Below, piece by piece: positions 1 to 34,596 of a DNA stretch of 34,596 bases. The stretch is from Alphaproteobacteria bacterium. GTDB lineage: Bacteria; Pseudomonadota; Alphaproteobacteria; Micavibrionales; Micavibrionaceae. The notes below the pieces were generated by a model that made no database searches, was not told the origin of the DNA, and was given only the letters and a program-made list of their open reading frames with translations. Position numbers and translations under genes: made by a program. Positions within the stretch are counted from its first letter, which is position 1; each line of letters opens with the position of its first letter. The DNA is taken from contig JAOUOR010000015.1 of the NCBI GenBank assembly GCA_029880245.1, positions 1-34,596 on the forward strand, written 5' to 3'.

Positions 1-462
1 AAGGTCTTTGGGGTTGGCGATATTATGACTTGTGAGAGCGCAAAAGAAGCCATAGATCTCTTAACCATCACTCAGGCGCGAACAAGAAGCCGCTATATCA
101 ACAGAGTGGATATTGTTATCACTGACTGGTTAATGCCGAATGGCTCGGGCGAAGATCTTATCAAATGGATCAGAAACCACGAAAGAGACTCTGTCCGGTT
201 CCTGCCGATTATTGTAACAAGTGGCTATACGACCGAGTATGTCACTAACAAATGTCGTGATTTAGGTGTGAATGAGACACTTGTCAAACCTATTTCTGGC
301 ACATCTTTGGCGTCGAGAATATGTTCAGTGATTGCCAATCCACGTCCTTTCATACAATCTCCTGATTATTTTGGCCCCGACCGCAGACGTAAGGAAATGG
401 TTTTTGCAGGAATAGAAAAACGCACACAAAAGCCAAAAATAGTTGAGGTTGATCCGGTATGA
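1..462 (+). CDS. Response regulator receiver (REC) domain protein, 5'-truncated
   Basis: The reading frame is open from base 1, so the true start and the N-terminal acidic pair of the receiver domain lie outside the window. Visible REC landmarks are the phospho-acceptor Asp in ITDWLMP (codon at 124-126), the switch Thr in IIVTSGY and the conserved Lys in LVKPIS. After the receiver there is only a short basic tail containing GPDRRRK and no DNA-binding output domain. It is therefore a single-domain regulator of the CheY/DivK kind, presumably cytoplasmic. The GPDRRR tail is a pattern I associate with alphaproteobacterial stand-alone receivers. Its stop codon overlaps the next start by 4 bases (ATGA), so it is translationally coupled to the HPt-like gene. 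Confidence 0.88.
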   Translation, partial: KVFGVGDIMTCESAKEAIDLLTITQARTRSRYINRVDIVITDWLMPNGSGEDLIKWIRNHERDSVRFLPIIVTSGYTTEYVTNKCRDLGVNETLVKPISGTSLASRICSVIANPRPFIQSPDYFGPDRRRKEMVFAGIEKRTQKPKIVEVDPV

Positions 463-959
463 GCGATGCAAAAATTATCCTCTATAAAATCAAAAATTAC
501 CTGATCAATAAAATCGGGTTTAATCATCCGCGCCCGGAAGAAGGAGAAATCAACCCCGATGATATTAAAAAAGCCGATAAAATGATTACCCAGATCTGCG
601 CGAATTGTCTGGATGCCATCGGCGCCAACCTCGAAGAACTGGATAAACGCTGGGTTAAAATGCGTGAAATGCCTGTTTCTGACGAACGCAAGGAACTGGC
701 GAGAGAAATCTTTACCTTCTCTCATGAAATCAAAGATATAGCTTCACTTTGCGGTTATGAGCTTTGCGCTCACTTTGCGGAATCTTTAAGAGATTATATC
801 GAAAAAACCGAACTAAACCTGAAAAACCAGCGTATCATCATTCAGGCCCATATCGATGCCATGACTGTTGTCCATAAGCAAGGCCTTAAAGAAGATGGTG
901 GTCCTGCCGCCGAGGAACTAAAGAAAATGGTCAAGGTCGCTATTGATAAATATAGCTAG
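459..959 (+). CDS. HPt-like histidine phosphotransfer protein
   Basis: A 166-residue, predicted all-helical cytoplasmic protein with no signal peptide. Residues about 85-115 read FSHEIKDIASLCGYELCAHF, which resembles the phosphohistidine helix of HPt domains (His, small spacer, Lys, then Gly and a following Leu/Ala-rich helix). His89 is the candidate phosphorylation site. The gene starts inside the stop of the receiver gene, so the two are probably co-translated and may form a receiver/HPt phosphorelay pair. No kinase is in view. Its location directly before polysaccharide genes suggests, but does not prove, control of them. The family assignment rests on the one motif and the context. Confidence 0.65.
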   Translation: MSDAKIILYKIKNYLINKIGFNHPRPEEGEINPDDIKKADKMITQICANCLDAIGANLEELDKRWVKMREMPVSDERKELAREIFTFSHEIKDIASLCGYELCAHFAESLRDYIEKTELNLKNQRIIIQAHIDAMTVVHKQGLKEDGGPAAEELKKMVKVAIDKYS

Positions 960-1006
960 CGTTAAAATAACTTTATTCAAAGCCGCTTTCCGGTATCACT
1001 AATGGC

Positions 1007-1768
1007 ATGAAGCCGCCCCTAAAAAAATTAATCTTCCTGATGATTTTCTTATCGCCAAGTAATACTTTAGCGGCAGAGAATTCAGATGTTCTTGCGGAGA
1101 AAATCGCCAATTTACTAAACATTCCAAGGCACAGTGTCTTTCTGGAATGCCCCTCGAAAGAGATTGATTTTCTTGTTCTTCACGGCCAGAAAACCATCCG
1201 CATGTGCCTGAGAAAAACTGACAAAAAAAATCGCTGTGAATTCTCGATTCATAACCTGAATATTGCACCGGAGAAACAGAAAATTTCCTTCGAAGCATTA
1301 ATAGAAAATAACGCTCCTCATCCTAAAAACTGGCTGAGCCTCATGCAGATCCATTCTTTTCCCGATCAGGGCGAAAAATGGCGCTGCCCTCCTTTTTCCC
1401 TTGAATATTACGACAATACTTTAAGGTTGTTTAATAGATGGGATACGACAAAAACTTCCAAAACTTCCGGCTATAATTGTACTGAAGAAGGCAGTTCAAT
1501 CAAAAGTAAAACTATATTTTCTGACGTCCCGCTTGAAAAATGGATGAAGATTTCTCTGGACTTGAAATTATCTCATGGAGAAGACGGCTATATAATGACT
1601 TCTATCAACACGCATAGATTTCCGAAGCTTATCGGCCCCAATATATACAATGATAGCCGCCCGCCTTTTTTGAAATTCGGTATTTACAAGCCCACAAGCT
1701 GGGACAAAGAGCATAAAATTTCATGCGTGACTTATAGAAATATAGACATTTCCAACGCGAATAAATAA
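1007..1768 (+). CDS. Secreted polysaccharide-lyase-like protein
   Basis: A 253-residue protein with an N-terminal signal peptide (basic start, hydrophobic stretch LIFLMIFL, likely cleavage after NTLAA). The rest is beta-rich, with the pattern of jelly-roll polysaccharide lyases: NWLSLMQIH near residue 108, then PPFSLEYYDNTLRLF, a KWMKISLDLKLS strand pair, and a closing FLKFGIYKPTSW. This resembles the heparinase/glucuronan-lyase type fold (PF14099-like). I cannot point to verified catalytic residues. It sits between the phosphorelay pair and the exopolysaccharide export genes on the same strand. A role trimming or releasing the locus's own polymer in the periplasm is a reasonable inference. 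A non-enzymatic glycan-binding protein is the alternative. Confidence 0.55.
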   Translation: MKPPLKKLIFLMIFLSPSNTLAAENSDVLAEKIANLLNIPRHSVFLECPSKEIDFLVLHGQKTIRMCLRKTDKKNRCEFSIHNLNIAPEKQKISFEALIENNAPHPKNWLSLMQIHSFPDQGEKWRCPPFSLEYYDNTLRLFNRWDTTKTSKTSGYNCTEEGSSIKSKTIFSDVPLEKWMKISLDLKLSHGEDGYIMTSINTHRFPKLIGPNIYNDSRPPFLKFGIYKPTSWDKEHKISCVTYRNIDISNANK

Positions 1769-1841
1769 GATATAAAAAACTTATTTTTATCATAAGTTTA
1801 TTTCGCGATATTAAAATCACTTAAGTATAGGCGCCATATCC

Positions 1842-3122
1842 GTGAAATTAAATAAAACGGCAATAGCATTATCGGCATTAACCCTGGGTATCACATTGTT
1901 CCTAAGTACCAAACTTTTTGCCGCGCCTCTTACTAAAGATGAGATCGAAAAACAATCTTCTGTGCTGACACGCACCCAGCCTGCCTATGATAGCGAAGGC
2001 ATTCGTTTTGCCAATTTTATCCTGAAACCTTTAACCACAACATCAGTGAAATTTGATGATAATATTTTCTCCAGCGCTTCCAACAAGAAAACTGACCGTT
2101 TGATCATTATAAAACCCGAAGCAGAGATTCACTCGACATTTGATCGGCACTTCATGTCTTTCAGAGCTTTTGCAGAACATGGCAAGTACCAAGACTATAA
2201 AGACGAAAACTATACGGATGCACATGCGGCATTCACAGGGCGCACTGATATCACTGGTGACATAGCCATTCCGGTAAAACTTCAATATGGACGAGAGCAT
2301 ATAAAGCGAGGCATACCGGATGAAGATAGCGTTTTGAAACCTACTATTGTGCAAACATTTTCCGCTGATACAGCCGTAGAATATAACGGTCAAAACATAT
2401 CTGGCGCCATCCGCACAGACCTTGATAAATATACATTTAGGGACAATTCCACAGCCAACGGACCAGTGGACAATTCTGACCGCAATCGGAACGAAGTGTT
2501 TCTGGCAACATTTATAGGCTTATCTCAGGACCGTCTCATAGCCCCGTTTGGTTTTGTTGGCTTTAAGGATATTTCCTATAGGCGCGATATTGACGATAAC
2601 GGATTTCGTCGTTCCTCCCGGAGCTTTGCAGGCGGTTTGGGCCTAAACATAAAGTTATCCAGTGTTCTAAAATCGAAACTTCAAGCCGGATACAACTCCA
2701 GAAGCTTCGATGACACACGCTTTGATGATATTAACGGCCTGATCTACAATGCTAATCTGCTCTGGGAACCCAGCCCGCTTATTGCCTTAAACGTCACGGC
2801 GCGGCGCTCCATTGTAGAATCCACGCTCAGCAATTTCTCCGCCAGTGTTGACGACACTTATGCACTTGGCGCAGTTTATGAACTTATGCCCAATATTTTT
2901 GTCAAACCTGGCGCTTCCTATTTGATCAAGGATTACAAGGGTTCCGGCATCAGAGACCTTAAACGCTTTACAAGCGATCTCGAACTAACATATAAACTCA
3001 ACAGAAATATGTGGGCAAACTTTGCATATGAGTATATAAAACAAAAGGAAAACGCTGGAACTTCAACTAATTTGGATTTTGAAAACAACATATATACGGC
3101 CTCTTTGCAGTTGAAATTATAG
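1842..3122 (+). CDS. Outer-membrane beta-barrel protein of exopolysaccharide locus
   Basis: A 426-residue protein starting with GTG. No ATG lies near, and a signal peptide begins immediately (MKLNKTAIALS..., cleavage after KLFAA), which fixes the start. The body shows alternating hydrophobic/polar strands and many aromatic strand ends, typical of outer-membrane barrels of the BBP2_2 type (PF10082) that accompany Wza/Wzc genes in proteobacterial EPS loci. The last strand ends in SLQLKL rather than a terminal Phe. It lies 7 bases before the Wza-like gene, so the two are clearly one operon. The likely role is an outer-membrane component of polymer export. Because no AlgE porin is seen in the alginate cluster, service to that pathway cannot be excluded. 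Confidence 0.72.
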   Translation: MKLNKTAIALSALTLGITLFLSTKLFAAPLTKDEIEKQSSVLTRTQPAYDSEGIRFANFILKPLTTTSVKFDDNIFSSASNKKTDRLIIIKPEAEIHSTFDRHFMSFRAFAEHGKYQDYKDENYTDAHAAFTGRTDITGDIAIPVKLQYGREHIKRGIPDEDSVLKPTIVQTFSADTAVEYNGQNISGAIRTDLDKYTFRDNSTANGPVDNSDRNRNEVFLATFIGLSQDRLIAPFGFVGFKDISYRRDIDDNGFRRSSRSFAGGLGLNIKLSSVLKSKLQAGYNSRSFDDTRFDDINGLIYNANLLWEPSPLIALNVTARRSIVESTLSNFSASVDDTYALGAVYELMPNIFVKPGASYLIKDYKGSGIRDLKRFTSDLELTYKLNRNMWANFAYEYIKQKENAGTSTNLDFENNIYTASLQLKL

Positions 3123-3129
3123 TAATGTT

Positions 3130-3696
3130 ATGAAAACTTTTGAAAAAATTTTGAGTTTGATTTTCACTCTGGGGCTAATGACGGCCTGTAATTCTGCAAC
3201 GACACAAAAAAGTTCAGTTGTTCTGGAAAATTCGATCGGCGAATATGTACTGGGTACAGGTGATAAAATAAGCTTGATCGTCTTTGGACATGAAGATCTA
3301 TCCGGTGAATTCACAGTAGATTCTACAGGCAGCATTTCATTCCCTCTGATCAAGGAAACTAAAGTGTCTAGCCTGACAACCAAAGCCCTTGAAGACCTGA
3401 TAACCGAAAAGCTTTCCCCGCAATATCTCGTGGATCCCAAAGTAAGCATTGAAGTTATAGATTACCGTGACATCTTCATTCTTGGTGAAGTCAGAACTCC
3501 AGGCAAATATGACTATATCCCAGGCCTAACAGTTCAAAAGGCTATTGCTATCGCGGGGGGTTATACGTATCGCGCCCAAGAAAGATCGGCAGAACTTACA
3601 CGCCAAACAGATCAGGAAATACGCACCCAGGTCGTAGATGACAAAGAACTCCTTGCACCAGGTGATACCATTGTCGTTAAAAGGCGCTGGTTCTAA
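3130..3696 (+). CDS. Wza/GumB-like polysaccharide export lipoprotein
   Basis: A 188-residue protein with a lipoprotein-type signal (hydrophobic stretch ending LMTAC, Cys20 as the likely lipidated residue, slightly atypical lipobox). It has the polysaccharide export domain at residues about 38-110 (YVLGTGDKISLIVFGHEDL, then SGEFTVDSTGSISFPLI), followed by one SLBB-like domain (FILGEVRTPGKYDYIPGLT) near residues 114-165. The length matches short GumB/ExoF-type exporters, not full Wza with several SLBB repeats and a C-terminal outer-membrane helix. Outer-membrane passage may therefore depend on the adjacent barrel protein. It forms an operon with the barrel gene upstream and the Wzc-like gene 47 bases downstream. 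Confidence 0.9.
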   Translation: MKTFEKILSLIFTLGLMTACNSATTQKSSVVLENSIGEYVLGTGDKISLIVFGHEDLSGEFTVDSTGSISFPLIKETKVSSLTTKALEDLITEKLSPQYLVDPKVSIEVIDYRDIFILGEVRTPGKYDYIPGLTVQKAIAIAGGYTYRAQERSAELTRQTDQEIRTQVVDDKELLAPGDTIVVKRRWF

Positions 3697-3743
3697 CATT
3701 CAGGTTTAGGCTAAAGAGTAAAGACGGAAAAACGATTAAATCA

Positions 3744-5867
3744 ATGGGACAAGAGAACTCGCAGGATTACACAAGCATAAGCCTAGCTGACTTGGTAGGC
3801 GTATTATTCAGACGTAAAGTCTTAATCTTATTGTGCGCCTGCCTGTGTGTTGCTATGGCAATCTTCTACATCAAAACCGAAGCCAAACTATTTGAGGCCA
3901 AAGCCGTTTTGATGCTGGAACAGCAAAAGAAAAACCTGCAAATTGAATCTATAGTCTCAGGTGTAGATCTGGACTTTTCTTTCGTGGTTTCGGAAATTCA
4001 AGTCTTATCTTCTCGCAGTTTAATGGAAAGCGTTCTTGATAAGCTGGAATTATTCTCAAGTCCCTCTTCCATTTATCATCCTGAAAACAAAGCAAAAGCT
4101 TTTTTGAATAGTGTTTTACTTAGAAAAGAAAAAACACCTTTTAAAAGCACCACAATCTCCGAAGCAGAAAAAAAGAAAAACAACCGCAATATGCTGATTG
4201 ATTATGCTCTTAAAAATCTGACGGTCGAGCAAATCGAAAAGTCTCGTGCTATTGAAATCACATATTTCTCACATATTCCGGAAATTGCAGAGCAAATAAC
4301 GAATATGGTGGCACAATCTTATATTGATCGGCAAATTTCGCAAGGCGGCCAAACCGTATCTCAGGCTAATATATGGTTAAAGGACCGGGTAGAAATTCTG
4401 CAGAAAAACGTCGCTGAAGCCGAACAAAAAATTGTCGACTACCAAAAAACCGCAGGAATAATCGATAGTCGCGGCATTGACCTGATTGAACAAGACATAT
4501 CGCAGCTCAGTAATGCCTTGATTGTTGCCAAAGGAGAACTCGCCAAAGCTCAATCAAATTATGATGAGATTAAAAACGTAAAATCCGCGGATTCCATCCC
4601 GTCCGTTCTGGCCTCAAATCTTATCCAGAGATTGCGCGAACGCCAAGCCCAAAGCATGGACGAACTTAGGACTTTAAAAAATCAATATGGGCCTAATCAC
4701 CCTGAAATGGTTTCTGCTCAATCAAGAGTAAATGAAATACAAAGCGAAATCAGTAAGGAAATCTGGCGGATTAGAAAAAGTATTGAAAGTGCCCATAAAA
4801 TAGCACAGCGCAATGTCACTGAAATCGAAACCCAGCTTGAAAGCTTGAAAGAGAAATATAATGTCTACAAGGCCAGTTCCATTGAAATGCAGGCTCTTGA
4901 GCGCGAAGCAAAAGCCAATCGAGAATTATTGGAAACTTTGAATTTACGATGGAAAGAAGTTCAAACACAAGAAGACATGGCTCTGGAAGAACCTTATGCA
5001 AAAATCATCTCAGAAGCCACTACCCCCACAAGACCCAAAAGCCCCAAACCCAAAATAATTTTAGCTGTTGCACTCATTGGTGGATTGAGCCTTGGTATCG
5101 CACTGGCAATTGCTATAGACTTCTTACAAACGGGAGTTTACAACGGCAAACAGTTACAGGACATAACAGGTTTGCCAAATATTACGCGACTTAGAAAGCT
5201 GAATATGCGGGGGGAAAGTTCAATAGGAAAGGTTATTGAATACCCTAAAGAAAAGCAGCTCTCAGCTTATATGGAATCCATTCGGGATATTTCTTCTTCA
5301 GTTAAGCACTATCTGGAAAAGGACACTAAGAAAAAATTTTTTAACTTCATATCTTTGTCAGACAATGATGAAAAATTACACATGCTCACTTGCCTTGCAC
5401 AACAAATTGCGCTTGAGGGTATAAAAATCTGCCTGATTGATTTCAATATGCGTGATTCAACTTTGACCTCTGCCTTGGGCGACACAGAAGAACCAGGCTT
5501 AAGCGATTTAATTGAAGAGAAAGTAAACCTCGATCAACTGCCAAAAACACGGGAAGACTATTCTTTCGAATTCATAAGTCGCGGCCGATCAAACGATTTA
5601 AACGTTATCCGGCAAGCTGGTAAATGGGAAAATCTATATAAAGATCTTGATGCGCAATATGACATTATCCTTATTAACCCACCGCATTCCGAATTTATTT
5701 CAGATATTGAGATACTCTCGAAATACAGCCTTAATATTTTATGCGTTAGATACATTAAGACACCATCCAAATTAATTTATTTTACGCTCAACACCTTGAA
5801 ACAAATGGGTTTTGAAGTCATGGCCACCATCATTACCACGTCTAAAACAGCGCGGAAAGCGATATAA
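3744..5867 (+). CDS. Wzc/GumC-like polysaccharide co-polymerase with degenerate BY-kinase domain
   Basis: A 707-residue inner-membrane protein. It has an N-terminal Wzz domain with a first membrane segment (ILLCACLCVAMAIFYI, about residues 28-45), a long periplasmic coiled-coil region, and a GNVR-like segment before a second membrane segment (about 437-458). A cytoplasmic P-loop domain occupies about 520-700. Such proteins set chain length and couple polymerisation to export. The kinase domain is decayed. The Walker A site reads SDNDEKLHM instead of a GEGKST-like loop. Walker A' reads CLIDFNMRD with Asn at the second Asp. Walker B reads ILINPP with Asn for Asp. There is no C-terminal tyrosine cluster. 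Autophosphorylation is therefore unlikely and the domain is probably structural. The gene is in an operon with the export genes upstream. Confidence 0.9.
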   Translation: MGQENSQDYTSISLADLVGVLFRRKVLILLCACLCVAMAIFYIKTEAKLFEAKAVLMLEQQKKNLQIESIVSGVDLDFSFVVSEIQVLSSRSLMESVLDKLELFSSPSSIYHPENKAKAFLNSVLLRKEKTPFKSTTISEAEKKKNNRNMLIDYALKNLTVEQIEKSRAIEITYFSHIPEIAEQITNMVAQSYIDRQISQGGQTVSQANIWLKDRVEILQKNVAEAEQKIVDYQKTAGIIDSRGIDLIEQDISQLSNALIVAKGELAKAQSNYDEIKNVKSADSIPSVLASNLIQRLRERQAQSMDELRTLKNQYGPNHPEMVSAQSRVNEIQSEISKEIWRIRKSIESAHKIAQRNVTEIETQLESLKEKYNVYKASSIEMQALEREAKANRELLETLNLRWKEVQTQEDMALEEPYAKIISEATTPTRPKSPKPKIILAVALIGGLSLGIALAIAIDFLQTGVYNGKQLQDITGLPNITRLRKLNMRGESSIGKVIEYPKEKQLSAYMESIRDISSSVKHYLEKDTKKKFFNFISLSDNDEKLHMLTCLAQQIALEGIKICLIDFNMRDSTLTSALGDTEEPGLSDLIEEKVNLDQLPKTREDYSFEFISRGRSNDLNVIRQAGKWENLYKDLDAQYDIILINPPHSEFISDIEILSKYSLNILCVRYIKTPSKLIYFTLNTLKQMGFEVMATIITTSKTARKAI

Positions 5868-5921
5868 TCATGTCATATCAAAGCAAGAGGGAAAGCTTTA
5901 TCTGCGAATCTACACAAGCCT

Positions 5922-7172
5922 ATGAAAATTGATGTCAATATTCCAAAATTGATCCTGATTATATGCTTATACCTTTCCTTGATCCGCGGAACGAGTATCG
6001 GGCTATTTCTCCCTTCTGACGAGCATAATATTGGCGACATTGATTACTCCATCACCAAATATATGAATTACCTAATTCTAGCAGGGATACTGGCCTATCT
6101 CTTTTTCGAAAACAATTATAAGCCCTTGATCGAAAAGTTATTCTCTCCAACCATTATACTTTTTATCAGCATTTGTTTGATCTCAATAATCTGGTCGGTT
6201 GATCAGATAGAGTCCGTAAAATTCATGGTAGTTGTTACGGCTATCTCCTTACCTTTGGTCTTATATTTTTACAAATTCGGACAAAAAAAACTAATGGATC
6301 ACATGACATTCTTTGCCGTGGCTTTGTGCTACTTATGTTTGATCTATATTATCCTTATGCCACAATATGGCATAATGTCAGGCAAACATGACGGGGCATG
6401 GCGAGGCCTTTTTCCGCACAAAAATATTTTTGGTCCCTTTTTTGCTATCTCCTTTTTTTTCTTCGCCAACCAATTTCATTCAAGCGGCATGATTTACCGT
6501 CTTGTTCTGGCTTTTGCCATCGCCTTAAGCCTGATCTTTGTCATACTAAGCAAATCGTCAACTGCCATAATTGGTTTTGCGCTCATGGGCGTTATTTATG
6601 GAGGTTTACTCATTTTATTCCGCATGCCCAACATGTGGGAACGCATTGGCATTATTATCGGTTTGATCACCCTAATGATTTCGTTCCTAATACTGGATAG
6701 CGATTTAATCACGGAATTTATCGTTTTTGTTACGGGAAAAGATATATCCTTAAGCGGACGCACCGATATATGGATCCCCTTGCTTGATCTCAGCGCCCAG
6801 CGTCCAATATTTGGTTATGGTTTTGGTATGGCACAGCGTTCTTCCTTTATCGCACAAATTCAAAATACAGTCGGCTTCGAAGTCCAAAGTTCTCATAATT
6901 CCTATCTCGATCTGATTATAGGCATCGGGTACCCGGGAACGATAATTTTTATGCTTATTATTTTAAAAGCCATTGGAAAAGGATTGTGCTTTAAGCCTGC
7001 CAACAAGTTAGAAATCAGCCAATATGCCCTAATCTTCAGCCAAATAATTATGCTGCTTATCGTGTCTATGACGACCAGTTCCGTCCTTTTGAGCCGCTCT
7101 ATTTTCTGGATATTTATGCTCATGTCATTATTAATGATCAACGATCGCCAACAACCTCAAAGAAATTCCTGA
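5922..7172 (+). CDS. O-antigen polymerase/ligase family (Wzy/ExoQ-like)
   Basis: A 416-residue polytopic membrane protein with about ten hydrophobic helices. The diagnostic elements of the Wzy_C/O-antigen ligase family (PF04932) are present: a loop with GAWRGLFPHKNIFGP near residue 160 and, later, the large periplasmic loop with SGRTDIW followed by SSHNSYLDLIIGIGYPG. ExoQ-type enzymes polymerise lipid-linked repeat units in the periplasm. Here it ends the plus-strand export operon and overlaps the tail of the convergent glycosyltransferase operon by 16 bases. A Wzy polymerase partner for the flippase at 10161-11675 is the simplest reading. A ligase role cannot be excluded by sequence alone. 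Confidence 0.87.
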   Translation: MKIDVNIPKLILIICLYLSLIRGTSIGLFLPSDEHNIGDIDYSITKYMNYLILAGILAYLFFENNYKPLIEKLFSPTIILFISICLISIIWSVDQIESVKFMVVVTAISLPLVLYFYKFGQKKLMDHMTFFAVALCYLCLIYIILMPQYGIMSGKHDGAWRGLFPHKNIFGPFFAISFFFFANQFHSSGMIYRLVLAFAIALSLIFVILSKSSTAIIGFALMGVIYGGLLILFRMPNMWERIGIIIGLITLMISFLILDSDLITEFIVFVTGKDISLSGRTDIWIPLLDLSAQRPIFGYGFGMAQRSSFIAQIQNTVGFEVQSSHNSYLDLIIGIGYPGTIIFMLIILKAIGKGLCFKPANKLEISQYALIFSQIIMLLIVSMTTSSVLLSRSIFWIFMLMSLLMINDRQQPQRNS

Positions 7173-8089
7173 TATCCTTTGATAAGTCCTCGGTAATAAT
7201 AGAATTTCCATCGCGACCAGAATTTTCGCTTCGAACGTCGCATCAAAAAGGTTAGCGGATATAAGCATGCCCAGAAACAAAAGAAAAAAAGCACCTCAAG
7301 AAAGACGGGGACAAAATCCGGCATCTTTCTGGGATAATTATCTTTCCCATCTACAAATATCCCATACCCCAGCCGTTCTGCTCTCTTAACAATCCATTCC
7401 TCATTGACCGTTTCTTTTTTAACAAGATGATTCACAACAGCCTCAGCAATGAAATATGACTTAAATCCTTTCGCAGCAGCACGCCTTGCAAGATCGGTTT
7501 CCCCACCCATCGCATAGAGCTTTTCCGGTGTCGGTCCGATACGCTCATCAAATCGTAGCCCCGCATCAAAAACTGATCGCCTTAAGGCCATATTCGGTCC
7601 CCAGACTTTACCCGGATCACAAGGACCTGAAACCATATCCTCATCATGTAGTGCATAGGTAGATCCAACCGGAATCCATGACCTAAAATCCGGATCAAGT
7701 TCTTCCTCCCAATGCCCTTTGATAAATCCTGAAAAAACATCAAAATCCCGACATTGATGTGCACAGGCCACTATCTTGTCCATCCAATCCGGTGCCACTT
7801 CCACATCGTCATCAGAAAAAATAACCAAATCCGCCTTGATACGCTCCACAGCCATATTCTGTGCTTTGGACTTTCCCGGTGCAGGACAATCAAGAATTTC
7901 CAACGGTAACTTGTCTTTGTAGGATTCCACAACCTCCCGCGTCCTGTCCGAACTGTTATTATTCACCACAACAATACGCCAATCTCCCTCCTCAAGTGCA
8001 GTATGCTGCGCCATCCTGCTCAAAGAATCCAGAGTCCTGCCAATCCTATTTTCAGCATTATACGTCGCTATAATAATTTCAGCTTTCAT
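7157..8089 (-). CDS. Family 2 glycosyltransferase with C-terminal membrane segment
   Basis: A 310-residue GT-A fold transferase. The N-terminal EIIIATYNAENRIGRTLDSL and VVNNNSSDRT strands bind the nucleotide sugar, and the metal-binding DXD-type motif is FSDDDVEVAPDW near residue 95. The acceptor-side region contains GGETDLARRA around residue 200. A hydrophobic stretch near residues 268-288 (VFLEVLFFFCFWACLYPL) followed by basic residues should anchor it to the inner membrane. It is the last gene of a six-gene minus-strand operon, 10 bases after the acyltransferase gene. It shares family features with the GT2 at 11684-12676 (DNNSTD and DDD motifs). Donor and acceptor sugars cannot be predicted. 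Confidence 0.9.
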   Translation of the reverse strand: MKAEIIIATYNAENRIGRTLDSLSRMAQHTALEEGDWRIVVVNNNSSDRTREVVESYKDKLPLEILDCPAPGKSKAQNMAVERIKADLVIFSDDDVEVAPDWMDKIVACAHQCRDFDVFSGFIKGHWEEELDPDFRSWIPVGSTYALHDEDMVSGPCDPGKVWGPNMALRRSVFDAGLRFDERIGPTPEKLYAMGGETDLARRAAAKGFKSYFIAEAVVNHLVKKETVNEEWIVKRAERLGYGIFVDGKDNYPRKMPDFVPVFLEVLFFFCFWACLYPLTFLMRRSKRKFWSRWKFYYYRGLIKGYQEFL

Positions 8090-8099
8090 TTAATTTCCA

Positions 8100-10142
8100 T
8101 TACCGTTCAAATGTAATGCCCCAATTTTCCTGCATGGAGGATAAAATCCGGTCAACCAGTAATTTACCGCCATCATAGGATAAATGATTATCATCCCGAT
8201 AATAGAATTTATCTTCATCCATCGTGATACAACGCTCTTTTGCAACCGTATTACAAAATAGTTTTTCCGGATAAATGCGAATTAAATTCGGATGATCCGG
8301 CACTGAATCATAAGTTTCATAGGCGGTTTTATTACGTTCCGTAAAAACCCCGTAAGATGTTGAAATTAGGTAATTTTTTATCCATGAACTTAACTTAGCT
8401 TCATCTCTCGGCGCCATTTTTATAAAGCGCCCGGGCACATCCCAACCGACTTCCGGCACGGGATAAATAATGACAACGCGGTAGCCTTTATCCAGCAAGG
8501 CTTGAATAGTCAGAATTGTTTTGCCCGCCAGTTCTTCTGCATATTGACGATATTCTTCTTTACTAAGATAACGCTTCCAATCCTTTTTGGTACTACCCCC
8601 TTCTTTATTATCATAGATCTCATAGTGTAAATGAGCTTGAAAACGGGAGCCAAAAATCACGACTGGATTTGTGTAGCTTTCTATCACATTCAAACGTTGA
8701 TTATTATAATTCTGATCACATTCCACCAAACCATTTTTAGGCATATCAATCCCAAGCGCAAACATACATCCCCCCCCGATAAGAGGTACAAATCGCGCAT
8801 TCTTATCCTTGAGAACGTCAATCAAAGGCTGGGTCAATGGCCGGACATGCGAATCTCCAACAGTCACTAACGTGGTTTTGGCATCCCCAAACTCCAAAGA
8901 ACAATGCCCTTTTTCAAAGAAATAATTCCTGCAGGACAAATCTCCGTCTTTTACCTTTGCTCCATAATTGACTTCTGCTTGAATAGCTCTGGCAAAAACT
9001 TCAGGAAAGCGATTTGGCAGCCCTTCTGCCTGATAGACATATAAGCCAATCACCAAAAACCCAAAAGTGCCAAGCGCAGAAATACTCCATATGGTTTTGA
9101 CACTGGTCACTTTTCTATTTCGTGTTGGTTTTTCAATAGCCCAATAGGTTAGTCCCGCCAAAATCATGGACAAAATAATCCAGCCAAGTTTTTGATAACC
9201 CGAAGGGTCTTCTACCGCAATAGTGCGGGAAAAGGCAAAAACCGGCTGATGCCATAAGTACAGAGAATAAGAAATCAGACCGATCCAGACCACTGGCTGA
9301 AATTTCAATAACCATGATATCGGATCACGCCCGCCAGCATAACGAATGATAAGCATCGTAGCCACAATCGGGAAAACAGTAATAATCCCCGGATGGGGCA
9401 TCTTATCATGCATCAAGAACACAGCCATGCCCAAAACCACGCAGCCAATAAATGGCAAAGCGCGCTTAAACCCTTCTTTTTCAGCAACATACCCCTTGAA
9501 ATCCAGCCAAGCCAGAAGTGAGCCTGACAATAACTCCCACCCTCTGGTTGGTAAGAGATAAAAACTGGCATCCGGATAAAAACGGCTGGCCCATTCAGCC
9601 AAAACAAGTGAAGCAAGCGCTCCCAAAACCATAAGCCAAAACATATATTGACGTAAAAATACCCATGCAAAAAATAACATCAATGGAAAGAAAATATAAA
9701 ACTGCTCTTCTACGCCTAAACTCCACGTATGCAGGAAAGGTTTGAAGTCACTGGCTTCCGCCGTATAGCTATCTTGTTTCCAAAAGAAAATATTGGATAC
9801 AAACAAAAATGTGGCAGCCAAAGAGCCTGCATATTCCTTAAAGGCCGAGGGCATCAGAATATAATACGAAATTGCCGTGGTAACAGCCGCAACAGTAAAA
9901 AGAGCCGGTAATATCCGCCTCGCCCTGCGCTCATAAAACTTAAGGATATTGAACGTCTGGTCCTGCATTTCTCTCAGGAGGATAAAAGTAATCAAATAGC
10001 CCGATATAACAAAGAAAATGTCTACGCCGATAAAACCACCAGAAAAAACATGATGCCCAGCCACGTAAAATTTTGCATGGTAAAACAATACAGACATTAC
10101 AGCGATTGCTCTTAAACCATCTATTTCCGCGCGATATTTCAT
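8100..10142 (-). CDS. OafA-type membrane acyltransferase with C-terminal SGNH domain
   Basis: A 680-residue protein fusing two parts. Residues 1 to about 385 are an acyltransferase-3 (PF01757) membrane domain with about ten helices and the signature IDGLRAIAVMSVLFYHA, followed by GGFIGVDIFFVISGYLI. The C-terminal half is a periplasmic SGNH esterase-like domain with the nucleophile block VGDSHVRPL near residues 427-435 and the catalytic pair in DDNHLSYDGG near 649-658. Proteins of this layout O-acetylate O-antigen, EPS or peptidoglycan sugars in the periplasm. Within this glycosyltransferase operon it most likely acetylates the Wzy-dependent polymer or its repeat unit. It is distinct from the MBOAT/AlgJ acetylation machinery further right. 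Confidence 0.92.
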   Translation of the reverse strand: MKYRAEIDGLRAIAVMSVLFYHAKFYVAGHHVFSGGFIGVDIFFVISGYLITFILLREMQDQTFNILKFYERRARRILPALFTVAAVTTAISYYILMPSAFKEYAGSLAATFLFVSNIFFWKQDSYTAEASDFKPFLHTWSLGVEEQFYIFFPLMLFFAWVFLRQYMFWLMVLGALASLVLAEWASRFYPDASFYLLPTRGWELLSGSLLAWLDFKGYVAEKEGFKRALPFIGCVVLGMAVFLMHDKMPHPGIITVFPIVATMLIIRYAGGRDPISWLLKFQPVVWIGLISYSLYLWHQPVFAFSRTIAVEDPSGYQKLGWIILSMILAGLTYWAIEKPTRNRKVTSVKTIWSISALGTFGFLVIGLYVYQAEGLPNRFPEVFARAIQAEVNYGAKVKDGDLSCRNYFFEKGHCSLEFGDAKTTLVTVGDSHVRPLTQPLIDVLKDKNARFVPLIGGGCMFALGIDMPKNGLVECDQNYNNQRLNVIESYTNPVVIFGSRFQAHLHYEIYDNKEGGSTKKDWKRYLSKEEYRQYAEELAGKTILTIQALLDKGYRVVIIYPVPEVGWDVPGRFIKMAPRDEAKLSSWIKNYLISTSYGVFTERNKTAYETYDSVPDHPNLIRIYPEKLFCNTVAKERCITMDEDKFYYRDDNHLSYDGGKLLVDRILSSMQENWGITFER

Positions 10143-10160
10143 TTACTCTACCTAAACCCC

Positions 10161-11675
10161 CTAGCTCTGCTTATTCAGAAGCTTGTGTCTAATTTCATAC
10201 ACTAAATACAATATCAATTCACGTGATGGTCCAAACACATAAGCCAGAAGTAAAAATGTTGACCCAGCCACCACTGACAGCCCTATTTGTGCCCATGTAT
10301 CCACCCCCTGATAGAGTATCATTGTTACATATTGGACAGTTAAAAATGACAATAACAACGGCAAGTGTGACACTATCATCCACATGAAATCCTGGGTTTT
10401 TACCGGTCCTTTTCTCCCAACATAGAGATAAAGAAAAGGAGAAACGGCAAAGACACATAGAGAAAAAGCTAAAGCCGTTGCATCTATACCATAAGGAAGC
10501 CCAAGCGAGATGCTAAAGACAATTGCCAGAGTAAGGAATACGGACCATTTTAACATTTCATTGGTTCTCTCCTGTGTAATAAAGAGCCAACTTGACGTCG
10601 AATTAATACCAATAACCAGCATGGTTGCCGCCAGATACCGCATGGGAGTCATAGCTCCAATCCACTCATGTCCGAAAATGACATCAATAATCACCGGCGC
10701 ATGAATAACAACAAAAAGGCCTAGCGCTGAGTAAATCAGGAAGAGAATACTAACAGCTCTAAGATAAGCTTTTCTATATTGCTCGGTATCATCTAGCATC
10801 TGGCTAAGCATCGGGATCATGACATGGGAAATAGGTTCTGTTACGCGCTGGATTGGCAAGAAAATCACTTGAAAACCCAGCTTATAAAATCCAAGAGACG
10901 TCGCCCCTAAGACACGCCCGATCAATATATCCGCGTAATTCTGAGAAATATAATGCATTAACCTCGTAAATGTAAGATTTCCTCCGACCTTAAGAGCAGG
11001 AATATAGTCTTTTGACCATCTATGCCAACTTGGAATCCACCCGGAAAATATCCAGATCATGGTGCTGCGAGAAAAAGCATCCATGACCTGACGCCACACC
11101 AAAGACCATACCCCTGCTCCTAGAAGTGCCAGAATAATGGCCAAAATGGTGCCACAAACAGCACCGATCATAGTCGCAATCGAAGTTTTCTTGTGATTCA
11201 TCTTGCGATTAAGAAGCGCTGTATGCTGGTTCGCAGCCCCCCTAAACAGAAAGGCAAGGGATAAAGCATGACACATATCCTCTAATATCGGTTCCTTGTA
11301 ATACAAGGCAATGAGAGGTGCTGCCAGAAAAAATAAAAGCGCAATAATACAAGAAATCGCCAGATTGACCCAGAACAGACAATTCAACTCTTCAATGCTT
11401 AAATCCTTACGCTGGACAGTCACATAATAAAGCCCGAAATTTTCAAAGACCATCAAAAGCGAAGAAGCCGTTGCAATCATGGCCATCAGACCAAAATTCT
11501 CAGGACCCAAAATTCTGGCCAGAAAAATCGTCCCAAGAATTACCACCACATTAGCCACAATCTGCGCCATAATAACAAACGCAAATGCCGTAGCGGTTTT
11601 CTGACCTAAATCCCCCTGATCAAAATCATGGTCAATGTCGGACTGATCAATTTTCCTGAAACCCTTTTTTTTCAT
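10161..11675 (-). CDS. Wzx/WzxC-like polysaccharide flippase
   Basis: A polytopic membrane protein of 504 residues with 12-14 hydrophobic helices, belonging to the polysaccharide transporter (MOP, PF13440/WzxC-like) group. Characteristic are the early LARILGPENFGLMAM segment and FRGAANQHTALLNRKM in the middle. It should flip undecaprenyl-linked repeat units to the periplasm. The frame is open further upstream to 11789, but that extension overlaps the preceding glycosyltransferase and is hydrophilic. The ATG at 11675, 8 bases after the preceding stop, gives MKKKGFRKID and is preferred. It is flanked by transferases and the acyltransferase in one operon and is paired with the Wzy-like polymerase at 5922-7172. 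Confidence 0.9.
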   Translation of the reverse strand: MKKKGFRKIDQSDIDHDFDQGDLGQKTATAFAFVIMAQIVANVVVILGTIFLARILGPENFGLMAMIATASSLLMVFENFGLYYVTVQRKDLSIEELNCLFWVNLAISCIIALLFFLAAPLIALYYKEPILEDMCHALSLAFLFRGAANQHTALLNRKMNHKKTSIATMIGAVCGTILAIILALLGAGVWSLVWRQVMDAFSRSTMIWIFSGWIPSWHRWSKDYIPALKVGGNLTFTRLMHYISQNYADILIGRVLGATSLGFYKLGFQVIFLPIQRVTEPISHVMIPMLSQMLDDTEQYRKAYLRAVSILFLIYSALGLFVVIHAPVIIDVIFGHEWIGAMTPMRYLAATMLVIGINSTSSWLFITQERTNEMLKWSVFLTLAIVFSISLGLPYGIDATALAFSLCVFAVSPFLYLYVGRKGPVKTQDFMWMIVSHLPLLLSFLTVQYVTMILYQGVDTWAQIGLSVVAGSTFLLLAYVFGPSRELILYLVYEIRHKLLNKQS

Positions 11676-11683
11676 AATGAAAC

Positions 11684-12676
11684 TTAATCCAGAAAATCCG
11701 ATACTGGCTGAAATCTGGATATCAGGCCTTTCCCTTTGTTGACTTTCATCATCGTGTGCAAAATACCCTTGCTCATATTCAACTTCCAAAGCAAATCATA
11801 TCTTCTTTTACTCTGGGGCAAGGCATAAATGAAAGGATGCAACAATTTCAGCGTAACATATTTAACCAAAGTTGTTACAGGCATCCCCAAAAACAGTGAC
11901 TTTCCTTCAAACCATTCGGGTCTCACGTAAGGTGTTCCTCGTCCATATCGCTCTGCCCTGCCTAAAATCCATGCCTCTTCAATACGCTCGGACGGGATGC
12001 AATGCCTAACTTTTGTGTCCTTTGTATAATAGGCTTTTCCCCCCCGATTGACGATCTTTAAAGAAAATGCCACATCTTCTCCCATAGGAAATTTTTGATT
12101 CCCAGCACTTGGTCCTAATTCTCCACCTCCATAACTAAGACCTTCCATAGCCTTACGGCGATACGCCGCATTGCCTCCTGTTACCCAGACTGGTGGAATT
12201 TCTCCTTCTTCCAATTCCGGATTAACAGCAAAAACAATCCCGTGATGTGGCCATTTCAAAACCCATTCCGGCGGCTGCACCTCCCAAAATGGTTCGATAT
12301 AGCCGCAGAAAATATCATATTCGGGCTTCTCCTTGGCTACTCTCACCATCTGTTCCAGCCAATCATCAAAGGGTTCAATATCATCGTCTATTGTCACGAC
12401 CAGCCATCCTTCCAGATGCCCAAAAGCCTGATTAACGGCCTGTGATTTCCCTTGTTTGGGTTCGAATAAAATCTGTAAGGGCAGCTTATCTAGATAGGAT
12501 TTGAGCACCTCTTGCGTGTGATCCGTGCTGTTATTATCAACGACGATCAACTTCCATTTTAACCTATTATAATTCTGTCGTACCAACGCATCCAGCATCC
12601 GTTTCAAACTTTGCGCTCGATTATATGTCGCACAAATAACAGTTATATCCCGTTCTTCCATAGTAACACTTTTCAT
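11684..12676 (-). CDS. Family 2 glycosyltransferase
   Basis: A 330-residue GT-A glycosyltransferase. Motifs in order are TVICATYNRAQSLKRMLDAL, VVDNNSTDHTQEV, the GKSQAVNQAF segment, and the metal site VVTIDDDIEPFDDWL near residue 97. Then come VTGGNAAYRRKAM and GEDVAFSLKI, the latter carrying the acidic residue usually taken as catalytic base. No clear transmembrane helix is seen, so peripheral membrane association is likely. The start could also be the ATG at 12661 (MEERDI); neither has a strong ribosome binding site. It lies third in the minus-strand glycosyltransferase operon and is related in layout to the last gene, 7157-8089. Sugar specificity is unknown. Confidence 0.9.
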   Translation of the reverse strand: MKSVTMEERDITVICATYNRAQSLKRMLDALVRQNYNRLKWKLIVVDNNSTDHTQEVLKSYLDKLPLQILFEPKQGKSQAVNQAFGHLEGWLVVTIDDDIEPFDDWLEQMVRVAKEKPEYDIFCGYIEPFWEVQPPEWVLKWPHHGIVFAVNPELEEGEIPPVWVTGGNAAYRRKAMEGLSYGGGELGPSAGNQKFPMGEDVAFSLKIVNRGGKAYYTKDTKVRHCIPSERIEEAWILGRAERYGRGTPYVRPEWFEGKSLFLGMPVTTLVKYVTLKLLHPFIYALPQSKRRYDLLWKLNMSKGILHTMMKVNKGKGLISRFQPVSDFLD

Positions 12677-12709
12677 GTAAGAAAATTCTACGCCCGAGCA
12701 AATATTACA

Positions 12710-13834
12710 TTAGCACAAGACAAAATTATAAATCTCTTCCAAAATTCTGCTCTGTTTCTTGTTATCAAAATTCTGCTGAACGAATTCCGGCGCCGCCATT
12801 GAGAACTTCTCCAGAGTTTCCTGTGATTTTATCAGGTCGCCAAGTTTTTCGGCAAAATCCTGTACGTCTCCTTCTTCGGCCAGAAAGCCGGTATGTCCCT
12901 CACTGATTGCTTCCGGCACACCGCCTGATCGGAATGCTACAACCGGCAGTCCCGCCCATTGAGCCTCCAGTAAAACAAGCCCAAAAGCTTCGGTCTGCCC
13001 GTTGGGTTGCGTCACACTGCTATGACAGAAAACATGATGCTCGCTCATCGCCTTTAAAACCACATCATGAGGCTGTGCCCCCATAAATTTGTAATCTACC
13101 AGACTTTCCGCAGCCTGCTTTTCAAGGCTTTTTCTTAAAGGTCCATCTCCTATAATTGTCAAAGAAACATCAAGCCCCTCTTTTTGCAAAATCGAAACTG
13201 CTTCGATCAATTTGCTATGGGCCTTAAACGGGACAAGCCGCCCAACTGCAAGAAGTTTTATCTTTCCGCCAATAGGCACTTTAGTGTGAACATGTTCTTT
13301 TAGTGGAATGCCCATATAATGAACGACACATTTTTCTTCAGGAAAACCAAATTCTATAGCTTTTTGACGCATAAACTCGGACACACATATAAATTTACTC
13401 GCGCGCTGGCCCAGTAATTCACGGTTCTTATTATAAATAGATTGAAGCACGCCATCATCTTTGCGGTTTATATTATTTTTTAGAATATCAAAACCATGCA
13501 ACGTCACAATCAAAGGCTTACCCGTCTTCGCAGTCAGTCGACTTGCAAGCCAACCCGTTGGCCCAAAATGCGCGTGAATCACATCGCATTCTTTAACAGC
13601 ATGTAATAATGCCCTACTTTTTCCAGAAAGTTTGAAAATAGCCTCTGCAATTTTTCCCTTCGCGCCACCATTATTAAGGCACGTCACCGGAATATTATAT
13701 GTGATAGGACTTGGCACACAACGGCAAGCTATAAATCGAGGTTTATATTCATGCAAAGACGCAGCCTGATGATAAATAAAAATCTCGCTTAAAGGCAGGC
13801 ACTGGTTCAAAAAAATGCCGACTGTCTTACTCAT
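12710..13834 (-). CDS. Family 4 glycosyltransferase (GT-B fold, WcaL-like)
   Basis: A 374-residue retaining GT-B transferase. The N-terminal acceptor domain carries VIHAHFGPTGWLASRLTA and IVTLHGFDIL. The C-terminal nucleotide-binding domain starts near residue 185 with KLLAVGRLVPFKAH, continues with LTIIGDGPLRKSLE, and includes the EX7E motif in TEAFGLVLLEAQWAGLPVVA. GT4 enzymes of this type add sugars from nucleotide donors to lipid-linked intermediates at the cytoplasmic membrane. Its start codon overlaps the stop of the upstream GT2 gene by 4 bases, so the two are translationally coupled. The specific sugar cannot be told from sequence. Confidence 0.92.
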   Translation of the reverse strand: MSKTVGIFLNQCLPLSEIFIYHQAASLHEYKPRFIACRCVPSPITYNIPVTCLNNGGAKGKIAEAIFKLSGKSRALLHAVKECDVIHAHFGPTGWLASRLTAKTGKPLIVTLHGFDILKNNINRKDDGVLQSIYNKNRELLGQRASKFICVSEFMRQKAIEFGFPEEKCVVHYMGIPLKEHVHTKVPIGGKIKLLAVGRLVPFKAHSKLIEAVSILQKEGLDVSLTIIGDGPLRKSLEKQAAESLVDYKFMGAQPHDVVLKAMSEHHVFCHSSVTQPNGQTEAFGLVLLEAQWAGLPVVAFRSGGVPEAISEGHTGFLAEEGDVQDFAEKLGDLIKSQETLEKFSMAAPEFVQQNFDNKKQSRILEEIYNFVLC

Positions 13835-14760
13835 ACTTCAATCCCCAAAGCCTTGGCGCGTTGCCTGAATGCCCATTCGGCGGCAGGCCCTTTGCCCTCC
13901 ATCAAGGCCTTCATCTGATAGGATTGTATAAATTTGACCATCTCCGCATCACCAAATCGCTTCTCTCCGCTCAACCACGCCTTGATATAACCGTAGATAG
14001 AAAAAAATGTCCCTGTAATATAGGGACGCTGGCGCACAGAACGATAAGCCGAGCTAATCAGGAAAAACAAGGGATGCGTACCAATATGGAACTGTCCTTT
14101 TCCGTGGCGGATACGTCCGCGATAAATGCTTTTCTGACTGGAGCCCATAGGCCTTAAATGAATGAACTGCAAATCCGGTTCATCCCAGCTCAGCGCCCGC
14201 CAACCAAACCAGCGCGCACGGTGGCAGTCATAGCCATCCCAGCCAACTTCTGCGACAAACCCGCCAATTTGCTCGAAACAATCACGGCGGTAAAACTTTG
14301 TCATCCCAACCGAAGCCTCATCTCCACACAACTCGCTTTTGCGCTCGCCTGTTTGCGGATGAATATAATAAGCTTTTCCACTACATGTCCCCAAACGCGG
14401 GTCTTCGTTCATACGCTGCATCAGGACTTCAAAATAACGGGGCTTGAGATCAAGATCGACATCGAATTTGCAAAGAAAATCATAATCCGGCACATCAATA
14501 TGTTTTAGTCCCTCATTAAAGGCATGGATAACCCCTGCCCCGACTTTACGCTCGCCTTTGGGACGGATAACGATCTTGATGAACGGCATTTGCTCCTTAT
14601 ATTTTTTAATGATCTCGACGCTGTTATCACTCGACCCGTCATCGACAATCACCCATTGCACAGGTTTTATTGTCTGGTTCAAAACCGACCGCAATGTTTT
14701 TTCAATATAAGCACCCTCATCTTTACAAGGCGAGATCAGGATATATTTGTTTTTCTTCAT
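13831..14760 (-). CDS. Family 2 glycosyltransferase, first gene of minus-strand EPS operon
   Basis: A 309-residue GT-A transferase with the N-terminal YILISPCKDEGAYIEKTLRS, VIVDDGSSDNSVEI and the DXD-type LCKFDVDLDLKPRYF near residue 98. Downstream elements include FEQIGGFVAEVGWDGYD and a basic region with SSQKSIYRGRIRHGKGQ. The protein is largely soluble, with one moderately hydrophobic segment (THPLFFLISSAY) that may contact the membrane. The start has a good Shine-Dalgarno (AGGGA, 8 bases upstream on the minus strand). It leads an operon running GT2, GT4, GT2, flippase, acyltransferase, GT2. The divergent WecG-like gene starts 103 bases away. Confidence 0.9.
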   Translation of the reverse strand: MKKNKYILISPCKDEGAYIEKTLRSVLNQTIKPVQWVIVDDGSSDNSVEIIKKYKEQMPFIKIVIRPKGERKVGAGVIHAFNEGLKHIDVPDYDFLCKFDVDLDLKPRYFEVLMQRMNEDPRLGTCSGKAYYIHPQTGERKSELCGDEASVGMTKFYRRDCFEQIGGFVAEVGWDGYDCHRARWFGWRALSWDEPDLQFIHLRPMGSSQKSIYRGRIRHGKGQFHIGTHPLFFLISSAYRSVRQRPYITGTFFSIYGYIKAWLSGEKRFGDAEMVKFIQSYQMKALMEGKGPAAEWAFRQRAKALGIEV

Positions 14761-14863
14761 AAATTGTTCCCTAATATGGTTACTCTTGGCCTTGAAGAGG
14801 GATAAAAATGCCTATACATTTCGCGAGAAACTATGACATTTCATAATAATTAATCAAGAACTT
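14761..14863. promoter_or_regulatory. Divergent intergenic region between two glycosyltransferase operons
   Basis: This 103-base spacer separates the start of the minus-strand operon (14760) from the plus-strand WecG-like gene (14864), so it must hold at least one and probably two promoters. It is AT-rich. The only element I can assign confidently is the minus-strand ribosome binding site just upstream of 14760. Promoter boxes are not unambiguous by eye. Confidence 0.45.
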
Positions 14864-15601
14864 ATGCAATTAAACATATATCCAGAAATTCTTGAAGCTT
14901 TAAAAAAAACAGAGCAAGATTCTCTAAGTTGGAATATTGATCAAGCCAGCATCATTAATCAAACAAAACGTATTTTGTTTTTGAATGCACATGGAGTGAA
15001 TTTGACCTCTTGTAATGGCAATTTTCTTAAGGAACTTCTCGCAAGTGATTATCTCTTACGTGATGGAATTGGCCTGGAACTTGGGTTTAAATATCTGAAC
15101 CTGAAAAAAACAGAAAACCTGAATGGCACCGATCTGATCCCGAAAATCCTGCACGCCAATAAGGACAAAAAAATCGCAGTTTGGGGTTCATCGGATGAAG
15201 CACTGAGAAAACTCCGCGCCCGTCTGAAAGATGAAGGCTATCATAATCTTGCCCCAATGCAGCACGGATTCCATCTTGATGAGTTTTATCTTGAAGAATA
15301 TAATAGTGTGAAACCAGACATTCTAATCCTGTGCATGGGCATGCCCCGTCAGGAAATCCTTTCCGGCAAGCTTGCAAAACTCGAACATTCTTCACTGATC
15401 ATTTGCGGTGGCGGCTGGGCAGATTTTTATTCCGGCCACAAAAAACGAGCGCCGGAATGGGTCAGGAAAATCAAGATGGAATGGGTACACCGTCTATGCA
15501 GCGAACCTTTTAGATTGGGGAAAAGATATACAATAGATCTTGCACACTATTTTTTCATAATATATAAAATAACCCATTGTAAAAAAGAGAAAACCTTATG
15601 A
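14864..15601 (+). CDS. WecG/TagA/CpsF family glycosyltransferase (GT26)
   Basis: A 245-residue protein with the full signature of the family. It has RDGIGLELGFKYL near residue 66 (Asp67 aligns with the catalytic base region), then LNGTDLIPKIL, the nucleotide-binding IAVWGSSDEALRKL, CMGMPRQEI, a glycine-rich CGGGWADFYSG, and the C-terminal membrane-associating region EWVHRLCSEPFRLGKRY. Members transfer ManNAc(A) or a related sugar from UDP to a polyprenyl-diphosphate-linked first sugar. It would therefore act as the second transferase in repeat-unit assembly. It overlaps the following GT2 gene by 4 bases. No initiating sugar-1-phosphate transferase is found in the window. Confidence 0.93.
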   Translation: MQLNIYPEILEALKKTEQDSLSWNIDQASIINQTKRILFLNAHGVNLTSCNGNFLKELLASDYLLRDGIGLELGFKYLNLKKTENLNGTDLIPKILHANKDKKIAVWGSSDEALRKLRARLKDEGYHNLAPMQHGFHLDEFYLEEYNSVKPDILILCMGMPRQEILSGKLAKLEHSSLIICGGGWADFYSGHKKRAPEWVRKIKMEWVHRLCSEPFRLGKRYTIDLAHYFFIIYKITHCKKEKTL

Positions 15602-16494
15602 GAACTTCGGTCATTATACCGAATTATAATTACGGGCGTTACCTTCCTCACGCCATCGACAGCGTTTTAAACCAAACAACTCCGGTCGATGAAATTATCG
15701 TAGTCGATGATGGTTCAACCGATAGTTCAAAAAGTATTCTTGAAAGCTATGGCGATAAAATTACGGCCATTTTCCAGCCCAATGCCGGACAAGCTGCAGC
15801 TTTTAATGTAGGCGTCAAGAAAGCCACTGGCGATATTATTTTTCTGCTAGACGCGGATGACCTTTTTCATAGCGATAAAATAAAAACCATCAAAAAACTC
15901 TACGCAGATTATCCTGATATCGGCTGGATTTTCCATGAGCTTAAACACATTAATGATGATGCGCTAAAGAAGAGTTTCAAAGATGCCGGAACTCTTGATG
16001 ATACAGAAATGGAAATCATTGATAAAATTTCAATGATGAAAAATGGGAAGCTGGATTATTACGCCCCAGCCACTTCCGGCCTGTCATTCCGCAAGATTAT
16101 GATTGACTTCATCTTTCCCCTGCCAACCGCAGAATCCATCTATATCAGTGATCACTATATAAAGTTTCTGGCTTTATCCAGCGCAAAAGGCATTCACATT
16201 AAAAATGAACTGGGTATACAATTGATCCATGAGGATAACCTTTATACAGGAAAAACAGATCACTTCAAAAAAGCTCGTCTTTTTATAAACACAGCCTATC
16301 ACCTTAAACAAAAACAATCTTCGCTCGGTACATTTTGCGATAATCTCTACGCCGATGCCCTTCTTAGTTATAGCAAAGCCGGAAAACCAAAAGAACTTGA
16401 TACATTTATCAGGCAATATGGAAGTGCTATGAGTATATTACAAAAAGCCAAAATCAACCTAAAATTCTGGATCAAAAAAAGCAGGCTAGCATAA
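15598..16494 (+). CDS. Family 2 glycosyltransferase
   Basis: A 298-residue GT-A transferase with textbook motifs: SVIIPNYNYGRYLPHAIDSV, EIIVVDDGSTDSSKSIL, AGQAAAFNVGV and the DXD site FLLDADDLF near residue 85. The C-terminal third is helical with basic patches and probably handles the acceptor. It is translationally coupled to the WecG-like gene through a 4-base overlap, and the pair forms a short plus-strand operon. Its stop codon sits in the loop of the hairpin at 16481-16505. That hairpin serves as terminator mainly for the opposite strand. Confidence 0.92.
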   Translation: MRTSVIIPNYNYGRYLPHAIDSVLNQTTPVDEIIVVDDGSTDSSKSILESYGDKITAIFQPNAGQAAAFNVGVKKATGDIIFLLDADDLFHSDKIKTIKKLYADYPDIGWIFHELKHINDDALKKSFKDAGTLDDTEMEIIDKISMMKNGKLDYYAPATSGLSFRKIMIDFIFPLPTAESIYISDHYIKFLALSSAKGIHIKNELGIQLIHEDNLYTGKTDHFKKARLFINTAYHLKQKQSSLGTFCDNLYADALLSYSKAGKPKELDTFIRQYGSAMSILQKAKINLKFWIKKSRLA

Positions 16495-16505
16495 AACCAG
16501 CCTGC
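16474..16505 (-). terminator. Rho-independent terminator of the RTX gene
   Basis: A perfect 7-base inverted repeat, GCAGGCT at 16481-16487 and AGCCTGC at 16499-16505, encloses an 11-base loop. On the minus strand it is followed directly by seven T (16474-16480 read as A on plus). This fits an intrinsic terminator for the minus-strand RTX gene ending at 16532. On the plus strand no T-run follows, although the stem could still protect the end of the GT2 message. Confidence 0.8.
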
Positions 16506-16531
16506 CTCATAATTGCGTAAAAAGATTCTTA

Positions 16532-18415
16532 TTAAACTGTAATCAAATTACCAGAACTTTCCAGTGCCGCTGCATCTGTCAGACCAATCGGACCATAAAA
16601 TGTGGCAATCTGCACGAAATTATCCGCACCACCATCAACATCAACGCTTAGGTAAAATTCAGTGGGAGCAAAGTAAATATCATAGCTATTATCCGTAATT
16701 TGAACAAAGTCTGTGATAGCATCTGTTAGCGGGTCATAGCCAATCAATAGATCGGAAATATCCAACATATCGCCTTCAGATATATCAAAGTCCACGATAG
16801 TATCAATATCTGTGAAAGCTGAATCTGCCTCAAATACAAAGGTATCAGCCCCTCTTTCACCTAAGAGAAGATCTCTACCAGCCCCACCATAAAGAACGTC
16901 ATCATGGTCTCCTCCGAACAATACATCATCACCGTTGCCACCATAAAGAGTATCATTACCTCTGCCTCCCAATAAAAAATCATTACCATCTTCACCAAAG
17001 ATGTAATCATCACCATTTTTACCTGCTGCAGTATCATCGCCGGCGCCTAAGAACATTTTATCGTTAGTATTACCGTTGCTCTTAAAAAAATTGTCTCCAT
17101 CATCGCCAAGAGTGACATTCTGGGTTGGGTTAACCGTCACGAATACGGTTGCTGTATCCACGCCGCCTTGTCCGTCAAGCACAGTATATTCGAAGCTATC
17201 TTCACCGAAGAAGTCAACGCCGGGCGTGTAGGTAAATGTCCCATCCGCATTAAGCGTAACACTGTTACCGCCGGATGTTGCAAAAACACCGGCTTGAACA
17301 CTTAAAACATCTCCCTCAATGTCAAAATCTGCACCACTTCCGTTATCGGCAAGAACATTTCCTGATAATTGTACTATCTCATCTGTTGTGAAGAAGTCAT
17401 CCAACGCATCAGGCGCATCATTAACCGAATTGATTGTTATATCAATATTTGCCACTGACGTACCACCATTCCCATCACTAACCGTGTAGCTCAATGTTTC
17501 CGATCCATTAAAGTTCGCATTTGGTGTATAGGTAATGGTGTTATCGGCATTCACAACTGCTGTACCTTTCACAGCGCCACTAACAGCAGTAACAACAAGT
17601 GCATCGCCATCAGGATCAGAATCATTGCCAAGCACATTAATTATAACAGAAGAATCTTCATCAACTGTTGCTATGTCATCTTGAAGAACCGGATTCTCGT
17701 TACCTGGCATGCTAAATGGCGTAAACACACCATTTTCGTATGTTCCGTCAAAAAAATGCAGCCTTTCAACATTAAAGATTGTATCTATCCCGAAATAGCC
17801 ATAATTATCCCCAACAGTCAGGCTATCAGCATTCACAGTAATACTAGCATCGGAAAAATTCATCGCATATGCGGCAACATCGTCGCCATCACCACCATCA
17901 ATGGTGTTATTTCCTGAGTCGAACATAATAAATAAATCAGAACCCTCTTCTCCATACAAATAATCGTCGCCATCACCACCAACAAGTAAATCACCACCAA
18001 AGCCACCGTAAATCGTATCATTACCTGGACCACCGTGTAGAAGATCCCAACCATCATTACCATATATTATATCATCTCCGGCATTTGCGTATACAAGATC
18101 ATGGCCATTACCGGCATATATAGTCATATTTCCCAGTATATACGTTGTACTGGCAAGGTTTATAATATCATCGCCATCACCAGAAGCTATCTCATCAATA
18201 TCCTTTATAAGTTGGTTGCCATTACTATCCTCTATATTGAAGAAGTCATTATAAAGCGTCCCAAACAGCCTATCGTAATCGGTTATTGTTCCATAATACG
18301 GAGTGGTATCAATACCGTATATACCATCTACAAATGGCCCTGACCCGTCATAAGGATTATCAAAGAACTGAGTAATCGACTGAAACAGCACAGGTGTAAA
18401 ATAATAATCGGTCAT
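16532..18415 (-). CDS. RTX/cadherin-like secreted calcium-binding protein (type I secretion substrate)
   Basis: A 627-residue acidic protein without an N-terminal signal peptide. Residues about 75-180 contain GGxGxDxxx nonapeptides (for example GGPGNDTIYGGFGGDLL). Two tandem cadherin/Big_9-like beta domains follow at about 240-335 and 335-430 (NVLGNDSDPDGDALVV, then TFTYTPGVDFFGEDSF). A second nonapeptide block spans about 455-525. The last 95 residues (DTIVDF, then SVDVDGGADNFVQIATF to the end) are a type I secretion target region resembling the C-terminus of the epimerase at 20254. Calcium should fold it outside the cell. No catalytic domain is recognisable, so an adhesin or matrix protein binding the polysaccharide is the best guess. 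No ABC exporter is in the window. Confidence 0.88.
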   Translation of the reverse strand: MTDYYFTPVLFQSITQFFDNPYDGSGPFVDGIYGIDTTPYYGTITDYDRLFGTLYNDFFNIEDSNGNQLIKDIDEIASGDGDDIINLASTTYILGNMTIYAGNGHDLVYANAGDDIIYGNDGWDLLHGGPGNDTIYGGFGGDLLVGGDGDDYLYGEEGSDLFIMFDSGNNTIDGGDGDDVAAYAMNFSDASITVNADSLTVGDNYGYFGIDTIFNVERLHFFDGTYENGVFTPFSMPGNENPVLQDDIATVDEDSSVIINVLGNDSDPDGDALVVTAVSGAVKGTAVVNADNTITYTPNANFNGSETLSYTVSDGNGGTSVANIDITINSVNDAPDALDDFFTTDEIVQLSGNVLADNGSGADFDIEGDVLSVQAGVFATSGGNSVTLNADGTFTYTPGVDFFGEDSFEYTVLDGQGGVDTATVFVTVNPTQNVTLGDDGDNFFKSNGNTNDKMFLGAGDDTAAGKNGDDYIFGEDGNDFLLGGRGNDTLYGGNGDDVLFGGDHDDVLYGGAGRDLLLGERGADTFVFEADSAFTDIDTIVDFDISEGDMLDISDLLIGYDPLTDAITDFVQITDNSYDIYFAPTEFYLSVDVDGGADNFVQIATFYGPIGLTDAAALESSGNLITV

Positions 18416-18470
18416 GTATTTTCCCCCTTAATGAATATTTACATGTTAAAAAAATAAAAGCTGAACAAGA

Positions 18471-18508
18471 CATATATTAAAAAACTTATGTAAACGCAAC
18501 ATTTTTTT
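18471..18508 (-). promoter_or_regulatory. Candidate sigma70-type promoter of the RTX gene with upstream A-tract
   Basis: Read on the minus strand: a run of seven A (18502-18508), then a -35 box TTGCGT (18494-18499), a 17-base spacer and a -10 box TATATG (18471-18476). Transcription would begin about 50 bases before the RTX start at 18415. The same GTTGCGTT plus A-tract arrangement precedes algF. Confidence 0.55.
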
Positions 18509-18569
18509 ATGAAAAAATATATGCCCTACTGAAAAAATCCAGTAAAATCCTTATTAATCAAGGAAATAG

Positions 18570-20012
18570 TCAAAACTGAAAATATAAAAAAGGTGAGTAA
18601 CTCATAGCAATTAATCGGGTGACTGCAACTATAAATAATGCAAACACGGCAACTTGTATAATCATCCCGGGTTTGGTTTGCATCGCCATACTTCCCTTAG
18701 ATAGCTCAACGGGAATACGATTTTTCTCGAAATGCGGCGCGATAAAGACCAGTAATAATCCAGCAAACATGGCTACCAAATGTATACCTTTAACTTGCCA
18801 TATCAAAGCATCGCTAAGCCCTATTCCATTCATCCCCAGCATCGCATAATAAAATGCAAACGCTGATTCCACACTATGAGCACGGAACAGCACCCATCCT
18901 ATCATGACAAAAATAAATGTCATGAACATCGTTGAATAGCGCTTTAAAATACTTTCCGGTGCATTTGGATCAACTCCAACTATACGCTCAATGGCTAGTA
19001 TAATCCCGTGCCATGCCCCCCAGAGGATAAAAGTCCAGTTTGCACCGTGCCATAACCCGCCCAAAAGCATAGTCAGAAACAGATTTATATAAGTTCTGAC
19101 CTTACCCTTACGGCTCCCGCCAAGCGGAATATACAGATAATCACGAAGCCATGTAGAAAGGCTAATATGCCACCTACGCCAAAATTCTGTTATAGAACGG
19201 CTTATATAGGGATTATTGAAGTTCTCGATAAAACGGAATCCCATCATTAAAGCAAGCCCCACAGCCATTTCACTATAGCCTGCAAAATCGTAATAAAGCT
19301 GGATTGTGTAGGCAATCGTGCCCAACCACGCATCTGCCATAGTCGGATTTTCAAGCGCAAAAGCTGCATCAGCCAAAGGCGCAACAGAGTCCGCAATCAA
19401 AACCTTTTTGGCAAATCCACACATAAAGCGATATGCCCCTTCCGAGAACTTATCATAGCTGTGCGTACGCGAAGTAAACTGCCATGCGAGATCCTTATAG
19501 CGCAGAACAGGACCGGCAATAAGATGCGGAAAAAGCGTAATAAACGCTGCAAAATCAAAGAGATTTTTGGTTGCCGGTGTATCTTGCCGCCAGACATCAA
19601 CAATATAGCTGATAGCATGAAAGACAAAGAACGAAATACCGATAGGTAATAACACTTCAACGATACCCGTTGCCGGCTCCAATCCAAAACTTTCCAGCAT
19701 CGAATGAAAACTGCTTACACCGAAATTATAATATTTGTAATAGCCCAAAGTCAGAAGGTTTGCACTCACCCCGACCCTAAGGAACCATTTCGCATTCGGA
19801 TTATCCCTATAACGCTCGATTAAAAGCGCTATAAGCCAGCTACCTCCTATTATTGCGTAAAGCATAAACAGGAAGTCCAAACGCCACCACGCATAAAATA
19901 GGGAACTTCCGAGCAATATGATCATAGAACGCATAAAGCGCGGAGATATGTAATAGACCAACAAAAATATCGGCAAAAAAGCAAAAAGAAATATCGGAGA
20001 TGCAAATACCAT
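18570..20012 (-). CDS. algI: AlgI, MBOAT membrane O-acetyltransferase of alginate
   Basis: A 480-residue polytopic MBOAT protein. It begins with MVFASPIFLFAFLPIF, typical of AlgI, and includes the FRFIENFNNPYISRSITEFW segment and RRWHISLSTWLRDYLYIPLGG. It also has GGLWHGANWTF, whose His322 matches in number the essential His322 of Pseudomonas AlgI. AlgI passes acetyl groups from a cytoplasmic donor across the inner membrane to the periplasmic transferases. MBOAT/DltB-like homologues also serve other polymers, but AlgJ, AlgF and AlgX homologues nearby support an alginate role. It is about 40 residues shorter than Pseudomonas AlgI at the C-terminus. It lies downstream of the AlgE-type epimerase, separated by a hairpin terminator, so it may have its own promoter. 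Confidence 0.92.
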   Translation of the reverse strand: MVFASPIFLFAFLPIFLLVYYISPRFMRSMIILLGSSLFYAWWRLDFLFMLYAIIGGSWLIALLIERYRDNPNAKWFLRVGVSANLLTLGYYKYYNFGVSSFHSMLESFGLEPATGIVEVLLPIGISFFVFHAISYIVDVWRQDTPATKNLFDFAAFITLFPHLIAGPVLRYKDLAWQFTSRTHSYDKFSEGAYRFMCGFAKKVLIADSVAPLADAAFALENPTMADAWLGTIAYTIQLYYDFAGYSEMAVGLALMMGFRFIENFNNPYISRSITEFWRRWHISLSTWLRDYLYIPLGGSRKGKVRTYINLFLTMLLGGLWHGANWTFILWGAWHGIILAIERIVGVDPNAPESILKRYSTMFMTFIFVMIGWVLFRAHSVESAFAFYYAMLGMNGIGLSDALIWQVKGIHLVAMFAGLLLVFIAPHFEKNRIPVELSKGSMAMQTKPGMIIQVAVFALFIVAVTRLIAMSYSPFLYFQF

Positions 20013-20041
20013 ATCTAGGCCCTGCCTCTCCTATAGGCCAC

Positions 20042-20081
20042 AAAAAAGATATGCGCCTTTTTTCTTAAAAGAGAAAGGCGC
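20042..20081 (-). terminator. Hairpin terminator between epimerase gene and algI
   Basis: GCGCCTTT at 20053-20060 pairs with AAAGGCGC at 20074-20081, and the stem can be extended by wobble pairs. On the minus strand the stem is followed after five bases by six T (20042-20047). It is placed about 170 bases beyond the stop of the epimerase gene and just upstream of algI, so it probably limits read-through or attenuates algI. Confidence 0.6.
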
Positions 20082-20244
20082 AGGACTATTTTACTTCTTT
20101 TTCTTGTCCCGTTTTTTTTCATAACCATTATTCATTTTTAATAGAATGCGGGACTTTATATAGACACTGGACCCAAAAAAATCCAGTTTTATCTTATAAA
20201 ATAATGATTTATTTCACTTTTTTATCTATAAAGATATAGCCAAT

Positions 20245-20266
20245 GGCCAGCGATTAAACGCTGGCC
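20245..20266. repeat. Perfect inverted repeat spanning the epimerase stop codon
   Basis: GGCCAGCG (20245-20252) and CGCTGGCC (20259-20266) form an 8-base GC-rich stem with loop ATTAAA, and the loop contains the stop codon of the minus-strand epimerase gene. No strong T-run follows on either strand. It may therefore be a message-stabilising 3' hairpin or one part of a two-step terminator with the hairpin at 20053-20081. Confidence 0.6.
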
Positions 20267-22569
20267 GTTGTTGTAAGAGTTATCACACCATCTTCGTATA
20301 GTGTATTGGCATCGCCAAATCCGGTGACACCGACAAGGTTAGCCACTTCCACGAAGTTTTCTCCGTTTGCGGCGCCATCCGCATCAACAGAGACATAAGT
20401 GTTACCATCTCTTTCCGTAAGAAAAAGGAAGTCCGTAATGCTGTCCGTTACAGGATCAAAGCTTAAGACATCTGTAATTTCAAGCGTCTCGCCGTTATTA
20501 ATTCTAAAATCAAGAATGATATCAACACCGGACTGTGTTCCTTGTATGATAAACTTGTCGGAGCCGTCTCCACCCTTCATAACGTCAGCACCATCGCCGC
20601 CATAAAGGATATCATTACCGCTATTACCCCAAAGCTCATCTCCGCCGCCATGGCCAACCAGAATATCATCTCCGGCATAACCTTTGATGACATCAGCCGC
20701 ATTTCCGCCAACAAGAACATCTTGACCGGACGTGCCTTCCACATACATGGAAACCATGGACAAATTACTGTCCAGCTCTACGTTCTCAACACCTTTTTCC
20801 GAAGTAATGAAGTTTTCAATACTCAGATTTTCACCTCTGACACCTGATAAAGTCACGAGACTTACAGCCTGCGCTGAACCCAGATAGCCATCACTATCCA
20901 GCATAATTTCAACATCCGAACCTTGCTGAACAATCTGGATATAACCGGCATCAAAGGCCAGATCACGTGTAAAACCAAGAAATTGTGACGTAATATCTGT
21001 AATATCAATTGTTTCTGCATAATTGAAATCCACAACGACATCACCAGCCTCATTAAGATTGTTAAAGACAAAACTGTCTATACCGGAACTGCCCTTGAGT
21101 TTATCGTGGCCTTCCCCACCAATAAGGATGTCATTGCCGGCATTACCTTCCAAATAATCATCACCGGCTCCACCTATAAGAGTATCGTCACCGGCACGCC
21201 CTTTGAGGGTATCATCGCCAGCTCCGGCTTCCAGTGTATTATTATCCTTATCACCACTCAGGAACAAAGCTTCGATAACTTCCATATCCAACACAGGATC
21301 AGATGTTTCATCAATGACAGGTTCCTGCGTCGTTGTGTCCTGAACCGGAGCAGTCTGAGAATCCTGACTATCTGTCGTCGTAGCGACTTGATCGCCTTGC
21401 AAATAATTATCAGGCAAAGCCGCAGAAATAGATAGCTTGATGTATGTATACGCTGATGAGTCATCCAACAAAACAGACGAATCGTTAAGATTGACATTAT
21501 CTGCGCTTACACCATTACCGGCATAGACATTATTGACCGTCGTGTCGCCGATTTCATTAAAAGCAAAACGTCCCGATATAATGTCATTATTGATAATAAG
21601 GTTGTCATATGTATCACCGGGACCACCCAGACTTCCTGTATAAGGTTTCAGGCTGACCGCATAATTCTCCGAGCGCAGAATATTGCCGTCAATAACAATA
21701 TGATGAGCGCCTTCAAGTTGAATAGCATCCGCGCCATTGCCATAGACATTATTGCCAATAACTTGCGAATATTCAGATTGTTTCAGCAAAATTCCGTTCT
21801 TGCCATTGCCGTAAACTTCATTGTTTTCAATCAAGATATTGTAGTTGAGCATATCCTCCCAACCATCAATAGACTGACTTCCAGAGCCTTTCTGGACAAC
21901 AATACCCTGCTCGCCATTATCGTAGGAAATATTATCACGAAGAACAACGTCATGGCTGTGTGTCACGATGTTAAAACCGTGACGGTCATTGGCATAGGCA
22001 ATATTGTTCTCATAAACCGCATTAGATACGAAATCAGCAATAAAACCGTCCCAACTATTGTGGTGTGCAATACAATCACGAATAGTAAGATTCGTTGTCT
22101 GTTCGTGAGGATTAAACGCAATACGTGATACGTCATGTATCTCTACACGTTCAATCAGAATATTATTATCCGCTTCCGGACTACCGGGCAGAACGCCCGT
22201 TTGAATACCATCAATTTCAGCCGTAACATTTTCGCGGTTACCGTCAATCGTAAGGTCACGAATAATTACATTTTCCGTTACCTCATTCACAGGCGTTCTA
22301 ATGACCCCCGAAATCTTGGTTTCCTGTGTATCCGCAACTTTCAAAATAGTTTCACCAATACCGTCACCAAAAAGCTCCGTATTACTGTAGATACGAATAC
22401 CGCCTTCTGAAGCTTTATCAGTACTGGAAATTATATAGGTTCCGGCTGCCAGATAAACCTGGCCACCTCCGGCATCTCTTGCCGCATCTAATGCAGCCTG
22501 TATAGCCGCGGTATCATCAATATTGTCATTGGGGTTAGCACCGTAATCACGTGGATCATACACAGTCAT
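20254..22569 (-). CDS. AlgE-type extracellular mannuronan C5-epimerase homologue with altered active site
   Basis: A 771-residue secreted protein. Residues 1 to about 370 form a right-handed beta-helix (pectate-lyase-3 type) closely matching the A-module of Azotobacter AlgE enzymes, which turn mannuronate into guluronate in the polymer. There follow a Thr/Gln-rich linker (about 395-435), an RTX block (about 445-500) with a beta domain, a second RTX block (about 620-690), and a C-terminal type I secretion region. The substrate-site residues Asp179, Arg196 and His197 match AlgE4 positions 178, 195 and 196. However, the catalytic YGFDPHE motif reads IAFNPHE at 150-156: Tyr is Ile and Asp is Asn, with His155 kept. 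Activity is therefore doubtful and a binding role is possible. A strong AGGAG site precedes the start. Confidence 0.9.
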   Translation of the reverse strand: MTVYDPRDYGANPNDNIDDTAAIQAALDAARDAGGGQVYLAAGTYIISSTDKASEGGIRIYSNTELFGDGIGETILKVADTQETKISGVIRTPVNEVTENVIIRDLTIDGNRENVTAEIDGIQTGVLPGSPEADNNILIERVEIHDVSRIAFNPHEQTTNLTIRDCIAHHNSWDGFIADFVSNAVYENNIAYANDRHGFNIVTHSHDVVLRDNISYDNGEQGIVVQKGSGSQSIDGWEDMLNYNILIENNEVYGNGKNGILLKQSEYSQVIGNNVYGNGADAIQLEGAHHIVIDGNILRSENYAVSLKPYTGSLGGPGDTYDNLIINNDIISGRFAFNEIGDTTVNNVYAGNGVSADNVNLNDSSVLLDDSSAYTYIKLSISAALPDNYLQGDQVATTTDSQDSQTAPVQDTTTQEPVIDETSDPVLDMEVIEALFLSGDKDNNTLEAGAGDDTLKGRAGDDTLIGGAGDDYLEGNAGNDILIGGEGHDKLKGSSGIDSFVFNNLNEAGDVVVDFNYAETIDITDITSQFLGFTRDLAFDAGYIQIVQQGSDVEIMLDSDGYLGSAQAVSLVTLSGVRGENLSIENFITSEKGVENVELDSNLSMVSMYVEGTSGQDVLVGGNAADVIKGYAGDDILVGHGGGDELWGNSGNDILYGGDGADVMKGGDGSDKFIIQGTQSGVDIILDFRINNGETLEITDVLSFDPVTDSITDFLFLTERDGNTYVSVDADGAANGENFVEVANLVGVTGFGDANTLYEDGVITLTTTASV

Positions 22570-22863
22570 GGAGTTCTCCTTTTACGCAAATAGTCGAAAC
22601 ACAACGCAGATTATATTTTTTGTTGTCTTATATTTTATTAGTCTTTGCTAATTTTATAGAAAGATGATTATTTCTATTGATAACGAATGTATCTTTACTT
22701 TCCTGATCTAATACTAATCAGCATTAGGTTAATTTTTGATGAACATAAAAACATAAGTTTTCTGCGGAGTTTCAACTTTATATTGATTAAAATTTTAGAT
22801 AATTATGTACTAAGAATGAAAGGTATTTTTGATATTAGTCAAAAGTTAATGGTGGACAATATC
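22570..22863 (-). promoter_or_regulatory. AT-rich 294-base leader of the epimerase gene
   Basis: This is the longest gap in the window, between the alg8 stop and the epimerase start. It is strongly AT-rich and I see no credible gene in it on either strand. On the minus strand there is a perfect TATAAT (22610-22615) 41 bases before the start codon, with a poor -35 region, and a strong AGGAG ribosome binding site. The epimerase thus seems to have its own promoter and is not simply part of an algD-alg8 transcript. No convincing terminator for alg8 was seen. Confidence 0.45.
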
Positions 22864-24387
22864 TTAGCTAAAGATCCAATAAGGAACTTCCATTACACCG
22901 GAGAAGAAACCGACCAGCGCAACAAACACTGTCATAGCTATGCCATAGACATAATGAGATGTAAATTTCACAAATTTTGTTTGCCAACCACTCATGCCAC
23001 GTTGCAATTTCGTTTTTTGGCGCGTCCATGATTGCTGGTCGAGTCGGAAAAACACGAAAGTCTTAATGACTGAGCCCCATATCTGGTTGTAATAGATCAA
23101 AAACGGATAATACCAACTGAGTACAGGACGCGAGGTCAGCAACATCAAAGTCATTATCCAGCGCGTAAACCCAATCCACGCAATATAAATAGGGAAGAAC
23201 GCAACAGAATGTTTAATGACAAGCATGATCGCAAAAACCGGACCGGCCAATGATGTCCACATGGAAATTCTCTGGTCAACCACACACCACCAAACAAACA
23301 GCCCTACTCTGTGTGGGCCCAATCTAACGGCACGACCATTTGTGCGCAGCATATTCCCAAACCAACGGAACATAAGTTGTGTCGAAGCCCGCAGGAAATA
23401 CGGTGATGGAGGATGCTCAACCGTCATGACAACAGTATCGGGAATATAAAGCATGTCATAGCCGCGCTTGATAACCCAATACCAGCTTGATTTATCATCC
23501 CCCGTCAAAAACTTGAATTTACCCAGACGCCAGTGATCAATCGAATCGTTTTGCACGTCATGTATAAAATCAGGATCAGTAATAATCTCGGCGCGAAACA
23601 TCGACATCCGTCCCGTAAGTGTCAAAACCTTTTTGGATAAAGCAACAGAGTTCATTAGAATCTGGCGCTGCGCGAATCGCAAATGGTGCCACTCACGGAT
23701 AATCTTGCTGCCCTTAACATGACATTCCTCATCCGTAGTCAAAGCCCCAAGATTCGGCATATATTTGAAGAACGGCGCACATTTGCGAATTAGCCCCTCG
23801 CCAAGAATCGAATCACCGTCAATCACAGCCACAACAGCATCAGGCGCAGGCATATCACGGGATATCGCGCGAAAACCCTGAGCAAGTCCATCGCGCTTTC
23901 CAGTACCGGGAATCCGGACAATCTGGAGCTTTACATGCCCGGGAGGATCAAGCATCTCGAAAATCTGCTTAAACATAATCTCATCGGACATTTCGACAAT
24001 AGAGGCAACAATCGTTGCAGGAACACCGCAATTAATCGCTTCTCGAATAGCGGCTGCATAAACTTCACCGGCGGTCTGTGCCTCGATCCGAAAGGCCGTG
24101 ACCAGCAAATACACATGAGACGGCATTAACTCATCAATTCGGGAATCAACCTCACGGCGCATTTTGGGAAATACATATCTATGATATATAACAGAACGCG
24201 TAAAATGAATTAGGCCCCAACTATAGCGCCAGACAGCCAACCCCCCGACAACGAGGATAAACTGTGTCGATGAAGGATCCAGCGCCACAGCAGGTAAAGT
24301 GGAGACAAGGACGATCAATAATACTGTATAAACAGTAAAACCGAACGTCCCTTTGGGAAGAAACGATTTCCGACCAAAGTCTTCCAT
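22864..24387 (-). CDS. alg8: Alg8, mannuronan synthase (membrane GT2)
   Basis: A 507-residue inner-membrane processive glycosyltransferase that polymerises GDP-mannuronic acid and moves the chain to the periplasm. Two N-terminal membrane helices precede the GT-A core. Visible motifs are VIDGDS (about 189-193), the TGDDKSSWYW acceptor-site region (about 295-304, the TED-like position) and Q-L-M-F-R-W (337-342), the QxxRW-type product-binding motif. Several C-terminal helices follow. The frame is open to 24486, but that extension overlaps algD. The ATG at 24387 has a clear GAAGGG ribosome binding site and gives a length close to the 494 residues of Pseudomonas Alg8. It lies 49 bases after algD. 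The partner Alg44 is not in the window. Confidence 0.94.
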   Translation of the reverse strand: MEDFGRKSFLPKGTFGFTVYTVLLIVLVSTLPAVALDPSSTQFILVVGGLAVWRYSWGLIHFTRSVIYHRYVFPKMRREVDSRIDELMPSHVYLLVTAFRIEAQTAGEVYAAAIREAINCGVPATIVASIVEMSDEIMFKQIFEMLDPPGHVKLQIVRIPGTGKRDGLAQGFRAISRDMPAPDAVVAVIDGDSILGEGLIRKCAPFFKYMPNLGALTTDEECHVKGSKIIREWHHLRFAQRQILMNSVALSKKVLTLTGRMSMFRAEIITDPDFIHDVQNDSIDHWRLGKFKFLTGDDKSSWYWVIKRGYDMLYIPDTVVMTVEHPPSPYFLRASTQLMFRWFGNMLRTNGRAVRLGPHRVGLFVWWCVVDQRISMWTSLAGPVFAIMLVIKHSVAFFPIYIAWIGFTRWIMTLMLLTSRPVLSWYYPFLIYYNQIWGSVIKTFVFFRLDQQSWTRQKTKLQRGMSGWQTKFVKFTSHYVYGIAMTVFVALVGFFSGVMEVPYWIFS

Positions 24388-24436
24388 CTTGAACCCTTCT
24401 TTCTCCGTATGAGTAATATGATGATGACCCGAATAA

Positions 24437-25759
24437 TTACCAGCAAATACCAGTATAAGATTCTCTCTTCTCGAGAGTTTCATCATTTAAGCGCACTAGA
24501 TCAATGACTGCAAGGTTATCATTAGCCTTATTATTAATAATTGTCGCAAAATCCTTATTACCGTTACCAATAACAACGAGATCACTTACAGCCAAAAGAT
24601 CCTCTGCATTCTCGGTCAGGCATTTTGAAATATGCGGTATACCTTCGCGGATATATTTCTGGTTAGCACCTTCCATATTAGCTGCCTCAAAAACACATGG
24701 GTCATAAACCGTAAGCTCGTAACCATCTTTAAGAAGGAGATCGGCCAAAGTCACAAGCGGACTTTCACGAAGGTCATCAGTACCGGCTTTGAAGCTCAAG
24801 CCCATCATACCGATTTTCTTCTTGCCGGACTTGTCGATCATAGACTTCGCGCGGCGCACCTGCTCGTCATTGGCTTCAAGAAGCGCATCAAAAATAGGTG
24901 TCTGGATATCCTTGTCCTTACCTTTTGCGCGAATTGCACGAACGTCCTTGGGCAAACATGACCCACCAAAAGCAAAACCGGGCTTCAGATAAGCTTTGGA
25001 GATATTCAGCTTTGTATCAAGGAAGAAAATATCCATGACTTTGTGACTGTCCACACCTAGTTCCTTCAGGATATTACCAAGCTCATTGGCAAAACCGACT
25101 TTCATGGCGTGCCATGCGTTATCCGCATATTTCACACCTTCGGAAACTTCAACGTCACAAACAACCAGATCAGCTTCAATGCCTTTATAAACATCTTTCA
25201 TCATCTGGGCTGTTTTCTCATCCTTGGCACCAATAACAATTTTTGGTGGATTGAAGTAATCGTAAATCGCTGTACTTTCGCGCAGGAATTCAGGGTTATT
25301 ACCAAAACCAAAGCCTTCACCGGCTTTTTTGCCAGAGGATTTCTCCAAAGCTGGAATAGCGATATCGCGGGCCGTACCTGGAACAACTGTTGAGCGAAGA
25401 ACCACAGAGTGAAACTCCTCTTTATCTTTAATTACTTCTCCGATTTGTGCACAAACCGCTTCAACATAGTCCAGTTTCAATGAACCATCTTCATTACTTG
25501 GCGTACCCACACAAATCAAGGATATATCGGAATTCATAACCGCTTCACGAACATCAAGAGTAGCTTTAAGCCTCCCGTTATCCGCATTGCGTTTGATCAT
25601 TTCAGGAAGGTCCGGCTCGATAATCGGCGAACGTCCTTCTGCAAGACATTTAACTTTAATAGGGTCCATATCAATGGCGATAACATCAAACCCGGATTCC
25701 GCCAGACAAGCACTGGCAACCGCGCCTACATAACCCAAACCGAATACACTAATTCTCAT
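24437..25759 (-). CDS. algD: AlgD, GDP-mannose 6-dehydrogenase
   Basis: A 440-residue cytoplasmic enzyme oxidising GDP-mannose to GDP-mannuronic acid with two NAD, the committed alginate step. The N-terminal Rossmann motif is MRISVFGLGYVGAV, followed by VGTPSNEDGSL and LRSTVVPGT. The catalytic Cys is in FGGSCLPKD and falls at residue 268, identical in number to Pseudomonas AlgD. The C-terminal UDP-binding-type domain has GLSFKAGTDDLRESP. A GTG codon lies immediately before, but the ATG at 25759 gives the family's usual start, with GGGAG upstream. Of all UDP/GDP-sugar dehydrogenases the AlgD identity is favoured because alg8 is the next gene. Confidence 0.95.
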   Translation of the reverse strand: MRISVFGLGYVGAVASACLAESGFDVIAIDMDPIKVKCLAEGRSPIIEPDLPEMIKRNADNGRLKATLDVREAVMNSDISLICVGTPSNEDGSLKLDYVEAVCAQIGEVIKDKEEFHSVVLRSTVVPGTARDIAIPALEKSSGKKAGEGFGFGNNPEFLRESTAIYDYFNPPKIVIGAKDEKTAQMMKDVYKGIEADLVVCDVEVSEGVKYADNAWHAMKVGFANELGNILKELGVDSHKVMDIFFLDTKLNISKAYLKPGFAFGGSCLPKDVRAIRAKGKDKDIQTPIFDALLEANDEQVRRAKSMIDKSGKKKIGMMGLSFKAGTDDLRESPLVTLADLLLKDGYELTVYDPCVFEAANMEGANQKYIREGIPHISKCLTENAEDLLAVSDLVVIGNGNKDFATIINNKANDNLAVIDLVRLNDETLEKRESYTGICW

Positions 25760-25939
25760 CACATTTTCTCCCGTTTCTCACTTGTGAAATTTTATTACAA
25801 AAAATTTTGCGCCTTCTTCTACAGATTTATTACGAAAAATACAAGGAAATAACGCACTTAATTCACTTTTTAAGTACTCCGTATTGATATATAAGTCTGC
25901 GAGAGATGAAAACATTATTACAAAGAGTATCAACAAAAC
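25760..25939. promoter_or_regulatory. Divergent intergenic region between algD and algL
   Basis: This 180-base AT-rich spacer holds the promoters of algD (minus) and algL (plus). On the minus strand GTGCGT (25852-25857), a 19-base spacer and TAATAA (25827-25832) make a weak sigma70-like pair, related to the TTGCGT boxes before algF and the RTX gene. A GGGAG ribosome binding site precedes algD. For algL no convincing ribosome binding site or promoter boxes stand out. Confidence 0.4.
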
Positions 25940-27064
25940 ATGTATTTTAATCTTAGAAAACGCTTATTTTGGGTCTTGCCGTGTCTCCTTCTTTTAATCT
26001 CTTGCGATTCAGAAGAAACACATCAAAAAACAAAGGGTCTACAACCCCCTTTTGACTTATCTGACATTCAAGATCGTGTAGAAAAACCTTTCACTGCAAA
26101 TTTCAAATGTAAGGAAACACCTGAGCCAATCCATGATCTCCATTTCAATTCCATGTACAGCAAGGCTTCCAAGAACTCTTCCGAGGTTGATCAGGAGGCC
26201 TACGCAAAATATCTAAGAGATACAGAAAATATCAAAATTCTTGAAAGCCAGCTTACAGTGATGGGTAACCGTTACCTGATGTCATGGCCGCATCGCATCG
26301 AAATAGCGCAGTGCATGCTCAACTGGATGGATGACTGGGCAATAGCAGATGGGTTTATGGGTGAAGCCAACCATATGGGGGAATTTGTCCGCAAATGGGC
26401 CTTGGCCTCCATCTCTTTGGCATTTTTACAAATTCGCAGCGAAGAAAATTTGGATGAAGATCAAAAAATACGTGTTAAAGACTGGATTCACCGCCTAACC
26501 GCTCAGGTCATAGCAGATTTCAGCCGCAAACCCGAGATTAACTCCCGTAATAACAATCACATGTATTGGGCAGTCTGGGGCGTAGCAAATGGCGCAGTTG
26601 TCAACAATGATCAGGAACAATTTAACTGGGCCATGAAGCAAGCTAAAAGAGCCATATCTCATATTCAGATGGATGGTACATTGCCTACAGAATTAATTCG
26701 AGGCAAAAAGGCCTATAATTATCATCATTATGCTGCCATACCTTTGTTTTATCTTGCACAAATCGCGCAAGCTAATGGTATCAATCTTTATAAGGAAAAC
26801 GACCATGGACTACAGAGATTGGCCAAACGCCTTTTGCTTAATATCGACGACCAGAGCTATTTCCAAACCCTTACAGGTAAAAAACAAGATTTAACGCGCA
26901 CCATTACTTACTCTAATCTTGTCTGGCTTGTGCCTTACTATAAGGAATATAAAGATCCCGATGCATTAAAACTGCTCAGACAATTTCACCCCGTACGCCA
27001 CAGCCGGGTTGGCGGAAATGCAGTTTTTCTCTATGGCAAGACAAAATCGTATGAAAATGACTAG
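25940..27064 (+). CDS. algL: AlgL, periplasmic alginate lyase (PL5), predicted lipoprotein
   Basis: A 374-residue alpha/alpha-toroid lyase of family PL5 that cleaves mannuronate-rich chains by beta-elimination. It clears misrouted alginate from the periplasm. The catalytic set is present: Asn206-His207 in RNNNHMYWAVWG, Arg254 in ELIRGKKA and Tyr261 in YNYHHY. The spacing (His to Arg 47, Arg to Tyr 7) equals that of the Sphingomonas A1-III lyase. The N-terminus LLLLISC looks like a lipobox with Cys22, so the enzyme is probably membrane-tethered, unlike the soluble Pseudomonas protein. It is the only plus-strand gene of the alginate cluster, divergent from algD and meeting a small unknown gene tail to tail. 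Confidence 0.93.
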   Translation: MYFNLRKRLFWVLPCLLLLISCDSEETHQKTKGLQPPFDLSDIQDRVEKPFTANFKCKETPEPIHDLHFNSMYSKASKNSSEVDQEAYAKYLRDTENIKILESQLTVMGNRYLMSWPHRIEIAQCMLNWMDDWAIADGFMGEANHMGEFVRKWALASISLAFLQIRSEENLDEDQKIRVKDWIHRLTAQVIADFSRKPEINSRNNNHMYWAVWGVANGAVVNNDQEQFNWAMKQAKRAISHIQMDGTLPTELIRGKKAYNYHHYAAIPLFYLAQIAQANGINLYKENDHGLQRLAKRLLLNIDDQSYFQTLTGKKQDLTRTITYSNLVWLVPYYKEYKDPDALKLLRQFHPVRHSRVGGNAVFLYGKTKSYEND

Positions 27065-27070
27065 AGAAAA

Positions 27071-27544
27071 TTAGCTAATATCTGGTCTATCTATACAAGC
27101 ATACCCTTTATCTTTAACTTCTTCACATCCATCAAAGATTTTATTTTTAGATACGACTTTATAACTTCCGCCTTCTTTCCTTACATAAAAATCCATATTT
27201 AATTTAGATTTAAGCTCATTTGCAAGATCTTGGGATGCCTTTTTATCTGTTGAAGATGAAACCTGAATATGAATGGGCGCATGCTCATTATTTGTTCGTT
27301 CTATCTTAACAGGTTTTTGAGAGCCCGCCGCAATCAAATTCGTCGTGGCTTGCGCACTATTATCAATTCCCTCTTTGATATCTTCACTAATTTTAAGGTG
27401 ATTTTCTACTGTAGTCGCAGTAGCAACCATTCCTATGATAGCGAATCCAGCTCTCCCTTTTTCATAGAGCGATTTACCAACCGAACTAGCTCCATCTACT
27501 AATTTATTCAAAACATTTTTTAATTTATCCAAAACATTTTTCAT
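27071..27544 (-). CDS. Hypothetical 157-residue protein, weakly SPOR-like C-terminus
   Basis: Not recognised as a known family. Residues 1-30 are amphipathic and Lys-rich (repeated KNVLDKLK-type heptads), then comes a weak hydrophobic stretch near 32-46 (AGFAIIGMVATATTV). The last 70 residues read IHIQVSSSTDKKASQDLANE with LNMDFYVRKEGGSYKVVSKN and two Cys near the end. The strand-helix-strand pattern is reminiscent of SPOR peptidoglycan-binding domains, but the match is weak. Its stop is 6 bases from the algL stop, on the opposite strand, with 116 bases to the AlgX-like gene upstream. Codon use looks like that of its neighbours. Confidence 0.6.
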   Translation of the reverse strand: MKNVLDKLKNVLNKLVDGASSVGKSLYEKGRAGFAIIGMVATATTVENHLKISEDIKEGIDNSAQATTNLIAAGSQKPVKIERTNNEHAPIHIQVSSSTDKKASQDLANELKSKLNMDFYVRKEGGSYKVVSKNKIFDGCEEVKDKGYACIDRPDIS

Positions 27545-27660
27545 ATTTCAAACCTCATATATAAATTTCTCTGATATGTATATATAACTATTTTACAGAA
27601 AACACAAACAAAGTAGAATAAAGCCCTCAAATCAAGGCATACCTCCAAGCCTGCCTAGGG

Positions 27661-29310
27661 TTATTCCCTTGAAAGAACATCTTCGGGCAAGCTACACAGC
27701 TTAGCCGTTACATTTACGCCTTCAAAATTCTGCTTGCTGTTATTAACGGCAACCGAGTACAGAAAAGATTCATCGTCTTCCCCCGTCAAAAGAAAAAACA
27801 AGTGATCCTCTTTCCCTTCATGCGGAGATTCAAACTTAACCAGTTTTGTCTTACGATCCGTCGTTTTGATAGAAATAGAAATATCCTTCTTAAGCGGACG
27901 GTCAAATTTCAATTCCAGATAGACATGATCAGTTCTGATTTTTTGCTTTTCGATCTCACTGACAACTCTAATGCGTTTTCCTGTGATCGGTTCAGGCCCA
28001 AAAGTAAGAATAGGCTCCTCACAGGGCCCAAGAGCCGCAGGGATTGCCCGCCTTAATGCCATTTCCATCCCGGAACCACCAAGATTATAATAGCTAGGCA
28101 ATTCCCAGACTAAAAAAGCCGGCTTTTGCTTTTTATAAGTATCCGATTCCAAATAGCCAATAACGGAATCGTCCATTCCCCCGCCTGTCAGTGCTACATT
28201 ATACACATCAAGAGACAAGTCTTCCTTCAAAAAACCATCAAAATTGGAATTAAACTCCCCTCTTTTGCTATTACTGGTCCCAATAAGCACAATAGGAGGG
28301 TTAGACTCCCCGAACAAATCCCCTACTTCTTTGGTGGTTTCATAGACATAATCACGCTCAGGATAAGGTACAAAACCACAGATATCACGGATAACCTTAC
28401 CGTAAAGCCCGTCATATACTTTTCCTCCCTTCCTGACAGTCGTAAATTTTTCTTTGGGCAAATCTTTCCATTGATCCGTTTCTTTTATAATAGCTGAAAC
28501 AGATTGAGCCATAGCTCTCGCACCTTCTGTACTCCAATGATGATCCGCCCAATTGAAATATTTATACCCATCTTCAGAATAAGATATCGATGTCAGATTA
28601 ACCCCTTTATTTTGAAAAGCTTCGAGAAGCCCATAAAACTGGCTCTTTAGCTCATCGACATCAAAATCTTCAATGTGTTTATTCCCTGATATTATTTTAT
28701 CTGAAGCCAATACGGAACGCGGCGGCAAATAGGCAATCACCAATTCCGTCCCCTTTAAACGCAATGATTCTGCAAATATGCGATATAATTCAGCCTTATT
28801 TTCACGGTATTTATAAACCGGATAAAAATCCTGCTGTGTACGAAAAATCCAATGGTCTTTGCCCGGCACCATAAATTTCTGGTTTTCGTTCTTTTTGTAG
28901 GATTCTTCCTCCAATAAAGCCATGCAACTTTGTGAATCACCATACGGCCCGTTCAGATCAAATATATCAATCTCATCTTTACTTGGTTTAATTGGCTCGG
29001 GCTCCCATGAAGGCTCCGCAATATAGCCCTGTTTCTTTTGCGCTTTTATCCGTTCCCTTTGAAGACGTTTCTCTTCAGCCTTCTTTTCACGTTGTATTTG
29101 TTCCTTAGATTTTACCTGTACTTTAGGTTTCGAGGCCTTAACCTGCTTAGTTTTATCCTTACGCACTGTTTTTTCTGTAGACTCAACGTCACCCCTGAGC
29201 TTTGATAGATCAATGATGCCACGATCCAGTGCAACATATATTCCAACGCTGCAAACCAGCATTATGATTATGAACAAAAGAACTGTTCTCATAAGGTTCC
29301 TCTTAATCAA
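27661..29310 (-). CDS. AlgX/AlgJ-family SGNH acetyltransferase, membrane-anchored paralogue
   Basis: A 549-residue protein with an N-terminal membrane helix (VLLFIIIMLVCSVGIYVAL, residues 10-28) and a long charged Lys/Gln-rich segment (45-110, likely coiled coil). A periplasmic AlgX-type SGNH domain follows, with Asp256-His258 in ADHHWS and nucleophile Ser346 in IGTSNSKRG. A C-terminal beta domain from about 430 carries ITIDISQ-like strands and ends near a conserved AKLC motif. The same C-terminal arrangement is seen in the protein at 32097-33701, which suggests the two arose by duplication. The expected role is transfer of acetyl groups to mannuronate residues at the export complex. The uncleaved anchor and coiled coil are unlike Pseudomonas AlgX, which is a soluble periplasmic protein. 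Confidence 0.85.
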   Translation of the reverse strand: MIKRNLMRTVLLFIIIMLVCSVGIYVALDRGIIDLSKLRGDVESTEKTVRKDKTKQVKASKPKVQVKSKEQIQREKKAEEKRLQRERIKAQKKQGYIAEPSWEPEPIKPSKDEIDIFDLNGPYGDSQSCMALLEEESYKKNENQKFMVPGKDHWIFRTQQDFYPVYKYRENKAELYRIFAESLRLKGTELVIAYLPPRSVLASDKIISGNKHIEDFDVDELKSQFYGLLEAFQNKGVNLTSISYSEDGYKYFNWADHHWSTEGARAMAQSVSAIIKETDQWKDLPKEKFTTVRKGGKVYDGLYGKVIRDICGFVPYPERDYVYETTKEVGDLFGESNPPIVLIGTSNSKRGEFNSNFDGFLKEDLSLDVYNVALTGGGMDDSVIGYLESDTYKKQKPAFLVWELPSYYNLGGSGMEMALRRAIPAALGPCEEPILTFGPEPITGKRIRVVSEIEKQKIRTDHVYLELKFDRPLKKDISISIKTTDRKTKLVKFESPHEGKEDHLFFLLTGEDDESFLYSVAVNNSKQNFEGVNVTAKLCSLPEDVLSRE

Positions 29311-29354
29311 TTGATTTCTTAAACTAATATTTTTTCAGACCACTTAAAGTGTCT

Positions 29355-30434
29355 CTACTTTTCTTTTTGTGATTGATCCACAACCACATAACGCTCCGGA
29401 ATTTCCCAGATCACAATCGAAGGCATAGAATTCTTCCATGCATTACCACCTAAATAGGTTTTCATCACAGCAAATGGCCCTAGCCCCTCATCCGCCGCAT
29501 TAAAAACATCAACCTGTAGCCTGCCTTTCAAAAACTCTGCAAAATGCCATTTGGAATTGGCACTATAACTTGTTCCCACAAGAGTCACGGGCGGAACATC
29601 ATCCCCGAATAAATCAAGAGATTCTGAAACCTCAGCCCCGTCTTCCGCGTGCACTTCTTCTGTTTTATAAACAGATAGATGATCCGGCCTAATTACCTCA
29701 TCGCTGACCCCCGGCAAATAACGAAGTAAATCACCCTCATGCTCTATATTTTGAGTATGTTCAGTAACGTAAGACTTTTTTACAATTTCACCTGAAAGAT
29801 TAAAATCTTTTGCCACAAGTTCCGCAGCAAAACCTGCGCCTTCCGGCGTCCAGTGCGTATCACTTTTAAGAAAAAGCGTATCTTTATTCTTATGGCTTTT
29901 GATGCCATCCAGCAAACCGGTTACCGTAATCTCATTGCTCTTCATAAAAGAAAGGACATCAGAATAAACATCCTTCCGGCACTGCGTGATTTTGTTGCGG
30001 CCAAGATGCTCTTCATAAACACGAGCCTTTGCTGGCACAAGCACAACATGAAGTTTTGCACCTCTGCCTTCAATCATATTTTTAACTTGAGCAACATAAT
30101 CCAAATTCTCGGCCATATGTTGTAAGGAAGACGGAAGACAGGAAAACTCCTCATCCGTGAACAACCACCCATTTTCACCAACAACAACACCTTTACGCCC
30201 CTGTCCAAACAGAAGATACTGGATTTTCCCCCATAAATTCCGGCTAGGCTCAAAAACCGGCAATGATTCATTTAAGGATTTTTCAAAATCAGGTGTCCAC
30301 GTACCAACCATAATAGATTCACGTGTTGGGTTTTCGACATTTTCCCAACCTTTAGGCATATAGAAAACTGCCATCCCAAAAGATAATGCCAGAAATACTA
30401 TAAACAAAAATCCACTCAGCTTAATATTCTGCAT
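29355..30434 (-). CDS. algJ: AlgJ, periplasmic alginate O-acetylation protein
   Basis: A 359-residue protein with an N-terminal signal anchor (residues 7-26) and an SGNH-type domain. The catalytic pair is Asp192-His194 in KSDTHWTPEG and the nucleophile is Ser289 in VGTSYSAN. These positions nearly coincide with those of Pseudomonas AlgJ (190, 192, 288). ENGWLFTDEEF near residue 87 is another family element. AlgJ works with AlgI and AlgF to acetylate nascent alginate in the periplasm. It lies between algG (7 bases upstream) and the anchored AlgX-like gene (44 bases downstream), all on one strand. AlgI itself is encoded about 10 kb away in the window, not adjacent as in Pseudomonas. Confidence 0.9.
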   Translation of the reverse strand: MQNIKLSGFLFIVFLALSFGMAVFYMPKGWENVENPTRESIMVGTWTPDFEKSLNESLPVFEPSRNLWGKIQYLLFGQGRKGVVVGENGWLFTDEEFSCLPSSLQHMAENLDYVAQVKNMIEGRGAKLHVVLVPAKARVYEEHLGRNKITQCRKDVYSDVLSFMKSNEITVTGLLDGIKSHKNKDTLFLKSDTHWTPEGAGFAAELVAKDFNLSGEIVKKSYVTEHTQNIEHEGDLLRYLPGVSDEVIRPDHLSVYKTEEVHAEDGAEVSESLDLFGDDVPPVTLVGTSYSANSKWHFAEFLKGRLQVDVFNAADEGLGPFAVMKTYLGGNAWKNSMPSIVIWEIPERYVVVDQSQKEK

Positions 30435-30441
30435 TCTTAAC

Positions 30442-32121
30442 TCAATTATATTCTTCTTCGTCTATATTAGACTCTTCAGCACCGTGATGATCCTTCTTCA
30501 CAGGCGGTTTTGCGTCTGGAAACCATGAGCTTTGTATTTTGATCATCACATCTTCTTTTTCCAGATTCTCCAATAACATGTCCTTATCATAATCGAAATA
30601 ATTCGGAAGTATATGTGTTCCAGCCCAAAGCTTAATATTAGACAATCCCAAAAGTTCTGCATTTGTGATTTTAAAGGCTGCAGCTCCACTTGTTCTGATC
30701 TTGGCACCTCGAACAGTTACACCAGCCTTTTGAGTATAGGGATCAAAATCAAGATCACGGGTTTCATGCCCATCAATATTAGCGGTATAAACCTCGACTG
30801 AAGTTCCGCCATTGCCGTATATCTCGTCATTATACATGTGAATATCCCAGCTATTCCGGATACGAAGACCGTTCTTTTTGTTGTAACGAAAAACATTACC
30901 CCAAGTGATATTATCCTCGCTTTCAAAAAACGTCAGGCCATCTTGCTCGTTATATTCTGCTATATTATTCGCAATCACATTATTGACACTCGTCCGGTCA
31001 ATCATAAAGCCAGAGCCTTTATTATGGTGGGAGTGGTTATCAAAGATCCACCCGTCATTGACCTCACGCGATATAATAATGCCGTGCTTTTTCTTTGTGC
31101 CATAAGCCTCGTTTTTGGCAATAATCAAACGCCTTGAACGGTCATGCGGGTCAATACCATATACGATATTGTCAATATAAGTATTACCTATGATTGCAAC
31201 ATCCTCGGCTTCATATGAATAAAACCCGTAATAGAAATCATAAAATCTGTTATTCAGCACCCAGCCCGTTGCCTCAGGCACATCAGGATCAACTTTCTGA
31301 CATGGCGTACAAGCCGAATAGCTAAGCCCGTAAGACTTCCCTCCGGAATATCCCATAGAATAGAAATCACTCTCAACTAAATAAAGACCGCCGCCGCCCC
31401 ACGTTGCAATAAAGGGACGATATTTATATTTCTCGGTTTTATAATGCTCGAGGTCAAACCATGCTTGATCATTCTTTTCTTCATCCCAACCATAAACTTT
31501 AGTCCGCAGAATATATAGATCGCCCGCATTCACCAAAAATGCGTTACTCTGCGCTGAAATCTTCAAAGCATTCACATCAATACCGGATATAGTAAGAGAT
31601 GCCCCCCTTAAAACCAAAAGAGGCATACGCAAAATATAATCATCGCCTTGTTTTTCTATGATTTTGCTTTCTGGATCATTTGTGTGAACAGCCTTATAAA
31701 GTGTTTTCCAATCATAATGCCCTGATTTTATAACAAGAGCACGAGGGCTAATTTGGCGCTGAATCAGACGAAGTTTTTGCGGGGCTTTCTTTTCAAGGAA
31801 TTTTTTGAACTCTGGATAATATTTCATTTTATCAATATAAACACGTCCAGTCTGAACCTTGGGGACACGCTTTAGTAGATTTTCATATGTAAACCCACTA
31901 ATATCCGGTAGATACGGTTTTTCAATAGGCTCATTCCATTTTACAATCTCAACTTGTAACCTTTCCTTGCTAAGAACCTCACCACCCGGCAAATAATTTC
32001 TTAAATTCCAGTACAAAACGGCCAAACACAGCACCCCGACAACGACGATCTTCACGCCATTCTCAGCCATAATACCCTGCTTTTTAGCGGGTTGGTCTAT
32101 ATACCGTCTTTCCTTTTGCAT
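30442..32121 (-). CDS. algG: AlgG, periplasmic mannuronan C5-epimerase
   Basis: A 559-residue protein with an N-terminal membrane anchor (VKIVVVGVLCLAVLYWNL, about 23-40) and a C-terminal right-handed beta-helix. The AlgG hallmark DPHD is present in YGIDPHDRS with His326 the presumed catalytic base. Helix rungs such as IIISREVNDGWIFDNHSHHN and NIAEYNEQDGLTFFESEDN follow. It converts mannuronate to guluronate during passage through the periplasm and is part of the export complex. The start at 32121 overlaps the upstream AlgX-like gene by 25 bases. An alternative ATG at 32070 (MAENGVKI) with GCAGGG before it is also plausible. The C-terminus has an acidic tail (EESNIDEEEY) absent from the Pseudomonas protein as I recall it. 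Confidence 0.94.
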   Translation of the reverse strand: MQKERRYIDQPAKKQGIMAENGVKIVVVGVLCLAVLYWNLRNYLPGGEVLSKERLQVEIVKWNEPIEKPYLPDISGFTYENLLKRVPKVQTGRVYIDKMKYYPEFKKFLEKKAPQKLRLIQRQISPRALVIKSGHYDWKTLYKAVHTNDPESKIIEKQGDDYILRMPLLVLRGASLTISGIDVNALKISAQSNAFLVNAGDLYILRTKVYGWDEEKNDQAWFDLEHYKTEKYKYRPFIATWGGGGLYLVESDFYSMGYSGGKSYGLSYSACTPCQKVDPDVPEATGWVLNNRFYDFYYGFYSYEAEDVAIIGNTYIDNIVYGIDPHDRSRRLIIAKNEAYGTKKKHGIIISREVNDGWIFDNHSHHNKGSGFMIDRTSVNNVIANNIAEYNEQDGLTFFESEDNITWGNVFRYNKKNGLRIRNSWDIHMYNDEIYGNGGTSVEVYTANIDGHETRDLDFDPYTQKAGVTVRGAKIRTSGAAAFKITNAELLGLSNIKLWAGTHILPNYFDYDKDMLLENLEKEDVMIKIQSSWFPDAKPPVKKDHHGAEESNIDEEEYN

Positions 32122-33701
32122 AGATTTGCCTTGATTGTTCCCATTGGCTTATTTGTTTCAATTTGCAGCATACTTAAATCACTGGTTTCCTTCTGATCAA
32201 ATTCCCAGTAATAATGCCCGTTATTCTCTGCTCGGCGAGAACGCGTCACGCTTATTTCTTCGGCGTTTCCATTAGAAAATAAAGTCCCTATATTTATCAT
32301 GCGATCCTCAGGATTCTTGACCTCGATTGAAAGATAACTCTCACTAGCCTTAATATGTTTAGATTCCAGATCATCAAAAACTAAAACTTCGTGCATAACA
32401 CCTTCTTTAAGCGCCGCATTTCTCTTCTGGGCACGTCTTAACTCACTGCCCTGTTCTTCAGTAAACTGTGTTACGTCAATCAACTTATCCTGAATACGCT
32501 CTAAATCCTGATCGATTATATGCTGGGATATATCAATCGTAATTTCCTTTGAAGCCAAAATATCATCGCCTCCACATGGTCCCTCCAGCGCTGCAATCAT
32601 TTGCCTGAAACCAATAGGATCATCAAAATTATGGTGAGAAAGAAACTCCCACAACAAAATCTTTGGCGGATGTTCATGAAATTCATCCGTAGCATAGAAA
32701 ACCACACCGGAACCGGAAAACGCCCCGGCTGACATTGCGCGGTTACGGATATCAGCTTTCAGTTCTTGTTTTAATGAACCCACAAAATTGAAATCTTCCT
32801 CATGCGCCGTGTTACTCGTTCCGATAATCGCAATATCCGGATATGTAACATCTCCAAACAAGCTGTCTTCCGAAATTTCTTCGCTCAAAGATGTCGTCGC
32901 CCACATAGGCCTGCGTTCGGGCGGAATAGTCACGCCACAAACCGCCTCTACAAACTCGTCAAACTCGCCTTTTTCACTCTCTAGCCACCATGTGATCTCA
33001 ACAGAAAATTCCTCCTTCTTAATGCCCTCATATTTAGGATTTTTCTTAATCATTTTAGAGACTTGCTTGGCCGTCCATTGAGCCCCCTCACGGCGCCAGT
33101 GTGGATCACCTTTGAAGAAATACACAAGATCATCAGGAATATCAGATAAATCAGGCGCATTAATACCAGCATCATTAAACCGTTTGATCAAAGCCTTATA
33201 ATTTGCACGAGCCACTTCAGGATCATACCCTTCCGGCATTGTTTCGGGATCTATGTATTTGCTCATAAGCATAGCTCTTGACGGCTGGAGCACAATGTAA
33301 AGATCAACACCTTTAGCCTTCAATCCGGCATTTACACGCTTCATGTAATTAAAAATCTCATCGGGCATAGAAAAATCAGTACGAAAATCTGCAGAACGGA
33401 AAAGCCAACCATCCTTACCGGCCCGAATATGTTTAAGAATTTTGCGCTCGCCGCGATATTGCAGATCATCCCATAACGTCTCTTGACACTCTGTCAGATC
33501 AGGATAATCCATTGGCGTAACCTCATTGGTTACCCCCTCCTCGTTTTTAAATCCCGGACGGGCCAATTGTTGGGCTTTTGTTTCATCTGCCTGCGCAATG
33601 TTTTCACCTGTCACAGAAAAGACAAAAATCAACAGCACAGCAAAGACGCGCCATAGCGCGCCTTTAATTGTTTTTATATTATTTTGCTTTCTATCAGTCA
33701 T
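32097..33701 (-). CDS. algX: AlgX-like alginate acetyltransferase
   Basis: A 534-residue secreted protein with a signal peptide (hydrophobic WRVFAVLLIFVFSVTG, possible cleavage after ENIAQA). The SGNH domain has AGKDGWLFRSADF, Asp199-His201 in GDPHWRREG and Ser296 in IIGTSNTAH. A C-terminal beta-rich domain (about 390-534), which in AlgX is a carbohydrate-binding module, ends with KANLCKRK. AlgX is the terminal acetyltransferase in the periplasmic export complex. Here the gene sits next to algG, as in Pseudomonas, and abuts the algF stop directly (start codon at 33701, algF stop at 33702). A second AlgX-like gene lies at 27661. Which one is the functional equivalent is uncertain, but gene order and the cleavable signal favour this one. 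Confidence 0.87.
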   Translation of the reverse strand: MTDRKQNNIKTIKGALWRVFAVLLIFVFSVTGENIAQADETKAQQLARPGFKNEEGVTNEVTPMDYPDLTECQETLWDDLQYRGERKILKHIRAGKDGWLFRSADFRTDFSMPDEIFNYMKRVNAGLKAKGVDLYIVLQPSRAMLMSKYIDPETMPEGYDPEVARANYKALIKRFNDAGINAPDLSDIPDDLVYFFKGDPHWRREGAQWTAKQVSKMIKKNPKYEGIKKEEFSVEITWWLESEKGEFDEFVEAVCGVTIPPERRPMWATTSLSEEISEDSLFGDVTYPDIAIIGTSNTAHEEDFNFVGSLKQELKADIRNRAMSAGAFSGSGVVFYATDEFHEHPPKILLWEFLSHHNFDDPIGFRQMIAALEGPCGGDDILASKEITIDISQHIIDQDLERIQDKLIDVTQFTEEQGSELRRAQKRNAALKEGVMHEVLVFDDLESKHIKASESYLSIEVKNPEDRMINIGTLFSNGNAEEISVTRSRRAENNGHYYWEFDQKETSDLSMLQIETNKPMGTIKANLCKRKDGI

Positions 33702-34358
33702 TTATTCTGTTGAAATCCGAGCACGATCATAATTGGCAACAGCGCCATATTCATCACCTTCTGCCACAGAAATGATATAGCTCTCGCCGCGCTCCAAAGG
33801 CCAGTCAATCAAATCCACAAATTTCTCATCACCGGAAAAAATCGCAAAGGAAACCTTGATAGGATTGATCTCGCGAACCTGAAAACTATTAGGCGCAATC
33901 GGACCAATCACAGAAACTTTTCCATCCGCTGTCTTAAGAGTAATATTATCACGCTCGGTCAGGTTATGAACTATCATCTGGGCCTTAAGTTCATTTTCGA
34001 TTTCAGGAACAACTTCCAATGTCAGCACATTATTCTTCAAAATCGCTGTATAGTATTTTCCGGCCTCAGTCTCGAACGCACCTTTACCTTGACCAAGCTC
34101 CAGATTTACCGTCCCACTTGCCACAACACCATAAGGCTTGATACCGCCGAACTTAACGCCATCCCGCTTCCGGCCATTCACAATTGGCGGCACTTCGGAC
34201 TCACCATCTTGCGCATGAAGAAAACGGATGAAAGCTGAATTCTCGGGCGGAACCTCATCGTATAGCCCCTCATCCTCGGAGGCAATAACAACAGAAGAAA
34301 ACACCATTGCCAAAACAAAAACAGGTAACACGTAAAGACGCAATAACCGTATAAACAT
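33702..34358 (-). CDS. algF: AlgF, periplasmic alginate acetylation protein
   Basis: A 218-residue protein with a signal peptide (LYVLPVFVLAMVFSSVVIA) and the AlgF N-terminal motif DEGLYDEVPPENSAFIRFLH. Two beta-rich domains follow, with YYTAILKNNVLTLEV in the first. It connects AlgI/AlgJ with AlgX in acetyl transfer. An in-frame ATG exists at 34373, but it lacks a ribosome binding site. The ATG at 34358 has AAGGG seven bases upstream and gives a length almost equal to the 216 residues of Pseudomonas AlgF. It leads the run algF, AlgX-like, algG, algJ, AlgX-like on the minus strand and is preceded by a good promoter. Confidence 0.9.
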   Translation of the reverse strand: MFIRLLRLYVLPVFVLAMVFSSVVIASEDEGLYDEVPPENSAFIRFLHAQDGESEVPPIVNGRKRDGVKFGGIKPYGVVASGTVNLELGQGKGAFETEAGKYYTAILKNNVLTLEVVPEIENELKAQMIVHNLTERDNITLKTADGKVSVIGPIAPNSFQVREINPIKVSFAIFSGDEKFVDLIDWPLERGESYIISVAEGDEYGAVANYDRARISTE

Positions 34359-34415
34359 ATCCAAACCCTTCATAAAAAATTTTGTAATTCAAATAGCTAT
34401 CTTGTTACGGCCCTA

Positions 34416-34461
34416 TGTATAAAAGAAACAGTGGGCAAAACGCAACTTTTTTTTAAAAAAA
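34416..34461 (-). promoter_or_regulatory. Candidate sigma70-type promoter of the algF operon
   Basis: On the minus strand an A/T homopolymer stretch (34447-34461) is followed by GTTGCGTT with -35 box TTGCGT (34440-34445), an 18-base spacer and -10 box TATACA (34416-34421). Transcription would start about 50 bases before the algF start. The same -35 with A-tract occurs at the same distance before the RTX gene (18471-18508), suggesting shared control. Confidence 0.55.
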
Positions 34462-34492
34462 TAAACTATATCTGGTGGTTAACAGAAGTCGC

Positions 34493-34596
34493 CTAAGCTG
34501 CACTCTTGAGTTTCTGATCATATTCTCCAACTTCCGGATAGCCGGATAATATACCATCAATCTCTTCAAATATTTTTGTCATATTTTCTTTTGAAA
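34493..34596 (-). CDS. C-terminal fragment of an unidentified protein (runs off the window)
   Basis: On the minus strand a frame is open from the right edge to a TAG at 34493-34495, giving at least 33 residues that end with GILSGYPEVGEYDQKLKSAA. It is acidic-helical in character. There is an internal ATG (MTKIFEEIDG) close to the window edge, so this could be a very small gene, but more likely it is the tail of a longer upstream gene. I cannot identify it. Missing alginate genes (alg44, algK, algE, algA) would be expected in this direction, but the fragment is too short to match any of them. It lies 134 bases before the algF start, with the promoter region between. Confidence 0.45.
   Translation of the reverse strand, partial: SKENMTKIFEEIDGILSGYPEVGEYDQKLKSAA

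Follow-up and report, generated by a model that had tools for sequence, protein, structure and literature searches.

What does an AlgE-type protein do once it has lost the tyrosine proposed to act as the catalytic acid of alginate epimerases? The question is raised by a gene in a stretch of 34,596 nucleotides, hereafter the window, from an alphaproteobacterial genome of the Micavibrionaceae (contig JAOUOR010000015.1). Which group returns the proton in these enzymes, the Tyr or a water held by it, is a matter on which the proposals for AlgE7 and AlgG differ. The motif YG(F/I)DPH(D/E) is described as common to all alginate epimerases, with His154 proposed as the base and Tyr149 as the acid (PMC8824271), while for AlgG water was put forward as the proton donor, the Tyr merely holding it (PMC4444821). 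The evidence on the AlgE mechanism consists of a handful of site-directed mutants with next to no activity: AlgE7 Y149A, Y149F and Y149H are reported to retain about 0.5% residual activity (PMC8824271), and Y149F has been used for inactivating the A-modules of AlgE1 (PMC12269086). A natural subfamily that does without this Tyr, and in which further changes have become fixed nearby, represents a ready experiment. If active, it would show how one site serves epimerase, lyase and exchange alike; if inactive, it would be an epimerase turned into an alginate-binding protein.

Gene, fold and active-site motif

The gene (Table 1) encodes an A-module followed by four RTX stretches as delineated by Pfam, the R-modules standing behind the A-module as in AlgE-type epimerases. 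Within the second RTX module lies a type I secretion C-terminal target domain (TIGR03661, 39.7 bits with a cut-off of 17.6, residues 683-751), a match that supports type I secretion as a prediction from sequence, and the protein is probably secreted. The type I exporter model TIGR01846 gave 29 matches in the same genome, 0 of them above the cut-off. Direct repeats in the RTX part amount to a single 30-nt pair of 73%.

Table 1. Features of the tyrosine-less AlgE-type gene and of the surrounding alginate genes (window coordinates)
Feature	Position	Strand	Basis and remarks
Tyr-less AlgE-type gene	20254..22569	minus	Intact ORF, 771 aa; A-module, then two RTX R-like modules
A-module, about residues 1-390, right-handed beta-helix	21400..22569	minus	AlphaFold2 model and structural alignment
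First RTX R-like module, about residues 437-588	20806..21261	minus	Match to AlgE6 R-module 2ML3 (query 451-588); Pfam
Second RTX R-like module, about residues 605-763	20281..20757	minus	Match to AlgE6 R-module 2ML2 (query 620-721)
RIAFNPHE motif, residues 149-156 (AlgE4 148-155: GYGFDPHE)	22102..22125	minus	Sequence, phmmer, clade alignment
Ile150 (ATT), replacing AlgE4 Tyr149, proposed catalytic acid	22120..22122	minus	Sequence; role as proposed in PMC8824271
Asn153 (AAT), replacing AlgE4 Asp152	22111..22113	minus	Sequence, clade alignment
His155, equivalent to AlgE4 His154, proposed catalytic base; kept 8/8	22105..22107	minus	Role as proposed in PMC8824271
Arg149, counterpart of AlgE7 Arg148, a lyase determinant; 8/8	22123..22125	minus	Alignment; PMC8824271
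Trp173, clade-fixed	22051..22053	minus	Alignment; canonical rows (35): Leu 25, Lys 10
His204, clade-fixed	21958..21960	minus	Alignment; canonical rows (35): Ser 34, Asp 1
Clade-specific insertion, residues 234-240 (IDGWEDM)	21850..21870	minus	Gap in 35/35 canonical rows; low-confidence stretch of the model
AlgG-like epimerase, YGIDPHD intact	30442..32121	minus	NF038177, E 6.2e-112, 374.9 bits, below the 700-bit cut-off
AlgL-type alginate lyase	25940..27064	plus	PF05426, 127.8 bits (cut-off 22.2); NCBIfam lyase models below cut-offs
Alg8-like GT2 glycosyltransferase	22864..24486	minus	PF13641; no NCBIfam match; name Alg8 inferred from context
Three different AlgX/AlgJ-type SGNH acetyltransferase-like proteins	27661-29310, 29355-30434, 32097-33701		Pfam; same cluster

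Compared with the PDB by phmmer, the A-module found its best sequence matches in 8XFQ (E 2.7e-82) and 8JA4 (E 3e-82; titled alginate epimerase/lyase), followed by AlgE6 (5LW3, E 5.3e-78) and AlgE4 (2PYG, E 7.6e-76), and all four carry YGFDPHE at the place of the motif. An AlphaFold2 model of residues 1-420, computed from an alignment of 8 sequences, reached a mean pLDDT of 88, falling below 50 at 232-235 and 392-420. By VIA-align the modelled A-module superposed on AlgE6 with Z 53.8 (rmsd 1.5) and on AlgE4 (2PYG) with Z 53.4 (rmsd 1.3 over 360 residues); scores were lower for 8JA4 (Z 47.7), AlgG (4NK6, Z 32.1) and 7O7A (Z 30.5), the last representing a general fold match alone to the PL6 alginate lyases with their Lys base and Arg acid. 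As modelled, the fold of the A-module is the AlgE fold.

The closest known counterparts include AlgE4 and AlgE6, the secreted mannuronan C5-epimerases of Azotobacter vinelandii, with which the protein shares the fold (Z 53-54), the A-R module order, 39-41% identity of the A-module in the structural alignment, and counterparts of His154, Glu155, Asp178, Arg195, His196, Asp119 and Asp173. It differs from both in Ile and Asn for Tyr149 and Asp152, in Trp173, His204 and Arg149, and in the insertion at 234-240. Residues 147-158 read VSRIAFNPHEQT. The phmmer alignment bears out the constant +1 offset to AlgE4 given by the initial annotation, with Asp179, Arg196 and His197 conserved, and its reading of YGFDPHE as IAFNPHE agrees with both the ORF and the alignment with AlgE4: Tyr149 has become Ile150 and Asp152 has become Asn153 (its AAT codon being read at 22111-22113), whereas His155 and Glu156 stay. 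The step from Tyr to Ile takes two codon base changes. Position 151 has changed as well, from Gly to Ala, an exchange also seen in canonical modules (RYAFDPHE). The initial annotation places Tyr149 and Asp152 in the catalytic site, and PMC8824271 and PMC7385640 back it in this. The two residues are not equal in weight: in AlgE7, D152N is reported to retain more activity than D152E (PMC8824271).

Occurrence and ancestry of the variant

The same change was sought in related genomes, as had been suggested, and was found in every close relative. Among 95 genomes searched, the window's genome being one of them, all eight A-modules of at least 64% identity (64-100%, own included) have IAFNPHE in place of YG(F/I)DPH(D/E), and they come from seven genomes of one family; besides the own genome, the carriers are Micavibrio sp. 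UBA1672, which shares the genus of the window (hence 'Micavibrio-type'), and five further MAGs that bear the title Alphaproteobacteria bacterium (Micavibrio is filed by NCBI under Bdellovibrionota). Within the clade the codons vary silently (Ile by ATT in six and ATC in two, Asn by AAT and AAC in four each), the ORFs are intact in 8/8 (730-846 aa), and for the 7 of 28 pairs whose dS could be computed dN/dS falls at 0.059-0.167, dS being saturated in the other 21. Since the same residues recur in all eight modules, with silent codon variation and in a single clade, RIAFNPHE is not an error but a genuine variant of the AlgE active site, and a conserved one. Gene decay or faulty assembly, at which the departure of two catalytic residues from the family motif might hint, is extremely improbable in view of these intact frames, recovered from seven separate genomes with dN/dS well below 1.

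For comparison, a canonical set was assembled from three modules of G090 (another family, 40-42% identity) and from 9 of the 148 genomes of the G566 family. It comprises 35 rows and 32 distinct A-modules, three rows being second views via a neighbouring locus, and 7 of its 10 Arg148-type rows are distinct; the distant L102 and the AlgY-like L143 were left out, and tblastn pieces with query end minus start below 285 were dropped. All 32 distinct modules have Tyr at 150 together with Asp at 153, and YGFDPH is found even in L102 (27-31%).

A scan of genome contigs for RIAFNPHE and ILIE[RN]VEI, which detects those exact peptides only, returned nine loci, namely seven known clade members and the distant L044 and L045 (30%), for which six-frame listings of both records held no motif-like site among the PHx sites. 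No further close member was met in 142 genomes of the order, a plasmid collection gave no match at E 1e-10, and none of 7 pattern matches in viral contigs encodes a relative. Evenly drawn samples yielded the own gene, three canonical genes and L102 with YGFDPH in the phylum (398 genomes, E 1e-15), solely the canonical G566 in its class (274 genomes, E 1e-20) and, besides the own gene, 19 genomes with weak partial matches in the own class (385 genomes, best E 2e-8).

Monophyly of the Tyr-less modules was recovered at 100/100, the stem measuring 1.13 changes per column, and stayed at 100/100 with columns 146-158, 171-174 and 203-205 masked and L102 left out, in trees that contained duplicate rows (second views of genes). 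The best-tree sister, the canonical Gly148-type modules of G090, is not firm (92/82, or 81/83 with the motif columns masked). No earlier report of a Tyr-less AlgE was found in the literature searched, which is only part of the whole, and no mention of alginate in Micavibrio was met in PMC12016536.

Constraint at the site and possible functions

Thirteen active-site positions are available from PMC8824271, at 118, 120, 123, 149, 150, 153, 155, 156, 173, 174, 179, 196 and 197 in window numbering (AlgE4 +1). Eleven of these are invariant in the clade, whereas among all 331 positions 129 are (hypergeometric p 0.0008); the thirteen take in the motif itself, and Ile150 and Asn153 thus belong to the eleven. 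His155, Glu156, Asp179, Arg196 and His197 are kept, and Asp120, Asp174 and Arg196, reported round Tyr149, are invariant in 8/8. A total of 23 clade-fixed residues is absent from the canonical rows, including Ile150, Asn153, Ser172, Trp173 and His204; with three at the 13 positions versus 23 over all 331, the enrichment is weak (p 0.053). The remaining variation is found at position 118 (Glu 3, Asp 4, Met 1) and at 123 (Gln 2, Met 6), while 173 is Trp in all eight.

Against this background, the protein probably holds on to alginate or has some other action on it. The three readings offered by the initial annotation, an alginate-binding pseudo-enzyme, a lyase-like variant and an epimerase with another mechanism, all keep some probability. 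Ordinary Tyr-dependent epimerisation is very unlikely, because the Tyr149 mutants of AlgE7 are left with about 0.5% activity and Y149F inactivates. The data are most simply accounted for by binding in an intact groove, and the likeliest single reading, to which we give somewhat less than an even chance, is a secreted, calcium-binding, alginate-binding pseudo-epimerase descended from an AlgE-type epimerase. The beta-helix groove would still hold the alginate chain via His155, Asp179, Arg196 and His197, joined by the new Trp173, Arg149 and His204, and the RTX modules would bind calcium plus further chain; lacking the Tyr acid, M would not be converted to G at a useful rate. Such a protein could serve to cross-link the alginate matrix, to anchor it or to give it shape, with epimerisation carried out by AlgG. 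Congruent with this are the loss of both residues in 8/8 clade modules versus 0/32 distinct canonical ones, the published effects of Tyr149 mutations, the AlgE4 fold predicted to be kept, and the conserved active-site positions under low dN/dS. On the other hand, the proposed base His155 is as invariant as Asp120, Asp174 and Arg196, which mere binding need not demand, several near-site changes were fixed jointly, in a manner suggestive of retuned chemistry or specificity, and the Asp to Asn change alone is not the worst at 152 in AlgE7 (PMC8824271).

A further point against pure binding is provided by AlgY, like the present protein an AlgE-type protein with active-site losses, and described as being without activity on mannuronan (PMC4444821). 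According to the same source, six AlgE genes are located near 5.2 Mb, AlgE5 lies at about 3.4 Mb, and AlgE1 and AlgE3 have two A-modules each. The ten matching modules of G927 fall at 5.19-5.21 Mb (eight), 3.45 Mb (one) and 5.00 Mb (one), and by elimination against these positions the 5.00 Mb module would be AlgY. In window numbering, the AlgY-like modules L143 and L152, the latter at 5.00 Mb, have lost Asp120, Glu156, Asp174 and Arg196 and kept Tyr150, Asp153, His155 and Asp179. The Tyr-less clade displays the complementary pattern, retaining in 8/8 precisely the four residues that the AlgY-like modules lost and losing the Tyr and Asp that they kept.

There is an even chance that the Tyr-less subfamily is still catalytic, with His as the base assisted by Arg149, water or the new loop, this being the union of a lyase and an epimerase reading, which together are as likely as the binding reading. 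If so, it would be the first enzyme of the alginate epimerase fold to lack YG(F/I)DPH(D/E), as far as the present searches show.

A Tyr-independent alginate lyase is possible, if on the unlikely side. His155 would take the C5 proton of M and also protonate the leaving oxygen (O4 syn), Arg149 and Trp173 would position the residue, and with no acid on the other face epimerisation would be blocked, elimination being the sole productive exit. In its favour, a single Tyr is reported to serve as base and acid in the M-specific lyases studied so far, PL6 lyases using Lys and Arg (PMC4444821). The invariant active-site network is consistent with this proposal, as are the features shared with the AlgE7-type bifunctional epimerase/lyases, namely Arg149, fixed in 8/8, and an acidic residue at 118 in 7/8, where the AlgE7 type has Glu117 (PMC8824271). 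The full AlgE7-type set of Glu117, Tyr122, Arg148 and Lys172, markers that 8XFQ and 8JA4 carry, is however not seen: in place of Tyr122 the clade has Gln or Met (at 123) and in place of Lys172 it has Trp (at 173), Tyr149 and Asp152 being lost as well, and AlgE7 itself depends on Tyr149. Moreover, inheritance of Arg149 together with the AlgE7 type is neither shown nor rejected by the trees (p-AU 0.254 for a grouping of the clade with the Arg148-type modules).

That the protein is still a C5-epimerase appears doubtful. Water or another residue would then be the proton donor, held by Asp120, Asp174, Arg149 or the loop 234-240. The proposal of a water donor in AlgG (PMC4444821) lends itself to this idea, the residue network around the place of the Tyr does not vary, the insertion is fixed along with Trp173, His204 and Ser172, and the Asp152 replacement is of the milder kind in AlgE7 (PMC8824271). 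Conversely, all three AlgE7 Tyr149 mutants are near dead, and AlgE1 modules are inactivated by Y149F. His204 was considered as a new acid and set aside; from the DSSP strand register of the model, loosely read, it would lie two rungs from His155, making it an unlikely donor.

Alginate genes around the locus

The cluster around the gene (Table 1) further includes AlgF, as identified by Pfam, a nucleotide-sugar dehydrogenase above the cut-off of TIGR03026, and an MBOAT protein matched by the DltB model alone, below its cut-off, which we call AlgI from context. This gene content by itself suggests alginate production in the Micavibrio-type lineage. The presence of an AlgL-type lyase in the cluster counts against a lyase function for the Tyr-less protein. 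In 6/8 Tyr-less loci, the window included, relatives of these genes are found at distances of up to about 16 kb. None is near L031, on a 14.4 kb contig, where the four neighbours examined include ManC and a carbohydrate esterase, nor near L033, the second Tyr-less copy in G037, with no alginate gene among the four neighbours examined.

AlgG, the periplasmic epimerase, resembles the Tyr-less protein in its beta-helix fold (4NK6) and in the catalytic His of xPHx, but keeps YxxDPHD, and the AlgG of the window is without an RTX match in Pfam. The initial annotation had noted DPHD in this AlgG, and YGIDPHD is indeed read there. YxxDPHD is kept in 14/14 AlgG copies, and epimerisation therefore need not depend on the Tyr-less protein. 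In line with the pseudo-epimerase reading, all seven genomes with a Tyr-less gene have AlgG, as compared with 13 of 104 genomes family-wide, these seven included (one-sided Fisher 8e-8, a test that ignores kinship).

Several minor observations were made along the way. An RTX and cadherin-like repeat protein is encoded at 16532-18415 beside the AlgI-like gene, with similar RTX genes in the L027, L029 and L030 stretches, and a 157-aa ORF without Pfam or NCBIfam match lies at 27071-27544, flanked by the genes of the AlgL-type lyase and of an AlgX-type protein. The C-terminus of AlgL (26980-27064) reads HSRVGGN, a peptide occurring in dispersed repeats; a repeat was suspected at this 3' end, but the 85 bases gave a self match only in the own genome (at E 0.001). 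The neighbours of L033 include a pentapeptide-repeat protein and valyl-tRNA synthetase. Finally, the AlgG open frames of G017, G037 and G050 (L111, L112 and L113) span 962-1036 aa, compared with 568 in the window, and are possibly fusions.

Follow-up and report, generated by a model that had tools for sequence, protein, structure and literature searches.

Two questions about alginate have yet to be answered: why its acetylation calls for two SGNH enzymes, and in what order acetylation and epimerization take place. Acetylation shields mannuronate from epimerization. In Pseudomonas, AlgI hands acetyl groups to AlgJ, from which they reach AlgX; AlgF serves as the adaptor of this relay, AlgX is docked to AlgK, and polymer binding and acetylation are both carried out by AlgX alone (PMC4148444, PMC10641220, PMC9734138); AlgG epimerizes residues that are unacetylated (PMC9734138). 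The DNA analyzed here, from a Micavibrio-type bacterium, is an entire contig (C55) of 34,596 nucleotides, which we call the window. With a second contig, it gives a locus in which one AlgJ stands beside three old and distinct AlgX proteins, natural variants that could be used to separate the roles of AlgX in acetyl transfer, polymer guiding, and contact with AlgK. What would an alginate producer do with three AlgX proteins? We found no relevant literature on alginate in Micavibrio. The alginate genes of the window are collected in Table 1. At about 1000 to 16500, the window also holds a second exopolysaccharide region, with a separate AT3-SGNH acyltransferase of its own.

Table 1. Alginate genes and adjoining features of the window, with the match on which each assignment is based
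Feature	Coordinates	Strand	Support
AlgI, MBOAT	18570..20012	-	PF03062 E 1.3e-34
Secreted RTX mannuronan C5-epimerase, Azotobacter AlgE type	20254..22569	-	PDB mannuronan epimerases including AlgE4/AlgE6, E 1e-76 to 3e-82; RTX repeats
Alg8-type glycosyltransferase (polymerase)	22864..24486	-	Glyco_tranf_2_3 E 1e-38; adjoins algD in relatives
AlgD-type nucleotide-sugar dehydrogenase	24437..25762	-	TIGR03026 E 4e-118
AlgL, alginate lyase	25940..27064	+	Pfam Alginate_lyase E 7e-37
Small protein with N-terminal hydrophobic stretch, between algX-2 and algL	27071..27544	-	Weak DUF3568 match, E 0.003, under cut-off
AlgX-2, two-domain AlgX with N-terminal hydrophobic helix and charged linker	27661..29310	-	PF16822 149 bits; 4KNC E 2.2e-38
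AlgJ, N-anchored SGNH acetyl carrier	29355..30434	-	PF16822 223 bits; 4O8V (AlgJ) E 1.5e-52; AlgJ tree
AlgG, periplasmic mannuronan C5-epimerase	30442..32121	-	AlgG crystal structures E 6e-91; NF038177
AlgX-1, two-domain AlgX (SGNH and C-terminal CBM) with cleavable-looking signal peptide	32097..33701	-	PF16822 180 bits; 4KNC E 4.8e-56
AlgF, acetylation adaptor	33702..34373	-	Pfam AlgF PF11182 E 3e-30

An initial annotation, made from the letters of the window, had described three SGNH proteins of the AlgJ/AlgX type between 27661 and 33701. Their reading frames lie at the given coordinates, on the minus strand, and a motif scan found the catalytic residues exactly as claimed: D192/H194/S289 in AlgJ, D256/H258/S346 in AlgX-2, and D199/H201/S296 in AlgX-1. 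All three score far above the 26.5-bit cut-off of the Pfam ALGX profile (PF16822, 149 to 223 bits), and their nearest solved structures are those of AlgJ and AlgX, which bears out the description of one AlgJ and two AlgX-type proteins. The AlgJ has a single SGNH domain, an N-terminal anchor, and the motifs VPAKARV (PxK), KSDTHW (with S for T), and GTSYS. AlphaFold models of both AlgX proteins, each built on a 13-row alignment, resemble Pseudomonas AlgX; since AlphaFold was trained on solved structures, these matches are support and not independent proof. The AlgX-1 model (mean pLDDT 76) fits 4KNC with Z 42.9 and rmsd 2.3 over 400 residues, running through the C-terminus, and the AlgX-2 model (mean pLDDT 81) fits with Z 37.1 and rmsd 3.8 over 400 residues, its positions 125-542 lying on 4KNC 41-463. 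In a genome search, the C-terminal CBM profile PF16824 was hit by AlgX-1 at about the cut-off. A profile search gave no PF16824 match for AlgX-2, whose modeled C-terminus nevertheless matches CBM folds. Because both models follow 4KNC across both domains, the C-terminal modules do not look unrelated, and the shared module proposed in the initial annotation is supported.

That annotation had also named membership of a cellulose or peptidoglycan acetylation family as possible counter-evidence. In structure, however, the proteins resemble AlgX and AlgJ most and PatB1 much less (Z 13.9 to 15.4, versus 37 to 43 for AlgX), and the neighbors are AlgD, Alg8, Alg44, AlgG, AlgL, and AlgE, among which there are no cellulose synthase genes. 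We regard the identification of AlgJ and the AlgX copies as close to certain.

The alginate locus runs beyond the window. Contig C94 adjoins its right end: the two contigs have 15 terminal bases in common, an AlgC reading frame is completed only when they are joined, and the order algX3-alg44-algA-algK-algE-algC-algF-algX1-algG-algJ-algX2-algL-algD-alg8 is unbroken in Micavibrio sp. UBA1672 (L008). We joined the contigs on the strength of this overlap, completed frame, and synteny. NCBI places UBA1672 under Bdellovibrionota, and two other relatives are labeled Alphaproteobacteria. C94 carries a further ALGX protein, AlgX-3, with an N-terminal signal peptide, beside Alg44 (PilZ and HlyD-like), AlgA, an AlgK-like protein, AlgE, and AlgC. 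Thus, the count of three AlgJ/AlgX-type SGNH proteins is right for the window and one short for the locus, which has four, AlgJ and the three AlgX. A genome search returned a single MBOAT match, AlgI. There are two epimerases, AlgG, whose gene overlaps algX-1 by 25 bases, and a secreted RTX enzyme resembling those of Azotobacter. Taken together, the locus reads as a full set of genes for making and acetylating alginate, in which AlgI, AlgJ, and AlgF are each present once and there are three terminal acetyltransferases of the AlgX type. To this reading, combined with the origin of the copies and the relay proposed below, we give a probability of about 65%.

Further polysaccharide genes lie nearby, including the AT3-SGNH acyltransferase, and AlgX-2 or AlgX-3 might accordingly acetylate another polymer of the same cell. 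We consider this very improbable, however: both genes sit inside the alginate locus, adjoining algJ and near alg44, the other exopolysaccharide region has an acyltransferase already, and the genome offers only one MBOAT. The initial annotation had suggested that a second, anchored AlgX could replace a missing scaffold such as AlgK. AlgK is not missing. Between algA and algE, on C94 as in relatives, there is a gene for a 224-residue Sel1-repeat (Sel1/TPR) protein. Its matches to AlgK crystal structures are weak (E 0.015 to 0.023) and fall among many Sel1/TPR proteins, so we identify it by gene position and repeat type. Genomes with a single AlgX also show a short or AlgE-fused AlgK; the length of AlgK is therefore uncoupled from the number of AlgX.

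Where did the extra AlgX proteins come from? A recent duplication, as the initial annotation could be taken to propose, does not fit. AlgX-1 and AlgX-2 are 25% identical and fall into different old lineages, and AU tests rejected the two as one clade (p 0.002) and, less strongly, all three AlgX as one clade (p 0.02), p values that are somewhat optimistic given that the tree itself had a part in defining the groups. The terminal Cys motif read as a sign of duplication is indeed present in both proteins (AKLC and ANLC; C528 in AlgX-1, C539 in AlgX-2). It belongs to a set of four cysteines kept by all three AlgX and found in nearly all AlgX examined, those of Pseudomonas type included, and for that reason the set appears to date from the origin of AlgX.

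AlgX-1, found in five genomes, forms a deep clade, which is joined with 100/100 support by the single AlgX of two genomes (G865 and G874) from another family of the order. The window AlgJ likewise groups with the AlgJ of G865 and G874 (100/99). Since both proteins keep this company, the trees point to AlgX-1 and AlgJ as the native pair, with AlgX-2 and AlgX-3 from the other AlgX lineage. The native operon is algF-algX1-algG-algJ, common to that other family: G865 has the order algF-algX-algG-algJ, and G874 has algF-algX and algG-algJ on two contigs. AlgX-2 clusters with AlgX proteins of other genera that are encoded beside algJ and are usually the only copy (97/90, and 96/94 in a second tree), and AlgX-3 falls within the same family group. 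Because this lineage supplies the single AlgX of most related genera, AlgX-2 and AlgX-3 were, judging by the trees, added from a lineage that had separated earlier, and did not arise by recent copying of AlgX-1. AlgX-1 and the family AlgX as one old clade gave p 0.34, which is compatible with transfer or a very old duplication. We hold the AlgX phylogeny as a whole with considerable confidence. It leaves two AlgX lineages among the relatives, each able to serve as the sole AlgX of a locus.

Such multiplicity is unusual. An ALGX match above the cut-off occurs in 23 of the 142 genomes of the order. Genomes with at least three are G000, G070, G019, G022, and G080, the last of them fragmented; G050/G096/G097 and G860 form separate cases, and in G009 three matches are divided between two loci. 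Sampling 385 genomes from the class and 398 from the phylum turned up, our own genome aside, no locus in which strong ALGX matches numbered above two; for some of these genomes, only the first six candidates were scored. One Pseudomonas-type genome in these samples has four strong matches over two distant loci. The relatives compared are mostly draft or metagenome assemblies. AlgX-3 was not found in L009/G022, and three copies are therefore not the rule even in close relatives.

The extra copies could simply be redundant. They would then stem from horizontal transfer or from old paralogy, overlap in activity, and be retained for dosage, none with a role of its own. Triad and fold are kept in all copies, and extra AlgX genes turn up at several places in the order (G050/G096/G097, G860, G009), as redundancy would allow. 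But the copies are only about 25% identical, each lineage conserves residues and an N-terminus of its own, and the genes persist across genera at conserved positions, and we think this explanation unlikely. All three look maintained, to judge from nonsynonymous divergence: dN to the nearest relative is 0.14 for AlgX-1 and 0.28 for the less conserved AlgX-2 (both to L008) and 0.18 for AlgX-3, compared to 0.12 for AlgG. We used dN only, because synonymous sites are saturated and dN/dS could not be formed.

The copies differ at the active site. The Asp-His-Ser triad is intact in all three AlgX and in AlgJ. In Pseudomonas, a Tyr has an oxyanion role (Y328 in P. aeruginosa AlgX, Y348 in PpAlgJ; PMC4148444). 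AlgX-2 keeps it as Y408; column analysis showed that AlgX-1 has H357 at this position and A325 for the block-II Gly. The His is present in 7/7 members of the AlgX-1 lineage. The Gly is mostly Ala in this lineage, with Gly kept in G874, and is invariant in all other AlgX and AlgJ rows compared. With the Tyr lost and the Gly mostly lost, AlgX-1 may be less active or inactive. One could then imagine a division in which AlgX-1 is mainly a structural partner of AlgK, AlgE, and AlgG with a weakened site, while AlgX-2 and AlgX-3 transfer acetyl groups. AlgX-1 has changed these residues and yet evolves as slowly as AlgG, and Pseudomonas AlgX has a separate AlgK-binding role (PMC9734138). Catalytically altered AlgX proteins do arise, moreover: the second AlgX of G050/G096/G097 has Asn for the catalytic Asp, which makes it a better candidate than AlgX-1 for a noncatalytic copy. 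However, G865 and G874 have no AlgX other than one of AlgX-1 type with this His, so proteins of the lineage can presumably do all the work of an AlgX, and G874 retains the Gly. The Tyr is not universal either, being Gln in the single-copy AlgX of four other genomes, and the triad of AlgX-1 is intact. We therefore consider a scaffold role for AlgX-1 doubtful, and the case for a dead scaffold in particular is weakened by its sole-copy relatives. No counterpart of the N-terminal AlgK-binding motif of Pseudomonas AlgX was recognizable. AlgX-1 does have a conserved YPD-L/V stretch upstream of its first Cys.

The largest difference among the three AlgX lies at their N-termini, an anchor and linker in AlgX-2 versus signal peptides in AlgX-1 and AlgX-3. 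AlgX-2 probably starts at ATG 29292 and not at TTG 29310, since AAGAGG precedes the ATG and the same MRT start lies behind GAGG in L008. In the window protein, the N-terminal hydrophobic segment lacks a signal-peptidase site. It is a plausible anchor in the window and in L008 and is ambiguous in L009; in the L010 orthologue it is followed by a signal-peptidase-like site, AYA-E. The initial annotation had seen a permanent membrane anchor. An anchored extra AlgX is a fair description of this genome, but not of a stable feature: given the L010 site, the anchor is not conserved. The coiled coil assigned to the same protein was not borne out: the linker is a variable helix, 43% charged, without heptads. 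A heptad-like stretch occurs instead in AlgX-1 (about 395-413), in a low-confidence helical insert between the two domains (about 390-435).

From family, fold, active-site residues, context, and phylogeny, we infer what each copy might do and where. The likeliest use of several AlgX would be a functional split in which acetylation is staged, although we put this at somewhat less than an even chance. AlgI would move acetyl groups across the inner membrane onto AlgJ, and AlgF would couple AlgJ to the AlgX proteins. This common AlgJ would supply acetyl to all three, which would modify mannuronate at different places in the envelope. AlgX-2 would be tethered to the inner membrane through its long charged linker, near the synthase and AlgJ; AlgX-1, whose gene overlaps algG, and AlgX-3 would be soluble in the periplasm. 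Since acetylated mannuronate is not epimerized, whether acetylation comes early or late would determine the places at which AlgG and the secreted RTX epimerase can make guluronate. A further suggestion of the initial annotation, that an anchored second AlgX sets a different acetylation pattern, may thus hold. The scheme in full is a more doubtful proposition than staging as such: a single AlgI-AlgJ-AlgF relay serving three AlgX that are not interchangeable, one tethered to the inner membrane and two periplasmic, with acetylation before and after AlgG and a pattern of acetyl and guluronate finished by the secreted epimerase.

How does this locus compare with known systems? The acetylated-cellulose proteins WssF, WssG, WssH, and WssI similarly combine an MBOAT, two SGNH proteins, and an AlgF-like protein (PMC10302187). 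Unlike AlgX, WssF has no CBM (PMC4148444), and the window locus is one for alginate (AlgD, Alg8, AlgG, AlgL, AlgE). Atypical environmental alginate operons share with it a rearranged order and a divergent algX in a systematic survey (PMC7112194); the accessible part of that survey describes rearrangement and loss of loci, and not several AlgX per alginate locus. Compared to Pseudomonas AlgJ (4O8V), the window AlgJ is alike in length, N-terminal anchor, TDTHW-like motif, and GTSYS block, with no notable difference. Pseudomonas AlgX (4KNC, 7ULA) likewise has SGNH-like and CBM domains, the Asp-His-Ser triad, four cysteines, and a place in an alginate locus. In contrast to Pseudomonas, one of the lineages here has His for Tyr328 and, in AlgX-1, Ala for the block-II Gly, and AlgX-2 adds an N-terminal hydrophobic helix and a long charged linker. 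The parts of this locus all come from known families. What is unusual is their combination, with three old and distinct AlgX proteins where one is usual.

In three related loci a second AlgX is altered, its catalytic Asp being replaced by Asn (N-H-H-W). Judging from this substitution, these proteins are likely non-catalytic forms of AlgX. In genome G860 (contig C88), a member of another family within the same order as the window organism, a single locus (L139) carries AlgJ together with three AlgX proteins of the second lineage, the one to which AlgX-2 of the window belongs; this set is an independent expansion. In the L008 locus of Micavibrio sp. UBA1672, a small ORF occupies the position matching the small protein beside algX-2 in the window; the sequences appear dissimilar.

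A single polypeptide of 654-837 aa in four related genomes combines an AlgK-like Sel1/TPR part with the AlgE outer-membrane barrel. Because both parts are fused in these genomes, the arrangement supports the idea that AlgK and AlgE would be direct partners. Comparable fusions are present among other exopolysaccharide exporters.

Features of the window and of loci in related genomes (L-numbers)
Feature	Locus	Position	Remark
Second AlgX, Asn for catalytic Asp	L041	13665-15383	near algI
Second AlgX, Asn for catalytic Asp	L043	6258-7973	adjoins algI
Second AlgX, Asn for catalytic Asp	L044	12190-13674	adjoins algI
AlgK-AlgE fusion	L051	12961-14925	
AlgK-AlgE fusion	L053	15589-18102	
AlgK-AlgE fusion	L056	3267-5552	assigned by BLAST only
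AlgK-AlgE fusion	L060	4274-6583	
Long AlgG-containing protein	L047	4072-7149	
Long AlgG-containing protein	L054	3597-6629	
Long AlgG-containing protein	L058	14904-17792	
Secreted RTX mannuronan C5-epimerase, Azotobacter AlgE type	window	20254-22569	
AT3-SGNH fusion acyltransferase	window	8100-10142	within neighbouring second exopolysaccharide region
Small protein	window	27071-27544	between algX-2 and algL

Three genomes whose alginate locus is laid out differently encode unusually long proteins that contain AlgG; at about 960-1025 aa, these are approximately double the normal size. The alginate locus of the window encodes two epimerases, AlgG and a secreted RTX mannuronan C5-epimerase; the latter is of the same type as Azotobacter AlgE, here found in a Micavibrio-type bacterium.
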